From Cellulomonas timonensis (GTDB lineage Bacteria > Actinomycetota > Actinomycetes > Actinomycetales > Cellulomonadaceae): DNA of 64,000 bases. The position numbers and the translations under genes were made by a program. The DNA is taken from assembly GCF_900046455.1 (NCBI RefSeq), contig NZ_FCOT01000009.1:62001-126000 (forward strand), written 5' to 3'. Below are positions 1 through 64,000 of the stretch, one piece after another (the stretch's first letter is position 1; each line of letters starts with the position of its first letter). Under the pieces are notes generated by a model that saw only the letters and a list, made by a program, of their open reading frames with translations, searched no databases and was not told where the DNA came from.

Positions 1-1
1 C

Positions 2-730
2 ATCGTGCTGTCGCTGTCACCCGGCACGGGCCTGTCCACCGCCCACGCCGCGCACCTCGCGGCCCACGCCCAGATGTGGCGGGTCTCTGACGACCTGTGG
101 GACCGCTGGCCCGACGTGCACGCGCAATTCACCCGGATGGCGCGCTGGGCGCCGCATCAGCGCCCCGGCGCCTGGGCCGATGCGGACATGCTGCCGCTCG
201 GGCGCATCGGCATCCGGGCCGAGCGCGGCGAGGACCGCCACAGCAGGCTCACGCCCGACGAGCAGCGCACGCTGCTGACGCTGTGGGTGATGTCCCGCTC
301 CCCGCTGATGATGGGCGGAGACCTGCCCACTAGCGCCCCCGCCGTCATCGCGCTGCTGGCCAACCCGGCCGTCGGGCACGTGCTGCGGCACTCCACCGGC
401 AATGGCGAGCTGCTTCGCGAACCGCTGGGCGACGCCGCCGACGCGGGCGAGCTCATCGTGTGGGGCGCGCGCTCGGCCGCCGACGACACCCGCTACACCG
501 CCGTGTTCTGGACGGGCGACCGCGCGCGGACGTGCCGGGTCCCGCTGTCCTCCGTCCTCGGCCACCAAGCCGCCGCGAGCGCCTGGACCGCACGGGACCT
601 GTGGGACGACGACGCCGGCCGCCTCGGTGTGGCCGCCCACGGCGACCTGATGCTCGACGTCCCGCCCCACGGCGTCCGCTGGCTCGCCCTGACACCCGGG
701 CCGCCTCCGCCGCCGCCCGGCCTGCGCTAA
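2..730 (+). CDS. GH27 alpha-galactosidase-like glycoside hydrolase, C-terminal part
   Basis: The reading frame is already open at the window edge (first full codon ATC at base 2), so the N-terminus lies outside. The visible part matches the end of a family GH27 hydrolase, which removes alpha-galactosyl or beta-arabinopyranosyl residues. It shows the MWRVSDD segment (about bases 76-96), where the family places its acid/base Asp, then AWADADMLPLG, the SRLTPDEQRTLLTLW helix and SPLMMGGDLP, followed by a small beta-sandwich domain. It ends in a proline-rich tail. GH51 and GH43 genes follow on the same strand, so a plant side-chain degradation operon is likely. Exact substrate is not readable. No export signal can be judged without the 5' end. 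Confidence 0.85.
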   Translation: MVLSLSPGTGLSTAHAAHLAAHAQMWRVSDDLWDRWPDVHAQFTRMARWAPHQRPGAWADADMLPLGRIGIRAERGEDRHSRLTPDEQRTLLTLWVMSRSPLMMGGDLPTSAPAVIALLANPAVGHVLRHSTGNGELLREPLGDAADAGELIVWGARSAADDTRYTAVFWTGDRARTCRVPLSSVLGHQAAASAWTARDLWDDDAGRLGVAAHGDLMLDVPPHGVRWLALTPGPPPPPPGLR

Positions 731-796
731 ACGACACCCACCCGCTGACCGACACCCCCGCTGACCTGCTCTCACCCCGTTGTCCAAGGAGGACGC

Positions 797-2305
797 ATGC
801 TGCCCGTCTCGCTGACCCTCGACCCCGCCTTCCGTGTCGGGCCGGTGCGCCGCCGGACCTTCGGGTCGTTCGTCGAGCACCTCGGCCGGTGCGTCTACAC
901 CGGCATCCACGACCCGGGCCACCCCACGGCCGACGAGGACGGGTTCCGCGGCGACGTGCTGGACCTCACCCGGGAGCTCGGGGTCTCCACCGTGCGCTAC
1001 CCGGGCGGCAACTTCGTCTCGGGCTACCGCTGGGAGGACGGCGTCGGCCCGATCGGCGAGCGGCCCGTGCGGCTCGACCTGGCCTGGCACTCCTCCGACC
1101 CGAACCTGGTGGGCGTCGACGAGTTCATGCGCTGGGCCGCCAAGGCCGACGTCGAGCCGATGATGGCCGTCAACCTGGGCACCCGCGGCGTGCAGGAGGC
1201 CCTTGACCTGCTCGAGTACTGCAATGTGCGGGGCGGCACGCGCCTGTCCGATCAGCGCCGCAAGAACGGGACCGAGGAGCCGCATGACATCCGCATGTGG
1301 TGCCTGGGCAACGAGATGGACGGCCCGTGGCAGATCGGCCACAAGACCGCCCACGAGTACGGGCGGCTCGCCGCCGAGACGGCCCGGGCCATGCGGATGG
1401 TCGACCCGGACCTCGAGCTCGTGGCCTGCGGCTCGTCGGGCGTCGTGATGCCCACGTTCGGCGAGTGGGAGCGCATCGTGCTGGGGGAGGCGTACGAGCA
1501 CGTCGACCTCATCTCCGCGCATGCCTACTACTGGGAGGAGGACGGCGACCTCGGGTCCTTCCTGGCCTCGGCCGTGGACATGGACCACTTCGTGGAGTCG
1601 GTCACCGCCACCGCCGACGCGGTGCGCGCCCACAAGAAGGTGTCCAAGCGCATCCACATCTCGTTCGACGAGTGGAACGTCTGGTACCAGAAGCGCGCCG
1701 AGTCCAAGCCGCCCACCGGCCACGACTGGCCCGTCGCCCCGGTGCTGCTGGAGGACCGCTACAACGTGGCCGACGCGGTGGTGGTCGGCAACCTGCTCAT
1801 CTCGCTGCTGCGCCACACCGACCGCGTGCACTCCGCGAGCCTCGCGCAGCTCGTCAACGTGATCGCCCCGATCATGACGGAGCCCGGTGGCCGCTCCTGG
1901 CGGCAGACCACGTTCCACCCGTTCGCGCAGGCCTCGCAGCTCGCCACGGGCGACGTGCTCCGCGTCGCCATCGACGCGCCCACCTACCCCACCGCCCAGT
2001 TCGGCGACGTGCCGGTGGTCGACGCGGTGGCCACCTACGACGACGACGCCGGCCAGGTGGCGCTGTTCGCCGTCAACCGCTCCCTCACCGAGCACGTCGA
2101 GCTCAGTGTCGACACCCGTTCCATCCCCGGCCTGCGCCTGCTCGGCGCCACCACCCTCGCCAACCCCGACCACACGTGGGCCGCCACCGCCGACGACGCG
2201 ACGTCCGTGCTGCCGCAGCCCAACGCGAGCGCCGCCGCCGACGGCGGGCGCCTCACCGTGCGGGTGCCGCCGGTGTCGTGGAACGTCATCCGGCTCGGGG
2301 TCTGA
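797..2305 (+). CDS. Alpha-L-arabinofuranosidase, family GH51
   Basis: The 502-residue protein is full length for GH51. It would remove terminal arabinofuranosyl units from arabinan, arabinoxylan or their oligosaccharides. The (beta/alpha)8 barrel shows TFGSFVEHLGRCVYTGI near residue 21, RYPGGNF near 67, the acid/base Glu173 in GNEMDGPWQIG and the nucleophile Glu292 in FDEWNVWY. A C-terminal beta-sandwich follows. There is no signal peptide, so it is probably cytoplasmic and acts on imported oligosaccharides. Start ATG 797 is supported by a strong AAGGAGG at 786-792. It lies 66 bp after the GH27 gene and 5 bp before the GH43 gene, suggesting one transcript. Confidence 0.94.
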   Translation: MLPVSLTLDPAFRVGPVRRRTFGSFVEHLGRCVYTGIHDPGHPTADEDGFRGDVLDLTRELGVSTVRYPGGNFVSGYRWEDGVGPIGERPVRLDLAWHSSDPNLVGVDEFMRWAAKADVEPMMAVNLGTRGVQEALDLLEYCNVRGGTRLSDQRRKNGTEEPHDIRMWCLGNEMDGPWQIGHKTAHEYGRLAAETARAMRMVDPDLELVACGSSGVVMPTFGEWERIVLGEAYEHVDLISAHAYYWEEDGDLGSFLASAVDMDHFVESVTATADAVRAHKKVSKRIHISFDEWNVWYQKRAESKPPTGHDWPVAPVLLEDRYNVADAVVVGNLLISLLRHTDRVHSASLAQLVNVIAPIMTEPGGRSWRQTTFHPFAQASQLATGDVLRVAIDAPTYPTAQFGDVPVVDAVATYDDDAGQVALFAVNRSLTEHVELSVDTRSIPGLRLLGATTLANPDHTWAATADDATSVLPQPNASAAADGGRLTVRVPPVSWNVIRLGV

Positions 2306-2310
2306 CGGGC

Positions 2311-3432
2311 ATGCCGACGGCGCGCTCGGCCCGTTGGCCGATCAGCGGGAGGGAGATCAGGCGTCGCGGCGCCGGGGCCGGGTTGGCACTCGTGCTGGCC
2401 CTGGCCGCGGCCTCCTGCGTGGCCACCGGGCCCGATGCGGGCCCGGGCCCCGACCTGCCCGACGGCCCGGCCGCGCGCGCCCTCGACCTCACCGGCGAGC
2501 TCCGCACCCACGACCCGGCGCTGCTGGCCGGCGCCGACGGCGAGGCGTGGCTCGTCTTCTCCACCGGCGACGAGCGCGTCGGCAACGGGGCCATCCAGGT
2601 CCGCACGTCGCCCGACGGCCTCGACTGGGCGGACGCGGGCACGCTGTGGACCGCCGCCACCGAGCCCGCCTGGGTGCGGGACGCCGTGCCCGGCGTCACC
2701 AACTTCTGGGCGCCCGAGGTCTACGAGCACGACGGCACGCACTACCTCTACTACACGGCCTCGACGTTCGGCTCGAACCGCTCCGCCATCGGGCTGCTGA
2801 CCAACGCCGCGCTCGACCCCGCCGACCCGGCCTCCGGGTGGGTGGACCACGGCGAGGTGCTGCGCTCCGCCCCCGGAGAGGACAACTTCAACGCCATCGA
2901 CCCCGCGATCGTCGAGGACGCCGACGGCACGCCCTGGATGGCCTTCGGCTCGTACTGGGGCGGCATCCACCTGGTCCAGCTCGCCTGGCCCAGCGGCAAG
3001 CCCGCCGACCCGCAGGCGCCGCCCCAGCAGATCGCCTCCCGGATCGGCGCCCCCAACGCCATCGAGGCCCCGGCGCTGATCCACCGCGACGGCTGGTTCT
3101 ACCTGCTCGTCTCCCGCGACGCGTGCTGCCGCGGCAGCGACTCCACCTACAACATGGCCGTCGGCAGGTCCCGGGCGGTCACCGGCCCCTACGTCGACAG
3201 GGCCGGCGTCGCGATGACCTCGGACGGCGGCGAGCCGCTGCTCGCCACCCGCGACGACATGATCGGGCCCGGCGGGGAGTCCGTCTCCGGCGGCCACCTG
3301 GCATTCCACTACTACGACGCGGCAGCCGGTGGCGACTTCCGACTCGCGATCCGCGAACTGGCCTGGGATGCCGACGGCTGGCCCATCGCCACGACAGCCG
3401 ACGAGCAGGCGGCCGACGCCGACGACCGCTGA
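2311..3432 (+). CDS. Lipoprotein GH43 family arabinanase/arabinosidase
   Basis: A 373-residue five-bladed beta-propeller hydrolase of family GH43. The N-terminus has Arg residues, a hydrophobic stretch (about 21-34) and an AAASC lipobox with Cys36, so it should be a surface lipoprotein. The three catalytic acids are visible: Asp68 in THDPALL (base), Asp197 in NAIDPAIV (modulator) and Glu252 in NAIEAPAL (acid). NFWAPEVY and DGTPWMAFGSYWGG are typical of endo-arabinanases (BNR/AbnA type). It probably cuts arabinan outside the cell and feeds fragments to the cytoplasmic GH51 enzyme. The start follows the GH51 stop by 5 bp; the frame is open far upstream, but only this ATG gives the lipoprotein signal. 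Endo versus exo action is inferred. Confidence 0.88.
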   Translation: MPTARSARWPISGREIRRRGAGAGLALVLALAAASCVATGPDAGPGPDLPDGPAARALDLTGELRTHDPALLAGADGEAWLVFSTGDERVGNGAIQVRTSPDGLDWADAGTLWTAATEPAWVRDAVPGVTNFWAPEVYEHDGTHYLYYTASTFGSNRSAIGLLTNAALDPADPASGWVDHGEVLRSAPGEDNFNAIDPAIVEDADGTPWMAFGSYWGGIHLVQLAWPSGKPADPQAPPQQIASRIGAPNAIEAPALIHRDGWFYLLVSRDACCRGSDSTYNMAVGRSRAVTGPYVDRAGVAMTSDGGEPLLATRDDMIGPGGESVSGGHLAFHYYDAAAGGDFRLAIRELAWDADGWPIATTADEQAADADDR

Positions 3433-3453
3433 CGGGCGCCTCCGCTGGGGCTC

Positions 3454-4011
3454 CTAGAGCGCCCGCTCCAGCACGAAGTCGTCCTCCAGGCGGTCGCCCA
3501 CCTGGAACCGCTTGACGCCCACCCGCTCGAACCCGTGCCGCCGGTAGAACGCCTGCGCGCGGGCGTTGAGCTGGTTCACGCCGAGCCACATGCCCACGGC
3601 GCCGCGCTCGCGGCCGGCCTGCAGTGACGCCGCCATCAGCTCCGACGCCACGCCCTGGCCATGGTGGCCGGGCAGCACGTAGCACTTGGACAGCTCGATC
3701 GTCGGGCGCAGCGTGATCGCCGCACGCACGTCGGCGTCGCCTGGCTCGCCGTCCACGAGCATCGTGTAGCCCACCGGCTCGGACGTGCCGAGCGCGTGGC
3801 CGGCGGCGTCGGCCTCGCGCGCGACGAGCACCACGCGCGCCGGGTCGCTCACGTATACGGCGAACCGCTCGGCCGAGAGCACGTCGCGGATGAACGCCTG
3901 CTGTGACTCATGCGTCGAGCCCGGGGGGCATGCGAGCGGGAACGTGATCGCGGCGAGGTGGGCGAGCGCGTCGGCGTCGGCAGGGCTGGCGGTGCTGATC
4001 GAGACGGGCAC
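3454..4011 (-). CDS. GNAT family N-acetyltransferase
   Basis: A 185-residue acetyl-CoA-dependent acyltransferase of the GNAT fold. The acetyl-CoA binding motif A is seen as YVLPGHHGQGVASELM, and the C-terminal ARAQAFYRRHGFERVGVKRF is the usual motif B ending. The acceptor substrate cannot be told. I chose GTG 4011; a longer frame to 4086 would run into the upstream HAD gene and adds low-complexity residues unlike the family. The gene lies 23 bp downstream of the HAD phosphatase on the same strand, probably cotranscribed, and converges with the GH43 gene, with only about 20 bp between the stops. Confidence 0.82.
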   Translation of the reverse strand: MPVSISTASPADADALAHLAAITFPLACPPGSTHESQQAFIRDVLSAERFAVYVSDPARVVLVAREADAAGHALGTSEPVGYTMLVDGEPGDADVRAAITLRPTIELSKCYVLPGHHGQGVASELMAASLQAGRERGAVGMWLGVNQLNARAQAFYRRHGFERVGVKRFQVGDRLEDDFVLERAL

Positions 4012-4034
4012 GGCGTCAGTGTAGGGAGGCGCGC

Positions 4035-4874
4035 TCAGGGACGGGCGCCGCGCCGGATGGCGCGCACCACCAGACTGGCCACCCACACCAGGCCCGCGAA
4101 GCTGGCCGCGTTGACCCCGCGCCGGGCCGCGCGGCGCTTGCCGCGGAACTCCCGGATGGGCCAGCCCACCTCGCGCGCGTGGCGCCGCAGCCGGGCGTCG
4201 GGGTTGATGGCGCAGGGGTTGCCGACCTTCGACAGGATCGGCACGTCATGCGAGGAGTCGCCGTACGCGTAGGAGCGGGACAGATCGATGCCGTCACGGT
4301 CCGCGATCGCCTGCACGGCGCTGGCCTTGGCCTTGCCGTGCAGCATGTCGCCGACCAGGCGGCCGGTGTAGAAGCCGTTCTGGTGCTCGGCGACGGTGCC
4401 GATGGCGCCCGTGACCCCGAGCCGGCGGGCGATGAGCTCGCCGATCTCCACAGGAGTCGCGGTGACGAGCCACACCTGGTGGCCGGCCGCGATGTGCTCG
4501 TCGAGGAGCTTCTGGGTGCCCGGGAAGATGCGCAGGCACAGCACCTCGTCGTACACGTCCTCGGCGATCGCGACGACCTCGGCGACCGAGTGGCCGGCCA
4601 TGATCTCCAGGGCGCGCTCGCGGACCTCGTCGATCTGGTTCTTGTTCTCGCCGAACATCAGGTAGCGCGACTGGTGGATCGCGAAGGTCACGATGTCCCA
4701 CTTGCGGAAGAACCCGCGCCGGTACAACCCCACGGCGAGGTGGAAGGCGCTCGCGCCGCGGATGATCGTGTTGTCGACGTCGAAGAAGGCGCCGACGGTG
4801 GCGTCGCCCTCGGCTGCGGCGTCGCCTGCGGGCGTGAGGTCGTCCGCTGGTTCGCGCGTGTTCTGGTCGGGCAC
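4035..4874 (-). CDS. HAD-IB family phosphatase (SerB-like) with C-terminal membrane segment
   Basis: A 279-residue haloacid dehalogenase superfamily hydrolase of subclass IB. Motif I is FFDVDNTII (nucleophile Asp32, acid/base Asp34), motif II VTATP (Thr138/Thr140), motif III Lys181 and motif IV GDSSHD (Asp206/Asp210). After the catalytic domain comes a basic segment and a hydrophobic stretch near residues 254-270, which suggests membrane attachment. Such proteins dephosphorylate small phosphomonoesters or lysophospholipids; the substrate is not evident. GTG start, divergent from the glutaredoxin-like gene, with about 35 bp between the two starts. A HAD-IB, glutaredoxin, rex order is common in actinobacteria (family knowledge). 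Confidence 0.87.
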   Translation of the reverse strand: MPDQNTREPADDLTPAGDAAAEGDATVGAFFDVDNTIIRGASAFHLAVGLYRRGFFRKWDIVTFAIHQSRYLMFGENKNQIDEVRERALEIMAGHSVAEVVAIAEDVYDEVLCLRIFPGTQKLLDEHIAAGHQVWLVTATPVEIGELIARRLGVTGAIGTVAEHQNGFYTGRLVGDMLHGKAKASAVQAIADRDGIDLSRSYAYGDSSHDVPILSKVGNPCAINPDARLRRHAREVGWPIREFRGKRRAARRGVNAASFAGLVWVASLVVRAIRRGARP

Positions 4875-4909
4875 CCGGCCACTGTATCGACGGCGCCTAG
4901 GCTGGTGTC

Positions 4910-5194
4910 GTGCCGCCTGCCGATCAGACTCCCGCCCGTGTGCAGCTCTTCACCCGCACCGGGTGCCATCTGTGCGATGACGCCCGTGACCTGGTGCGTC
5001 GCGTGTGCGCCGAGGTGGGAGCGACATGGTCCGAGGTGGACGTCGACGCCCCGGCCCCCGACGGCGGCTCGATCCGCGAGGAGTACGGCGAGCTGGTGCC
5101 GGTGGTCGAGGTGGACGGCGTGCGCCAGGGGTACTGGCAGATCGACGAGGGCCGGGTGCGTGCCGCGCTGGCCGAGCGAGCCCGGAGGTCCTAG
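4910..5194 (+). CDS. Glutaredoxin-like thiol-disulfide protein
   Basis: A 94-residue thioredoxin-fold protein of the DUF836/glutaredoxin-like family. It has a CxxC redox pair, Cys19-His-Leu-Cys22, directly after the first beta strand (VQLFTRTG) and the cis-Pro region LVPVVEVDG. Start is GTG 4910. It stands 54 bp before rex on the same strand and diverges from the HAD gene, so it may be cotranscribed with rex. Its electron donor and target are unknown; it may be mycothiol-linked in this lineage (inference). Confidence 0.83.
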   Translation: MPPADQTPARVQLFTRTGCHLCDDARDLVRRVCAEVGATWSEVDVDAPAPDGGSIREEYGELVPVVEVDGVRQGYWQIDEGRVRAALAERARRS

Positions 5195-5248
5195 GTCCTG
5201 GCGGCAGCGACCGCCTAGCCTGGGCGACTTCGAAGACGAGGGGGCCAG

Positions 5249-5959
5249 GTGGCGTTGCGGGAGGTCGGCCGGGGGTCGCCGGAGAAGTCGGGCGGGCACG
5301 CGGCGCCTGCGGGGGAGCGCGAGGAGCGGTCCGTCCCGTCGGCCACCATCGCGAGGCTCCCGGGGTACCTGAGGGCGCTCGGGACATTGGTGGCCCGGGG
5401 TGTGGTCACGGCGTCGTCGGGGGTGCTCGCCGGGCTGGCCGGGGTGCGGCCCGAGCAGCTCCGCAAAGACCTGTCCCTGCTGGGCGCGCATGGCCGTCGC
5501 GGGGTGGGCTATGACGTGCAGGGGCTCCGCGCTGAGCTCGAGGCGACGTTGGGCCTGACGCGCGAGCGCCGGGTGGTCATCGTCGGAGTGGGGAACCTGG
5601 GCCGTGCGCTCGCGCGCTATTCGGGGTTCCCGGACCGCGGCTTCGTGGTGGTGGGACTGGTCGACTCGGACCCGCAGGTGGTGGGGACGCGCACGGCGGG
5701 CCTGGTCGTGGAGCCGATTGAGCGGCTCGCGGAGGTGGTCCGCTCGCGCGAGGCGACGATCGCCGTCATCGCGACGCCTGCCGAGGCCGCTCAGGACGTG
5801 TGCGACCAGCTGGTGGAGGCGGGGGTCAGCGGCATCTTGTCGTTCGCGCCCCGCCCGTTGCAGGTGCCGGTGGGAGTGGACCTGCGGGCGGTGGACCTGG
5901 GCTCGGAGCTGCAGATCCTCGCATTCCATGACCATCGCAGATCAGGCGCGGGCCGCTGA
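5249..5959 (+). CDS. rex: Redox-sensing transcriptional repressor Rex
   Basis: A 236-residue Rex protein, which senses the cytoplasmic NADH/NAD+ ratio and represses respiratory genes when NADH is low. The winged-helix DNA-binding domain covers about residues 30-90 (VPSATIARLPGYLRAL, then GVRPEQLRKDLSLLG and GRRGVGYDV). The Rossmann NAD(H) domain begins with VVIVGVGNLGRAL (Gly113-Gly118), followed by VGLVDSDP, and the C-terminal helix used for domain-swapped dimers is present. GTG start. In streptomycetes rex is followed by hemA; here a strong hairpin and yceI follow instead. A matching operator occurs before menJ-nuo in this window. Confidence 0.95.
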   Translation: MALREVGRGSPEKSGGHAAPAGEREERSVPSATIARLPGYLRALGTLVARGVVTASSGVLAGLAGVRPEQLRKDLSLLGAHGRRGVGYDVQGLRAELEATLGLTRERRVVIVGVGNLGRALARYSGFPDRGFVVVGLVDSDPQVVGTRTAGLVVEPIERLAEVVRSREATIAVIATPAEAAQDVCDQLVEAGVSGILSFAPRPLQVPVGVDLRAVDLGSELQILAFHDHRRSGAGR

Positions 5960-5961
5960 CG

Positions 5962-6000
5962 CCGACGGGGACCGCACGCCAGGCGTGCGGTCCCCGTCGG
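5962..6000. terminator. Bidirectional hairpin terminator between rex and yceI
   Basis: A near-perfect inverted repeat with 19-base arms (CCGACGGGGACCGCACGCC and its complement) and a one-base centre. It lies 3 bp after the rex stop and 20 bp before the convergent yceI stop. There is no U-tract, as is usual in very GC-rich actinobacteria. It should insulate both convergent units. Confidence 0.8.
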
Positions 6001-6020
6001 GTGCTGGATGCTGCTCAGGC

Positions 6021-6581
6021 TCAGGCCTGGCGGATCGCCGAGATCTCGATGGTCATCGCGACCTTGTCGGAGACGAGGACGCCGCCGGCCTCGAGGGCCG
6101 CGTTCCAGGTCAGGCCGAAGTCCTTGCGGGAGATCGTCGTCGTGGAGCTGAAGCCGGCGCGCAGGTTGCCGTAGGCGTCCACCGCGGTGCCGTTGAACTC
6201 GGTGGCGAGCTCGACGGGCTGCGTCACGCCGTGCAGCGTCAGGTCGCCGGCGATGACGAAGTCGCTGCCGGCGGCGCGCACGGACGTGGAGGTGAAGGTC
6301 CAGGTCGGGTACGTCTCGACCTCGAAGAAGTCGGCGGACTGCAGGTGGCCGTCGCGGCCGGCGTCGCCGGTGCTGACCGTGGCGGGGTCGAGCGTGGCGG
6401 TCACGGAGCTCGTGGTCAGGTCCTCGCCCACCGTCAGCTCGCCGGCGGTGATGGCGACGGTGCCGCGCACCTTCGAGATGCCGGCGTGGCGCACGGAGAA
6501 CGCCGCCTCGCTGTGCGACGCGTCGATGGTCCAGACGCCCGCGGTGAGGCCGGCGGGGGGGGGGGGGGTCGTGGGGCTCAT
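6021..6581 (-). CDS. YceI family protein
   Basis: A 186-residue YceI/lipocalin-like beta-barrel protein. The start (GVWTIDASHSEAAFSVRHAGISKVRG), the middle (DLTLHGVTQPVEL) and the end (DKVAMTIEISAI) are typical. Family members bind long-chain isoprenoids in the barrel and are linked to acid, salt or oxidative stress. No signal peptide is seen, so it is probably cytoplasmic, as in most actinobacterial homologues. The ATG is preceded by TAGGAG. Codons 5-9 are formed by a run of 14 C on the coding strand (Thr-Pro4), a slippage-prone tract. It is divergent from a MarR regulator that may control it. Confidence 0.9.
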   Translation of the reverse strand: MSPTTPPPPAGLTAGVWTIDASHSEAAFSVRHAGISKVRGTVAITAGELTVGEDLTTSSVTATLDPATVSTGDAGRDGHLQSADFFEVETYPTWTFTSTSVRAAGSDFVIAGDLTLHGVTQPVELATEFNGTAVDAYGNLRAGFSSTTTISRKDFGLTWNAALEAGGVLVSDKVAMTIEISAIRQA

Positions 6582-6711
6582 GAGAGACTCCTACGTAGTT
6601 GAATGATCAACAGGGGTTTAGTTGAGATTTCTACTAGACTTACGGCAGACGCGCAACCCCTGGACGGCGAAGAGATGCCCCGGAGCTGCCGATTCTTGGA
6701 GCGGAGGAGAC
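6582..6711. promoter_or_regulatory. Divergent yceI/marR promoter with inverted and direct repeats
   Basis: This 130-bp gap is unusually AT-rich for the region, at 6591-6640. It holds an inverted repeat GTTGA-ATGA-TCAAC (6598-6611) and two direct copies of TAGTTGA (6596-6602 and 6619-6625), a 23-bp period. CTACGTAG (6591-6598) is also palindromic. MarR dimers bind such short palindromes, so this is the likely operator controlling both divergent genes. Exact -10/-35 boxes could not be set with confidence. Confidence 0.6.
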
Positions 6712-7221
6712 ATGACAGAGCAGGCGGCGACCACCACGCCACCCCAGGCCGACCAGGCGGAGGTGCGTTGGCTCACAGCCGAGCAGCAAGCCCAGTGGCG
6801 CGCGTTCCGCGACGGCAACGCGCTGCTCAACGACGCCCTCGCACGTGAGCTCGACTCCGACTCCGGGCTCTCCCTGGGGGAGTACGAGGTCCTCGTGCGG
6901 CTCTCGGAGGCCCCCGGGCGCACCATGCGCATGTCCGAGCTCGCTGACGGGCTCGCCCACTCCCGCAGCCGGCTCACCCACACCATCCGCCGCATGGAGG
7001 CCGCCGGGCTCGTCGAGCGCACGGCCTGCCGCGAGGACGCCCGAGGCGTCAACGCGACCATGACCGAGGCGGGCTGGCAGCGGCTCGTCGCCGCGGCGCC
7101 CGGCCACGTCCGCGCGGTGCGCGAGCACCTGGTCGACGTGCTCACCGCCGATCAGCTCCGGGCCCTCGGATCGGCGATGCAGGCCGTCACCGACGCCCTG
7201 CGCGGGAGCCCCGCCGCCTGA
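6712..7221 (+). CDS. MarR family transcriptional regulator
   Basis: A 169-residue winged-helix regulator. The N-terminal dimerisation helix (WLTAEQQAQWRAFRDGNALL) is followed by GLSLGEYEVLVRLSEAPG, the recognition region RMSELADGLAHSRSRLTHTIRRMEAAGLVER and the wing ARGVNATMTEAG. ATG 6712 is chosen because GGAGGA lies at 6703-6708; a longer in-frame extension to 6622 would overlap the operator-like repeats. It probably represses itself and yceI in response to a small lipophilic or oxidising ligand. The ligand cannot be predicted. Confidence 0.9.
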   Translation: MTEQAATTTPPQADQAEVRWLTAEQQAQWRAFRDGNALLNDALARELDSDSGLSLGEYEVLVRLSEAPGRTMRMSELADGLAHSRSRLTHTIRRMEAAGLVERTACREDARGVNATMTEAGWQRLVAAAPGHVRAVREHLVDVLTADQLRALGSAMQAVTDALRGSPAA

Positions 7222-7293
7222 CGTCGACACGCCGTGGCCCCCGCCACACTGGAACGGCACAGAGCACACGTCCGGGTTTGGGACACTGGTCCT

Positions 7294-7950
7294 ATGGTCG
7301 CCACCACTGTCCACCTGCTCCGTCACGGTGAAGTGCACAACCCCACCGGCGTGCTCTACGGCCGCCTCGACGGATTCCGGCTCTCGGAGCGCGGGCGGGC
7401 GATGGCCGACATGGTCGCCGCGCACCTCGCCGGCGAGTCCGGGGCCGCGCGCAGCGACGTCACAGTCGTCACCGCGTCGCCGCTGCAGCGCGCCCAGGAG
7501 ACGGCCGGTCCCATAGCCGCGGCCTTCGGCCTGCCGATCGGCGTCGACGCGAACCTGCTCGAGGCGATCAACCAGTTCGAGGGCCTGACCTTCGGCGTCG
7601 GCGACGGCTCGCTGCGCCACCCGCGCCACTGGCCGTTGCTGCGCAACCCGTTCCGCCCGTCCTGGGGCGAGCCCTACCGCGAGCAGGTCGACCGGATGCT
7701 CGCCGCCGTGGACACCGCGCGCGAGGCGGCCCGCGGGCATGAGGCCGTGCTGGTCAGCCACCAGCTCCCCATCTGGGTCACCCGCCGCGCGCTCGAGAAC
7801 CGCCGCCTGTGGCACGACCCGCGCCGCCGCGAGTGCTCGGTGGCCTCGCTCACCAGCCTCCGGTTCGAGGACGACCGCCTGGTGGGAATCGACTACAGCG
7901 AGCCCGCTGGCGCGTTGCTGCCCGGCGTCGCCGGAGTGCCGGGAGCATGA
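7294..7950 (+). CDS. Histidine phosphatase (phosphoglycerate mutase-like) family protein
   Basis: A 218-residue member of the histidine phosphatase superfamily. It has the phospho-acceptor motif LLRHGEV (Arg10-His11), SPLQRAQETA, the catalytic Glu90 in LLEAINQFEG and the second His156 in LVSHQLPIW. ATG 7294 places the RHG motif at the expected distance from the N-terminus; an upstream in-frame GTG at 7234 is less likely. The stop overlaps the start of the TlpA gene (ATGA), so it is the first gene of the cytochrome c maturation operon. Homologues sit at this position in many actinobacteria. The substrate is unknown. Confidence 0.88.
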   Translation: MVATTVHLLRHGEVHNPTGVLYGRLDGFRLSERGRAMADMVAAHLAGESGAARSDVTVVTASPLQRAQETAGPIAAAFGLPIGVDANLLEAINQFEGLTFGVGDGSLRHPRHWPLLRNPFRPSWGEPYREQVDRMLAAVDTAREAARGHEAVLVSHQLPIWVTRRALENRRLWHDPRRRECSVASLTSLRFEDDRLVGIDYSEPAGALLPGVAGVPGA

Positions 7951-8552
7951 GGCGGCAGCGCGGGCGGGCCGCGATCGTCGGCGCGGCCGTCGCGGGCCTG
8001 CTGCTCGTGACCGGCTGCGGCGCCGATGACACGGGCGGCGCCGCCGACGTCGCCGACCAGGGCTACCAGTCCGGCGACGGCTCGACGCGCACCTGGGCCG
8101 AGGACGACCGCTCCGAGCCCGTCGCCATCGTCGGCACGGACTTCGAGGGCGTCGAGCACGATCTGGCCGCCTGGCGCGGCGACGTCGTCGTGCTGAACAC
8201 CTGGTACGCCGCCTGCCCGCCCTGCCGCGCCGAGGCGCCCGACCTGGCCGCGTTCGCCACCGACTACGCCGACGAGGGCGTGCGGGTGCTCGGCATCAAC
8301 GGCACCGACGACGCGGGCGCCGCGCAGGCCTTCCAGCGCACCTTCGAGATCCCGTACCCGAGCATCGACGACGCAGACCGCGCCGCGATCGCCGAGCTCC
8401 AGGGCGCTGTGCCCGTGCAGGCCGTGCCCACCACCGTCGTGCTCGACCGCGAGGGCCGGGTCGCCGCGCGCGTGCTCGGCGCCGTCGAGGCGTCCACCCT
8501 GCGCGGCCTCGTCGACGACGTCCTGGCCGAGTCACAGGCCGCCACGCCATGA
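7947..8552 (+). CDS. TlpA/ResA-like thiol-disulfide lipoprotein
   Basis: A 201-residue secreted thioredoxin-fold protein. It has an N-terminal signal with lipobox LVTGC (Cys24), a linker and a TlpA domain with the redox pair Cys90-Pro-Pro-Cys93 in NTWYAACPPCRAEAP and the cis-Pro loop QAVPTTVVLD. It should reduce the CXXCH haem-binding cysteines of apocytochrome c outside the membrane, as ResA does. The ATG overlaps the preceding stop and its own stop overlaps ccdA (ATGA on both sides), so translation is coupled. CcdA would supply its electrons. Confidence 0.9.
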   Translation: MRRQRGRAAIVGAAVAGLLLVTGCGADDTGGAADVADQGYQSGDGSTRTWAEDDRSEPVAIVGTDFEGVEHDLAAWRGDVVVLNTWYAACPPCRAEAPDLAAFATDYADEGVRVLGINGTDDAGAAQAFQRTFEIPYPSIDDADRAAIAELQGAVPVQAVPTTVVLDREGRVAARVLGAVEASTLRGLVDDVLAESQAATP

Positions 8553-9403
8553 CGGCCGGCATCGGCGAGGCGTTCGCCACCACAGCGTTCTCCGGCTCGA
8601 TGCTGCTCGCCGTGCCCGTGGCCCTGGTCGCGGGCTTCGTCGCATTCGCCTCGCCGTGCGTGCTGCCGCTCGTGCCCGGGTACCTCGGCTACCTGGGCGG
8701 GATGTCGGGCGCCACCGTCGCCTCGCCGGGGGCGCCCCGGGTGCTCGCGCCCCTGGGCCAGCCGGGCTCGCCCGCCCGGCCGACGGGCGCTTCCGCGCTC
8801 CCCGCGCCTGCGGTGGACCGACGACGGCTGCTGGCCGGGGTGGCGCTGTTCATCGCCGGGTTCACGTTCGTCTTCGTCGCGTTGGGCGTGCTGGCCGGAT
8901 CGATCGGCGCCGTCCTGCAGGACGGCCAGGGGTGGATCACCCGGGTGCTCGGCGTCGTCGTCATCCTCATGGGCCTGGCGTTCATGGGCTTCGTGCCGTT
9001 CCTCCAGCAGGACCGCCGCCCCCATCTGAGCCCGCGCGCCGGGCTGTGGGGCGCCCCGCTGCTCGGGCTCGTCTTCGGCCTGGGCTGGACCCCGTGCATC
9101 GGCCCGACGCTCGTGGCCATCACCGCGCTGTCCCTGGACGGCGGCTCCGCCGGGCGCGGCGCCGTGCTGTCCGTCGCGTTCTGCCTGGGGCTCGGCCTGC
9201 CGTTCCTGCTCCTCGCCCTCGGCGCCACGCGCAGCCGCCGCGCTCTCGACTTCCTGCGCCGCCACCGGCTCGCCGTCATGCGGATCGGCGGCGGGCTGCT
9301 CGTGGTGCTCGGGATCGCCCTGGCCACCGGCCTGTGGGCGTCGTGGGCGGTGTGGCTCCAAGGCCTGCTCACAGGCTCCGACCTCTTCGTCCCGGTGGTG
9401 TGA
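8549..9403 (+). CDS. ccdA: Cytochrome c biogenesis protein CcdA
   Basis: A 284-residue polytopic membrane protein that carries reducing equivalents from cytoplasmic thioredoxin to the extracytoplasmic TlpA/ResA protein. Six membrane segments are apparent. The two redox cysteines are Cys37 in FASPCVLPLVPGYLGYLGG and Cys183 in GLGWTPCIGPTL, the classic CcdA/DsbD positions. A 35-residue loop rich in Pro, Ala and Arg (about 55-92) precedes the third segment. The gene overlaps tlpA (ATGA) and resB (TGATG). Confidence 0.93.
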   Translation: MTAGIGEAFATTAFSGSMLLAVPVALVAGFVAFASPCVLPLVPGYLGYLGGMSGATVASPGAPRVLAPLGQPGSPARPTGASALPAPAVDRRRLLAGVALFIAGFTFVFVALGVLAGSIGAVLQDGQGWITRVLGVVVILMGLAFMGFVPFLQQDRRPHLSPRAGLWGAPLLGLVFGLGWTPCIGPTLVAITALSLDGGSAGRGAVLSVAFCLGLGLPFLLLALGATRSRRALDFLRRHRLAVMRIGGGLLVVLGIALATGLWASWAVWLQGLLTGSDLFVPVV

Positions 9404-11103
9404 TGAGCGACGACCGCACGACCACGTACACGCCTGAGGGGCTGGACGACGCGTTCTCGGCCGACGACGCGGCGCCGGTGGCCCTGCCCCGCCTCGGGGC
9501 CGTCGGCTGGCTGCGCTGGGTGTGGCGGCAGCTCACCAGCATGCGGGTCGCGCTGCTGCTGCTCATGCTGCTGGCCGTGGCCGCGGTGCCCGGATCGGTG
9601 TTCCCGCAGCGGCCCCAGGCCCCGGCGGACGTCGCGCAGTATCTGCTGGACCACCCGGCGAGCGGGCCGTGGCTCGAGCGGCTCGGCTTCTTCGACGTCT
9701 ACACGTCGGCCTGGTTCTCCGCGATCTACCTTCTGCTGTTCATCTCGCTCGTGGGCTGCATCCTGCCGCGCGCCAAGGTGCACCTGCGGGCGCTGCGGGC
9801 CCGTCCGCCGCGCACGCCTCGCCGGTTCGACAGGTTCCCGGCCCAGGGCTCCGCGGAGTCGTCCGCGAGCCCCGAGCAGGTGGTCCGCGCGGCCGAGCGG
9901 ACGCTGCGCGGGGGAGGGCCTCTGCCGCGGTTCCGCACCGAGGTGCGCGAGGAGCGGGCCGGAGTGTGGTCCGTGTCGGGTGAGCGCGGCTACCTGCGCG
10001 AGTCGGGCAACCTCGTCTTCCACCTGGCGCTGGTGGGGCTGCTGGTGTCGGTGGCGACCGGGCAGATGCTGCACTTCCGCGGCCAGGTGCTGCTGGTCGA
10101 GGGCGGCACGTTCGTGAACGCGCAGACGGATTACGACACCTTCGAGTCCGGCATCGCGTTCGAGCCCGAGAGCCTCGTGCCCTTCCGGCTCACGCTCGAC
10201 AGCTTCACGTCCCGCTTCGACCCGGCGACGCTGCAGTCGCGCGACTTCCTGGCCGAGGTGACCCTCGACGAGCCGGGATCCGACGCCGAGGCCGCCACCA
10301 TCAAGGTGAACCACCCGCTCACGGCGGGCGGGGCGAAGGTCTACCTCCAGGGCAACGGGTACGCGCCGCAGGTCGTGGTGCGCGACGCCGCGGGCGAGGT
10401 GGCGTTCGCCGGCGCCGTCCCGTTCCTGCCGCAGGACACCGTGTACACGTCGCAGGGCGTCATCAAGGTGCCGGACGTCTCCGGCGGCCAGGAGCAGATC
10501 GGGCTGGTGGGCTCGCTGCTGCCCACCGCGCAGCAGCTCACCGAGACGATCTGGCGGTCGGTGGACCCGCAGCCCCGCGACCCGGTGCTGGTGCTCGCGG
10601 TGTGGTCGGGCGACCTGGGCCTGGACACCGGCATCCCGCAGAACGTCTACCAGCTCGACGACACCGACATGACGCAGGCGCTGGACGACCAGGGGCAGCC
10701 CGTGACGCTGCACGTGCGCCCCGGCGAGACGGTGGACCTGCCCGACGGCCTCGGCACCCTGACGTTCGAGAATGTCCCGCGCTTCGTCGCGCTCGACCTG
10801 CGCCACGACCCCGCGCTGCCCTACCTGCTGGTGTTCGCGGTGCTCGCCATCGCCGGCCTGTGCGCGTCGCTGTTCGTGCCGCGCCGCCGGGTGTGGGTCC
10901 GCGCCGCCGTGGACGGCGACGACCCGCTCCGTACAGTGGTCACGGCCGGGGCGCTCGCCCGCAGCGACGACATCGGCCTGCAGGACGAGCTCGACCGCGT
11001 GCTCACCGCACTCCCAGATCAGACTGGCCCGCAGGACGCCACCAGCAACGACGCACCCGTCCACCCCGCCCCGGCACGACCCGCAGAAGAGGCCCAGAGA
11101 TGA
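9403..11103 (+). CDS. resB: Cytochrome c biogenesis protein ResB (Ccs1)
   Basis: A 566-residue system II cytochrome c synthase component. It has three early membrane helices (RVALLLLMLLAVAAVPGSVFPQR, then the GFFDVYTSAWFSAIYLLLFISLVGCILPR region, split here: GFFDVYTSAWFSA and IYLLLFISLVGCILPR), another near FHLALVGLLVSVATG, a large extracytoplasmic domain and a last helix (LLVFAVLAIAGLCASLFVPR). With CcsB it moves haem outward and ligates it to apocytochrome c. The start shares bases with the ccdA stop. The C-terminal tail is hydrophilic and overlaps the ccsB start. Confidence 0.92.
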   Translation: MSDDRTTTYTPEGLDDAFSADDAAPVALPRLGAVGWLRWVWRQLTSMRVALLLLMLLAVAAVPGSVFPQRPQAPADVAQYLLDHPASGPWLERLGFFDVYTSAWFSAIYLLLFISLVGCILPRAKVHLRALRARPPRTPRRFDRFPAQGSAESSASPEQVVRAAERTLRGGGPLPRFRTEVREERAGVWSVSGERGYLRESGNLVFHLALVGLLVSVATGQMLHFRGQVLLVEGGTFVNAQTDYDTFESGIAFEPESLVPFRLTLDSFTSRFDPATLQSRDFLAEVTLDEPGSDAEAATIKVNHPLTAGGAKVYLQGNGYAPQVVVRDAAGEVAFAGAVPFLPQDTVYTSQGVIKVPDVSGGQEQIGLVGSLLPTAQQLTETIWRSVDPQPRDPVLVLAVWSGDLGLDTGIPQNVYQLDDTDMTQALDDQGQPVTLHVRPGETVDLPDGLGTLTFENVPRFVALDLRHDPALPYLLVFAVLAIAGLCASLFVPRRRVWVRAAVDGDDPLRTVVTAGALARSDDIGLQDELDRVLTALPDQTGPQDATSNDAPVHPAPARPAEEAQR

Positions 11104-12128
11104 CAGTCGGCGACCTGAGCACGTTGCTCGTGTGGGGTTCCGCGACCGCACTGACGATCGCGCTCCTCGCGTACACATTCGCGCTCGCCCGGCAGGCCGA
11201 GGTGTCCTCCCGCGCGGAGGCCCCCGAGCCCGCGCAGGTGGGCGCTGGCGCACCGTCGGCTGCCGGCGGCGTGTCCCGGGAGGCTGCAGTCGACGACCTG
11301 CCCGCCGGCGACGGGGCCAAGGCGTCCGGCATCGCCCGCACGACGACGCTGCTCGGCGGGGTGCTGCTCCTCGCCGGGATCATCACGCGGGGTGTCGCCG
11401 CGGGCCGCTCGCCGACGGCCAACATGTACGAGTTCACGCTCGTGGGCGTGCTCACCGCCGTCGCGGTGCTCGTCTTCATCGAGCGCAAGCGCTTCATCCC
11501 GTTCGTCGGCGTCGTCGTGCTGGGCATCTCGGTGCTGGCCCTCGCCTTCGCGCTCCTGGTCTTCTTCATCCAGGCGGACGCCGTGCAGCCCGCCCTGGAC
11601 AGCTACTGGCTGGTGCTGCACGTCGGCGTCGCGATCCTGGCCACCGGCGTGTTCACCGTGGCGTTCGCCGCAGCCGCGTTGCAGGTGCTCAAGGACTCCC
11701 GGGAGACCGGCCGCAGCCACCTCGAGCAGCCCTGGCGGCGGGCCGACGGCCTGCGCCGCGCGCTGCACCGCTGGCGTGTCACCGGTCCCGCGTGGGCGTG
11801 GCTGCGCAGCGTGCCCTCACCGCGCGCGCTCGAGGCGCAGTCGTTCCGGCTCAACGCCATCGGGTTCGTGGGGTGGACGTTCGCGCTGGTCGGCGGCGCC
11901 ATCTGGGCCGAGCACGCCTGGGGCCGGTACTGGGGATGGGACCCGAAGGAGGTCGGAACCTTCGTGGCGTGGGTCGTGTATGCCGCGTACCTGCACGCCC
12001 GCACGACGCGTGGGTGGAGCGGCCGTCGCGCCTCGTACTTCGTCTTCGTCGGCTACGCCGCCGTGATCGCCAACTTCACCGTCGTCAACCTGATCCCGAA
12101 CGGGCTGCACTCGTACTCGGGGCTGTGA
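11100..12128 (+). CDS. ccsB: Cytochrome c biogenesis protein CcsB/CcsA (haem handling)
   Basis: A 342-residue integral membrane protein of the haem-handling superfamily, partner of ResB. The tryptophan-rich haem-binding motif WGRYWGWDPKE is at residues 274-284, followed by the final helices YFVFVGYAAVIANFTVVN and the ending LIPNGLHSYSGL. Conserved His residues near ANMYEFTL and the helix ending in SYWLVLHVG are typical. The ATG overlaps the resB stop (ATGA); the frame is open far upstream inside resB, but that part is not family-like. It closes the histidine phosphatase-tlpA-ccdA-resB-ccsB operon. Its last 16 bases are tandemly repeated just past the stop. Confidence 0.93.
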   Translation: MTVGDLSTLLVWGSATALTIALLAYTFALARQAEVSSRAEAPEPAQVGAGAPSAAGGVSREAAVDDLPAGDGAKASGIARTTTLLGGVLLLAGIITRGVAAGRSPTANMYEFTLVGVLTAVAVLVFIERKRFIPFVGVVVLGISVLALAFALLVFFIQADAVQPALDSYWLVLHVGVAILATGVFTVAFAAAALQVLKDSRETGRSHLEQPWRRADGLRRALHRWRVTGPAWAWLRSVPSPRALEAQSFRLNAIGFVGWTFALVGGAIWAEHAWGRYWGWDPKEVGTFVAWVVYAAYLHARTTRGWSGRRASYFVFVGYAAVIANFTVVNLIPNGLHSYSGL

Positions 12129-12145
12129 GTACTCAGGGCTGTGAG
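12114..12145 (+). repeat. Tandem 16-bp duplication over the ccsB stop codon
   Basis: TACTCGGGGCTGTGAG at 12114-12129 is followed at once by TACTCAGGGCTGTGAG, differing by one base. The first copy contains the last codons and stop of ccsB; the second is non-coding. It looks like a small replication-slippage duplication. Confidence 0.75.
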
Positions 12146-12152
12146 CGGAGGC

Positions 12153-12488
12153 TCAGGCCTCGGGTCGCGGCTCGTCCGGGTGCTCCCCTGACCGCTCGCG
12201 GTCGGCCCGGCGGCGTTGCTGCTCGAGCCGCCAGAGGAACTCCGGGTCGTCGTCCGGGGCGGGCGCGGCCATCGTCCGCGGAGAGCCGGCGGGGCCCGCG
12301 GTGCGGGACGACCGGGCCATCTGGCGCATCACGAGCCAGGCGATCGAGCCCACCACGGGGAGCACCACGATGAAGGCCAGCCAGATCAGCTTGTGGACGC
12401 CGAACCGTTCGGCCTCGTCGCTGCGCAGCACGTCGAAGATCGTGTAGACGATGAGTGCGACCGCTGCGAGGGCGAGGAGGTTGCGCAT
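12153..12488 (-). CDS. PLDc_N domain small membrane protein
   Basis: A 111-residue protein with two hydrophobic helices (about 3-20 and 32-55) separated by VLRSDEAERFGVHKLIW, followed by a charged tail. The layout matches the phospholipase D-nuclease N-terminal (PLDc_N) domain found as a stand-alone protein in actinobacteria. No catalytic HKD motif is present, so it is not a nuclease. The tail (DDDPEFLWRLEQQRRRADRER) is strongly charged and probably cytoplasmic. It is convergent with ccsB and divergent from the DUF4229 gene. Function unknown. Confidence 0.78.
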   Translation of the reverse strand: MRNLLALAAVALIVYTIFDVLRSDEAERFGVHKLIWLAFIVVLPVVGSIAWLVMRQMARSSRTAGPAGSPRTMAAPAPDDDPEFLWRLEQQRRRADRERSGEHPDEPRPEA

Positions 12489-12569
12489 CGCCTCAGCCTA
12501 GTTCGCGCGGAGCCCGGCCGGTCGTCGCGGCCGTCCACCCGCGCGGCGTTGGCGGCATACCCTGGTCGC

Positions 12570-12854
12570 GTGCCAGTCGTGACGTACACCCTGTGGAGGC
12601 TCGGCCTCTTCGCCGCGGCCCTCGCCCTGCTCGTGTGGGTGGGGATGGGATCGTGGCTCGCCATCGTGGTCGCCGCGATCATCGCGTGGGCGCTGTCCTA
12701 CGTGCTAATGGGCAACCAGCGCGACGCGGCGGCGCTCCACCTGGCCAAGCGCGCCGAGGCCCGGGCCGCTCGCTCCGGGTCCTCCGCCCCCCGGGACGCC
12801 GACGTGGAGGACGCCGCCCTCGACGCGGCAGAGCGCGAGCGGGGCACGGCGTAA
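12570..12854 (+). CDS. DUF4229 small membrane protein
   Basis: A 94-residue protein with two hydrophobic helices (about residues 8-24 and 27-45) and a hydrophilic tail rich in Ala, Glu and Arg. The pattern VVTYTLWRLGLFAAALALLVW and the loop YVLMGNQRDAAALHLAKR match the actinobacterial DUF4229 family. GTG 12570 is the best start; upstream codons in this frame overlap the divergent PLDc_N gene. Both small proteins sit next to menA in related genomes (family knowledge), but no function is established. Confidence 0.75.
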   Translation: MPVVTYTLWRLGLFAAALALLVWVGMGSWLAIVVAAIIAWALSYVLMGNQRDAAALHLAKRAEARAARSGSSAPRDADVEDAALDAAERERGTA

Positions 12855-12879
12855 CGACGCGCCCCTGGCGGCCCGACGG

Positions 12880-13476
12880 TCACCATCCCCCGGACGAGTC
12901 CTCATGCATCGGGGCGCACGCCGGCTCGTCGGCGGGGAGCATCTCGAAGTGCCACATCTCGTTGGCGTAGGTGCGGCACAGGCCGAAGTCGAGCCCGTGC
13001 TCTCCCAGCCACAGCGCCCCCTCGGTGGGGCCCACGTCCACCGCCAAGCCCAGCACATGGCTCGACGACTCCGGGGGCAGCACCCACTTGGACGCCTCCT
13101 CCTGCGAGCCGTGCCGGGTGATCGCCGCGTCGACGAGCGCCTGTTGCTCCTCGGCCGAGCGCTTCGCGGAGGTGATCGTCAGGACCACCCCGTCATCGGC
13201 CGCGGCGGCCTGCGCCTCGGTGACGCGGCGGGCCAGCTCGGTGTCGACGCCCTCGAGCGCGGGATCGGCCGCGTCCACCGGCACGATGGCGTCTGAGCCT
13301 GGCGTGAGGTCGGCAGTGGTCGCAGCGCCTGCGGTTCCCCCGGCGCCGCCGGAGGCGTTCGCCCGCAACACGGCGAGCAGCACGCCGGCCGCGAGCGCGA
13401 TCGCGAGCGCGGCGATCACAGCGAGAGCGCGGTGACGGCTCGATCGTGCGCGTCGGCCGTGGACGTAAAGGGTCAT
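12880..13476 (-). CDS. Peptidase M15 family (VanY-like D-Ala-D-Ala carboxypeptidase)
   Basis: A 198-residue membrane-anchored peptidase. A basic N-terminus and one helix (about 16-38) lead to a Gly/Ala linker and an M15 domain. The zinc and catalytic residues are His140 and Asp147 in SSSHVLGLAVDVGP, and Glu173 and His176 in ANEMWHFEML. The enzyme should trim the terminal D-Ala from peptidoglycan stem peptides outside the cell. The domain is compact, lacking extra binding modules. ATG 13476 gives the anchor; a longer open frame upstream is antisense to menA. Confidence 0.85.
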   Translation of the reverse strand: MTLYVHGRRARSSRHRALAVIAALAIALAAGVLLAVLRANASGGAGGTAGAATTADLTPGSDAIVPVDAADPALEGVDTELARRVTEAQAAAADDGVVLTITSAKRSAEEQQALVDAAITRHGSQEEASKWVLPPESSSHVLGLAVDVGPTEGALWLGEHGLDFGLCRTYANEMWHFEMLPADEPACAPMHEDSSGGW

Positions 13477-13577
13477 GGCCCCAGCGTCCGTCGGGCGCCA
13501 GTCCCGGCGCGTCCACCCCTGGGCTCCATCACCCTCCGCCTGTGGGTGGGCATGCCGAGCCGGCTGGATGACGTCGG

Positions 13578-14447
13578 CTAGAGCGCGAGCCCGAGGCCGA
13601 GCAGCACGCCGAAGCCGAGCTCGTAGACGCCGGTGCCTGCCAGCACGGGCACGAGCGCGAACCCGCGGGCTCCGACGAGCACGGTGAACGCGAGCAGCCC
13701 CGCGGGGAGGACCAGCAGCAGCACGAGCAGCGACCAGGGGGCGGCGAACGCGCAGGCGACGCCCAGGACGATGGGCAGCACGACCATCGCGGCGTACGCG
13801 CGCCGTGCGCGGAAGTCGCCCAAGCGCACCGCGAGGGTGCGCTTGCCCGCCAGCACGTCGGTGGGGATGTCGCGCAGGTTGTTGACCATGAGCAGCGCGC
13901 ACGCGATGAGCCCGATGGAGACGGCGCCCGCCACCGCGGGCCACGAGATCCGCCCGGCCTGCGTGTAGGTGGTGCCGAGCACCGCGACCAGGCCGAAGAA
14001 CACGAAGACCCCGACCTCGCCGAGCCCCCGGTAGCCGTAGGGGCGCGAGCCGCCGGTGTAGAACCAGCCGGCGGCGATGGCCAGCGCGCCCACCGCGAGC
14101 AGCCACCACTGGCCGGACAGCGCCACGAGCCCGGCGCCCAGCACGGCGCCGACGCCGAAGGCCGCGAAGGCCGCCCACTTGACCTGCGCCGGCCGGGCGA
14201 GCCCGGTGGCGGTGAGCCGCATCGGGCCCACCCGGTCGGTGTCGGTGCCGCGCACCCCGTCGGAGTAGTCGTTCGCGTAGTTGACGCCCACCTGGAGGGC
14301 GAGCGCGACGCCCAGGGCGAGCAGCCCGCGGAGCAGGTTCTCGGCGCCCAGCTGCGCGGCGGCGCCCGTGCCCACCAGCACGGGCGCCGCGGCTGCGGGC
14401 AGGGTGCGGGGGCGGGCGCCCGCGATCCACTCGGACGAGGTGGCCAT
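13578..14447 (-). CDS. menA: 1,4-dihydroxy-2-naphthoate polyprenyltransferase MenA
   Basis: A 289-residue UbiA-superfamily membrane enzyme that attaches the polyprenyl chain to DHNA, giving demethylmenaquinone. About eight or nine hydrophobic helices are seen. The two Mg-diphosphate motifs are NDYSDGVRGTD (Asn59-Asp69) and NNLRDIPTD (Asn189-Asp197). ATG start. It is in the same orientation as menE, 93 bp downstream of it, and probably forms a short operon with it. The polyprenyl donor is likely made by the synthase at 44.5 kb. Confidence 0.94.
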   Translation of the reverse strand: MATSSEWIAGARPRTLPAAAAPVLVGTGAAAQLGAENLLRGLLALGVALALQVGVNYANDYSDGVRGTDTDRVGPMRLTATGLARPAQVKWAAFAAFGVGAVLGAGLVALSGQWWLLAVGALAIAAGWFYTGGSRPYGYRGLGEVGVFVFFGLVAVLGTTYTQAGRISWPAVAGAVSIGLIACALLMVNNLRDIPTDVLAGKRTLAVRLGDFRARRAYAAMVVLPIVLGVACAFAAPWSLLVLLLVLPAGLLAFTVLVGARGFALVPVLAGTGVYELGFGVLLGLGLAL

Positions 14448-14540
14448 CGTGCTCCTGTTCGGTCGCCGATCGTGGACGGGGCCAGATGGGCGGGCGGGTG
14501 CGCCGGGCGAGCCGGTGCGGACGTGGGTTCCCCCCGGACG

Positions 14541-15803
14541 TTACCGGGCGCCGCCGGGCTGACGCGCCACAGCCCCGTGGCCGGCGTCGTCCTCGGGGGC
14601 GTCCAGATGCTCGGCGAGGGCGGCGGCCACACCCTCGGCGACGGCCCGGCGGTCGACCTTGCCGGGCCCGCGCACCGGCAGCGACCCGACCACGAGCAGG
14701 CGCCGGGGCGCGGCGGCGGGGCCGAGTGCCGCGGTCACGGCGGTCCGCGCCTCGGCGAGCGTCGGGCCGTCAGAGCCGGGGCGCGGCACGACCACAGCTG
14801 TGACGGCCTGCCCCCACTCGGCGTCGGCGACCCCCACCACACATGCCTCTGCGACGGTGGCGAGGGTGTGCAGCACGCCCTCCACGGCGGCGGGCGCGAC
14901 CTTCGCGCCCCCGGTGACGATGACGTCGTCGACACGGCCCAGCACGCGCAGCCGGGGCGCGCCGCTGACGTCGTCGGCCACGAGCTCGCCGAGGTCGCTC
15001 GTGCGCAGCCACCGGACGCCGTCGCGCAGGACGAACGCCTCCGCGTCGAGGTCGGGCCGCCCCAGGTACCCGGCGGCGAGCACCGGGCCGGCCAGCAGCA
15101 CGCGGCCGTCGGGGTCGACGTCCACGCGCACGCCGTCCAGCGGCTCGCCGTCGTACACGCAGCCCCCGCACGTCTCGCTCATCCCGTACGTCGTCAGCAC
15201 CCGCCCCCCCGCGCCGCGCGCCGACTCGACCATCGCCGGCGACGCCGCGGCGCCGCCGAGCAGCACAGCGTCGAAGGTGCGCAGCGCCTCGAGGCCGGCG
15301 GGGGAGTCGAGCAGTCGGTGGAGCTGGGTCGGCACCAGGGACGTGTACCGGCGCCCGGACGCGGGGCCTCCCGCGTCGAAGGACTCGACGGCACGCGCGA
15401 ACGCCTCGGCGCGGAACGGGCCGGCGGGCATGACGACGGGCGTCGTCCCCGCGAGCAGCGAGCGCGCCACAACCTGCAGGCCTGCCACATGCTCGGTGGG
15501 CAGCGCGAGCAGCCACCGCCCATGGCCGCCGAGCCGGGCCGCCGTCGCCTCGCCCGACGCGCGCAGGGCCGACGCGGCGAGCAGCACGCCGCGCGGGGCG
15601 CCGGTGGAGCCCGAGGTCCGGATCACCACCGCCACGTCCCCCGGCGCCGTCAGGCCCGCGTCGGACGGCGCGCCCACGGCCTCCTCGGAGACCGGCAGGA
15701 CGGCCGGTCCGGAGCCGTCGAGAGCCGCCGCCAGCGCCGACATCAGCGCAGGGAGGCCAGACGGGGACGGGGACACGGGCAGCAGGTGGACGGCACGGCT
15801 CAC
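14541..15803 (-). CDS. menE: o-Succinylbenzoate-CoA ligase MenE
   Basis: A 420-residue ANL-superfamily AMP-forming ligase that converts o-succinylbenzoate to its CoA ester. The ATP P-loop TSGSTGAPRGV is at 63-73, the A5 motif appears as TTYGMSETCGG, and the hinge and C-terminal lysine region as RVDDVIVTGGAKV and GPGKVDRRA. Length fits short actinobacterial MenE proteins. GTG start. It precedes menA on the same strand and diverges from the first DUF3048 gene. Confidence 0.92.
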   Translation of the reverse strand: MSRAVHLLPVSPSPSGLPALMSALAAALDGSGPAVLPVSEEAVGAPSDAGLTAPGDVAVVIRTSGSTGAPRGVLLAASALRASGEATAARLGGHGRWLLALPTEHVAGLQVVARSLLAGTTPVVMPAGPFRAEAFARAVESFDAGGPASGRRYTSLVPTQLHRLLDSPAGLEALRTFDAVLLGGAAASPAMVESARGAGGRVLTTYGMSETCGGCVYDGEPLDGVRVDVDPDGRVLLAGPVLAAGYLGRPDLDAEAFVLRDGVRWLRTSDLGELVADDVSGAPRLRVLGRVDDVIVTGGAKVAPAAVEGVLHTLATVAEACVVGVADAEWGQAVTAVVVPRPGSDGPTLAEARTAVTAALGPAAAPRRLLVVGSLPVRGPGKVDRRAVAEGVAAALAEHLDAPEDDAGHGAVARQPGGAR

Positions 15804-15879
15804 CCCGCCAGCCTAGGTCGGGGCTCTACAGTGTGGCGGTCGCCCGGCAGCCCGGCCGGGCCGCGGAAGGAGTTCAGCC

Positions 15880-16965
15880 GTGACTGTGACAGCCCGTCTG
15901 CGGAGGTCGCCGGCTGCCCGTCGTGTCCGCGCCGCAGCCCTGCTGGCCCTCGGAGCCAGCCTCGCGCTCGGCGCGTGCGGATCGGGCGCGCCCAGCGACC
16001 CGGTGACCGCTGACGCCGTGATCGACGCCGCGAAGGGCTCTGCCCCCGAGCCGGTGGTCCCCGAGCGCTGGCCGCTCACGGGGGTCGCCGCCGACGACGT
16101 GGTGATCCGCCCCGCCGTCGCGGTGAAGATCGAGAACCCGAAGGAGGTCCGCCCCCAGACGGGCCTGGACCAGGCCGACGTGGTCTGGGAGCAGGTCGTC
16201 GAGGGCGGCGTGACCCGGTTCGTGGCCGTGTTCAACTCGCAGATCCCCGACGAGGTCGGGCCGATCCGCTCGATCCGCCCGATGGACCCCGCCATCACCG
16301 CGCCGCTCAAGGGCCTGGTGGCGTTCTCCGGCGGCCAGGCGGGCTTCGTGACGGCGCTGGCCGACTCGGGTGTGCAGATCCTCAGCCACGACCGCGGTGA
16401 CGACGGCTTCTACCGCGCCTCCACGGCCAAGGCGCCGCACAACGTGTTCGGCTTCCTGTCGACGTTCCTGGAGCAGGCCGACGCCGACCACCAGAACCTG
16501 CCCGCGGAGCAGTTCAGCTTCGCGCGCGCCGTGGCCCAGTCGAGCGCCGTGACCGCCGGCACGCCCGCGTCGTCCGTGGCGGTCCACATCTCGTCGTACT
16601 CGAACCCGGGATGGGACTGGGACGCCGCCACGTCCACATGGCTGCGCTCCGAGTCGGGCGTCCCGGCGACTGCGGCCTCGGGCGCGCGGCTGTCCGCCGC
16701 CAACGTCGTGGTGCTGCGCGTGGAGCTCGTCGACTCGGGCACCGTCGACCCGGCCGGCAGCCCCGTCCCGGAGACCAAGCTCGTCGGCTCCGGCGAGGCG
16801 CTGGTGGCCTCGGGCGGCCAGACCCTCACGGCGACGTGGTCCAAGTCGGCCACCGACGCGCCGCTCACCCTCACCACAGCCGACGGATCGAACGTCACAC
16901 TGGCTCCGGGCAACACCTGGGTCGAGCTCGTCCCGAACGAGTCGGGCTCCGTCACCGTCAGCTGA
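15880..16965 (+). CDS. DUF3048 (YerB-like) lipoprotein, copy 1
   Basis: A 361-residue exported protein with a lipobox LGAC (Cys33). The mature part has the two-part DUF3048 layout: WPLTGVAADD, PAVAVKIEN, QADVVWEQVVEGGVTRFVAVF, VGPIRSIRPMD and APHNVFGF, then a C-terminal part with LVGSGEALVASGGQTLTATWSK and LAPGNTWVELVP. Function of DUF3048 is not established; location is the outer face of the membrane. GTG 15880 is supported by GGAAGGAG at 15865-15872. A close paralogue follows 31 bp downstream in the same orientation. Confidence 0.85.
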   Translation: MTVTARLRRSPAARRVRAAALLALGASLALGACGSGAPSDPVTADAVIDAAKGSAPEPVVPERWPLTGVAADDVVIRPAVAVKIENPKEVRPQTGLDQADVVWEQVVEGGVTRFVAVFNSQIPDEVGPIRSIRPMDPAITAPLKGLVAFSGGQAGFVTALADSGVQILSHDRGDDGFYRASTAKAPHNVFGFLSTFLEQADADHQNLPAEQFSFARAVAQSSAVTAGTPASSVAVHISSYSNPGWDWDAATSTWLRSESGVPATAASGARLSAANVVVLRVELVDSGTVDPAGSPVPETKLVGSGEALVASGGQTLTATWSKSATDAPLTLTTADGSNVTLAPGNTWVELVPNESGSVTVS

Positions 16966-16996
16966 CCGCGGCGCGACGCCGCGACAAGGGGGATTC

Positions 16997-18064
16997 ATGC
17001 GCAGGGCACGAGCGGCACACACGACGGCGGTCACCGGCTGGGGGCTTGCGGCAGTGCTCCTGCTCGCGGCCTGCAGCTCGCCGGCGCCCATGCCGCGCAT
17101 CGAGGAGCCCGTGGTCGTCCCCCCGACGATCGAGGCCGCGAAGGCCGCCGCGCCCGCGCCGGTGATTCCCGTGACGTGGCCGCTCACCGGCGTCGCGGGG
17201 GAGCCCGCCGCCCGGCCCGCGCTCGCGGTGAAGATCGAGAACACGGCTGTGGCGCGGCCGCAGGCGGGGCTCGAGCAGGCCGACGTCGTCTGGGAGACGA
17301 TCGTCGAGTTCGACGTGTCGCGGTTCGTCGCGGTCTTCCACTCGCAGACGCCGGGCGAGGTCGGCCCTATCCGCTCGGTGCGCCCGATGGACCCGCTGAT
17401 CGTGGCCCCGCTGCACGGGCTGCTCGCGTACTCGGGCGGCCAGCCCGGGATCCTCGACGAGGTCGTCGCCTCCGGGGTGCAATCCCTCAGCCATGACCGC
17501 GGTGTCGCGGGCATGTACCGGGTGAGCGCGCGGTCGGCGCCGCACAACGTGTACGGCAACCCGCAGGCGTTCTGGGACCAGGTGGACGGCGAGCACCAGG
17601 CCGCGCCGCAGGAGCAGTTCGACTTCGCCCGCAGCCCGGAGCGCGCCTCGGCGGTCACGGGCGGCACGCCCGCGGCCCCGCTCGCGTTCCGGCTCTCGGC
17701 GGCGTCCAGCCCGAGCTGGACGTGGGACGGCACGGCCTGGCTCCGCTCCGAGGGGTCGAACCCGGCCACCGCCGCGAGCGGAGCCCGGCTCTCGGCGACG
17801 AACGTCGTGGCGATCACCGCCGACCACCCGGACACCGGATATGGCGCGCAGGGCGGAGCCGCGGTGCCGACCTACTCGCTCGTGGGCTCGGGCGACGCCG
17901 TCGTGGCCACCGGCGGCCAGACGATCGCGGCCCGCTGGCAGAAGGACGCGCCGGACGCGCCGCTGCGCCTCGTCACGGCCGACGGCGCCTCGGTGACCCT
18001 CGCGCCGGGCAACACCTGGGTCGAGCTGATCCCGGCCGGGAAGGGCTCGCTCACCGTCAGCTGA
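16997..18064 (+). CDS. DUF3048 (YerB-like) lipoprotein, copy 2
   Basis: A 355-residue paralogue of the preceding gene, with lipobox LLAAC (Cys26). Nearly all blocks align: WPLTGVAGEP, PALAVKIEN, QADVVWETIVEFDVSRFVAVF, VGPIRSVRPMD, LSHDRGVAGMYR, APHNVYGN and LAPGNTWVELIPA. Signal peptide and linker differ, while the core is strongly conserved, which fits an old tandem duplication with both copies kept. AAGGGGG precedes the ATG. The pair is probably one operon. Partner and function are unknown. Confidence 0.85.
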   Translation: MRRARAAHTTAVTGWGLAAVLLLAACSSPAPMPRIEEPVVVPPTIEAAKAAAPAPVIPVTWPLTGVAGEPAARPALAVKIENTAVARPQAGLEQADVVWETIVEFDVSRFVAVFHSQTPGEVGPIRSVRPMDPLIVAPLHGLLAYSGGQPGILDEVVASGVQSLSHDRGVAGMYRVSARSAPHNVYGNPQAFWDQVDGEHQAAPQEQFDFARSPERASAVTGGTPAAPLAFRLSAASSPSWTWDGTAWLRSEGSNPATAASGARLSATNVVAITADHPDTGYGAQGGAAVPTYSLVGSGDAVVATGGQTIAARWQKDAPDAPLRLVTADGASVTLAPGNTWVELIPAGKGSLTVS

Positions 18065-18235
18065 CGCCGCTGGCGCGCGTCGCCGGCGCGTGGGTTGTCC
18101 TGCCCAGGGTGGACCTGGCGTGCGGCGGGTGCGCCTGGGGGCTGATGCGGCGCCCTCGGCCGGGTGGAGGCGCGCGCCCCGGGCCTCGGCCGGTGGGCCG
18201 ATGTGGCGCGGCGGCGTCGTCGTCAGGCTGGTCGC

Positions 18236-18394
18236 ATGACAACTCTCGACTCGCATGAGGCCATCGAGCACGACAACCACGGCGTCGCGGCGGTGCTCGC
18301 CGCGGGGGCCGTGCTGCTCGCACTGCTGCTGGGGGGCGTGCTGCTGGTCAGCCAGGTCCTCGACGTCGCCGCCTGGGCATTCACGGAGCGCTGA
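18236..18394 (+). CDS. Small single-pass membrane protein (52 residues)
   Basis: Unrecognised short protein starting MTTLDSHEAIEHDNHG, with one strong hydrophobic helix (about residues 17-46) and a short end AWAFTER. It lies 171 bp after the second DUF3048 gene and only 6 bp before the convergent menB stop. No good ribosome site is visible. The helix and plausible topology make it credible, but conservation could not be tested. Confidence 0.5.
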   Translation: MTTLDSHEAIEHDNHGVAAVLAAGAVLLALLLGGVLLVSQVLDVAAWAFTER

Positions 18395-18400
18395 CCGGGC

Positions 18401-19366
18401 TCAGTACGCGTACGGGAAGCCGGACCAGTCCGGGTCCCGGCGCTGCAGGAACGCGTCGCGCCCCTCGACGGCCTCATCCGTCATGTAGGCGAGCCGCGTG
18501 GCCTCGCCCGCGAAGACCTGCTGGCCGGCCAGCCCGTCATCGGCCAGGTTGAACGCGAACTTCAGCATCCGGATGGCCTGCGGCGACTTGGTGGCGATGA
18601 TGCGCGCGTACTCCAGCGCGGCGTCCTCGAGCTGGTCGTGGTCGACGACGTCGTTGACGGCGCCCCACGCGAGGGCGTCCTCGGCCGAGTACTCGCGGGC
18701 GAGGAAGAAGATCTCCCGGGCGCGCTTCTGCCCCACCTGGCGGGCGAGCAGCGCCGAGCCGTAGCCGCCGTCGAATGAGCCGACGTTGGCGTCGGTCTGC
18801 ATGAACCGCGCGTGCTGGCGCGAGGCGATCGTGAGGTCGGCGACGACGTGCAGCGAGTGCCCGCCCCCGGCGGCCCAGCCGCCCACCACCGCGACGACCA
18901 CCTTGGGCATGGTGCGGATCAGGCGCTGCACCTCGAGGATGTGCAGGCGGCCCGCGCGCGCGGGGTCGATGGCGTCGGCGTGCTCGGCGTCCGGGTCGGA
19001 CGTGTAGCGGTAGCCGTCGCGGCCGCGGATGCGCTGGTCGCCGCCAGAGCAGAACGCCCAGCCGCCGTCCTTCGGGCTGGGCCCGTTGCCGGTGAGCAGC
19101 ACGGTGCCCACGTCGGAGCTCATCCGGGCGTGGTCGAGCACGCGGTAGAGCTCGTCGACGGTGTGCGGGCGGAACGCGTTGCGGACCTCGGGCCGGTCGA
19201 AGGCCACGCGCACCACGGGCAGGTCGCGCTCGCTGGCCCCGTCGGGCCCGGACGTGCGCTCGACGCCCCGGTGGTACGTGAGGTCGGTGAGGTCCTCGAA
19301 GCCGGCGACGGCGCGCCAGCGCGTCGGGTCGAAGGTCTGGGACACCTGAGGGGGGAGGTCGCTCAC
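18401..19366 (-). CDS. menB: 1,4-dihydroxy-2-naphthoyl-CoA synthase MenB
   Basis: A 321-residue crotonase-fold enzyme that closes the second ring of the naphthoquinone from o-succinylbenzoyl-CoA. Visible blocks are RPEVRNAFRPHTVDEL, CSGGDQRIRG, the oxyanion-hole region VAVVGGWAAGGGHSLH, TDANVGSFDGGYG with the key Asp, and the C-terminal RRDPDWSGFPYAY. I chose GTG 19366 (MSDLPPQVS) because AGGG lies about 8 bases upstream; GTG 19375 would add three residues. It is divergent from menC. Confidence 0.94.
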   Translation of the reverse strand: MSDLPPQVSQTFDPTRWRAVAGFEDLTDLTYHRGVERTSGPDGASERDLPVVRVAFDRPEVRNAFRPHTVDELYRVLDHARMSSDVGTVLLTGNGPSPKDGGWAFCSGGDQRIRGRDGYRYTSDPDAEHADAIDPARAGRLHILEVQRLIRTMPKVVVAVVGGWAAGGGHSLHVVADLTIASRQHARFMQTDANVGSFDGGYGSALLARQVGQKRAREIFFLAREYSAEDALAWGAVNDVVDHDQLEDAALEYARIIATKSPQAIRMLKFAFNLADDGLAGQQVFAGEATRLAYMTDEAVEGRDAFLQRRDPDWSGFPYAY

Positions 19367-19452
19367 GTCCCACACCCTAGCCAGCGGACCTGCGTCGCCT
19401 GGCCCCGCGGCGCCGGTTCGAGCCCCCGGGATGGCCCTCCTAGGCTGGGGCC

Positions 19453-20348
19453 GTGCCCCTCGAACCCGCCGCCCCGCACGTCTTCCAGATCCCGATGCGC
19501 ACCCGGTTCCGGGGCATCACCGTGCGCGAGGGGATGCTGTGGCAGGGGCCTGCCGGCTGGGGCGAGCTCAGCCCGTTCTGGGACTACGACGCCGCCGAGT
19601 CCGCGAGCTGGCTGCGGGCCGCGCGGGAGGCCGCCGAGGTGGGCTGGCCCGCCCCGGTGCGCGCCTCGATCCCCGTGAACGTCACAGTGCCCGCCGTGGA
19701 CGCCGCGACGGCGCACCGCATCGTCAGTGCCTCGGGCGGCTGCCGCACCGCCAAGGTGAAGGTCGCCGAGCCGGGGCAGTCCGAGCGTGACGAGGTGGAA
19801 CGGCTCGAGGCGGTGCGCGACGCCCTCGGGCCGGCCGGCGCGATCCGGGTGGACGCCAACGGCGGGTGGGACGTGGACACCGCGATCGCCCGCCTGCGGG
19901 TGCTCGACCGCGCCGCGGGAGGCCTCGAGTACGCCGAGCAGCCCGTGGCCGACGTGCCCGGACTGGCCGCCGTGCGCCGCGCGACGCATGTCCCGATCGC
20001 CGCCGACGAGTCCATCCGCCGCGCGGAGGACCCGTTCGCCGTGGTCCGCGCCGAGGCCGCGGACATCGTGGTGCTCAAGGTGCAGCCGCTCGGCGGGGTG
20101 CGCGCCTGCCTCGACCTCGCCGCCGAGGTGGGGCTGCCCGTCGTGGTCTCCTCCGCGCTGGAGACCTCCGTGGGGCTCGCCGCGGGCCTCGCGCTCGCGG
20201 CCGCGCTGCCGGATCTGCCGTACGCGTGCGGGCTCGCCACTGCCCAGCTCCTCACCGCCGACGTCACCGCCGACCCGCTGCTGCCGGTGGACGGGCAGAT
20301 CGCCGTGCGCCGTCCCGTGGTGGACGCCGCGCTGCTCGCCGCCGTCGC
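19453..20348 (+). CDS. menC: o-Succinylbenzoate synthase MenC (3' end disrupted)
   Basis: An enolase-superfamily enzyme that dehydrates SHCHC to o-succinylbenzoate. All catalytic residues are in the trustworthy part: Lys101 and Lys103 in TAKVKV, Asp134 in RVDANGGWD, Glu162 in EYAEQP, Asp185 in AADES and Lys209 in VLKVQP. From base 20349 the sequence becomes an exact 129-bp copy of codons 104-147 of the same gene and then a G-rich tract. The frame runs on without a stop to 20928, inside menD. The natural C-terminus, probably about 20 residues more, is therefore not readable. GTG start at 19453. Probable assembly fault rather than a real fusion. Confidence 0.85.
19764..19892 (+). repeat. 129-bp exact direct repeat, copy 1 (inside menC)
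   Basis: Identical base for base with 20349-20477, at an offset of 585 bp, a multiple of three, so both copies read the same 43 codons. This copy is in its natural place: it encodes the central barrel of MenC, including Asp134. Confidence 0.95.
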
Positions 20349-20477
20349 CGCCGAGCCGGGGCAGTCCGAGCGTGACGAGGTGGAACGGCTCGAGGCGGTG
20401 CGCGACGCCCTCGGGCCGGCCGGCGCGATCCGGGTGGACGCCAACGGCGGGTGGGACGTGGACACCGCGATCGCCCG
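20349..20477 (+). repeat. 129-bp exact direct repeat, copy 2 (after menC)
   Basis: Perfect copy of 19764-19892 placed just where the MenC C-terminus is expected. It is followed directly by a poly-G tract. Absence of any mismatch suggests either a very recent event or, more likely, an assembly artefact. The length is close to the 127-mer used by common short-read assemblers (inference). Confidence 0.93.
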
Positions 20478-20640
<163 letters not shown>

Positions 20641-20659
20641 CGTCTGACGCGGGCCGTCG

Positions 20660-22558
20660 ATGGCGGGCCACGCCCCGGCCCCGGTTTACGGTGGGACCGG
20701 GACACGCACTTCCACGCCGGGCCCGCGCCCCGCCGACGACCCCGACGCCCCCGCCACCACGGCGGCGCGGGTCCTGGTGCAGGCGCTCGCGGCCCTCGGC
20801 GTGCGCGACGCGGTCCTGGCGCCGGGCTCCCGCAGCGCGCCGCTCGCGTACGCGCTGGCCGACGCGGCCCGGCCAGACGGGGATCGTCCCGTCGGCGCGC
20901 CGGCGATCCGGCTGCATGTGCGCACTGACGAGCGCGCTGCCGGCTTCCTCGCGTTGGGCCTGGCCAAGGCCCATGACGCGATCGGCGACCGGCGGCCCGT
21001 GGTCGTCGTGACGACCTCCGGCACGGCGGTGGCGAACCTGCACCCCGCAGTGCTCGAGGCGCACCACGCGGGGCTGCCGCTCATCCTGCTCACCGCCGAC
21101 CGCCCGCATGAGCTGCGCGGCACGGGCGCCAACCAGACCACCACCCAGGCCGGCATCTTCGGCACGTCGACGCGCCTGGCCGCCGACGTGCCCGCGCCCA
21201 CCGGCCGGCCCGGCGAGGCCGCCGACCTGCGCAACCTGCTCTCCCGGGCGGTCGCCGCCGCGACGGGCGCCCGCAGCGCGGACCCCGGCCCCGTCCATCT
21301 CGACCTGGCCTTCCGGGAGCCGCTCGTCCCGCTGGGCTCCGCGTGGCCTGAGCCGAGCGCGGACGGCCTCACGTGGGTCCCGCCCCGCGTCGTCGGGGAC
21401 GTGGCCGCCGTGGATGTGGCGGAGGCCGGCGCGGTGGCGGACGTGGCCGCCGCCGCCCGCCCGGCGGGAACCGCGCGCCGCGCGACCGACCTGCCCACGG
21501 TGGTGGTCGCGGGCGATGGGGCCGGTCCCGCGGCCCGCGAGCTCGCGGAGGCGAACGGGTGGCCGCTGCTCGCCGAGCCGTCCTCCGGCGCCCTCGGCAG
21601 CCCCCACGCGGTCCCCGCGCACCGACTGCTGCTGACCCATGCGGAGCTCGGGGGAGCGGTGCGCCGGGCCGTGGTGCTCGGCCGGCCCACCCTCACGCGC
21701 CCGGTGCAGCACCTGCTCGGCCGCGCGGACGTCGAGGTCGTCGTCATCGCGCCCTCGGGCCGCGACTGGCCCGACGCGATGCGCCGGGCCGCCGAGGCGC
21801 ACACCGCAGTCCCCGCCCGGATGCGCGCCGGCGCCGACCCGCATGCAGGCCCGCCCAGCTGGCTCGCCGCATGGCAGGCCGCGGGCAAGGCGGCGCTCAC
21901 CGCGATCGACGAGGTGCTCGACGCGCCGACGCCCCCGTCCCGCAGCGGCACCCGTGTCAGTGGCCCGGCGCTCGCCCGTGACGTGGCCCGGGCCACGCAC
22001 GCCGACGACGTGCTGGTGATCGGCTCCAGCAACCCCGTCCGGGACCTCGACCTGGTGGCCGCCTGGGACGAGCCCCGCACCGTGCTGGCCAACCGTGGGC
22101 TCGCGGGCATCGACGGGTTCGTCTCGACTGCCCTCGGCGTCGCGCTCGCGCTGCCCCGGCGCCGGGTGCGCGCTCTGCTCGGCGACCTGACCTTCCTGCA
22201 CGACGCGGGCGGACTGCTGCGCGGTCCATTCGAGCCGGCCGTGGACCTGCAGATCGTGGTCGCGAACGACGACGGCGGGTCGATCTTCTCCACGCTCGAG
22301 CACGGGGCGCCTGAGCACGCCGACGTGTTCGAACGCGTCTTCGCGACACCGCACGGCGCGGACCTCTCGGCGCTGTGCGCGGCCTACGGGGTGCGCCACA
22401 CCCGGGTCACCGACGTCGAGGGGCTGGCCCCGGCGCTCGCGGCGCCCGGCACGGGGGTCAGCGTGGTGGAGGTGCGTGTGGACCGTGTCGGACGGCGCGC
22501 TCTGATGGCACGGCTCGGGGCCGCCGCCGACGACGCGATCCGCCGCTCGCTCACCTGA
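20660..22558 (+). CDS. menD: SEPHCHC synthase MenD (start uncertain)
   Basis: A thiamine-diphosphate enzyme that adds 2-oxoglutarate to isochorismate, the first committed menaquinone step. Family blocks are RVLVQALAALGVRDAVLAPGSRSAPLA, split as VLVQALAALGVRD and AVLAPGSRSAPLA, then RTDERAAGF with the TPP-activating Glu91, TTSGTAVANLHPAV, and the cofactor motif GDLTFLHDAGG followed by ANDDGGSIFSTLEHG. At 632 residues it is a little longer than usual: the first 30 residues before PATTAARVL are not family-like and follow the suspect G tract, so the true start could be later or lie in the damaged region. The body is intact. Confidence 0.9.
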   Translation: MAGHAPAPVYGGTGTRTSTPGPRPADDPDAPATTAARVLVQALAALGVRDAVLAPGSRSAPLAYALADAARPDGDRPVGAPAIRLHVRTDERAAGFLALGLAKAHDAIGDRRPVVVVTTSGTAVANLHPAVLEAHHAGLPLILLTADRPHELRGTGANQTTTQAGIFGTSTRLAADVPAPTGRPGEAADLRNLLSRAVAAATGARSADPGPVHLDLAFREPLVPLGSAWPEPSADGLTWVPPRVVGDVAAVDVAEAGAVADVAAAARPAGTARRATDLPTVVVAGDGAGPAARELAEANGWPLLAEPSSGALGSPHAVPAHRLLLTHAELGGAVRRAVVLGRPTLTRPVQHLLGRADVEVVVIAPSGRDWPDAMRRAAEAHTAVPARMRAGADPHAGPPSWLAAWQAAGKAALTAIDEVLDAPTPPSRSGTRVSGPALARDVARATHADDVLVIGSSNPVRDLDLVAAWDEPRTVLANRGLAGIDGFVSTALGVALALPRRRVRALLGDLTFLHDAGGLLRGPFEPAVDLQIVVANDDGGSIFSTLEHGAPEHADVFERVFATPHGADLSALCAAYGVRHTRVTDVEGLAPALAAPGTGVSVVEVRVDRVGRRALMARLGAAADDAIRRSLT

Positions 22559-22686
22559 TCTGCGAGCGTTCTCCCAGGTGGCGGGCACCGCCATGACGCG
22601 AGGTCGATTCTTAGCCGGTTCCCAGGAATCCTGAAGGATGCGCCCAGCGCCGACATGTCTCATGGTGGGCACTAAGGAGGCCACCC

Positions 22687-24321
22687 ATGAGCACCCCGGA
22701 CGACCCACGCTCGGCTCAGCCCGACGAGCCGCAGCAGCCTGCCGAGCCGCAGCGCCCCGCCGAGCAGCAGCGCCCCGCCGAGCCGCACGAGGCGGACACG
22801 CAGGTTCTTCGCCCCACCGCCCAGCAGCGCGAGCCCGGCCACCAGGGCCAGCCCGGCCAGCACGGCCAGCAGCCCCCGCATCCGACCAACCCGTTCTCAC
22901 CGCCGCACCCCGCGGCGCCGTCCGAGCGCGGCGGCCAGGGCGGATGGTCCGGCGGTGAGGGCGGGATGCCAGGGCAGGCCCCGCCACCCGGCGGACAGGC
23001 GCCACCGCCGTCCGGCGGTCAGCCAGGCGGTCCCGGTCAGCCAGGCGGTCCCGGTCAGCCCAGCGGCCCGGGCGGCCAACCCCCGCAGCGCCGGTCCATC
23101 TGGGGCCCGCTCGTCGGCGTGGCCATCGCCGCCGCGCTGCTCGCGAGCATCGTGACGGCAGGCCTGATGGCGCTCGTGCTGCGTGACGACAACGGGTCCA
23201 GCTCGTCGTTGGCGACGATCGGCCAGGGCTCGTCCGCGTCGCCGTCCGCGCCCGTCAAGGGCTCCACTGTGGAGAACCCCGACTGGGAGCGGGTGGCCTC
23301 GGCGGTGCAGGCCTCGGTCGTCGCGATCGCGGTGCAGACCCAGAGCGGCGCTGGCCAGGGCTCGGGCGTCATCATCGACGACAGCGGCAACATCCTCACC
23401 AACGATCACGTGGTCGGCGACGCCGTCGACGGCGGCATCGAGGTGACGCTGACTGATGGCCGGCTGTTCCAGGCCGAGGTGGTCGGCACCGACTCGGCCA
23501 CCGACCTCGCCGTGATCCGCCTGCTGGACGCCCCGGACGACCTGGATCCCGCGACGCTGGGCGACTCGGACGATGTGACCGTCGGCGAGGCCGTCATGGC
23601 GGTCGGCAACCCGCTCGGCCTGTCCAACACGGTGACCACCGGCATCGTCTCGGCGGTGGACCGCCCGGTGTCGACGTCGGAGTCCGGCGGCGAGGCCGTC
23701 ACCAACGCCATCCAGATTGACGCGGCCATCAACCCGGGCAACTCCGGCGGCCCGCTGTTCGACGGCCAGGGCCTGGTCATCGGCATCACGTCCTCGATCG
23801 CCACGCTGTCCAGCGAGTCGGGGTCGATCGGCCTGGGCTTCGCGATCCCGGTCAACCTGGCCAAGCAGATCGGCACCCAGCTCATCGACTCGGGCTCCGC
23901 GGAGCACGCGTTCCTCGGGGTCTCGATGACGGACGGCACGGCCACGGCGGACGGCGTCACGCGTCGCGGCGCTGTGGTGCAGGCGGTGACCGCGGGCTCG
24001 CCCGCGGCAGAGGCCGGCGTCCAGCAGGGCGACGTGATCGTGGCCATCGACGACAAGCCGGTGGCGGGCGCCGAGTCCCTCACGGCGTACGTGCGGGAGC
24101 TGACCTCCGGCTCCAAGGTCACCCTGACGCTGGTGCGGGACGGCCAGACGAAGGATGTCGAGGCGACACTCGCCACGCGTCAGGAGACCCCGACGAGCGC
24201 CCCCACCCAGACGCCGAACAGCTCCACCCAGCCAGGGTTGGAGCAGAACGGCTCGGATGTCACCCCGGAGCAGCTCTGGGAGTGGTTCCAGCAGCAGCAG
24301 GAGCAGCAGAACCGGAACTGA
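22687..24321 (+). CDS. HtrA/DegP-type trypsin-like serine protease with PDZ domain
   Basis: A 544-residue membrane-anchored quality-control protease. A 137-residue cytoplasmic part rich in Pro, Gln and Gly (with tandem repeats) precedes one membrane helix (138-165). The extracellular trypsin fold has the triad His241 (LTNDHVVG), Asp273 (SATDLAVIRL) and Ser353 (NPGNSGGPLF). A PDZ domain spans about 395-490 (FLGVSMTDG to TLTLVRDGQ), followed by a Gln-rich end. A strong AAGGAGG at 22674-22680 marks the ATG. It should degrade or refold damaged exported proteins, as PepD/HtrA of mycobacteria does. It separates menD from the convergent menF. Confidence 0.93.
   Translation: MSTPDDPRSAQPDEPQQPAEPQRPAEQQRPAEPHEADTQVLRPTAQQREPGHQGQPGQHGQQPPHPTNPFSPPHPAAPSERGGQGGWSGGEGGMPGQAPPPGGQAPPPSGGQPGGPGQPGGPGQPSGPGGQPPQRRSIWGPLVGVAIAAALLASIVTAGLMALVLRDDNGSSSSLATIGQGSSASPSAPVKGSTVENPDWERVASAVQASVVAIAVQTQSGAGQGSGVIIDDSGNILTNDHVVGDAVDGGIEVTLTDGRLFQAEVVGTDSATDLAVIRLLDAPDDLDPATLGDSDDVTVGEAVMAVGNPLGLSNTVTTGIVSAVDRPVSTSESGGEAVTNAIQIDAAINPGNSGGPLFDGQGLVIGITSSIATLSSESGSIGLGFAIPVNLAKQIGTQLIDSGSAEHAFLGVSMTDGTATADGVTRRGAVVQAVTAGSPAAEAGVQQGDVIVAIDDKPVAGAESLTAYVRELTSGSKVTLTLVRDGQTKDVEATLATRQETPTSAPTQTPNSSTQPGLEQNGSDVTPEQLWEWFQQQQEQQNRN
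23023..23058 (+). repeat. Two tandem 18-bp repeats in the HtrA N-terminal linker
   Basis: CCAGGCGGTCCCGGTCAG occurs twice head to tail and then a third degenerate time, giving Pro-Gly-Gly-Pro-Gly-Gln repeats in the disordered cytoplasmic part. Copy number is likely to vary by slippage. Confidence 0.75.
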
Positions 24322-24350
24322 CCCGTCGGGTCAGCCCAGCCGTGACGCGT

Positions 24351-24387
24351 GACGCGCTCGGCGCCGCTAGTCGGCGCCGAGCGCGTC
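24351..24387. terminator. Hairpin terminator between htrA-like gene and menF, holding the menF stop
   Basis: Perfect 16-bp stem (GACGCGCTCGGCGCCG and its complement) with the 5-base loop CTAGT. On the minus strand the menF stop codon TAG lies in the loop and the last menF codons form one arm. The other arm lies in the convergent htrA-like trailer. No U-tract. It probably serves both genes. Confidence 0.8.
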
Positions 24388-25677
24388 GCGCATCGGCACC
24401 AGCTTGGCCTCGGACTCGGCGAGCTCCGCTGAGGGCTCGGAGGCGGCGACGATCCCGCAGCCCGCGAACAGCCGCACCCGGCGCGGGTCCTGCGGGTCGA
24501 CGTGCGCGGAGCGCAGCGCGATGCCCCACTCGCCGTCGCCGTCGGCGCCGAGCCAGCCCACGGGGCCGGCGTACCTGTCGCGCTCCATGCCCTCGATACG
24601 GCTGATGAGCCGGGCCGCCGCGGCGGTGGGGGTGCCGCACACCGCGGCGGTGGGGTGCAGCGCGGCGGCGAGCGCGAGGCTCGACGGGTTCGCCGCGAGG
24701 ACCCCTGTGACGTCGGAGGCCAGGTGCAGCACGTTGGGCAGGTGCAGCACGAACGGCACGTCGGGCACGTTGGTGGAGGTGCAGAACGGCGCGAGCGCGT
24801 CGGCGACGGAGGACACGGCGTACTCGTGCTCCTCGAGGTCCTTCGACGAGTGCGCGAGCGTCGCGGCGCGGGCCACGTCGGCGTCGTCGTCGCCGGTGCG
24901 CCGGATCGTCCCGGCCAGCACCCGCGAGGTGACCAGGCCCTTCTCGGAGCGGACCAGCAGCTCGGGCGTGGCGCCGATCAGGCCGTCGACGCTGAACGTC
25001 CAGCACGAGGGGTAGCGCGCGGCGAGGCGCCGCAGCGGCCACCGCACGTCGAGCGGCTCGCTGGTCGTGGCGTACACATCGCGGGCCAGGACGACCTTGT
25101 CGACCTCGCCGGCGCGGATCGCCGCGACGCCGTTCTCGACCACGGACAGCCAGTCCTCGGAGCGCACCGCGCCGTCGGTGTAGGAGACGTTCCCGGGGCG
25201 CACGGGCTCGGGCTGCGGGGTGGCGAGCTCGGCGAGGGTGGGGGTGGCGCGCAGTGTGGCGCCGGTGTCGATGGTGGTGAGCCAGCTCCGGGCGCCGCGG
25301 CGGCCGACGACGACCCGCGGCACCACGAGCACCCCGCCCGCGGCGGAGTCCTCGTCGAACGCGAAGGACGCGAAGGCCACGGGGCCGGTTCCGGGCAGGT
25401 CGACCTCGTCGCGCACGATGGCGTGCGCGAGCAGCTCCTGCCAGGCGCGCTCGGCGTCGGCGAACCGGTCATGCCCGGCGACCTCGACCCGCAGCGCCTC
25501 ACCCCAGCCGACGATGCCGTCGCCGCGTCGCACCCAGGCGAGGGGCGCGTCCGCGGGCAGCAGGCCGAGCAGGTCGGCGGGGTCGGCACTGGCGCCGGAC
25601 CGGCTGGGGAGGTCGTCGAGCGGCACCGTCCGGACCACGAGCGGGTGCGGGACGGCGTCGGGCATGGTGCTGGTCAT
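24367..25677 (-). CDS. menF: Isochorismate synthase MenF
   Basis: A 436-residue chorismate-binding enzyme that isomerises chorismate to isochorismate, the substrate of MenD. Family blocks are VDKVVLARDVY, PSCWTFSVDGLIGATPELLV (around residue 235), AGTIRRTGDD, SSKDLEEHEYAV, LHPTAAVCGTPTAAA, RDRYAGPVGW and FAGCGIVAASEPSAE. The Glu and Gly-rich Mg site is intact. No nucleophile for pyruvate elimination distinguishes it from salicylate synthases with confidence, but the men context decides. ATG 25677 is taken; ATG 25665 is possible. It diverges from menG over 47 bp. Confidence 0.9.
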   Translation of the reverse strand: MTSTMPDAVPHPLVVRTVPLDDLPSRSGASADPADLLGLLPADAPLAWVRRGDGIVGWGEALRVEVAGHDRFADAERAWQELLAHAIVRDEVDLPGTGPVAFASFAFDEDSAAGGVLVVPRVVVGRRGARSWLTTIDTGATLRATPTLAELATPQPEPVRPGNVSYTDGAVRSEDWLSVVENGVAAIRAGEVDKVVLARDVYATTSEPLDVRWPLRRLAARYPSCWTFSVDGLIGATPELLVRSEKGLVTSRVLAGTIRRTGDDDADVARAATLAHSSKDLEEHEYAVSSVADALAPFCTSTNVPDVPFVLHLPNVLHLASDVTGVLAANPSSLALAAALHPTAAVCGTPTAAAARLISRIEGMERDRYAGPVGWLGADGDGEWGIALRSAHVDPQDPRRVRLFAGCGIVAASEPSAELAESEAKLVPMRDALGAD

Positions 25678-25724
25678 CGCGATCAGGGTACGTCCCACCG
25701 CCGCAGACCTGAGACGATGGGCGC
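25678..25724. promoter_or_regulatory. Short divergent promoter region menF/menG
   Basis: Only 47 bp separate the divergent menF and menG starts, so their promoters must be back to back or overlap coding sequence. TGAGACGATGG precedes menG. No clear operator is seen. Confidence 0.4.
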
Positions 25725-26423
25725 ATGCCACGCGCCAGTCTTGAGAAGGACCCTCGTGAGGTCGCCGCGATGTTCGACGGCGTCGCCCGCCGCTACGACC
25801 TCACGAACGACGTGATCTCCCTCGGCCAGGACCGCTACTGGCGCCGTGCCACGCTCGCGGCCGTGGGGGCCCAGCCGGGCGAGCGCGTGCTCGACCTGGC
25901 CGCGGGCACGGGCACGTCGAGCGAGCCGCTCGCCGACTCCGGGGTGCATGTGGTCCCGTGCGACATCTCGCTGGGCATGTTGGGCGTGGGCAAGCGCCGG
26001 CGCCCGGACCTGGGCTTCGTCGCGGGCGACGCGGTGCACTTGCCGTTCGCCGACGAGTCCTTCGACGCGGTGACGATGTCCTTCGGGCTGCGCAACGTCG
26101 CGGCCACGCAGGCGGCCCTCGAGGAGATGCTGCGGGTCACGCGCCCGGGCGGACGCCTGGTGGTGTGCGAGTTCTCCCGCCCCACGTGGGCGCCGTTCCG
26201 CACGGTCTACACCGAGTACCTCATGCGCGCGCTGCCGCCGGTGGCGCGGGCCGTCTCCAAGGAGCCGGACGCGTACGTGTACCTGGCGGAGTCGATCCGG
26301 GAGTGGCCCGACCAGCTCGGCCTCGGGCGGCTGCTGAAGGCCTCCGGGTGGCGCGACGTGGCCTACCGCAACCTCTCGGGCGGGATCGTCGCGCTGCATC
26401 GCGCGGTGCGCCCGGCGGCCTGA
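25725..26423 (+). CDS. menG: Demethylmenaquinone methyltransferase MenG (UbiE family)
   Basis: A 232-residue SAM-dependent C-methyltransferase that makes the last ring modification of menaquinone. The UbiE signature [19 protein letters not shown] is at residues 17-35, SAM motif I is [17 protein letters not shown] (54-70), and the second signature is [19 protein letters not shown]. Length is typical. ATG start; divergent from menF. The menJ-like gene follows after 118 bp, in a regulated gap. Confidence 0.94.
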
Positions 26424-26541
26424 CACCGCACGTCACGCGCTGTCGCCCGCAAGTGAGGTAAGCCTTCGCAGACATGGTCTGTGGCCCTGGCTACACTCGG
26501 CCAGGTTGGGATGTGAACGTCTTCACAAGTAGGGCGGGACA
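26424..26541 (+). promoter_or_regulatory. Promoter region of the menJ-nuo cluster
   Basis: This 118-bp gap holds a TACACT -10-like box at 26492-26497, a Rex-type palindrome at 26512-26527 and a DtxR/IdeR-like half-site (AGGTAAGCCT, 26456-26465) whose second half is degenerate. The Rex site would lie just past the inferred start of transcription, so binding would block initiation or early elongation. Confidence 0.6.
26512..26527. promoter_or_regulatory. Rex operator (ROP-like site)
   Basis: TGTGAACGTCTTCACA is a perfect palindrome with 6-bp arms (TGTGAA/TTCACA) and a 4-bp centre. It agrees with the Rex operator consensus of streptomycetes (TGTGAAC-n3-TTCACA, known). It ends 14 bp before the menJ-like start codon. 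A rex gene is in this window. Confidence 0.82.
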
Positions 26542-27837
26542 GTGGTTGACGCAAGGAGCGATGACGCCGACGTCATCGTCGTCGGCGCAGGTCCTGCGGG
26601 ATCAAGCGCTGCCTATCACTGTGCCTCCGCAGGCCTCGAAGTCCTCCTGCTCGAGAAGGCGGAGTTCCCCCGCGACAAGGTCTGCGGCGACGGGCTGACC
26701 CCTCGCGCGGTCAAGGAGCTCGCCGCGATGGGCGTCTCCCTCCGCGAGGAGGACGGCTGGATCCGCAACCGCGGGCTGCGCGTGGTCGGGGGCGGGCACC
26801 GCCTCGAGCTGCCGTGGCCCGAGCTGTCGAGCTACCCGTCGTACGGGCTGGCCCGCTCGCGGATGAGCCTGGACCACATGCTCGCGTCGCACGCCCGCGC
26901 CGCCGGGGCCAAGCTCCTGGAGCGCACCAACGTCACCGGCCCGCTGCTCGACGAGCGCACCGGCCGCGTGGTCGGCGTCACCGCCCGTCCCGTGGGCAGC
27001 GACGGCAAGCGCGCCGGCGAGGACGTCACCTACCGGGCCCCCGTGGTCATCGCGGCGGACGGCGTGTCCGCGCGGCTCGCCACCGGCCTGGGCCTCGAGA
27101 AGCGGATGGACCGGCCCATGGGGGTCGCCGTCCGCACGTACTTCCGCACGCCGCGGCATGACGACCCATGGATGGAGAGCCAGCTCGAGCTGTGGGACGG
27201 CGCCCCGGGGCGCTCGAACCTCATGCCCGGCTACGGCTGGATCTTCTCCCTCGGCGACGGCACCGCGAACGTCGGCCTCGGCTCGGTGTCCTCCACGGCC
27301 GCCGCGACGAAGGTCGACTACAAGGACTTGTTCCGCAAGTGGATGGCCAACGCCCCCGCCGAGTGGGACTTCACCCCGGAGAACCAGATCGGCGAGGTGC
27401 GCGGCGCCGCGCTCCCCATGGGCTTCAACCGGGGCCCGCTATACGGGCGGGGCCTGATGCTCGCCGGCGACTCCGCGGGCATGATCAGCCCGTTCAACGG
27501 CGAGGGCATCGCGTACGGGCTGCAGGCAGGCCGGTTCGCCGCGGACTCCGTGGTCCAGGCCGCCGCGCGTGGCTCCGCCGCCGGGCGTGAGCGCGCGCTG
27601 GCCGCGTACCAGACCCGCATGAAGGACGACCTGGGCGGGTACTACACGCTCGGCCGGATCTTCGTGAAGCTCATCGAGCACCCCCAGGTGATGCACGTGT
27701 GCACCCGCTACGGGCTGCCCCGCCCGCTGCTCATGCGCTTCGTGCTCAAGCTCCTGTCCGACTGCTACGAGCCGCGGGGCGGTGACATGGTCGACCGGAC
27801 CATCTCCGCGCTCGCCCGGCTGGCGCCGGCGGCATGA
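26542..27837 (+). CDS. Geranylgeranyl reductase family flavoprotein, probable menaquinone reductase MenJ
   Basis: A 431-residue FAD enzyme of the geranylgeranyl reductase family. The N-terminal dinucleotide fold is DVIVVGAGPAGSSAAYHCA (Gly15-x-Gly17-x2-Gly20), then KVCGDGLTPRAVKEL, and the second FAD motif GDSAGMISPFNGEGIAYGLQAG is split over about residues 308-328 (GDSAGMISPFNGEG, IAYGLQAG). Mycobacterial MenJ reduces one isoprene double bond in the menaquinone tail; the position between menG and nuoA supports that role here. It could instead act on other polyprenyl lipids. GTG start close behind the Rex-type site. Confidence 0.87.
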   Translation: MVDARSDDADVIVVGAGPAGSSAAYHCASAGLEVLLLEKAEFPRDKVCGDGLTPRAVKELAAMGVSLREEDGWIRNRGLRVVGGGHRLELPWPELSSYPSYGLARSRMSLDHMLASHARAAGAKLLERTNVTGPLLDERTGRVVGVTARPVGSDGKRAGEDVTYRAPVVIAADGVSARLATGLGLEKRMDRPMGVAVRTYFRTPRHDDPWMESQLELWDGAPGRSNLMPGYGWIFSLGDGTANVGLGSVSSTAAATKVDYKDLFRKWMANAPAEWDFTPENQIGEVRGAALPMGFNRGPLYGRGLMLAGDSAGMISPFNGEGIAYGLQAGRFAADSVVQAAARGSAAGRERALAAYQTRMKDDLGGYYTLGRIFVKLIEHPQVMHVCTRYGLPRPLLMRFVLKLLSDCYEPRGGDMVDRTISALARLAPAA

Positions 27838-27864
27838 TGCACACACCCTCAACGCTGCGGGTCA

Positions 27865-27886
27865 CGCCGGGACCTAGGTCCCGGCG
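27865..27886. other. Perfect 22-bp palindrome between menJ-like gene and nuoA
   Basis: CGCCGGGACCT is followed directly by its reverse complement. It lies 28 bp after the menJ-like stop and 100 bp before nuoA. As RNA it would fold into a stem of about 9 bp with a small loop. It may attenuate read-through from the menJ promoter or be a protein-binding site. The rest of the 148-bp gap shows no clear promoter boxes. Confidence 0.6.
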
Positions 27887-27985
27887 CGGGCTCCCCACCT
27901 CGGGAGACGCTCGACCGCAACCCCAGCCATCCCTGACTTTCGTCCTGCGCGGAAGTGTCCCCACCACGACCGGGAGAGTCGAGCA

Positions 27986-28348
27986 ATGACCAACCCGTAC
28001 GTCCCGCTCCTCTTCATGATGGGGATCGCCGCGGTGCTCGCCCTTGGCGGCGTGGGCGCCAGCGCGATCCTGGGGCCGAAGCGCTACAACCGCGCGAAAC
28101 TGGACGCATATGAGTGCGGCATCGAGCCGACACCGCATGCCGTCGGTGGCGGCCGGTTCCCGATCAAGTACTACCTCGTCGCGATGACCTTCATCATCTT
28201 CGACATCGAGGTGGTCTTCCTGTACCCGTGGGCCGTGAACTTCACGGAGCTCGCCACGTTCGGGCTCATCGCGATGCTGGGCTTCCTGGCCCTCATCACG
28301 GTGCCCTTCGTGTACGAGTGGCGCCGCGGCGGCTTCGAGTGGGACTAG
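27986..28348 (+). CDS. nuoA: NADH-quinone oxidoreductase subunit A
   Basis: A 120-residue membrane subunit of complex I with three helices. YECGIEP (Cys44 region), RFPIKYYLVAMTFIIFDIEVVF, seen as RFPIKYYLVAM and FIIFDIEVVFLYPW, and the end YEWRRGGFEWD are characteristic. GGGAGAGTC precedes the ATG. First gene of the 14-gene nuo cluster; the next gene is 12 bp away. Confidence 0.97.
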   Translation: MTNPYVPLLFMMGIAAVLALGGVGASAILGPKRYNRAKLDAYECGIEPTPHAVGGGRFPIKYYLVAMTFIIFDIEVVFLYPWAVNFTELATFGLIAMLGFLALITVPFVYEWRRGGFEWD

Positions 28349-28360
28349 GGGTGATCTGAC

Positions 28361-28912
28361 ATGGGTATCGAAGAGGCCCCTTCGGGGTTCCTGCTGACGA
28401 CGGTCGAGAACCTCGTCGGGTATTTCCGCAAGGGCTCGTTGTGGCCGGTCACGTTCGGACTGGCCTGCTGCGCGATCGAGATGATGGCGACCGGCACCAG
28501 CCGCTACGACATCTCCCGGTTTGGCATGGAGGTCTTCCGCGCCTCGCCGCGCCAGGCCGACCTGATGATCGTCGCCGGCCGGGTGAGCCAGAAGATGGCG
28601 CCCGTGGTGCGGCAGGTCTACGACCAGATGCCCGAGCCCAAGTGGGTCCTGTCGATGGGCGTGTGCGCGTCGTCGGGCGGGATGTTCAACAACTACGCGA
28701 TCGTGCAGGGCGTGGACCACGTCGTGCCCGTCGACATCTACCTGCCCGGCTGCCCGCCGCGGCCCGAGATGCTCATCAACGCGATCCTCGAGCTGCACAC
28801 GCAGATCCAGTCCGAGCCGCTCGGTGTGAACCGCAAGGAGGCGGCCCGCGCCGCCGAGGCCGCGGCCCTCAAGGCCACGCCGACGTCGCACATGAAGGGC
28901 CTGCTGGCATGA
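28361..28912 (+). CDS. nuoB: NADH-quinone oxidoreductase subunit B
   Basis: A 183-residue peripheral subunit that carries the terminal [4Fe-4S] cluster N2, the electron donor to quinone. The four ligands are Cys36 and Cys37 ([10 protein letters not shown]), Cys102 (GVCASSGG) and Cys131 (LPGCPPRPE). An Ala-rich C-terminal tail of about 30 residues follows. Its stop overlaps nuoC (ATGA), implying coupled translation. Confidence 0.97.
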
Positions 28913-29757
28913 GTGAGAAGTCCGGGGCGCCCGAGGGGGACAAGACCCCCGAGGTGTCCGCCGAGAAGGCAAGCGCGGCCGCGGCCGCGAAGCCGGGCGA
29001 CACGACGACGTCCGAGGCGCTGGCCGCGCAGAGCACGAGCGAGGCGGCCCTCGAGGGCGGCTCGCAGCACGTCGGCCCGCTGGGCTCGCCCGAGCCCGAG
29101 GTCATCGAGGTCCGCCACGGCATGTTCGGCGGCGGCCCCGGCTCCGGCGACACGTCCGGCTTCGGCGGACTGGTGACGACCGTGGCGCTGCCGGGCGCGA
29201 GCCCGCGCCCCTACGGCGGCTGGTTCGACGAGGTCGTCGACATCCTCATCGAGCTGCTCGACGCCTCCGGCACCGGGTTCGCGAACGCGATCCCCTCGGT
29301 GGTCGTGGACCGCAACGAGCTCACGCTGCACGTGGCCCGCGAGCACCTCGTCGAGGTCTCCCAGATGCTGCGCGACGACCAGGACCTGCGCTTCGAGCTC
29401 AGCCTGGGCGTCTCCGGCGTGCACTACCCGGAGCAGACGGGCCGCGAGCTGCACGCCGTCTACCACCTGGTGTCGGTGACGCACAGCCGTCGCCTGCGCC
29501 TCGAGGTCGCCGTCCCCGACGCCGACCCGCATGTGCCGTCCACCACCGGGGTCTACCCGACGAACGACTGGCACGAGCGCGAGACCTGGGATTTCTTCGG
29601 CATCGTCTTCGACGGGCACCCGGCGCTCGCGCGCATCCAGATGCCCGACGACTGGCCGGGCCACCCCCAGCGCAAGGACTACCCCCTCGGGGGCATCCCG
29701 GTCGAGTACAAGGGCGCCACCGTGCCGCCCGCGGACCAGCGGAGGTCGTACAGCTGA
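28909..29757 (+). CDS. nuoC: NADH-quinone oxidoreductase subunit C
   Basis: A 282-residue peripheral-arm subunit. The core shows [21 protein letters not shown], split as [11 protein letters not shown] and [11 protein letters not shown], then [18 protein letters not shown], and the signature [12 protein letters not shown]. The first 65 residues are a low-complexity Ala/Glu/Ser-rich extension not found in proteobacterial NuoC but usual in actinobacteria. The ATG overlaps the nuoB stop and its own stop overlaps nuoD. Confidence 0.95.
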
Positions 29758-31121
29758 TGTCCCCTCACACATCCCCTCAGGGCAAGCCCGCGGCCACCGG
29801 CCACATCGTCGACGACCAGGCCACTGGCGTGCCGTCCTTCGAGGCGTCCGGCGGCGACTGGTCCGACATCGCCGAGGAGGCTGCTCGCCTCGGCGAGGAG
29901 CGCATCGTCGTCAACATGGGCCCGCAGCACCCGTCGACCCACGGCGTGCTCCGGCTCATGCTCGAGATCGACGGTGAGACGGTCACCGAGGCCCGCGCGG
30001 GCATCGGCTACCTGCACACCGGCATCGAGAAGAACATGGAGTACCGGTCCTGGACGCAGGGCGTCACGTTCTGCACCCGCATGGACTACGTGGCGAACAT
30101 CTTCCAGGAGGCCGGCTACTGCCTGGCCGTGGAGAAGCTGCTCGGCATCACCGACGACATCCCGGAGCGGGCCACCGTCATCCGCGTGATGATGATGGAG
30201 CTCAACCGCATCGCCTCGCACCTGGTGTGCCTGGCCACCGGCGGGAACGAGCTGGGCGCCACGACGATCATGATCGTCGGCTTCAACGCGCGTGAGCAGG
30301 TGCTCCGGGTCTTCGAGCTGATCACCGGCCTGCGCATGAACAACGCGTACATCCGCCCGGGCGGCGTCGTGCAGGACATCCCGCCGGGCGCCCTCGACGC
30401 GGTCCGCGACGCGATCACGGTGATGAAGAAGGACTTCGGGCAGCTCGAGGACCTCATGCTGGCCAACCCGATCCTGCAGGCGCGCCTCAAGGGCGTCGGC
30501 TACCTGGGCCTGCCCGCGAGCATGGCCCTGGGCATCACCGGCCCCGTGCTGCGGTCCACCGGCCTGCCGTACGACGTGCGCAAGGCCGAGCCGTACTGCG
30601 GCTACGAGACCTACGACTTCGACATCCCGACGTCGACGGACGCCGACGCGTGGTCGCGGGTCGTCCTGCGCCTCGAGGAGTGCTACCAGTCGATCCGCAT
30701 CATCGAGCAGACGCTCGAGCGGCTCCAGGCGATGGGCCCCGGCCCGGTCATGGTCGAGGACAAGAAGATCGCCTGGCCCGCGCAGCTCGCCATCGGCTCC
30801 GACGGCATGGGCAACTCGCTGGACCACATCCGGGAGATCATGGGCACCTCGATGGAGGCCCTGATCCACCACTTCAAGCTGGTGACGGAGGGCTTCCGGG
30901 TCCCCGCCGGCCAGGCGTTCGTCTCGGTGGAGCACCCCCGTGGGGAGCTCGGCGTGCACCTCGTCTCCGACGGCGGCACGAAGCCGTACCGGGCGCACTT
31001 CCGCGACCCGTCCTTCAACAACCTGCAGGCCGTCTCCATGATGTGCGAGGGCGGCCAGGTGGCCGACGTCGTCGTCGCGGTGGCCTCGCTGGACCCCGTC
31101 CTGGGAGGGGTGGACCGCTGA
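29757..31121 (+). CDS. nuoD: NADH-quinone oxidoreductase subunit D
   Basis: A 454-residue subunit that, with NuoB, forms the quinone-binding site. Visible are [55 protein letters not shown] and the C-terminal DPVLGGVDR. The His-Pro-Ser-Thr-His loop that contacts the quinone headgroup is intact. A 40-residue leader precedes the core. One-base overlaps with nuoC and nuoE (TGATG). Confidence 0.97.
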
Positions 31122-32008
31122 TGTCCGTCGAGAACAGCGCACTGCCCGCCGGCGCGCGCCCGGCCGCCCGGTACGACGAGGAGACCCGCGCCCGGCTCGC
31201 CGCCGACGCGGCCCTGGTCGTCGCCCGCTACCCGCAGCCCCGCTCGGCGCTGCTCCCGCTGCTGCACCTGGTGCAGAGCGAGGACGGCTTCGTCAGCCCC
31301 GCCGGCATCGCGTTCTGCGCGGAGACGCTGGACCTGACCGCCGCCGAGGTCTCCGCGGTGGCCACGTTCTACTCGCAGTACAAGCGCCGGCCCAACGGCG
31401 AGTACACCGTGGGGGTCTGCACCAACACGCTGTGCGCCATCATGGGCGGCGACGCCATCTGGGAGGAGCTCTCCGAGCACCTTGACCTCGGCAACGACGA
31501 GACCACCGCCGACGGCAAGGTCACGATCGAGCGCATCGAGTGCAACGCGGCGTGCGACTACGCGCCCGTGGTGATGGTCAACTGGGAGTTCCTGGACAAC
31601 CAGACCCCGCAGTCCGCCGTCGAGACGGTGGACAAGCTGCGCGCGGGGGAGCCCGTCGCCTCGACGCGCGGCCCCGGCAAGATCTGCTCGTTCAAGCAGG
31701 TCTCGCGGGTGCTCGCGGGCTTCCCCGACGGCCTCGCCGACGAGGGCCCGAGCGGCGGCCCGGAGACCGAGCGCGGCACGCAGCTCGCCGCGGCGGAGGG
31801 GTGGACCGCCCCGGCGTTCCCCGGCGACGCCGCGAAGCCCGACGCCACGAAGCCTGCGGCCACGAAGCCTGCCGCCGCGAAGGGCGCCACGTCGCCCGAG
31901 GTCGGCGGCCCGCAGTCGAGCGCGGAGCGCAAGCCCACCTCGGCGAAGGACTCCTCTGCTGAGGACCAGCAGAAGAAGCAGAGCTCCGACCAGGCCAAGG
32001 AGTCGTGA
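31121..32008 (+). CDS. nuoE: NADH-quinone oxidoreductase subunit E
   Basis: A thioredoxin-like subunit holding the [2Fe-2S] cluster N1a, with ligands Cys100 and Cys105 (VGVCTNTLC) and Cys141 and Cys145 (ECNAACDY). At 295 residues it is longer than the usual 160-240: the last 75 residues are a charged Ala/Lys/Pro/Ser-rich tail with two ATKPA repeats, probably disordered. ATG shares a base with the nuoD stop. Confidence 0.95.
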
Positions 32009-33354
32009 TGACCGACGTGACGACCCTGACCCCCGTCCTGACCAAGGACTGGGGCCTCGAGCAGTCGTGGACCCTGCGGACGTACCTGGACGGCGGCGGC
32101 TACGCCGGGCTCCGGGCGGCGCTCGCGCAGGCCCCGGGCGACGTGATCACCGCGGTGAAGGACTCCGGCCTGCGCGGCCGTGGCGGCGCCGGGTTCCCCA
32201 CGGGCATGAAGTGGGGCTTCCTGCCCGCGCCCGACGGCGGCCCGCGCTACCTGGTCATCAACGCGGACGAGTCCGAGCCGGGCACCTGCAAGGACATCCC
32301 GCTGATGATGGCCAGCCCGCAGCTGCTCATCGAGGGCGCGATCATCACGTCCTATGCGATCGGCTGCTCGCACGCGTTCATCTACCTGCGCGGCGAGGTC
32401 GTGCACGTCTACCGCCGGCTGATGCGCGCGGTGGAGGAGGCCTACGCGGCCGGCTACCTCGGCAAGAACATCATGGGCTCGGGCTTCGACCTGGACATCA
32501 CCGTCCACGCCGGCGCCGGCGCCTACATCTGCGGCGAGGAGACGGCACTGCTCGACTCCCTCGAGGGGCGCCGCGGCCAGCCGCGCCTGAAGCCGCCGTT
32601 CCCCGCCGTCGCGGGCCTGTACGCGCGGCCCACGGTGGTCAACAACGTCGAGACCATCGCCTCCGTGCCCGCGATCCTCAAGGGCGGCGCCCAGTGGTTC
32701 CGCGAGATGGGCACCGAGCGCTCCCCGGGCTTCGGCATCTTCTCCCTGTCCGGCCACGTGCAGCGGCCCGGCCAGTACGAGGCGCCGCTGGGCATCACGC
32801 TGCGCCGCCTGCTGGAGATGGCGGGCGGCATCCGCGAGGGCCACGAGCTGAAGTTCTGGACGCCTGGCGGGTCCTCGACGCCGATCTTCACGGCCGAGCA
32901 CCTCGACATCCCGCTCGACTACGAGTCCGTCGCCGCCGCCGGGTCCATGCTGGGCACGCGCGCGCTGCAGATCTTCGACGAGACGACGTCGGTGGTCCGC
33001 GCGGTGACGCGCTGGACCGACTTCTACAAGCACGAGTCGTGCGGCAAGTGCACGCCCTGCCGCGAGGGCACGTTCTGGCTGTCGCAGGTGCTGCACCGCA
33101 TCGAGGCGGGCCAGGGCACCAGCGCGGACATCGACCTGCTGCTCGACCTGTGCGACAACATCCTGGGCCGCGCGTTCTGCGCGCTCGGGGACGGGGCCAC
33201 CAGCCCCATCACCTCGGCGATCCAGTACTTCCGGGAGGAGTTCGAGGCGGGCACCCACACGCCCGCCGACGAGCTGTTCCCGCCCGAGCGCAGCTCGAAG
33301 TTCACCTACACCCCGCGCCGTCCGGCCGGGCAGTTGGCGGGGGTCCACGCATGA
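32008..33354 (+). CDS. nuoF: NADH-quinone oxidoreductase subunit F
   Basis: A 448-residue subunit that binds NADH and FMN and starts electron transfer. The FMN/NADH loop is [16 protein letters not shown] (residues 54-69) with [12 protein letters not shown]. The N3 [4Fe-4S] ligands are Cys345, Cys348 and Cys351 ([12 protein letters not shown]) and Cys391 (GRAFCALGD). I chose ATG 32008, which overlaps the nuoE stop and is served by AAGGAG at 31997-32002; GTG 32005 is possible. Confidence 0.96.
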
Positions 33355-35975
33355 CCATCACGACACCGAAGCCCGGCTCGGGGGCGGCCGCCTCCCAGGG
33401 GACGCCCGCCGCGACGCCGGCGCCGGTGGACGCCGTGACGTTCACCATCGACGGCCTCGAGGTGGCGGTGCCCAAGGGCACGCTCGTCATCCGGGCCGCC
33501 GAGCAGGTCGGCATCCAGATCCCGCGGTTCTGCGACCACCCGCTGCTCGCCCCTGCGGGCGCGTGCCGCCAGTGCCTCGTCGAGGTGTGGGCGCCGGGCC
33601 GTGACGGCAAGCTCGCGAAGATGCCCAAGCCGCAGGCCTCCTGCACGCTCGAGGCGTCGCCGGGCATGCAGGTCAAGACGCAGCACACCTCGCCCGAGGC
33701 CGACAAGGCCCAGCACGGCGTGATGGAGCTGCTGCTCATCAACCACCCGCTCGACTGCCCGGTCTGCGACAAGGGCGGCGAGTGCCCCCTGCAGAACCAG
33801 GCGATGAGCAACGGGCGCGCGACGACGCGGTTCGTGGACGTCAAGCGCACGTTCCCCAAGCCGATTGCGATCTCCACGCAGATCCTGCTCGACCGGGAGC
33901 GCTGCATCCTGTGCCAGCGCTGCACGCGGTTCTCCAAGGAGATCGCCGGCGACGCGTTCATCGACCTGCAGAAGCGCGGCGCCAACCAGCAGATCGGCCG
34001 CTTCGCCCCCGAGGTGCTCGGCTTCGAGGCCCCGGCCGGCGCGCCTAGCGGCGAGGTGCCCGTGGGCCCCGCAGAGGAGGACGAGTCCGGCGAGCCGTTC
34101 GCGTCGTACTTCTCGGGCAACACCGTGCAGATCTGCCCGGTGGGCGCCCTGACCAGCGCGTCCTACCGGTTCCGGGCCCGCCCGTTCGACCTGGTGTCCA
34201 CCCCGGGCGTCTCGGAGCACGACTCGTGCGGCTCCGCGATCCGCGTCGACCACCGCCGGGGCGTCGTGCTGCGCCGCCTGGCGGGCGAGGACCCCGCGGT
34301 CAACGAGGAGTGGATCACCGACAAGGACCGCTTCGCGTTCACCTGGCAGTCCGCCCCGGACCGCATCACCACCCCGCTGGTCCGCGACGAGGCCACTGGC
34401 GAGCTCCGCGTCGCGAGCTGGGTCGAGGCGCTGGACGTCGCCGCGGAGGGCCTGCGCGCCGCGCTGAAGCCCGCCGAGGCCGGCGCCCCCGCCGGTGTGG
34501 GCGTGCTGCCCGGCGGCCGGGTGACCCTCGAGGACGCGTACGCGTACGGCAAGTTCGCCCGCGTGGCCCTCGGCACCAATGACGTCGACCTGCGCAGCCG
34601 CCCGCTGTCCGCCGAGGAGGAGGCCTTCCTGGGCAGCCACGTCGCCGGCCGCGCGATGCAGGTCACCTTCGCCGACCTGGAGAAGGCGCCTGTCGTGCTC
34701 CTCGCCGCCCTCGAGGCGGAGGAGGAGGCCGGGGTCACGTTCCTGCGGCTGCGCAAGGGCGTCCTCGCGCGGACCACGCGCGTCGTCGCGGTCGCGCCGT
34801 TCGCCAGCCGCGGCCTGGAGCGTCTCGACGGGACGCTCGTCACGGCCGCCCCCGGCACCGAGGCCGAGGTGCTCGACGCGGTGGAGCCCGGCTCCGACGT
34901 GCCGACGCTGAGCGCACTCGCCGCCGACCTCGCCCAGCCAGGCGCCGTGATCCTGGTGGGTGAGCGGCTCGCCGCAGTCCCCGGCGGGCTCACCGCCGCG
35001 CTGCGCCTCGCGGAGCGCACCGGCGCCCGCCTCGCCGGGATCCCCCGCCGTGCGGGGGAGCGTGGCGGTGTCGAGGCCGGCGCGCTGCCGAGCCTGCTGC
35101 CGGGCGGTCGCCCGGTCGCGGACGCCGCCGCACGAGTCGACGTCGCCGCCGCCTGGGACGTCGAGTCGCTGCCGACGGCGCCCGGCCGCACCGCCACGGG
35201 GATCCTCGAGGCCGCCCGCACGGGCCGGCTCGGGGCGCTCGTCGTCGGCGGCGTGGACCTGCGCGACCTGCCGGACCCGGCCGCCGCCCGCGAGGCGCTC
35301 CCCGCCGCCCCGTTCGTCGTCTCGCTGGAGGTGCGCTCCTCGGAGGTCACCGCGCTGGCCGACGTGGTGCTGCCCGTCGCGCCGCCGGTGGAGAAGGGTG
35401 GCACGTTCGTCACCTGGGAGGGTCGCCCGCGGCCCTTCCCGCAGGCGCTGACCTCCACGGCGGTGGGCGACCACCGCGTGCTCGACCGGCTGGCCGATGC
35501 CCTGGGCGTCACGCTGGGCGTGGGCACGCTGGCCAAGGTGCACTCCGAGCTCGACCAGCTGGGCGCCTGGGACGGCGCCCGGGTCGCGGCGCCCGCCACG
35601 GCGGCCCCCGCGCCGCCCGCGGGCGCCCCCGGCCACGCGGTCCTGGCCACCTGGCACCTGCTGCTCGACTCCGGGCGCCTGCAGGACGGCGAGGCGTTCC
35701 TCGCCGGCACCGCCAAGCGGCCGGTGGCGCGCGTGTCCGCCGCGACGGCCGAGGGCGCCGGCGTCGCTGACGGCGGCCTGCTCGCGGTCAGCACCGACGC
35801 CGGCACGATCGAGCTGCCGGTGGTCGTCACCGACATGCCCGACCACGTCGTCTGGCTGCCCACCCACTCGCCCGGCTCTGCCGTGCGCGAGACCCTGCAC
35901 GCCGGACCAGGTGCGCTTGTGCGCCTGGCTCCCGGGACCCAGAACGACGTCACGGACGCGGAGGTGCGGGCATGA
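33351..35975 (+). CDS. nuoG: NADH-quinone oxidoreductase subunit G
   Basis: The 874-residue largest peripheral subunit. Cluster ligands are readable: [2Fe-2S] N1b Cys61, Cys72, Cys75, Cys98; N5 His132, Cys136, Cys139, Cys145; N4 Cys185, Cys188, Cys191 and Cys262 ([10 protein letters not shown]). The following molybdopterin-oxidoreductase-like domain is degenerate and carries no cofactor, as in other NuoG proteins. An insert of about 30 residues (222-251, Pro/Glu-rich) precedes the last N4 ligand. ATGA overlaps at both ends. Confidence 0.95.
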
Positions 35976-37339
35976 GTCTGCTCAGTGCAGTGGGCGCATC
36001 GCTCCCCACAGCGGTCGGCGATCCGACCGCCGCGGACTTCAGCAACGACAACGCCTGGATCTGGCTGCTCAAGGCCGTGGCGATCGTCGTCTTCCTGCTG
36101 GTCAGCGTCCTCATCGCGATCTGGTTCGAGCGCAAGGTCGTCGCCCGCATGCAGGTGCGGCCCGGCCCCAACGTGCACGGGCCCGTCGGCCTGCTGCAGC
36201 CGGTCGCCGACGCGATGAAGCTCCTGTTCAAGGAGGACATCACCGTCAAGGCGGCGGACAAGCTCGTCTACCTCGTGGCGCCGATGATCGCGGTGTTCTG
36301 CTCGCTGCTGACCTTCGCGGTGATCCCGTTCGGGCCCAGCGTGAGCATGTTCGGCATCGTGACGCCGCTGCAGCTCACCGACTTCCCCGTCGCGGTGCTG
36401 TACATCCTCGCGTGCACCTCGGTGGGCGTGTACGGGATCGTGCTCGGCGGCTGGTCCTCGGGCTCGACGTACCCGCTGCTCGGCGCGGTGCGGTCCACCG
36501 CGCAGGTGATCTCCTACGAGCTGGCGATGGGCCTGTCCCTGGTCAGCGTGTTCATCATCGCGGGCTCGATGTCGACCTCGCAGATCGTCGGCTCCCAGAC
36601 GCAGGTCTGGTGGTTCCTGCCACTGCTGCCGGCCTTCGTCATCTACATCATCGCGATGGTCGGCGAGACGAACCGCCTGCCGTTCGACCTCCCCGAGGCC
36701 GAGGGCGAGCTCGTCTCCGGCTACATGACCGAGTACTCGTCGATGAAGTTCGCGTGGTTCTTCCTCGCGGAGTACATCAACATGATCAACGTCTCGGCGG
36801 TCGCGACCACGCTGTTCTTCGGCGGCTGGCGCGCCCCGTGGCCCATCTCGTGGATCAACGACGGCATGTTCAACACCGGCTGGTGGCCGGTGCTGTGGTT
36901 CGTCGCGAAGGTCTGGCTGTTCATGTTCGTGTTCGTGTGGATCCGCGGCTCGGTGCTGCGCTTCCGGTACGACCAGTTCATGAAGATCGGCTGGAAGGTC
37001 CTCATCCCCATCGCCCTCGCCTGGGTCGTGTGCGTGTCGATCGTGCAGGGCGTGCGGAACTTCACCGACGTGGACCTGCAGACGATCCTCTTCGTGCTGG
37101 CGGGCATCGTCGTCGTCGCCGTCGGCATCTCGTTCCTCATCCCCGAGAAGCCCCAGCCCGAGCCCGAGGGCCCGCCCCGCGGCACCGTCGACGACCCCGT
37201 GGTCATCGACGCGTTCGCGGGCGGGTACCCGGTCCCGCCGCTGCCGGGCCAGGCACTGCCCCCGTCCCCGCGCCGCTCCCGCAGCGCGGGCGACCCGACC
37301 GAGACCCCCCAGGTCACCCAGGAGGCGCACCGTGGCTGA
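35972..37339 (+). CDS. nuoH: NADH-quinone oxidoreductase subunit H
   Basis: A 455-residue membrane subunit that links the quinone chamber to the proton-pumping arm, with about eight helices. Typical segments are [54 protein letters not shown] and [15 protein letters not shown]. The last 50 residues form a Pro-rich cytoplasmic tail absent from E. coli NuoH. Overlaps nuoG by 4 bp and nuoI by 8 bp. Confidence 0.96.
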
Positions 37340-38048
37340 CCAGCCCAAGGACGTCACGCCGAGCGAGCCCGGCGGCGAGGTCGCGACCCCCGGCGCCTAT
37401 GAGTCCCTGATCCCGAAGCGCTCGGGCATCCGGGAGGTGCTGGCCCCGGTCGGCGGCTTCGGCGTCACGTTCTCGAACATGTTCCGCCCGGTGATCACCG
37501 AGCAGTACCCGTACGAGAAGGTCCCGCCGCAGCCGCGCTACCACGGCCGCCACCAGCTCAACCGGTACCCGGACGGCCTGGAGAAGTGCATCGGCTGCGA
37601 GCTGTGCGCCTGGGCGTGCCCCGCGGACGCGATCTACGTCGAGGGCGCGGACAACTCGCCCGGCGAGCAGATGTCGCCCGGCGAGCGGTACGGCCGCGTC
37701 TACCAGATCAACTACCTGCGCTGCATCTTCTGCGGGCTGTGCATCGAGGCGTGCCCGACGCGGGCGCTCACGATGACCAACGAGTTCGAGCTCGCGGGCC
37801 CCACCCGCGAGGGCTTGATCTACGAGAAGAACGACCTGCTGGCCCCGATGCTCGACGGCATGCTGGCCGCGCCCCACCCCATGGCGCCCGGCACGTCCGA
37901 CACCGAGTACTACCGCGGCGAGATCACCGGCCCCGCGCCCGCGCAGGTCGAGTGGGTCGCCGAGCACCGCCCCGACGACCCGACGTTGCCCGGCGCCGAG
38001 CGCGCTGCGGAGCGCCTGGCCCACGCCCACAACCCGGAGAACCGATGA
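37332..38048 (+). CDS. nuoI: NADH-quinone oxidoreductase subunit I
   Basis: A 238-residue ferredoxin-like subunit with two [4Fe-4S] clusters, N6a and N6b: Cys86, Cys89, Cys92, Cys96 ([13 protein letters not shown]) and Cys131, Cys134, Cys137, Cys141 ([13 protein letters not shown]). It passes electrons to NuoB. The start is GTG 37332, inside the nuoH end, preceded by GGAGG at 37320-37324. The C-terminal extension after residue 170 is hydrophilic. Confidence 0.96.
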
Positions 38049-38938
38049 GCCCCCTCGCCGCGGTGCTGCCGACGGTCCTCAGCGACACCGGCGTCACCAG
38101 CACGGGTGAGGCCGTGCTCTTCTGGGTCCTCGCGCCCATCATGGTCCTCGCCGCGCTGAGCCTGCTGTTCGCCCGCAAGGCCGTGCACGCCGCGATGTCC
38201 GTGGTGGTCGTGATGATCTCCCTCGCGTTCATCTACGTCGCCCAGGACGCCCCGTTCCTCGGGGTCGTGCAGGTGGTCGTCTACACCGGCGCGATCATGA
38301 TGCTGTTCCTCTTCGTGCTGATGCTGGTCGGCGTCGACGCCTCGGACTCGCTGGTCGAGACCCTGCGCGGGCAGCGCTGGATCGGGATCCTCGCCGGCAT
38401 CGGCCTGGCGAGCGTGCTCGTCGGCGTCGTCGGCCGGGCGAGCTACGGCGCGCCGATCGGGCTGGAGGCGGCGAACGCCGACTCGAACCCCGTGGGCGTC
38501 GCGCGGATCATCTTCGGCCAGTACGTGTTCTCGTTCGAGGTCGTCGGCGCGCTGCTGGTCACCGCGGCGCTGGGCGCCCTCGTCCTGACGCACCGCCAGC
38601 GCCTGGTGCCCCGCATCGGGCAGCGCGAGCGCCAGGAGACGCGCGTGCTCGGCGGCGGCTCGCTCACCCCGCAGCCCGCGCCCGGCGTGTACGCCCGCCA
38701 CAACGCGATGGACGTGCCCGCGCTCGACCCGCAGGGCCGCCCGATCGAGGCGTCCGTCTCGCGCGTGCTGCGCATCCGCGGCCAGCAGGCCGGCACTGCG
38801 GGCTTCCGCGCCGAGATCCAGCCGTTCTCCGGCGGGGCCGACATCGGCCCGCCCGTGCAGGAGGCAGGTGACGTCGGCGAGACGTCCGGCCCGACGACAC
38901 CGATCACCACACCGCGGGGCACGGAGGAGACGCCATGA
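38045..38938 (+). CDS. nuoJ: NADH-quinone oxidoreductase subunit J
   Basis: A 297-residue membrane subunit with five helices in the first 185 residues, including the conserved [17 protein letters not shown] segment whose pi-bulge takes part in coupling. The last 110 residues are a soluble Gly/Pro/Arg-rich tail, much longer than in proteobacteria (about 185 residues in total there). ATGA overlaps with nuoI and nuoK. Confidence 0.94.
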
Positions 38939-39234
38939 CCCTCACCCACTACCTGGTGCTGTCGGCGCTGCTGTTCAGCATCGGCGCCGCCACCCTGCTG
39001 GTGCGCCGCAACGCGATCATCGCGTTCATGGGCATCGAGCTGATGCTCAACGCGACCAACCTCGCACTCGTGACGTTCGCCCGCATCCACGGCAACCTGA
39101 ACGGCCAGGTGATGGCGTTCTTCGTCATGGTGGTCGCGGCCGCCGAGGTCGTCATCGGGCTCGCGATCATCGTGGCCATCTTCCGTACCCGCCGTTCGGC
39201 CTCGGTCGACGACGTCAACCTGCTGAAGAGCTGA
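38935..39234 (+). CDS. nuoK: NADH-quinone oxidoreductase subunit K
   Basis: A 99-residue three-helix subunit related to MnhC/MrpC. The buried glutamates of the proton path are in [13 protein letters not shown] and [11 protein letters not shown]. Length is standard. The ATG overlaps the nuoJ stop; nuoL starts 11 bp after the stop. Confidence 0.97.
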
Positions 39235-39244
39235 GGGCCGGCAC

Positions 39245-41218
39245 GTGCACACCCTGACCCCCCTCGCCCTGGCCGCGGACACCCCCGCCGCCGTGGTGCA
39301 GACCGTCGAAGGCGGAGTGTTCGCGCTCGCGCCGCTGATGGTCGTGCTCCCGCTGCTCGGCGCCGCCGTGCTGCTGCTCGCCGGGCGCCGTTCCGACCGC
39401 TGGGGCCCGTGGTTCGCCGTGGCGATGTCCACCGGCGCCTTCGTGGTCGGCCTGCTGAACATCATCGGCCTGCTGGGGCGCCCCTCAGCCGAGCGGGTCC
39501 TCGACCTGCACATGTTCGACTGGATATCCGTCGGCTCGTTCGACCTCAGCGCGGGCCTGCGCCTCGACCCCCTGTCGCTCACCTTCGTGATGCTGGTGAC
39601 GTTCGTCGGCTCGCTGATCCACGTCTACTCGATCGCGTACATGTCCGAGGACCCGGCGAAGCGCCGGTTCTTCGCGTACCTCAACCTCTTCATCGCGGCG
39701 ATGCTGCTGCTGGTGCTGGCCGACAGCTACCTCCTGCTGTTCGTCGGCTGGGAGGGCGTGGGCCTGGCCTCGTACCTGCTCATCGGCTTCTGGAACCACA
39801 ACCTGGCCTACGCGGTCGCGGCGAAGAAGGCGTTCATCGCCAACCGCATCGGCGACGTCGGCCTGCTGGTCGCCCTGATGCTGATGTTCTCCACGTTCGG
39901 CGGCGTCAGCTTCACCGACGTGGAGGCCGGGGTCCCCGGCGCGTCCACCGCGACGCTCACGGCGATGGGCCTCGTGCTCCTCGTCGCGGCGTGCGGCAAG
40001 TCTGCGCAGTTCCCCCTGCAGTCCTGGCTCGGCGACGCGATGGCGGGCCCCACGCCCGTCTCCGCCCTGATCCACGCGGCGACGATGGTCACCGCGGGCG
40101 TCTACCTCGTGGTCCGCTCCGGCGTGATCTACGACGGTGCCCCGGACGCCCGCCTGGTCGTGGTGATCATCGGCGCGATCACGCTGCTCTTCGGGGCGAT
40201 CGTCGGCTGCGCCAAGGACGACATGAAGAAGGCCCTCGCGGCGTCGACGATGTCGCAGATCGGCTACATGATCCTCGCGGCGGGCCTCGGCCCGATCGGC
40301 TACGCGCTGGCGATCTTCCACCTGGTCACGCACGGCTTCTTCAAGGCCGGCATGTTCCTGGGCGCCGGGTCCGTGATGCACGGCATGGACGACCAGGTCG
40401 ACATGCGCCGCTTCGGCGGCCTGGCCCGTTACATGCGGATCACCTGGGTCACGTTCGGCCTGGGCTGGCTCGCGATCCTCGGCATCCCGCCGTTCTCCGG
40501 GTACTTCAGCAAGGACCGGATCATCGAGGCGGCCTTCGTGCCCGTGGACGGCGCCGAGTGGCGCGCCTGGGTGTTCGGGACCGTGACGCTGATTGGCGCG
40601 GGCATCACCGCGTTCTACATGTCCCGCATGTTCTTCATGACCTTCGAGGGCAAGCGTCGCTGGGCCCCGAAGGCCGACGGAGAGCAGCAGCACCCGCATG
40701 AGTCGCCGCGTCTGATGACGGTGCCGATGATCGTGCTCGCAATCGGCTCGGTCGCCCTGGGCGGCCTGCTGGTGGTCGGCGGGTTCCAGACCTGGCTCGG
40801 GCCGGTCACGGGCCACGTCACGCATGACGCGCCGGTGCTGCCGGTGTGGCTGATCATCACCCTCACGATGCTGTTCGTCGTGGTCGGCCTGGTGCTCGCA
40901 TGGCGCCAGTACGCCGCATCCCCTGTGCCCATCACCCCACCGCCTGGCTCGGCGCTCACCCGCGCGGCACGCGCGGACCTGTACCAGGACGCGGTCAACG
41001 ACGCGCTGCTGGTCGAGCCCGGCCAGCACCTGACCCGTTCGCTCGTCTACCTCGACCGCCAGGTCGTGGACGGCGGGTTCTCGGGCCTGGCCCGGTTGGT
41101 GGTCCGCAGCGGCGACGTCGTCCGCAAGCTGCAGACGGGCTTCGTGCGGCAGTACGCCGCGACGATGCTCATCGGGCTCGTCGTCCTCGTCGTCGCCGTC
41201 CTGGCCCCCCGGATCTGA
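39245..41218 (+). CDS. nuoL: NADH-quinone oxidoreductase subunit L
   Basis: A 657-residue antiporter-like subunit at the distal end of the membrane arm, with 14 to 16 helices and the long lateral helix at its C-terminus. Conserved segments are [18 protein letters not shown] (key Glu), [43 protein letters not shown] (read in two parts) and [21 protein letters not shown] start. It pumps protons with NuoM and NuoN. Confidence 0.97.
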
Positions 41219-41233
41219 GAGAGAGCCGCGTCG

Positions 41234-42793
41234 ATGTCCTCCGGATTCCCCTGGCTCACCGCCCTCATCGTCCTGCCGCTCCTCGGAGCCGCAGCGGTCT
41301 GGGCCCTGCCTGCCACGCGCCGCCGCCTCGTGCGGCCGGTCGCGCTCGGCTTCTCCCTCGCTGAGGTGCTCCTCGCCGTCGGCGCGGTCGTGTCCTTCGA
41401 CACGGCCCAGGCCGGCGTGCACCAGCTCGTCGAGACCCACGCGTGGATCCCCGCCCTGGGGGTCAGCTACGCGGTGGGCGTCGACGGCGTGGGCCTGCTC
41501 CTCGTCCTGCTCTCGGTCGTCCTCGTGCCGTTGGTGCTGCTCGCGGCCTGGAACGAGCAGGGCAGCACCAAGGAGGTCGTCACCGACCAGCTCCGCCACT
41601 ACATGGCCCTGATCCTGCTCACGCAGGTGTTCATGGTCGCGGTGTTCGCGGCGCGTGACGTCTTCCTGTTCTACGTGCTCTTCGAGGCCATGCTCATCCC
41701 GGTCTACTTCCTGATCGGGCAGTTCGGCGGGGTGCGGCGCCGGTACGCGGCCGTGAAGTTCCTGCTGTTCTCGCTGGCTGGCGGCCTGGTGATGCTCGTG
41801 GGCGTCATCGTGCTCTTCCTCGAGGGCCCCGGCGGCCCGCAGGGCTTCCTCACCGAGAACCTCGTGGGCCTCGACCTGTCGACGGACACCGAGCGCTGGC
41901 TGTTCGTCGCGTTCTTCCTAGCATTCGCCATCAAGGCGCCGATGTTCCCGGTGCACACCTGGCTGCCCGACGCCGCCGAGCAGGCCCCGGCCGGCACCTC
42001 GGTGCTGCTGGTGGGCGTGCTCGACAAGGTCGGCACCTTCGGGATGCTCACGCTGTGCCTGCCGCTGTTCCCGAACGCGGCGCAGTGGGCCGCCCCGGTG
42101 GTCATCGTGCTGGCGGTCATCTCGATCCTGTACGGCGCGCTGCTCGCCATCGCGCAGCAGGACCTGATGCGGCTCATCGCCTACACGTCGGTGTCGCACT
42201 TCGGCCTCATCGTGCTGGGCATCTTCGCCTTCACGTCGATGAGCGTCGCCGGCTCGTCGTTCTACATGGTCAACCACGGGCTCTCCACCGGCGCGCTGTT
42301 CCTGCTCGCCGGCTACCTGATCTCGCGGCGCGGCTCGCGGAAGATCGCCGACTTCGGCGGCCTGCAGAAGGTGGTGCCGGTGCTCGCCGGGACCTTCCTG
42401 GTGGCGGGCCTCTCGGCGCTGTCGCTGCCCGGCCTCTCGACGTTCATCAGCGAGTTCATGGTGCTGATCGGCACCTTCGCCCGCGACCGCCCGGCGGCCG
42501 TGGTCTCCGCGTTCGCCGTGGTGCTCGCCGCGCTGTACATCCTGCTGACCTACCAGCGGATCTTCACCGGCCCCGTCCGGGACGGCCTCGAGACGATGCC
42601 GGACCTGTCCGGGCGCGAACGGTGGGCTGTGGGGCCGCTGATCGCGATCATGCTCGTGATCGGCTTCTACCCCGCGCCCGCGCTCGAGTTCGTCAACGAG
42701 CCGGCCCAGATCACGCTCGACCAGGTAGGGATACAGGACGTGCCGTCGACAGTGCTCGTCAACGACGCGGCGACTGAGGGGACTGACAAGTGA
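41234..42793 (+). CDS. nuoM: NADH-quinone oxidoreductase subunit M
   Basis: A 519-residue antiporter-like proton channel. Typical segments are DGVGLLLVLLSVVLVPL, FYVLFEAMLIPVYFLIG with the coupling Glu, KAPMFPVHTWLPDAAEQAP and AYTSVSHFGLIVLGIF. Fourteen helices are expected. ATG 41234 lies 16 bp after nuoL. Its stop overlaps the nuoN GTG (GTGA). Confidence 0.97.
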   Translation: MSSGFPWLTALIVLPLLGAAAVWALPATRRRLVRPVALGFSLAEVLLAVGAVVSFDTAQAGVHQLVETHAWIPALGVSYAVGVDGVGLLLVLLSVVLVPLVLLAAWNEQGSTKEVVTDQLRHYMALILLTQVFMVAVFAARDVFLFYVLFEAMLIPVYFLIGQFGGVRRRYAAVKFLLFSLAGGLVMLVGVIVLFLEGPGGPQGFLTENLVGLDLSTDTERWLFVAFFLAFAIKAPMFPVHTWLPDAAEQAPAGTSVLLVGVLDKVGTFGMLTLCLPLFPNAAQWAAPVVIVLAVISILYGALLAIAQQDLMRLIAYTSVSHFGLIVLGIFAFTSMSVAGSSFYMVNHGLSTGALFLLAGYLISRRGSRKIADFGGLQKVVPVLAGTFLVAGLSALSLPGLSTFISEFMVLIGTFARDRPAAVVSAFAVVLAALYILLTYQRIFTGPVRDGLETMPDLSGRERWAVGPLIAIMLVIGFYPAPALEFVNEPAQITLDQVGIQDVPSTVLVNDAATEGTDK

Positions 42794-44490
42794 ACGCGGC
42801 CTTCATCGCACCGGAGATCGCCTGGTCGCAGCTGACCCCGATCATCCTGGTGCTCGGCGCTGCCGTCATCGGCGTGCTCGTCGAGGCCTTCGCGCCACGG
42901 CAGCACCGCCGCCAGGCGCAGCTCGCGCTCTCGCTGCTGGCGACCGCGGGGGCGCTCATCGCCGCCGCGGTGCTGTGGGTCGACGTCCGCGCCACCGGCG
43001 GCACCGTGGTGCTGGGCGGCGCGGTCATCGTCGACGGGCCCACGGTGGTCATGCAGGGGACCATCGCGGTCTTCGCGCTGCTGTCCTTCCTCGTCGTCGC
43101 CGATCGGACCCGCTCGGGGGAGGACGCGTTCGCCCCCCAGGCCTCGGCCATCCCCGGCTCGGACTACGAAGAGGTGGCCCTGCGCAAGGGCCTGCAGCAG
43201 ACCGAGGTCTACCCGCTGATGCTCTTCGCCACCGGCGGCATGCTGATCTTCCCCGCCACCGGCGACCTGCTCACGCTGTTCGTCGCGCTCGAGGTGCTCT
43301 CGCTGCCGCTGTACCTGCTCACCGGGCTGGCGCGCCGCCGCCGCCTGCTGAGCCAGGAGGCGTCGATGAAGTACTTCCTGCTGGGGTCCTTCGCCTCCGC
43401 GCTGCTGCTGTTCGGCATCGCGCTGCTCTACGGGTTCTCCGGCTCGCTGCGCTACGCGGACATCGCGGCCGCGACGCAGACGGTCACCGGGCTCGACGGG
43501 CTGCTCATCGTGGGCGCCGTGCTGGTGCTCGTGGGCTTGCTGTTCAAGGTCGGCGCCGTCCCGTTCCAGCAGTGGACGCCGGACGTCTACCAGGGCGCCC
43601 CCACGCCCATCACCGGCTTCATGGCCGCGGGCACCAAGATCGCGGCCTTCGGCGCCCTGCTCCGCGTCTTCTACGTGGTGCTGCCCGGCCTCGAGTGGGA
43701 CCTGGAGGCGGGCATGTGGGCCGTCGCCATCCTCACCATGGTGGTCGGCACCATCGCGGCGCTGGTCCAGACGGACATGAAGCGCGTGCTCGCCTACTCC
43801 TCGATCGCCCACGCCGGCTTCGTGCTGACGGGTGTGATCGCCCTCAACTCCGAGGGCATCGCGGGCGTCATGTTCTACCTCATCGCGTATGGCGCGGCGA
43901 CGGTCGGCGCCTTCGGCATCGTCTCGCTGGTCCGTGAGCGGAGCGTCGCCCCGGTGGCGGTCGCGGTCGCCGCGGGGGAGGGCGCCACGGCTGAGGGCTC
44001 CACGGTCGAGGGCTCGGCTGTCGAGGGATCCGACGCCAGCGCCGACGGCGGTGTCGTCATCGGCGAGGCCACGCACCTGTCGCAGTGGGCTGGCCTGGGC
44101 CGCACGCACCCGTGGACGGCTCTGACGTTCACGCTGTTCCTGCTGTCCTTCGCGGGCATCCCGCTGACGGCCGGCTTCATCGGGAAGTTCACGGTGTTCT
44201 CGGCGGCCGTCGCCGCGGGCGCGTGGCCGCTCGCCCTGATCGGCGTGCTCGCGTCCGCCGCAGCCGTGTTCTTCTACGTGCGCGTCATCGTGCTGATGTT
44301 CTTCACGGCGCCTGCGGGCTCCGAGGAGGACGGTGACGGCGCGCCCGTGACCTCCACCACCACTGTCGTGTCCGCTCAGGGCCTCACAGCGGTGGCGGTC
44401 GCGGCATGCGCCTTGATCACGATTGCGCTCGGCGTGCTGCCGTCCTCGGTTCTCGATCTGGTGGCCGAGGCGGCTAAGTTCATCCCGTGA
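42790..44490 (+). CDS. nuoN: NADH-quinone oxidoreductase subunit N
   Basis: A 566-residue antiporter-like subunit. The blocks FVALEVLSLPLYLLTGLARR, SMKYFLLGSFASALLLFG, FKVGAVPFQQWTPDVYQGAPTPITG (in two parts) and KRVLAYSSIAHAGFVL are typical. Between helices, around residues 393-426, is an inserted low-complexity loop with repeated Glu-Gly-Ser motifs (TAEGSTVEGSAVEGSDAS). GTG start overlapping the nuoM stop; its stop overlaps the start of the prenyl synthase gene. Confidence 0.96.
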   Translation: MNAAFIAPEIAWSQLTPIILVLGAAVIGVLVEAFAPRQHRRQAQLALSLLATAGALIAAAVLWVDVRATGGTVVLGGAVIVDGPTVVMQGTIAVFALLSFLVVADRTRSGEDAFAPQASAIPGSDYEEVALRKGLQQTEVYPLMLFATGGMLIFPATGDLLTLFVALEVLSLPLYLLTGLARRRRLLSQEASMKYFLLGSFASALLLFGIALLYGFSGSLRYADIAAATQTVTGLDGLLIVGAVLVLVGLLFKVGAVPFQQWTPDVYQGAPTPITGFMAAGTKIAAFGALLRVFYVVLPGLEWDLEAGMWAVAILTMVVGTIAALVQTDMKRVLAYSSIAHAGFVLTGVIALNSEGIAGVMFYLIAYGAATVGAFGIVSLVRERSVAPVAVAVAAGEGATAEGSTVEGSAVEGSDASADGGVVIGEATHLSQWAGLGRTHPWTALTFTLFLLSFAGIPLTAGFIGKFTVFSAAVAAGAWPLALIGVLASAAAVFFYVRVIVLMFFTAPAGSEEDGDGAPVTSTTTVVSAQGLTAVAVAACALITIALGVLPSSVLDLVAEAAKFIP

Positions 44491-45494
44491 GCTCTGCAAC
44501 CTCCCTCCCGCTGACCGATCCGGCGTTGGCCGACCTGTTGACGGGGCGGCTCTCGCTCGTCGAGGAGCGGCTGCGTGACGCGGTCAGCCACGCCGACACG
44601 CTCGCCGACGACGCCTCGCGGCACCTCGTCAACGCGGGCGGCAAGCGCCTGCGCCCGCTGCTGACGCTGCTCGCCGCCCAGCTCGGCGATGGCGAGCGGC
44701 GCGAGGTGCTCGACGCGGCCGTCGTGGTCGAGCTCACGCACCTCGCCTCGCTGTACCACGACGACGTCATGGACTCCGCGCCCGTGCGGCGCGGAGCCCC
44801 GGCGGCCCACGAGGTGTGGGGGAACCAGGTGGCCATCCTCACCGGCGACCTGCTGTTCGCCCGGGCGTCGGTGATGGTCGCCGGGCTGGGGCCCGAGGCC
44901 GTGCGGATCCAGGCGACGACCTTCGAGCGCCTGTGCCTCGGGCAGCTCCACGAGACCGTGGGGCCGCGTCCTGACGAGGACCCGGTGGAGTTCTACCTGC
45001 AGGTCCTCGCCGACAAGACCGCCTCGCTGGTCGCGACGTCCGCGCGGTTCGGCGCGATGTTCGCGGGCTGCCGCCCCGACGTCGTGCAGATCGTCACGAG
45101 CTTCGGGGAGAAGGTCGGCGTCGCGTTCCAGCTCGCCGACGACGTCATCGACCTCACGTCGGACGCCAGCGTCACTGGTAAGACGCCCGGCACCGACCTG
45201 CGCGAGCATGTGCCGACGATGCCGGTGCTCCTGCTGCGCCGCCGCGCCGCATCCGGCGACGGCACCGCCGCCGAGCGCGAGCTCGTGGCGCTGCTCGACA
45301 GCGACCTGTCCTCCGACGACGACCTCGCGCGGGCCGTCACGGCGCTGCGCACCCACTCTGTGGTGGACGAGACGCGCGCGCAGGCGATCGCCCTGGTCCG
45401 GGCCGCCGTGGCCGAGCTGGCGCCACTGCCCGCCGGGCCGGTCAAGGAAGCCCTCGTGTCGTTCGCGGAGTCCCTCGTGGACCGCGCTTCCTGA
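44487..45494 (+). CDS. Polyprenyl (long-chain) diphosphate synthase
   Basis: A 335-residue all-helical trans-prenyltransferase that adds isopentenyl units to make the menaquinone side chain. The first Asp-rich motif is HDDVMD (Asp92, Asp93, Asp96) and the second is QLADDVIDLTSD (Asp218, Asp219, Asp222); GGKRLRPLLTLLAAQ is also typical. Small residues before the first motif (Ala-Ser-Leu-Tyr) allow a long product, but exact length (likely C40-C45) is inferred from context. The GTG overlaps the nuoN stop, so expression is tied to complex I. Confidence 0.92.
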   Translation: MSSATSLPLTDPALADLLTGRLSLVEERLRDAVSHADTLADDASRHLVNAGGKRLRPLLTLLAAQLGDGERREVLDAAVVVELTHLASLYHDDVMDSAPVRRGAPAAHEVWGNQVAILTGDLLFARASVMVAGLGPEAVRIQATTFERLCLGQLHETVGPRPDEDPVEFYLQVLADKTASLVATSARFGAMFAGCRPDVVQIVTSFGEKVGVAFQLADDVIDLTSDASVTGKTPGTDLREHVPTMPVLLLRRRAASGDGTAAERELVALLDSDLSSDDDLARAVTALRTHSVVDETRAQAIALVRAAVAELAPLPAGPVKEALVSFAESLVDRAS

Positions 45495-45525
45495 GATGCC
45501 CACGGGCTGACGGACGGGACTGACG

Positions 45526-46653
45526 ATGACCGCAGAGCTCCGCCCGCCAGGCGCTGGCGCCCCGCCGTCCGCGGGTCCCGCACTCGTCACCGGGTCATCG
45601 CCCCAGGTCTCCCCGGCGCCCCGGGGCGGTGTGGTCGCGGTGCCGCCGGACCACGTGGCTGCTGTCGGACCCCGGGTCGTCGCATTCCTGGTCGACCAGC
45701 TCGCAGCGGGCATCGTGGCCCTCGGCGGCCTATGGGTCGCCACAGCGGCGCTCGGCCCGCAGGACGGCCTCGCGGTGGTGGTTCCCCCACTGATCGCCCT
45801 CATGCTCGGGGGAGCCGTCGCGCTCGGGCAGTGGATCGCCGAGGCGCGGACCGGCATGACGCTCGGCAACCTGCTCCTCGGCATCCGCACGGTGTCGTCG
45901 GCCACCGGGCTCCCCGCAGGCCTGGGCCGGGTGCTGCTGCGCAACGTGGTCATCGGCCTCGGCGGGCTGGCCGTCGGCGTCGGCGCCTACGTCGTGGCCG
46001 GCTCCGGGGCCTGGGACCCGGGCCCCGCCCAGCGCGGCTGGCACGACAAGGCCGCGGGGACGCTCGTGCTGCGGCGCTCGCCCTCGACGCCCGTGACCCG
46101 GCGCGGCACGGCCGCCGCGCCTGCGGTCTTCGTGCGGCCTGCGCATGCCGCGCCCGAGACGGCGGCCATGCCCGTGCCGTTGAGCACCGCCACGGCTGTG
46201 ACCATGGGCGCAGACACGCGCGTGCCACTGGGCGCAGACACGCGCGTGCCCCTGGCCACGGACACTGCGGCGCCCTTCGCGGACCCCGCCGTGTCGCCCA
46301 CGCCCACGCCCACGCCCTCGGCGGTCGTCGTGCGGCTCGTCTTCGACACCGGCGAGCGGGTCGACGTGGTCGGTGACGGCGCCGTGGGCAGGGGGCCCGC
46401 TGACCCGCACGCCGCGCCGTGGGCCCACGTCGTCGCAATCGACGACCCGTCACGGTCCATCTCCAAGCTGCACCTGGTGTTCGGCCCCGAGCCCTCGGGC
46501 CTGTGGCTGATCGACCGGGGCTCGACGAACGGGACGGTGCTCATGGCGCCAGACGGCTCGCTGTCGGCCCTCCCGCCGGGAGCCCGCGCACACGTCAGAC
46601 CGGGGTGGTCGGTGCGCTTCGGCGAGCGCTCCTTCCGGGTGGAGGCCCGATGA
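45526..46653 (+). CDS. RDD membrane domain fused to FHA domain
   Basis: A 375-residue protein. Residues about 45-180 form an RDD domain with three helices (GPRVVAFLVDQLAAGIVALG, the middle pair, and WIAEARTGMTLGNLLLGIRTV), ending RGWHDKAAGTLVLRR. A variable linker with a repeated GADTRVPL unit follows. The C-terminal FHA domain (about 265-372) shows AVGRGPADP, SISKLHLVF, DRGSTNGTVL and the final beta strands. FHA domains bind phosphothreonine, so it probably recruits a phosphoprotein to the membrane. Its stop overlaps the PP2C gene (ATGA), which strongly suggests shared signalling. The kinase is not in the window. Confidence 0.88.
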   Translation: MTAELRPPGAGAPPSAGPALVTGSSPQVSPAPRGGVVAVPPDHVAAVGPRVVAFLVDQLAAGIVALGGLWVATAALGPQDGLAVVVPPLIALMLGGAVALGQWIAEARTGMTLGNLLLGIRTVSSATGLPAGLGRVLLRNVVIGLGGLAVGVGAYVVAGSGAWDPGPAQRGWHDKAAGTLVLRRSPSTPVTRRGTAAAPAVFVRPAHAAPETAAMPVPLSTATAVTMGADTRVPLGADTRVPLATDTAAPFADPAVSPTPTPTPSAVVVRLVFDTGERVDVVGDGAVGRGPADPHAAPWAHVVAIDDPSRSISKLHLVFGPEPSGLWLIDRGSTNGTVLMAPDGSLSALPPGARAHVRPGWSVRFGERSFRVEAR

Positions 46654-46694
46654 GCGCCCAGCCGATGAGCGCCCAGCCGACGAGCGCCCAGCCG
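46650..46694 (+). repeat. Three tandem 15-bp repeats at the PP2C start
   Basis: ATGAGCGCCCAGCCG occurs twice, then ACGAGCGCCCAGCCG. Each unit encodes Met/Thr-Ser-Ala-Gln-Pro. Copy number would change protein length in frame and create or remove alternative start codons. Confidence 0.85.
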
Positions 46695-47402
46695 GTGTGG
46701 GGGGCCGCGACGGACATCGGCACGCGGCGGGCCTCCAACGAGGACAGCTTCGTGGCGGAGCCCCCGGTCTTCGTGGTCGCCGACGGGATGGGCGGCCACG
46801 CGGCCGGCGAGGTGGCGAGCGCCGCGGCGGTGAGCGCGCTGCGCCGGCTCGTCAAGGCCCAGGACGTGCGCGAGGAGGATGTGCGGCTTCGGCTCGAGGC
46901 GGCGCGGTCGCTGCTGCAGGCGTTGCCGCCGACGCTGGGCCGCAGCCCGGGCACCACCGTCACCGGGGTGATCCTGACCTCGCGCGACGGTGTGCCGCAC
47001 TGGCTCATGGTGAACCTCGGCGACTCCCGCACCTACCGGTTGCAGGGCGACGTGCTCGAGCAGCTCAGCGTGGACCACTCCGAGGTGCAGGAGTTGGTCG
47101 ACGCCGGCCACATCTCGCCCGCGGAGGCCGCGCACCACGCGCGTCGCCACGTGGTGACGCGGTCGCTCAGCGCGGCGTCGTCGCTCGCGGCCGACTACCT
47201 GCTGGTGCCGGTGGAGCAGGGCGACCGGATGCTGGTCTGCTCCGACGGGCTGACAGGCGAGCTCGACGACGCGATGATCGCGGGCCTGCTGCGCTCTCGG
47301 CCGCACCCGCAGGACGCCGCCGAGGCGCTGGTGGCGGCCGCGGTGGCCGCCGGGGGGCGGGACAACGTCACTGTGGTCGTGGTGGACGCTCCGCAGCCGT
47401 GA
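46650..47402 (+). CDS. PP2C-family serine/threonine protein phosphatase
   Basis: A 250-residue Mg/Mn-dependent phosphatase. Metal-binding residues are Asp32 in RRASNEDSF, Asp45-Gly46 in VVADGMGGHAAGE, the LGDSRTYR block, CSDGLTGEL and GGRDNVTVVVV. It has no membrane helix. It should reverse Ser/Thr phosphorylation read by the overlapping RDD-FHA protein. The ATG begins a run of three 15-bp repeats (MSAQP, MSAQP, TSAQP), so translation might also start at 46665. The 3' end overlaps the convergent rarD-like gene by 35 bp. Confidence 0.92.
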   Translation: MSAQPMSAQPTSAQPVWGAATDIGTRRASNEDSFVAEPPVFVVADGMGGHAAGEVASAAAVSALRRLVKAQDVREEDVRLRLEAARSLLQALPPTLGRSPGTTVTGVILTSRDGVPHWLMVNLGDSRTYRLQGDVLEQLSVDHSEVQELVDAGHISPAEAAHHARRHVVTRSLSAASSLAADYLLVPVEQGDRMLVCSDGLTGELDDAMIAGLLRSRPHPQDAAEALVAAAVAAGGRDNVTVVVVDAPQP

Positions 47403-48423
47403 CGGGCTGCCCGGGCTGATCCGCCGGCCCGGCCTGATCGGTGGCGACGACGGGCGGCGCGAGGGGCGCGGCGTGGTGCCGCAGACGGGTCTGGGCCCGT
47501 CGGGCGCGCAGGCCGTCGACGCTCAGCACGATGAGCGCGAGCCACACCAGGCTGAAGCCCCACCACCTCGCCGGCGGCATCGCCTCGCGGAACACCAGGA
47601 CCCCGATGGCGAACTGCATCATGGGCGCGAGGTACTGCATCATCCCCACGATGCTCAGCGGGAGGCGGCGCGCCGCGGAGCCGAACAGCAGCAGCGGGAC
47701 GGCGGTGATGACGCCGGAGGCGACGAGGGCGACGACGTGCCAGCCGCCGTGCGCCACGAACGTCCCGTTGCCGGAGACCTCGAGCACCATGAGGTAGCCG
47801 AGGGCGACGGGGGCCAGCACGAGGGTCTCGACGGCGAGGCCGGGCACGGCGCCGACGGTGCGGCCCACCCGGTTCTTCAGCAGCCCGTAGAGGCCGAAGG
47901 ACCCGGCCAGGGCGAGGGCGATCCACGGCAGGCGCCCGGATCCGACGGTGATGACCACCACGGCGGTGGCGCCGATCCCCACGGCCGCCCACTGCGCGGG
48001 GCGCAGTCGCTCATGCAGCACGAGCACCGCCAGCGCGACGGTGACGAGGGGGTTGATGAAGTACCCGAGCGCGGCGTCGACCACCTGGTCGGAGAGCACC
48101 CCGTACACGAACACGAGCCAGTTGATGGCGAGCACGACGGCTGCCACGACGAGCAGGCCCATGGTGCGCGGGGAGCGCAGCGTGGTGGCGAACGGTCGCC
48201 AGCCGCGCGTCACGGCGAGGAGCAGCACGCAGAATCCGAGCGACCAGATGATGCGGTGCCCGATGATCTCCACGGCTCCGGCGGGCTGGAGCAGGGGGAA
48301 GTAGAGCGGCAGCATCCCCCAGAGCACGTAGGCGCTGAGGCCGGTGGCGAGGCCGACCCGGTCGAGGGTTCCGGGGTCGGAGCCGCGCGCGGCAGGCTCG
48401 GCGGCGGGGGAGTCGGTGGTCAC
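47368..48423 (-). CDS. RarD-like EamA family transporter
   Basis: A 351-residue ten-helix permease of the drug/metabolite superfamily. The N-terminal block ATGLSAYVLWGMLPLYFPLL, then EIIGHRIIWSLGFC, NWLVFVYGVLSDQVVDAALGYFINPL and YLAPMMQFAIGVLVFREAM match RarD (chloramphenicol-sensitive) proteins. The substrate is unknown. The C-terminal 45 residues are a hydrophilic tail that overlaps the end of the convergent PP2C gene. ATG start; a 245-bp divergent gap separates it from the ferredoxin reductase gene. Confidence 0.9.
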   Translation of the reverse strand: MTTDSPAAEPAARGSDPGTLDRVGLATGLSAYVLWGMLPLYFPLLQPAGAVEIIGHRIIWSLGFCVLLLAVTRGWRPFATTLRSPRTMGLLVVAAVVLAINWLVFVYGVLSDQVVDAALGYFINPLVTVALAVLVLHERLRPAQWAAVGIGATAVVVITVGSGRLPWIALALAGSFGLYGLLKNRVGRTVGAVPGLAVETLVLAPVALGYLMVLEVSGNGTFVAHGGWHVVALVASGVITAVPLLLFGSAARRLPLSIVGMMQYLAPMMQFAIGVLVFREAMPPARWWGFSLVWLALIVLSVDGLRARRAQTRLRHHAAPLAPPVVATDQAGPADQPGQPVTAAERPPRPQ

Positions 48424-48668
48424 TTGCTGAACCTATGTCCCCGGCGTGCGGGGCCGCGCGATTCGTCCAGCCGCCGCGCCGCGAAGAGTGTCCGATCTGT
48501 CCGCATCGTGGCCGCTGGCTGAGGGCGCCCTTGGTCGCCGCCGTACACTGGCCGGGCATCAGCACGCCCGGCAGCCTGCCGCGCGGCGCGCCCGGCGGAC
48601 CCGTCCGTGGGCGAGCCCGCCGACCACCCCGTTGCCTGGGCTCCTCGACCGGAAGGCACCCGCGTCCC
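48424..48668. promoter_or_regulatory. Divergent intergenic region rarD-like / fpr
   Basis: This 245-bp gap must hold both promoters. A TACACT -10-like box at 48544-48549 on the plus strand is about 120 bp before the fpr start; no convincing -35 box precedes it. GGAAGG (48651-48656) is the likely fpr ribosome site. No palindrome of note and no extra gene seen. Confidence 0.4.
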
Positions 48669-50066
48669 GTGAGCACGAACCGACCTCTGCGTGTGGCCAT
48701 CGTCGGAGCCGGCCCCGCCGGCATCTACGCGGCCGACATCCTCTCGAAGACCGGGCTCGATGTGAGCATCGACCTCTTCGAGCGGCTGCCCGCGCCGTTC
48801 GGCCTCGTCCGCTACGGCGTGGCCCCCGACCACCCGCGGATCAAGCAGATCATCGTCGCCCTGCACAAGGTGCTCGAGCGCGGGGACATCCGGCTGCTCG
48901 CGAACGTGGAGTACGGCGTGGACCTCAAACTCGAGGACATGCGCCAGTTCTACGACGCGGTGATCTTCTCCACCGGCTCCATCCGCGACGCGGCGCTGCC
49001 CATCCCCGGCATCGACCTGGACGGCTCGTTCGGCGCCGCGGACTTCGTGTCCTGGTACGACGGGCACCCGGACGCGCCGCGCACCTGGCCGCTGGAGGCG
49101 CGCGAGGTCGCGGTGCTGGGCGCCGGCAACGTCGCGCTCGACGTCGCGCGCGTGCTGGCCAAGCACGCCGACGACCTGCTGCCCACCGAGATCCCGGCGA
49201 ACGTCTACGACATCCTCAAGGCGTCCCCGGTCACCGACGTGCACGTGTTCGCGCGTCGCGGCCCCGCCCAGGTGAAGTTCTCCCCGCTGGAGCTGCGGGG
49301 GCTGGGCCACGTGCCGGATGTGGACGTCATCGTGTACCCGGAGGACTTCGAGTTCGACGAGGGCTCGATGGCCGCGATCCACTCCTCGAACCAGACCAAG
49401 CAGGTCGTCAAGACCCTCACGGACTGGACGCTCAAGGAGCCGGAGGAGTTCACCGCGAGCCGCCGCATCCACCTGCACTTCCTGCACAAGCCCGTGGAGG
49501 TGCTCGGCGAGGACGGCAAGGTGGTCGGCCTGCGCACCGAGCGCACAGCGCTCAACGGCGACGGCAACGTCACCGGCACCGGCGAGACGCACGACTGGCC
49601 GGTGCAGGCGGTCTACCGCGCGGTGGGCTACTTCGGCTCGCCGCTGGTGGACATCCCGTTCGACGAGGTTGGCGGGGTCATCCCGAACCGCGAGGGCCGG
49701 GTGGTGGACGTGGACGGGGAGCCCGTGCCCGGCGTCTACGCCACCGGGTGGATCAAGCGCGGGCCTGTCGGCCTCATCGGCCACACCAAGTCGGACGCCT
49801 CGGAGACCATTCGCCACCTGGTGGAGGATGCGGGCGGGGTGGAGAGCCCGGCGCAGGAGTTCGCCACCGCGGCAGAGCCCGACCCGCAGGCCGTCGTCGA
49901 CTTCCTTGTCGCGCGTGGCGTGCAGCCCATCGAGTGGTCCGGCTGGGAGCAGCTCGACGCGTTCGAGCGCGCCCTCGGCGAGCCGCATGGGCGCGAGCGG
50001 ATCAAGGTGGTCCCGCGCGAGGAGATGGTCCAGATCGCGCTGGGCACGGTGCGCCCGCAGGGCTGA
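48669..50066 (+). CDS. Ferredoxin-NADP+ reductase (FprA/adrenodoxin-reductase type)
   Basis: A 465-residue flavoprotein resembling mycobacterial FprA and mitochondrial adrenodoxin reductase. The FAD fold begins RVAIVGAGPAGIYAADIL (residues 8-25), followed by APFGLVRYGVAPDHPRIK. The NADP fold is VAVLGAGNVALDVARVLA, with FARRGPAQVKFSPLELR and the C-terminal YATGWIKRGPVGLIGHTKSDA. It should exchange electrons between NADPH and ferredoxin for P450s or other redox enzymes. GTG 48669 places the FAD motif at the N-terminus; the frame is open further upstream without family-like sequence. Confidence 0.92.
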   Translation: MSTNRPLRVAIVGAGPAGIYAADILSKTGLDVSIDLFERLPAPFGLVRYGVAPDHPRIKQIIVALHKVLERGDIRLLANVEYGVDLKLEDMRQFYDAVIFSTGSIRDAALPIPGIDLDGSFGAADFVSWYDGHPDAPRTWPLEAREVAVLGAGNVALDVARVLAKHADDLLPTEIPANVYDILKASPVTDVHVFARRGPAQVKFSPLELRGLGHVPDVDVIVYPEDFEFDEGSMAAIHSSNQTKQVVKTLTDWTLKEPEEFTASRRIHLHFLHKPVEVLGEDGKVVGLRTERTALNGDGNVTGTGETHDWPVQAVYRAVGYFGSPLVDIPFDEVGGVIPNREGRVVDVDGEPVPGVYATGWIKRGPVGLIGHTKSDASETIRHLVEDAGGVESPAQEFATAAEPDPQAVVDFLVARGVQPIEWSGWEQLDAFERALGEPHGRERIKVVPREEMVQIALGTVRPQG

Positions 50067-50246
50067 CGCCGGGTTTTCAGACATCCCGTCAGGAACCGGG
50101 CGCGGGGCGCCTGGGAGTGGCGAGAATCACCGCAAAAATCACCTCTGATCTGCGATGTTCTTCTGTGGCTTGGTGGCTTACTAGGGCAATGACCCCCGGT
50201 TCGCCCGGGGCAACACCTGTGCCCACAGCCGAAGAGGGATTCGTCG
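50067..50246 (+). promoter_or_regulatory. Leader and promoter region of the giant surface protein gene
   Basis: A 180-bp gap with an AT-rich block (about 50125-50190) unusual for this DNA, including TACTAG, a possible -10. A small hairpin CCCCGG-TTCGC-CCGGGG at about 50193-50209 lies in the inferred leader. GAAGAGGGA (50231-50239) precedes the ATG. Confidence 0.45.
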
Positions 50247-53200
50247 ATGCAGCCCCGTCACCGTCACCTGCCCACTGCGCGTGTCGTCACCTCAGCGGAT
50301 CGACGGCTTCGCGGTGCGATCGCCTCGGCGCTCGTGGTGTGCCTCGCGGCGCTGACCCTCGGGGTTGTCGCCGCGCCGGCCACGGCGAACACGACGCTGC
50401 CCGTGCCGACCCTGAGCAAGACGGCCCAGGCGTCCACCGGGCCGCAGGGCGAGCTCGCGGTGGTGGGCGCTGGTGAGTCGGTGACGTTCCGGCTGGTCTT
50501 CGGCTGCTCGGTCACTGTGTGCACGGGCGCGCGCGTCACGGACGCGGTGCCCGCCGAACTCGAGGTCACCTCGGTGACGTCCACCGAGGGCGTCGTGGAG
50601 CCGTGGACGTCGAACAGCGGACCCGGCGGGGTCACCCCGCTCACGGTCACGCTCGGGGACTTCGCCTCCGGCGGCGGCGGCACGGTCACGGTGATCGCAC
50701 GATTCCGCGACCAGACGCCCGGGACACACGGGCCGGTGGTCAACACCGCGCAGATGACCACGGTGAGCCCAGTGGACCAGTCGCTGATCACCGCCACCGA
50801 CACGGCCGCGGTGAAGGGCGTGTTCCCCGCGGCGCCGGCGGCGACCGCGACGAAGGTGTGGGGCTCCTCGACGAGCGGGCAGTCGGGCGTCGACGAGCTC
50901 GCCGCGCCGGGCGCCACGAAGTCGCTGCCCTGTCGGCGGTCAACACCTCCAACATCACGGTGGACGCCATCACCATCTCCGAGCCGGTGAACCCGGCCGC
51001 GGCGACGGCGCCCGTGGGCACGGCATTCGACCTGCTCAACCTCGCGGCCACCGCGCCGCAGGTCACCTGGCCGGCCGGCGCCACGAGCGTCACCGTGACG
51101 ACCTTCCGGGGCTCGACGCCCAGCGCCCCGGCGACGTTCGCCCAGGGCCAGCCGGTCGCGTGGCCCGCCGACATCGCGCCCGGCGATGTCACCGGCTTCC
51201 GGTTCGAGTTCGCGGGGACGTTCCCGACGACCGGCTCGGCGGCCGACCGCACCGCTGGCATCGGGGTCGGGCTGACTCAGCGCGCGACGTCCCGCGCCGG
51301 CACGCCCATCCCGCCCACGGCGCAGCACGCGGTGACGGTGCGCAACCAGATCGGCGTCGACATCGTGGGCGACGACCCGGTCAACCCGGGCGACGAGGCC
51401 ACCGGCTCGGCTCTGAGCCCCGAGGCCACGTTCCAGATCGTGCGCCCGGTGTGGATCGCCACCACGGCGAAGTCCGTCAGCCCGACGACAATCGCCCTCG
51501 GCGGCGAGACTGCCGTGTTCACCCTGACCGGTCGTAACGCCTCCAACCAGTCGGTCACGTCGCTGGCGCTCGGCGACCCGGCGGCGGGCAGCACCACGGG
51601 CCTGCTCGGCGGCAGTGTCCTGACGTTCGACGGCTTCACGGCGGTCGCCTGGCCGGCTTGGGCCACTGGCGCGAAGCTGCATGTGACGTCCGCGTCCGCG
51701 GCCCCGGCTGTCATCCCGGTGGCGAATGCGGCGCAGCTGACCGGGCTCACGGGCCTGGCCGACCTCACCGGCTTCGAGCTCGTCTTCGAGGGGAACGTGC
51801 CCCAGGGCGCCTCGGTGGATGTCTCGTACCGGGTCAAGCCCGCGACGTCCGCTGTCGCGGCGCCCACCGGCGTCGTCAACTGCGTGGCGGCCACCGTCGC
51901 CACCACGGACGGGCCCGATGTGGTCGGCACGGACACCTCCGACCCGGCCTGCGCCACGCTCCGTGTCGTGGACCCGGTGCTGGCCGTGACCGCGGGGAAG
52001 ACCCTGTCGCAGACGAGCGTCTCGACGGCGCCGGGCTCCACGGTGATCGCTGGCCTCACCGCGACGGTGAGCGGCGGCAACGTCCAGCCCACGACCCTCG
52101 CGGTGCAGGACCCCGCCGTCTTCGGCGGCGCGGAGCAGGCGTGGTGGGACGCCATGCAGCCCACCGGGCTCAAGCTGACGATGGTGCCCGCGGAGACCAC
52201 GCTGACCGTGTACGCGACGACCGATGGCTCCACGTGGACGCCTGTGCTGGTCAAGCACGGCGGCACGTCGGGCCTGCTCGTCGACGAGGAGTTCAGCGCG
52301 GCGTCCAACCCCTCGACGTGGAAGGGCGTGCGCGCCGAGATGGTCCGGGACTCGGGCCAGTACTTCGCGACCAACGGCAAGATCCAGGTCAACCTGGGAT
52401 TCAAGGTCCGCACCGGCGCCGCGTTCGCGCATGGTGCGGTGCTCACCAACTGCGCTGCCGCCACCGCCGATCGGCTCGGCGCCGCGCAGGCGACCCACAC
52501 GACCACTGCCTGCCCCACCGTCAATGGCGTCGCGCTGGGCGCCGGCGAGCCCGCGCCGCTGACCAAGTCCATGAACGGCACGGCGCTCGAGGGCGCCGGG
52601 ACCCAGGTCACGGGGCTGCTCAAGTGGAACACCGGCGTGCTGGGCGGATCGCTGAACGAGGTGAAGGTCGGCGACTACAACCCGACCCCGGGTCACCAGG
52701 AGCGGCCGCTGGAGGGCGCCGGGAGCTTCTGGGAGTCCTTCGACGTGGTCGGCGTGGGCCCCATCGCCACCAGCCCTGCCGGGACCGCCGCCTATGACCC
52801 GTACCTGGTGTTCGACCAGGTGACGGGCGTGAAGTACTTCGACACCGTCACCGACACCTGGAAGACCGCCTCGAGCTTCGCCACTGTCTGCGCGGCTGGC
52901 GCCTGCGTCGGGACGTTCCCGGGGCTGACCCTGACCGCCACCGAGCGCGCCGTCGCCGGCGGCATCCGGCTCGTCTACGCCGAGCGTGCCGACCGCGCCG
53001 CGCGGATCGCCGCGCTGACGGCCGCGGGGGACCCGCGCGTCCTCGTCGCCCCGGCGGTGGGCTCTGGCGTCGCCACGGTGCCGGCGGGCAACGGCAACCC
53101 CCGCGAGATCAAGGTCATCGCCGTGCTGCGCGACACGCTGCGCTCGACGGGCGAGCCCGTCAACGACGCGCTCGCGTACAACGGCGCCACGAAGGGCAAC

Positions 53201-56200
53201 GTCGTCAACGACGGGTGGCTCTCCGGTTCCACCACGAGCGGCCCGGGTCTCAGCGGCTCGGCGTCCTCGCCGGCGTCCGACCGTGATGTGGCGATCCTCC
53301 CGGCCACGCTCACGCCTGACGCGACGAAGTCGTGGAGCCGTGCCGAGCTCGGCATCCCGAGCACGGAGGCTGGCCCGTATCCGTCCGCGCGCCTGACCTT
53401 GACCGGGAAGAACTCCTCGGGCATGCGGGTCGACACGATGACGATCACCGAGCCCGCCGCTGCGCCGGACGCGGCCACGGCGCCGTTCTCGAGCTTCACG
53501 ATCACGAAGATCGCGTCGATCTCCACGCCGGTCAGCACGCCGGCCGGCACCACTGTCGTGGTGCGGCTCAAGCGCGCAGGCGCGCCAGCCTTCGACGCGA
53601 CGACTTACGACCGCGCGCAGGCGCTGGCGCTGACGGCTTCCGACCTCGCCGATGTGGTGCAGGTCCAGGTCGGGTACGCGGGCCGCATCGACAGCGGACA
53701 GATCGCGACGGTGGTGCTCGACACCGAGCTGCGCGCGCGCAACCGGGTGACGACGGCCCCGATCGTCACGGCGGTCACCGTCGACAACACCGTCTCGGTG
53801 TCGTTGACGGACGCGCGGGTCTGCGTGGAGTCCGGCGACCCCGCGGCCGAGGACGCCGCGAACTGCAGGGCCAAGGTCGTCGCAGCCCTCGCCAGCGCGC
53901 CGATCGCCGTCGCCGCGAAGTCGCTCAAGGTGTCCACCACCAAGACGATCACGCCCGCGGTGCTCGACCGTGACCAGCGGGGCGCCGTCGGCGCGACGCT
54001 CGAGGTCTGGAACATCGGCAACACGGCCTCGGACGGCCTGGCGCTGGTGGACACGGCCGTGACCGATGGCGCCGCCCCGATGGGGATCACCCCGGTGGCG
54101 AGCGCCGCGACCTTCTACGACGCCATCGACCTCACCGGGGTGCGGGTGACCCAGGTTCCGTCCGCGTCGGGCGGCGCGGTCACCGCGCGGCTCGACGTGC
54201 ACACCGGCGGCGCCTTCACCGCAGGCGGCGCGGTCTCCGCGGTGGACGGCGGCACGCTCACGGCCACAGGCGGGGCCTGGACGGATGGCGTCGTCGTGCC
54301 GGCGGTCGCCAACGGCGCGTTGGCGCTGCCCGCCGGGGTGTCGAGCTGGGCCGACGTCGACGGCGTGCGAGTCACGTTCTTCGCGGCGTCGGGCCAGAAG
54401 CTGACGACCCCCTCGACGGCCAGCGCGAAGGTGTCGCTGACGGGGAAGCTGCGCGCGACGCTGCGCTCCACAGGCGCCGCGCCCACCGCGACGAGCACCG
54501 CCAACGTCCCGGCCGACCCGATGCCCAACCCGGGCGAGAGTGTGGTGGGCCGGGTGACCAACGGGTTCACCGGCTACGCGCAGGCCGATGACACCGCGAG
54601 CCCCGGCGCGCTGTTCACCAGTGCCCCGCACTCGTCCGCCGCGACGCTCCAGGTGCGGGCGGGGTCGATGAGCGTGGGGGTGAGCAAGGCCGTCGAGGGC
54701 GCGTCCACCACGTTCAACCCCGGCCAGTTCGCGACGTTCCGGCTGGAGTTCACGAACACGGGGACCGCCGACATCGTCGACCCGGTGGTGACGGACGTGC
54801 TGCCGGTGCTCAACGGCCGCGAGCAGCTCGTGCTCGACACCGCCGCCACGTCTGCCGCGCCCGCCACGGGCAGCAGGCCGTGGAGCCTGACGGGCACGTC
54901 GCTGCCCACCACGGGCGGCTCCCTGGCCTACGACCCTGTGACGCACCAGCTCACGTTCACGTGGCCTGCGGGGTCGGTGATCCGCCCGGGCGAGTCGGGC
55001 GTCATCCGGCTGCCGTTGCAGATCGCCGCGGGCGCCGAGGCGGGCGTGCCGATCCGGAACGTGTTCGGGCTGTCCACCGCGTCCTCGACGCGCCAGTTCA
55101 CGAGCTGCACCACCGGCACGTTCGGCGCCGCCGGCCTGCCCGCCGCGTCGTGCTCGGCGAACCGCTCCGTGGGCGTCAACACCTATGACACGTTCACCGC
55201 GACGAAGGGCGTGCGCACCGACGGCACGTTCGTGGCCTCCACGGGCCCGGCGACGACGTGCGCGCCGGCGGCCGACGGGCTGAGCCGCTCGACGGCCTGT
55301 GTCGCAGTCGCCACCCCGGGCGGGTCCATCGCCTGGCAGGCCCGGGTGGTCAACACGGGCAACGTCGACGGCACGCGGCTGTCGATGATCGACACGCTGC
55401 CGCACGCCGGCGACTCGTACCTGACCCCGGGCGGGCAGTCCCGCGGCAGTGCGTGGGCGCCCGTGTGGGACGGCGTCATGCCGACGCTGACGTACGCCCT
55501 CGCGGACGGCACGCGGCTCGGCGCGGCGGACGGCGTGACTCTCACGACGTACTACTCGACGCGCGATGACAGCGGCGTGGTCCCCGCGGACTACGACGTG
55601 ATCGACCCGCTCGTGTGGTCGCTGTTGGACGCGAGCGTCGACCCCGCCACGGTGCGGTCGCTGCGCTTCGTCGTCACGCTCCCGCTGGTGAACGGCCAGC
55701 GGGTGATGGTGCCGTTGGCGTCCGCCACGGTGGACTGGTCGATGACGGCGCCCGCCCAGGTCGCCGACGTGACGGCCGGGATGACCGCCTGGAACTCGTT
55801 CCGCTACCAGATCACCCCGGTCGGCAACATGGCCCGCCAGCTCGAGCCCGACAAGGTGGGCGTGCTGTTCCCGCACCGCCCGCTGACGGTGGTCAAGTCC
55901 GTCGACCAGTCGGCCCTCGCCTCGGCGTACCAGGTGGACCGCTCCTACGAGGTGCTGGTGACGTGCACCGTGCCGACTCCGGCCGGCACGACGGCGCTCA
56001 CCTTGCCCGCGGGCGGTGTGCTCACCCTCGACGCGGCGAACTCGTACCGCGCCCAGCTCGCCGCCCTCCCGGACTCCGCGTCCTGCACGGTGACGGAGAC
56101 CGGGGCCGCGGGCGCCGCGCGCGTGGAGTACGGCACGGGTGACTCCGCGACGCCGCTGTCCGGGCAGCCGGTGGCGGTCGTCATCGGCGCCACCGGCGCG

Positions 56201-57937
56201 GACGCGAACACGCTGCGGGTGCACAACACGTTCGAGTCGACGAGCCTGGCGGTCTCGAAGGTCGTGGACGCCAGCTCGAAGGCCCCGGCCTCGCAGACCT
56301 ACGACGTGACGCTGGTCTGCACGCTCGCGGGCGCGCCGCTGGCCCTGCCCGCCGCGGACGCCGCGTTCACGCTCACGGGCGGCGCCTCGCGCACCGTCAC
56401 CGGCCTGCCGGTGGGCGCGGAGTGCCTCGTCACGGAGACGAGGTCGCATGGCGCCGTCATCGGGTACCGGGTCGGCACGTCCTCCGTGGTGTCGACCACG
56501 GGCGCGGTGACGCTCGCGGGCCCGTCAAGCCAGGTGGCGATCGAGAACGCGTTCTCGGCGCTCGAGCTCACCAAGGACGCCAGCGCCGCCACGGTGCTGC
56601 GCGGCGACCAGTTCGACTACACCCTCGGGGTGGCCAACACGGGCCCCGCGGCCACGAGCGACGTGCGCCTGGTCGACACCCTGCCGGCCGAGGTGGGGGT
56701 CGTCCACGTGGACGCCCCGTCGCCGTGGACGTGCACCGTCACGGGCGTCGACGCGGAGGGCTATGGCGGGACTGTGGCCTGCGCGTACGCGGGTGGCTCG
56801 CAGCTGGCCCCGGGCGCTTCGGCCCCGGTGGTGCGGGTCACCGTCGAGGTGCGCCCCGATGTGGCGGTCAACGAGTTCGTGAACTCGGCGTTCGTGCGGT
56901 GGACGGACACGGGCTCGTCGAACCCGACGCCCACGGAGCGCGAGGACCCGGATGAGGCTCCGGTCAAGGTGCGGCGGATCACGGCCCAGGCCACGCCCGC
57001 CTGCGTCGCCGACGCCCGCTGGCTCACGTACGACGTCGCGCTGCACCACATCGACGCGGGCGCCACGCCCGTCACGCTCACCTGGTTCGCCGACGCGGAC
57101 CAGGACGGCGTGCCGGACGGCGCGGCGCTGCACGTCGACACCATCCCCGCGGGCGGGGACCTCAGCGGCCGCCTGCTGTGGCCGGGCACCACGCTCGACG
57201 CCGACGGCGTGGCCACCGGCTGGCCGGGCATGCGGCTCGTGCGGGCGGGGGAGACCCCGACGTGGCTCAACCTGGTGACCGACCCGGCGCTGCCGGAGGC
57301 CGCCCTCACCGGTGGCGTGCTCGTCCGGGTGGACGCGGTGGACTCGGTGCTGCTCTCGGCCGTGTACCCCGCGGCCGGCTCGGCGTGCATGCTGCCGCGT
57401 GCGGCCAAGTTCTCCCTGGAGAAGACGGCGTCGGCCGCCCGGGCGGGCATCGGCGCGGGCTTCGACTACACCCTCGCGGCGCACAGCACGGGCCGGGGGG
57501 CCTCGGGCGACGTGACGGTCCGCGACCGGGTGCCGTCGGCGCTCAAGGTCGTCGGCCTCAGCACGGCGGCGCCGGCCGACGCGACGACCCCCGGCTGGTC
57601 GCAGTGCACGTTGACCGAGCGTGACGCGCAGGGCAACGGCGGCCTGGTGACCTGCGTGTTGGACGGGTGGCTCGGCTTCGGCCAGCGGGCGCCGGACATC
57701 ACGGTGGCCGTGCAGGTGGCGCCCGGCGCATCGGGAGCGGTGGTCAACACCGCGTCGGTGGGCTGGACGGACGGCGGCGACCCGTCGTCGTCCGAGGTGC
57801 TGGCCAGCGACTCCGCCGAGGTGACTGTCGGCTCGCTGCCGGTCACCGGCGCCGTCGCGGCGGGGCCCGCGCCCGTCGCCGCGCCGCCGCTGGGGCGCGG
57901 GGCGCCCGTGCTGGTGCACCGCCGCCGCGCAGCCTGA
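50247..57937 (+). CDS. Giant LPXTG-type cell-surface protein with DUF11/DUF5979-like repeats (one frameshift)
   Basis: If one missing base near 50928 is restored, the gene encodes about 2563 residues. It starts with a signal peptide (hydrophobic core ASALVVCLAALTLGVVAAP, cut near ATA-NTT) and ends with a sortase motif LPVTG (2531-2535) and a Pro/Gly-rich tail closed by HRRRAA. Between lie roughly seven related beta-sandwich modules of 150-350 residues, each opening with a TK/GK/SK strand and a TGxNxS-like strand. Two DUF5979-like modules (about 1882-2105) and two DUF11-like modules follow. As written, the first frame stops at 50990 (247 residues) and the rest lacks a start. Likely role is adhesion or a fibrous surface layer; no ligand can be named. 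The tail is less hydrophobic than a normal sorting signal. Confidence 0.8.
50925..50932 (+). other. Frameshift site in the giant surface protein gene
   Basis: Upstream, codons end TCG-CTG (50922-50927); downstream the coding frame resumes as CTG-TCG-GCG from 50930. One base must be added between them, giving Ser-Leu-x-Leu-Ser-Ala-Val-Asn. The repaired segment then aligns with a later module (ARLTLTGKNSSGMRVD versus SLxLSAVNTSNITVD). No homopolymer long enough for phase variation is present, so base loss or a sequencing error is the likely cause. Confidence 0.85.
57836..57850 (+). other. Sortase recognition motif LPVTG
   Basis: Codes for Leu-Pro-Val-Thr-Gly, 28 residues before the stop. It should be cut by a class E or F-like housekeeping sortase and linked to peptidoglycan. 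The following tail contains several Pro and Gly-Arg-Gly, which is atypical. No sortase gene is in the window. Confidence 0.75.
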
Positions 57938-57955
57938 CGGCTGACGGCTGACGAG

Positions 57956-57986
57956 CAGGGCCGCCGGGGATCTCCTGGCGGCCCTG
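57956..57986. terminator. Hairpin terminator after the surface protein gene
   Basis: A 10-bp stem, CAGGGCCGCC with its complement, and an 11-base loop, 18 bp after the surface protein stop and 34 bp before the convergent ABC ATPase stop. A short direct repeat (CTGACGG) precedes it. No U-tract. Confidence 0.7.
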
Positions 57987-58019
57987 TCGCATGTCGGAGC
58001 CGGTTCTCAGAACGGGCTG

Positions 58020-58835
58020 TCAGATCCGCCCGTCGCGTTCGCGGAACCTGCGCAGGAACTCCTGGGTGCGGGCCTCGCGCGGGTCGTCGAGCACCTGCTC
58101 GGGCGGGCCCTGCTCATGCACCCGGCCCTCGTGGAGGAACACCACCTCGTCGGCCACATGCCGTGCGAAGGCCATCTCATGGGTGGCGACGAGCATGGTG
58201 GTGCCCTCGTCCTTGAGCTCGCCGAGCAGGTCGAGCACCTCGCCCACGAGCTCGGGGTCGAGCGCGCTGGTCACCTCGTCGAGCAGCATGAGCGCGGGCT
58301 GGGCCACGAGCGCGCGGGCGATCGCGACGCGCTGCTGCTGGCCGCCCGAGAGCTGGTCGGGGAACGCGTTGGCCTTGTCGGCGAGGCCGACGCGCTCGAG
58401 CATCGCGAGCGCGCGCTGGTCGGCGTCAGCCCGTGGCATGCGGTGCACGAGCCGCAGCGCGAGCGTGACGTTGTCGAGCACGCGCAGGTGCGGGAAGAGG
58501 TTGTAGGCCTGGAACACGGTGCCGATCCGGGCCCGGATGGCGTCCGCGTCCGCCCGGGGGTCGGTGATGTCGCGGCCCTCGACCTCGATCACGCCGTCGT
58601 CGACCTCTTCGAGCAGGTTGACGCAGCGCAGCAGCGTCGACTTGCCGGAGCCCGAGGCGCCCACGAGCACCACCACCTGGTGCGCGTGCACGTCGAGGTC
58701 CAGGTCGTCGAGCACGACGTGCTCGCCGAAGGCCTTCCGCACGCCGCGCACCCGCAGCAGCGCGCGCGAGCCTCCCTCGGGCGCCGATGCCGGGCCGGCT
58801 GCCACGGGTTCGGCCGCGCGCGTCAGCCCGCTCAT
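58020..58835 (-). CDS. Polar amino acid ABC transporter ATP-binding protein
   Basis: A 271-residue ATPase of the GlnQ/HisP group. Walker A is GASGSGKST (59-67), followed by the Q-loop [10 protein letters not shown], signature LSGGQQQR, Walker [16 protein letters not shown] and the switch His in VATHEM. It energises uptake through the permease encoded just upstream. ATG 58835 overlaps the permease stop (4 bp). Last gene of a three-gene operon. Confidence 0.93.
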
Positions 58836-59719
58836 CGCAGCGGCCCCGCGCCGGTGAGGGCGCCCTGGGCGCCGAGCCAGCCGCTGCGCCGCGCGAGGGC
58901 GTCGGTGAACCTGGTCAGCGGGATGGTCAGCAGCACGAACAGCACTCCGGCGACGACGTAGGGCGTGAAGTTGGCGTGCGTCGCCGTCTGGATCTGCGCG
59001 GCGCGCACCGCGTCCACGGCGCCGAGGATCGAGATGAGCCCGGAATCCTTCGACAGCGCCACGAGGTCGTTGAGCAGCGGCGGGATGACGCGCCGCACGG
59101 CCTGGGGGAGCACCACATGCCGCAGCGCCTGCGCCCGCGTGAGCCCCAGGGCCCGGGCGGCGGCGACCTGCGACGGGTGCACCGACTCGATGCCGGCGCG
59201 GAACACCTCCGCGACGTACGCCGAGTAGGTCAGCACCAGCGCGGCGCCGCCGAGCACCACCGCCGACGCGGGGATGCCCTGCAGTCGCAGGCCGGGCACG
59301 CCGAACCCGACGAGCAGCAGCACCAGCAGCAGGGGCAGCCCGCGGAACACGTCCACATACGCCGTGGCGGCGATCCGCAGCGGCAGGAACGCCGGGCCTC
59401 GCAACGTCCGGGCCAGCGCCAGCGCGAGGGCCACGATGACGATGACCACGGCGCACACCGCCATGACGCGCACGTTGAGCCACAGGCCCTCCAGCACCCG
59501 GGGCAGCGACTCGAGCGCGACCTCGGGGTCGAAGAACGACGCGCGCACCCGCGGCCATCCGGGGGCGCTCGTCAGTGCGAGCCAGGCCACCGCCGCGCAG
59601 GCGAGCGTCGAGACGAGCGCCACCAGGGTGGAGCGCCGCCCACGGGCCCGCCGGTAGGCGAGGCGCTCACGCTGGACGGCCGAGGGCGCCCAGCCTGCCG
59701 TGGGCGGCGCGTCGACCAC
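58832..59719 (-). CDS. Polar amino acid ABC transporter permease
   Basis: A 295-residue permease of the HisM/GlnP type. An N-terminal hydrophilic part and one helix (LVALVSTLACAAVAWLAL) precede about five more helices. AYVDVFRGLPLLLVLLL and the EAA-like coupling loop AARALGLTRAQALRHVVLPQ are characteristic. GTG 59719 overlaps the TAG stop of the binding-protein gene. With a single permease, a homodimer is expected. Confidence 0.9.
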   Translation of the reverse strand: MVDAPPTAGWAPSAVQRERLAYRRARGRRSTLVALVSTLACAAVAWLALTSAPGWPRVRASFFDPEVALESLPRVLEGLWLNVRVMAVCAVVIVIVALALALARTLRGPAFLPLRIAATAYVDVFRGLPLLLVLLLVGFGVPGLRLQGIPASAVVLGGAALVLTYSAYVAEVFRAGIESVHPSQVAAARALGLTRAQALRHVVLPQAVRRVIPPLLNDLVALSKDSGLISILGAVDAVRAAQIQTATHANFTPYVVAGVLFVLLTIPLTRFTDALARRSGWLGAQGALTGAGPLR

Positions 59720-60552
59720 TACCGCAGGACCGGCGCGCCGGCCGCGTCGGTGAGCCACTCGGCCTCGAGCTTGGCGAGCGTCCCGTCGGCCCGCAGCGCG
59801 TCGACGGCCGCCGACACCGCGCTGGTCAGCGAAGAGCCCTGGTCGAGCACCAGGCCGAACTGGTCGGGGTCGTCGCCGGCGGGGAGCTGGCCGACGAGCA
59901 CGCCGTCCTCGAGCTCGGCGGAGGTGATGTACAGCGCGGTGGGCAGGTCGACCACGATCGCGTCGACGAGCCCCGCGGAGAGCGCCTGCTTGGCCTGGTC
60001 GTTGTCGTTGAAGACCGCGACGTCGGTGGTGGGCGCGATCGCGTCGGCAGCGACCGTGAGGCTGGTCGTGCCGACCATCGCGCCGATCCGCAGGCCCGCC
60101 AGCTCGGCGACTGTCGTGGCCTTCGCGGCGGGGTTGCCCTCGAGCGCGACGACTGCCTGCGCCGTGTCGTAGTAGCTCGGCGACAGGTCGAGGTTGGCGC
60201 GGCGCTCGTCGCTGATGGACACCTGGTTGATCGCGAAGTCGAAGCTCTTGGCGCCCGGGGCGATGATCTGCTCGAAGCTGGCGGGCGTCCACACGACGTC
60301 CGCGGCGTCGAAGCCGAGCTCGGCGGCGACGGCGTAGGCCACCGCGGACTCGAAGCCCTCGCCGTTCGACGGGTCGTTGTCGATGATCCACGGCCCGTAG
60401 CCGGGGTCGGACGTGCCGATGGTGAGCTTCCCGGCGGTGACCGTCGCGAGCGTGCCGTCGGCGGCCTCGGCGGGGGTCTCGTCGGCGGGGGCGCAGGCCG
60501 CGAGCGCCCGGGCGCTCAGGGCTGCCAGGGCAAGGACGCGGCTCGGACGCAC
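59719..60552 (-). CDS. Polar amino acid ABC transporter substrate-binding lipoprotein
   Basis: A 277-residue family 3 solute-binding protein. The signal ends in a lipobox ALAAC (Cys20). The fold shows LTIGTSDPGYGPW, GFESAVAYAVAAELGF, FAINQVSISDERR, GLRIGAMVGTTS and DAIVVDLPTALY. The conserved Asp in FESAVAYAVA-type loops is Ser/Ala here, so the substrate may not be a standard basic or acidic amino acid (inference). GTG start with GAGGAG upstream. First gene of the operon, divergent from htpX. Confidence 0.9.
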   Translation of the reverse strand: MRPSRVLALAALSARALAACAPADETPAEAADGTLATVTAGKLTIGTSDPGYGPWIIDNDPSNGEGFESAVAYAVAAELGFDAADVVWTPASFEQIIAPGAKSFDFAINQVSISDERRANLDLSPSYYDTAQAVVALEGNPAAKATTVAELAGLRIGAMVGTTSLTVAADAIAPTTDVAVFNDNDQAKQALSAGLVDAIVVDLPTALYITSAELEDGVLVGQLPAGDDPDQFGLVLDQGSSLTSAVSAAVDALRADGTLAKLEAEWLTDAAGAPVLR

Positions 60553-60761
60553 GGGGTACTCCTCGGGGGATGGTCCTTATACCCAACTCCCAGCCCCCCC
60601 CGACAGGGTGAAATCCCGTAAGCCGTGTTTTTTTTTTAAAAAAAACACACCTTTCCACCACGGCTCTCTTTGTTCTCCCCTCGCTTGAGCACTGACAGGA
60701 GTAGGGGAACCACACGGCTCGATTGGGCGTTGTCCGAGGTACGACTAGGAGGTTCATCCCG
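60553..60761. promoter_or_regulatory. Divergent ABC operon / htpX promoter region with homopolymer tracts
   Basis: This 209-bp gap has a C8 run (60594-60601) and a T10A8 tract (60628-60645) flanked by GTG and CAC, forming a near-perfect AT palindrome. Both are exceptional in this GC-rich DNA. They could be an UP-element or bent DNA between the two promoters, a terminator relic, or an assembly joint. AGGAGG (60747-60752) is the htpX ribosome site. Confidence 0.5.
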
Positions 60762-61628
60762 ATGGGGCACCAACATTTCAACGGCTTGAAGACGGCGGCT
60801 CTGTTCGGCGTGCTCTGGGCGGTCCTGCTCGGCATCGGCGCCCTGGTGGGCGGTGGGCGGTACATCTACCTGTTCGCGCTCTTCGGCGTTGTCATGACGG
60901 CGTACTCGTACTGGAACTCCGACAAGATCGCGATCAAGGCGATGCACGCGCGCCCGGTCAGCGAGCTCGAGCAGCCCACGATGTACCGCATCGTCCGCGA
61001 GCTCTCCACCGCCGCGCGCCAGCCCATGCCGCGGCTCTACGTGTCCCCGACCGCCGCGCCCAACGCGTTCGCCACCGGGCGCAACCCGCGCAACGCGGCG
61101 GTGTGCTGCACCGAGGGGATCCTGCACATCCTCGACGAGCGCGAGCTGCGGGGCGTCCTGGGCCATGAGCTCATGCACGTCTACAACCGCGACATCCTCA
61201 CGTCGTCCGTCGCCGCGGCTGTCGCGGGCGTGATCACGTCCGCCGCCCAGGTGATGCTCATCTTCGGGGGCGGCGGCGACCGCGAGCGCGGCGGCAACCC
61301 GCTCGCGGTGCTGGCCACGGCCCTGCTGGCGCCGGTGGCGGCGACGCTCATCCAGCTCGCCATCAGCCGCACGCGCGAGTACGACGCCGACGAGGACGGC
61401 GCCCGGCTCACCGGGGACCCGCTCGCCCTCGCCTCGGCGCTGCGCAAGCTCGAGGCCGGCACGAAGGCGCGCCCGCTGCCGCAGGACCGCGAGCTCGTCG
61501 ACGTCTCCCATCTGATGATCGCCAACCCGTTCCGCGGCGCCGGTGTGGGCCGCCTCTTCCAGACCCACCCGCCGATGCCGGAGCGGATCGAGCGTCTGCA
61601 GCGGATGGCGGGGCTGCCCCCGGTCTGA
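60762..61628 (+). CDS. htpX: Zinc metalloprotease HtpX
   Basis: A 288-residue membrane protease of family M48B that degrades misfolded membrane proteins. Two N-terminal helices (about 12-30 and 34-50) precede the catalytic motif GHELMHVYNRD (His135, Glu136, His139); the third ligand is Glu206 in SRTREYDADEDGA. Two more helices lie between. ATG 60762 is chosen for the strong AGGAGG 9 bases upstream. A start 39 bp earlier is unlikely. Confidence 0.94.
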   Translation: MGHQHFNGLKTAALFGVLWAVLLGIGALVGGGRYIYLFALFGVVMTAYSYWNSDKIAIKAMHARPVSELEQPTMYRIVRELSTAARQPMPRLYVSPTAAPNAFATGRNPRNAAVCCTEGILHILDERELRGVLGHELMHVYNRDILTSSVAAAVAGVITSAAQVMLIFGGGGDRERGGNPLAVLATALLAPVAATLIQLAISRTREYDADEDGARLTGDPLALASALRKLEAGTKARPLPQDRELVDVSHLMIANPFRGAGVGRLFQTHPPMPERIERLQRMAGLPPV

Positions 61629-61752
61629 CCGGAGCCCGTCCACCCCCAGCCCGCGGGCGTACCCGGTCGTGCTGTCCTGTGGGTGAACCGCCCCTTCGTG
61701 CGCCGCGCGCGCGCCGATACGGTGTCGGACGGCACACGGCCGGCGACCAGAG

Positions 61753-63012
61753 GTGGACAGCGTGGGGACCCAGGGGCAGCAGGTGGACGTCGTCGTCATC
61801 GGCGGTGGCGCGATGGGATCGGCGACCGCCTGGGCGCTCGCGCGGCGCGGAGCCGAGGTCACGCTCCTGGAGCGGTTCGAGCCTGGCCACGTGCGGGGCG
61901 CGTCCCACGGCGCCGGGCGCATCTTCCGGCTCGGCTACGCCGATCCGAACCACGTGCGGCTCGCCCAGCACGCGCGCCGCTGGTGGGATGTCCTCCAGGA
62001 GGAGTCCGGTGAGCAGCTCCTCACGCTCAACGGCTGCGTCGACCATGGGCCGGTGCTCGCCCTGCGGGCGCTCGCGCAGACCCTCGAGGACTGCGACGTC
62101 CCCTTCGAGTACATGACGGGCCTCGAGGCGCAGACCCGCTGGCCGGGCATGCGGTTCGACGACCGGGCGATCGTGCAGCCCGTCGCCGGCCGGGCCCACG
62201 CGGACCGCACCGTCGCCACGCTGCAGTCCGAGGCCGTCCGCCACGGTGCGCAGGTGCGGCACAACGCCCAGGTGCTGTCCCTCGACGTCGTGGAGGACGG
62301 CGTGCTGCTCCAGGTCGCCACCTCTGACGAGCAGGGCGAGCCGGTCGTCGAGGAGCTGCGCGCCCGGACGGCCGTGGTGGCCGTCGGGGCCTGGTCGGCG
62401 GGCCTGCTCGCCGACGTGCCCGGCTTCGAGGCGCTGCCCGAGCTGGTCGTCACGCAGGAGCAGCCCGCGCACTTCCCCGTGCTCGACGAGGCACACGTCG
62501 CCGACGACGGCTGGCCCAGCTTCATCCACCACGTGGACCCCGAGGGGCACGCGGCCGCCCGGGGCGACCTCGGCGCCGATCCCGGGTACCCGGCGCGCGG
62601 CGTCTACGGCCACCACACGCCCGGTCAGGGGATCAAGGTCGGCCACCACGGGACGGGCCCGGTGGTGGACCCCGACGAGCGGGACTTCGCCGCCGAGCCG
62701 GGCAGGCTCGACGAGCTGCGCGCCTACGTGCGCGAGTGGTTCCCCGGCGTCGACGCCGACGCGCCCGATCCGATCAGCTGCACGTACACGACCACCCCCG
62801 ACGAGCGCTTCGTGCTGGACCGGGTGGGGCCTGTGGTCGTCGGGGCCGGATTCTCCGGCCACGGCTTCAAGTTCACCCCCGGCATCGGGCAGGTGCTCGC
62901 GGACCTGGCGACGGGGGAGGAGCCCGAGGCGCCCGGCGTCGACCTCGCGGCCTTCACCCTGGTCCGGTTCGCGACGACCGAGCCCGAGGGCGACGTCGTC
63001 CCCGTCGGCTGA
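61753..63012 (+). CDS. Sarcosine oxidase / N-methyltryptophan oxidase-like flavoprotein
   Basis: A 419-residue FAD-dependent amine oxidase of the monomeric sarcosine oxidase (SolA) family. The FAD fold is VDVVVIGGGAMGSATAWALA (11-30), then SHGAGRIFRLGY. Cys343 in ISCTYTTTPDERFVLD is at the place of the Cys that binds FAD covalently in these enzymes, and GFSGHGFKFTPGIGQVLADL is the C-terminal signature. It would oxidise an N-methyl amino acid and release formaldehyde and peroxide. The true substrate is unknown. GTG 61753; GTG 61762 is also possible. Confidence 0.85.
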   Translation: MDSVGTQGQQVDVVVIGGGAMGSATAWALARRGAEVTLLERFEPGHVRGASHGAGRIFRLGYADPNHVRLAQHARRWWDVLQEESGEQLLTLNGCVDHGPVLALRALAQTLEDCDVPFEYMTGLEAQTRWPGMRFDDRAIVQPVAGRAHADRTVATLQSEAVRHGAQVRHNAQVLSLDVVEDGVLLQVATSDEQGEPVVEELRARTAVVAVGAWSAGLLADVPGFEALPELVVTQEQPAHFPVLDEAHVADDGWPSFIHHVDPEGHAAARGDLGADPGYPARGVYGHHTPGQGIKVGHHGTGPVVDPDERDFAAEPGRLDELRAYVREWFPGVDADAPDPISCTYTTTPDERFVLDRVGPVVVGAGFSGHGFKFTPGIGQVLADLATGEEPEAPGVDLAAFTLVRFATTEPEGDVVPVG

Positions 63013-63030
63013 CCGGCGCACCAGAGACAC

Positions 63031-63067
63031 AGCAGCGCCCCGGTGTGGTCCACACCGGGGCGCTGCT
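63031..63067. terminator. Bidirectional hairpin terminator between oxidase gene and yajQ
   Basis: Perfect 18-base arms (AGCAGCGCCCCGGTGTGG and its complement) around a single T. It lies 18 bp after the flavoprotein stop and 14 bp before the convergent yajQ stop. No U-tract. Confidence 0.82.
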
Positions 63068-63081
63068 CGTCGCGCGTCGCG

Positions 63082-63579
63082 TCAGCGGTAGTTCGTGAAC
63101 TGCAGCGCCGCGTCCAGGTCGGCGCCCTTGAGCAACGCGATGACCTCCTGGAGGTCGTCGCGGCTCTTGGCCGTGACGCGCACCTCGTCGCCGGTGATCT
63201 GCGACTTCACGCCCTTGGGACCCTCGTCGCGGATCAGCTTGCCGATCTTCTTGGCGGTCTCGCTGTCGAGCCCTTCCTTGAGGCTCGCCTCGAGCCGGTA
63301 CTCGCGGCCCGACGCCTTCGGGGTCCCCTCGCCGGTGTCGATCGCCTTGAGCGAGATCCCCCGCTTGATGAGCTTGGTCTGGAGCACATCGAGGATCGCG
63401 AGCACGCGCTCCTCGGAGTTCGCGATCATCACGATCTTGTCGCCGCTCCACGCGATCGACGCTCCGACGTTCTTGAAGTCGTAGCGCTGCGAGACCTCCT
63501 TGGCGGCCTGGTTGAGCGCGTTGTCGACCTCCTGCCGGTCGACCTTGCTGACGACGTCGAACGAGGACTCGCTCGCCAT
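63082..63579 (-). CDS. YajQ family nucleotide-binding protein
   Basis: A 165-residue protein of the YajQ (UPF0234) family, with two RRM-like halves. [46 protein letters not shown] (in parts), [19 protein letters not shown] and the end [11 protein letters not shown] are diagnostic. Some members bind cyclic di-GMP; others bind nucleotides or RNA, so the ligand here is open. ATG 63579 is preceded by GGAGGG; a longer frame to 63651 overlaps the tRNA promoter side. Confidence 0.93.
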
Positions 63580-63665
63580 GGTTCCCTCCCTGCCGGAGCC
63601 CTGCTGGGCGCCGTGATCCGATGGACATCCGCGGGCATGATGCATGAGCACCCCGGATTCGTTGC

Positions 63666-63671
63666 TATCCT
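63666..63671 (+). promoter_or_regulatory. Probable -10 box for tRNA-Tyr
   Basis: TATCCT lies 40 bp before the mature tRNA 5' end, leaving a leader of about 28 bases for RNase P. No clear -35 hexamer is seen. Tentative. Confidence 0.4.
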
Positions 63672-63705
63672 TCCATCCGCACGCCGTTCGCGGCGATGCG
63701 ACCCT

Positions 63706-63787
63706 GGCGGGTTACCCGAGTGGCCAAAGGGGGCTGACTGTAAATCAGCTGGCAACGCCTACGGGGGTTCGAATCCCTCACCCGCCA
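63706..63787 (+). tRNA. tRNA-Tyr (anticodon GTA)
   Basis: A complete 82-base cloverleaf. The 7-bp acceptor stem is GGCGGGT with ACCCGCC, followed by discriminator A. The anticodon arm CTGACTGTAAATCAG gives GTA. A long variable arm (class II, as bacterial tRNA-Tyr) and the T arm GGGGGTTCGAATCCCTC are present. CCA is not encoded after the discriminator. A strong terminator hairpin follows. Confidence 0.96.
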
Positions 63788-63792
63788 CACGT

Positions 63793-63828
63793 GAACGGGC
63801 GCCCTCTCTTCGGAGAGGGCGCCCGTTC
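63793..63828 (+). terminator. Hairpin terminator after tRNA-Tyr
   Basis: Perfect 16-bp stem (GAACGGGCGCCCTCTC and its complement) with a stable TTCG tetraloop, 5 bp after the tRNA. No U-tract. It also lies downstream of the minus-strand gene at the window edge and may serve it too. Confidence 0.87.
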
Positions 63829-63875
63829 GTGCGTCTGGGGCTGGGCCCGGTGGGAGCGGGTGCGCCGAGGGCTGG

Positions 63876-64000
63876 TCAGCTCGCGCAGGTGTACGCGCCG
63901 GGGGTGACGGACACCACGGACCCCTCGAAGAGCGTGTCGAAGGCTCCGGCCTCCTGCTCGGAGGCGAAGGGGACCCCGACGGCCACCACGTCGGTGAACC
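63876..64000 (-). CDS. C-terminal end of an unrecognised protein
   Basis: The minus-strand frame is open from the window edge to a TGA at 63876-63878. The readable 40 residues include VVAVGVPFASEQEAGAF, DTLFEGSVVSVTPG and the end AYTCAS. The Cys two residues before the end and the beta-rich look suggest a small exported protein, but this is a guess. The 5' end is outside. Downstream lies the tRNA-Tyr hairpin. Confidence 0.55.
   Translation of the reverse strand, partial: FTDVVAVGVPFASEQEAGAFDTLFEGSVVSVTPGAYTCAS

Follow-up and report, generated by a model that had tools for sequence, protein, structure and literature searches.

A Putative Rex Operator ahead of the menJ-Like Gene and Complex I Genes in Cellulomonas timonensis and Its Relatives

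The Putative Operator and Its Predicted Role

The sequence TGTGAACGTCTTCACA, located at 26512..26527 on the + strand of the window (that is, the whole 64-kb stretch of Cellulomonas timonensis DNA analysed here), is very likely the operator of the redox-sensing repressor Rex encoded 21 kb away; as such, it would repress a single operon composed of a menJ-like gene, the genes of complex I and a polyprenyl diphosphate synthase gene, the repression being lifted by NADH. This reading, put forward in an initial annotation of the same DNA, appears well supported at the sequence level by the conservation of the site before menJ in 65 of 80 loci, by the joint presence or absence of site and rex, and by an intact Rex reading head; directly observed in it are the presence and conservation of the site, the link with rex and the order of the genes.

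At low NADH, Rex would be favoured on the DNA, where by binding about 9–24 nt downstream of the transcription start it would block the expression of the menJ-like quinone-tail reductase, of complex I and of the polyprenyl diphosphate synthase; upon a rise in NADH, as expected at low oxygen or in excess of substrate, Rex would leave the DNA, and more complex I would be produced together with more of the enzymes which build and saturate the menaquinone tail. Repression and its release by NADH are assumed here by analogy with S. avermitilis and with structural work on other Rex proteins. Since the site stands at the head of one long gene cluster, the redox state probably sets the levels of reductase, complex I and synthase together. 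The quinone side-chain reductase and the synthase would in this way be placed under the NADH-sensing switch of complex I, and it becomes testable whether bacteria adjust to their redox state the structure of menaquinone, beyond the dehydrogenases.

Form, Position, and Genomic Context of the Site

The 6-base arms of TGTGAACGTCTTCACA pair perfectly and the central CGTC is unpaired, which gives 6 of 8 possible pairs; the description of the site as a perfect palindrome in the initial annotation had therefore to be rejected in favour of a 6+4+6 inverted repeat, while its position was confirmed. The likeness to the streptomycete Rex site claimed at the same time holds to a large extent, 13 of the 14 letters of the 18-base consensus TTGTGAANNNNTTCACAA, as given in PMC5355995, being matched, with the first T as the sole mismatch.

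The site is rare. The 64-kb window contains, as had been claimed, no second one, zero further occurrences of TGTGAACNNNTTCACA being found at up to 2 mismatches; the next-best place, at 4939-4954, carries 3 mismatches and lies within the glutaredoxin-like coding sequence upstream of rex, so that it is not taken as a rex operator. In the whole genome containing the window (4.06 Mb in 13 contigs), the menJ site is the only place which matches TGTGAA-N4-TTCACA at 0 or 1 mismatch, with 24 places at 2 mismatches; about 0.008 perfect sites are expected by chance in 4.06 Mb, as estimated from the base composition of the window.

The site lies 14 nt after a -10-like hexamer, TACACT (26492..26497, + strand), and is separated by another 14 nt from the GTG at 26542 with which the menJ-like gene begins, namely between the -10-like box and the start codon as originally noted. 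A -35-like hexamer, CAGACA (26469..26474, + strand), precedes the -10-like one by 17 nt, and both are kept in relatives; relative to a predicted transcription start near 26504, the operator would extend over about +9 to +24. Among the 65 relatives' loci which carry the site (see below), a -35 hexamer of the form NAGACA is found in 43 (CAGACA in 36, AAGACA in 4, and GAGACA in 3), and the spacing between -10 hexamer and site is 12–14 nt in 51. The operator sits in what these conserved hexamers suggest to be the promoter of a respiratory operon; a generic promoter scan did not list CAGACA-N17-TACACT, which has 8 of 12 consensus letters against a threshold of 9. Just before the -35-like hexamer, a block of the form TnAGGnnAnCCTTCG at 26453-26468 is shared by most Cellulomonas, whether or not they have rex; it resembles part of an iron box.

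The menJ-like gene (26542..27837, + strand) encodes a FAD protein of 431 aa belonging to the geranylgeranyl-reductase family (TIGR02032). It is followed on the + strand by nuoA to nuoN, encoding complex I (27986..44490), with inter-gene gaps of -8 to +15 nt (the starts of nuoC, nuoE, nuoG, and nuoJ being taken as the first candidates in this count), and by the polyprenyl diphosphate synthase gene (44487..45494, + strand), whose overlap with the end of nuoN, reported in the initial annotation, amounts to 4 nt. The genes nuoA, nuoM, nuoN, menG, menF, and that of the synthase were identified individually, the remaining nuo letters being assigned by order and size. Control of the synthase through an unbroken operon fits this gene spacing, and a single transcript from menJ to the synthase gene may be envisaged; the only longer gap in the cluster is that of 148 nt between menJ and nuoA.

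This gap is at the centre of a different reading, according to which the Rex operator governs menJ only or mainly, while nuoA-N and the synthase gene are transcribed from a promoter of their own located in the 148 nt, perhaps under a regulator of the DosR/DevR type. The length of the gap equals the longest among relatives (-7 to 148 nt in 78 of 80 loci, the remaining two, L042 and L043, ending before nuoA), and the gap holds the window's only perfect GGGAC-N4-GTCCC palindrome, GGGACCTAGGTCCC (27869..27882, without strand assignment), which we take to be DosR/DevR-like and which may represent a second input. On the other hand, the gap is variable, menJ and nuoA even overlapping in L058, L064, and L092 (L092 lacks both site and rex); upstream of nuoA, a threshold of 10 of 12 arm letters gives no site in any of the 80 loci, as far as these reach (L042 and L043 end earlier); elsewhere the cluster contains hardly any gaps; and a generic scan of 26400-28100 finds no promoter- or terminator-like site, although the same scan misses the menJ promoter too. 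A separate nuo promoter is on balance rather unlikely, and in the following the Rex operator is considered as that of the entire cluster.

Rex and the MenJ-Like Protein

As stated in the initial annotation, Rex is encoded in the window: the gene at 5249..5959 (+ strand) specifies a redox-sensing repressor of 236 aa, with an N-terminal winged helix (PF06971) and a Rossmann domain (PF02629). Residues 28-232 match 8 solved Rex sequences, five of them at E 3.2e-39 or better, the best alignments ending at 226-232. When the 12 residues by which T. maritima Rex touches DNA (PMC8836258) were mapped by hand on this alignment, 10 proved identical in the protein of the window (R36, S57, Q70, R72, K73, S76, G82, R84, G85, and Y88), among them the Arg-Lys pair of the recognition helix (R72 and K73); the non-identical ones are R67, where Lys is changed to Arg, and G58, at a position reportedly not conserved. 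The bases which the T. maritima protein reads through Arg48 and Lys49 (PMC8836258) lie within the invariant GTGA and TCAC of the sites described below, the match in numbering being our own.

A glutaredoxin-like gene (PF05768, 4910-5194) directly precedes rex, giving the neighbourhood a redox theme. Autoregulation of rex was considered and rejected: in agreement with the earlier statement that no site lies before rex, the window's sole weak place there, mentioned above, is coding, and none of 30 relatives' rex loci (from 33 rex genomes, with about 1.5 kb examined on each side and less at contig ends) has a site with at least 10 of 12 letters.

With regard to the product of the first gene of the cluster, membership in the geranylgeranyl reductase family is indicated by a TIGR02032 score of 241.7 bits, compared to a cut-off of 158.8; no other protein of the genome exceeds this cut-off, the next best reaching 88.3 bits. 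MenJ (Rv0561c) reduces one unit of the menaquinone tail. Both MenJ and the window protein are FAD-dependent members of the geranylgeranyl-reductase family; they differ in that the window protein, with 245.7 bits, is far below the cut-off of 700 set by NCBI for MenJ (NCBIfam NF045655). An effect of NADH and Rex on the saturation of the quinone tail is plausible, as this genome has no second protein of the family which exceeds the cut-off.

Conservation and Co-Occurrence with rex

The conservation of the site was analysed in the best 80 of 118 confirmed menJ loci retrieved by one menJ-protein scan, a choice which makes the sample lean to Cellulomonas; the closest named menJ product among the matches, that of Cellulomonas cellasea ET82, is 100% identical. 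When a match of 10 or more of the 12 arm letters is required, 65 of the 80 loci carry a site in the 200 bp which precede menJ, and only 2 matches occur in their remaining 530,645 positions; the arms are perfect in 9 of the 80. A chance match devoid of function, for which the shortness of the motif and the single locus would speak, is contradicted by this conservation (65 of 80 relatives against 0.0008 expected per locus), as well as by the fact that the site is absent together with rex, and can hardly be credited.

The check suggested in the initial annotation, whether in related genomes the site lies before menJ rather than nuoA, gave a positive outcome for Cellulomonas, the Promicromonosporaceae-type genera, Sanguibacter, and the Nocardioidaceae, and a negative one for three Streptomyces-type genomes, whose operator comes after menJ. 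The form of the site varies with the group. In Cellulomonas (n = 40), the first letter is C in 26 and position 11 is G in 30, corresponding to the form CGTGAACNNCGTCACA; most site-bearing Cellulomonas carry this form, which departs from the motif at 2 of 12 arm letters and constitutes a point against the Rex reading. TGTGA(C/T)-N4-TTCACA is the prevailing form among the 17 sites of the Promicromonosporaceae-type genera and Sanguibacter, and CGTGAA-N4-TTCACA among the 6 of the Nocardioidaceae. The core GTGA-N6-TCAC is invariant in 65 of 65 sites, although the threshold tolerates two changes anywhere in the arms; an A follows the right arm, as in the extended Rex consensus, at 61 of 63 loci (L074 and L076 excluded).

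The presence of rex was assessed by whole-genome searches with the Rex of the window. Of the 80 loci, 50 were chosen, comprising 14 of the 15 without site (L081, the second strain of a species, was omitted) and 36 of the 65 with site; as L040 dropped out, 49 genomes were searched. Of the 35 genomes which carry the site, 33 gave a Rex match, compared to 0 of the 14 siteless ones; 8 of these 14 are MAGs, and when only isolates are counted, the figures are 27 of 28 versus 0 of 6. Two genomes depart from this pattern: Flavimobilis marinus and an uncultured relative (L074 and L076), in which no rex was found, carry a 10/12 site of decayed appearance, TGTGACCTCGTTCACC, with the right arm TTCACC, which may be a relic. 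A search with the Rex N-terminal profile in 24 genomes gave scores above the cut-off in the genome of the window, in all 4 of the earlier positives which were included and in three Streptomyces-type genomes, and below it in the 14 siteless genomes and in L074 and L076, with weak sub-threshold matches in G005 and G011, both siteless.

With the window added, Fisher's exact test yields p = 1.3e-10 for the association of site and rex, a value which is too optimistic because the genomes are related. In a menJ tree, built by a quick method and with several open forks, three independent pairs can be drawn, which point in the same direction in 2.9 of 3 on average with the site leading and in 2.5 of 3 with rex leading, and are never opposed; a sign test on three pairs gives p 0.25 at best, their number being too small for significance. 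Three rex-less Cellulomonas belonging to one clade (L031, L036, and L048) keep both the -35 and the -10 hexamer and have no operator, thus providing a natural control with a similar promoter and no operator.

As the GTGA-N6-TCAC core is kept by all 65 loci, a CRP/GlxR-type cAMP regulator, which would repress from a position beyond the transcription start, had to be taken seriously as the cognate protein. The CRP/GlxR motif is TGTGA-N6-TCACA. TGTGAACGTCTTCACA fits this motif, a circumstance which also counts against the Rex reading; up to one mismatch, the motif occurs at 32 places of the genome, 5 of them perfect and including the menJ site, compared to 4 for a reversed control pattern, and the genome has two strong matches to PF13545 (Crp/Fnr-type). 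An activator would not be expected at +9, whereas a repressor role is possible. Yet the loss of the site is not accompanied by a loss of Crp/Fnr-type proteins: PF13545 proteins (E 2.9e-15 or better) are found in 12 of the 14 siteless genomes and only weak matches in the other two, although this family does not separate GlxR from its kin, while none of the 14 has a detectable rex. Moreover, the sites show Rex-like features beyond the shared core, namely the A after the right arm in the 61 of 63 loci noted above, an A at position 6 of the left arm in 39 of 40 Cellulomonas and a T at position 11 in the right arm at all 23 loci from the Promicromonosporaceae-type genera with Sanguibacter and from the Nocardioidaceae, and a nuoA1 site of S. 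avermitilis having the same mixed shape was footprinted with Rex (PMC5355995). The CRP/GlxR operator was set aside because of the persistence of Crp/Fnr-type proteins in siteless genomes, and we regard it as very improbable; Rex remains the preferred candidate for binding at the site.

Comparison with Known Systems

The original work on Rex was reportedly carried out in S. coelicolor. In S. avermitilis, as reported in PMC5355995, binding of Rex to the promoter of nuoA1 and to others with such sites is documented by EMSA, ChIP, and footprints; an operator of the same form is thus found at a complex I operon, nuoA1-N1, where repression is lifted by NADH. In that case, however, the operator lies between the -35 and the -10 of nuoA1, whereas here it would follow the putative start and is placed ahead of menJ. 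A closer positional parallel is offered in the same account by cydA1B1CD, whose operator is just downstream of the start (footprint from -3 to +25) and which differs in its target genes.

A search of 396 genomes sampled from the phylum detected the published nuoA1 operator in 8, adjoining nuoA in 8 of 8; in three same-class genomes among these, the order is menG, menJ, operator, nuoA, with the operator 1.7-2.3 kb after menJ. No place with at least 9 of 12 letters occurs before menJ in the stretches of these three Streptomyces-type genomes which were read. The contrast with Streptomyces suggests that the position of one operator can draw a neighbouring gene into the regulon.

The association of quinone genes with a nuo operon has a further parallel in the ggr-nuo-ubiE cluster of Actinomyces oris, in which ggr and ubiE are the quinone genes; Rex is not mentioned in the passages of PMC5478893 considered here. 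In the isolates nearest to A. oris among those searched, Actinomyces vulturis (L092) and a Gleimia (L099), neither site nor rex was found. A search of the open literature retrieved no paper joining Rex with a geranylgeranyl reductase or a MenJ operon; PMC6461227 does combine MenJ, menaquinone, and "Rex", the latter being a resin. Rex control of nuo is therefore known, in Streptomyces, and what the genomes indicate in Cellulomonas and its relatives is a variant with menJ as the first gene behind the predicted operator.

Other Candidate Sites and the DosR/DevR-Like Palindrome

A known target of Rex is cydA, the cydA1B1CD operon of S. avermitilis being under its control (PMC5355995). Among 16 genomes searched, cydA was found in 15, and the motif (at least 10 of 12 letters) is found upstream of it in 5, all of which have rex (G025, G030, G032, G037, and G049); it was not found in two rex-less genomes with cydA, in the genome of the window or in 7 others with rex. 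Control of cydA by Rex in the genome of the window was considered and not found, the best place having 8 of 12 letters. Such sites precede cydA at L150, L157, L159, L162, and L166, with two in a row at L162. Since they occur in some relatives and not in the genome of the window, the Rex regulon seems to differ between genera.

In a scan of 28 genomes, places at 0 or 1 mismatch numbered 0-3 in each of the 8 rex-less ones, including a perfect motif in G011, 18 bp before a TetR-type frame, which is a point against the Rex reading; in view of these stray matches, an isolated match away from the menJ locus carries little weight. The exact sequence of the drifted form CGTGAACNNCGTCACA occurs once in each of 9 of the 15 genomes in which it was sought; G020 and G021 have a site before menJ which differs from it by one mismatch, and some other 1-mismatch sequences recur, such as CGTGAACGCCGTCACG in G018, G028, and G044. 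Further Rex targets with drifted sites may exist. The frames near sites in other genera, picked mechanically, include an aldehyde dehydrogenase and the N-terminus of a prolyl oligopeptidase, several having no family.

In 25 of 80 loci, a GGGAC-N4-GTCCC palindrome matching 9-10 of 10 letters (13 perfect) is located upstream of menJ at a distance of 60-200 bp, compared to a background of 36 matches (3 perfect) among the remaining 535,605 positions. L031, L036, and L048, the rex-less Cellulomonas, retain it with 9 of 10 letters. A perfect copy also lies at most 200 bp before the cydA domain in 6 of 20 loci, including that of the window's genome (L152). Given that this genome has no other Rex-type site at 0 or 1 mismatch and none at cydA or rex, and that the palindrome is present at cydA and, in many relatives, before menJ, it can tentatively be proposed, as a possibility more than an expectation, that Rex in Cellulomonas has become nearly a single-operon regulator which ties complex I to the synthesis and saturation of the quinone tail, cytochrome bd having passed to a DosR/DevR-like regulator. 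If this were true, NADH would tune the chemistry of the quinone pool in addition to the amount of the enzyme which feeds it.

Elsewhere in the window, an exact 129-base repeat (19764-19892 and 20349-20477) is present in the menC-like region, followed by long G-runs near 20535-20620; repeat and G-runs are probably an artefact of assembly or sequencing.
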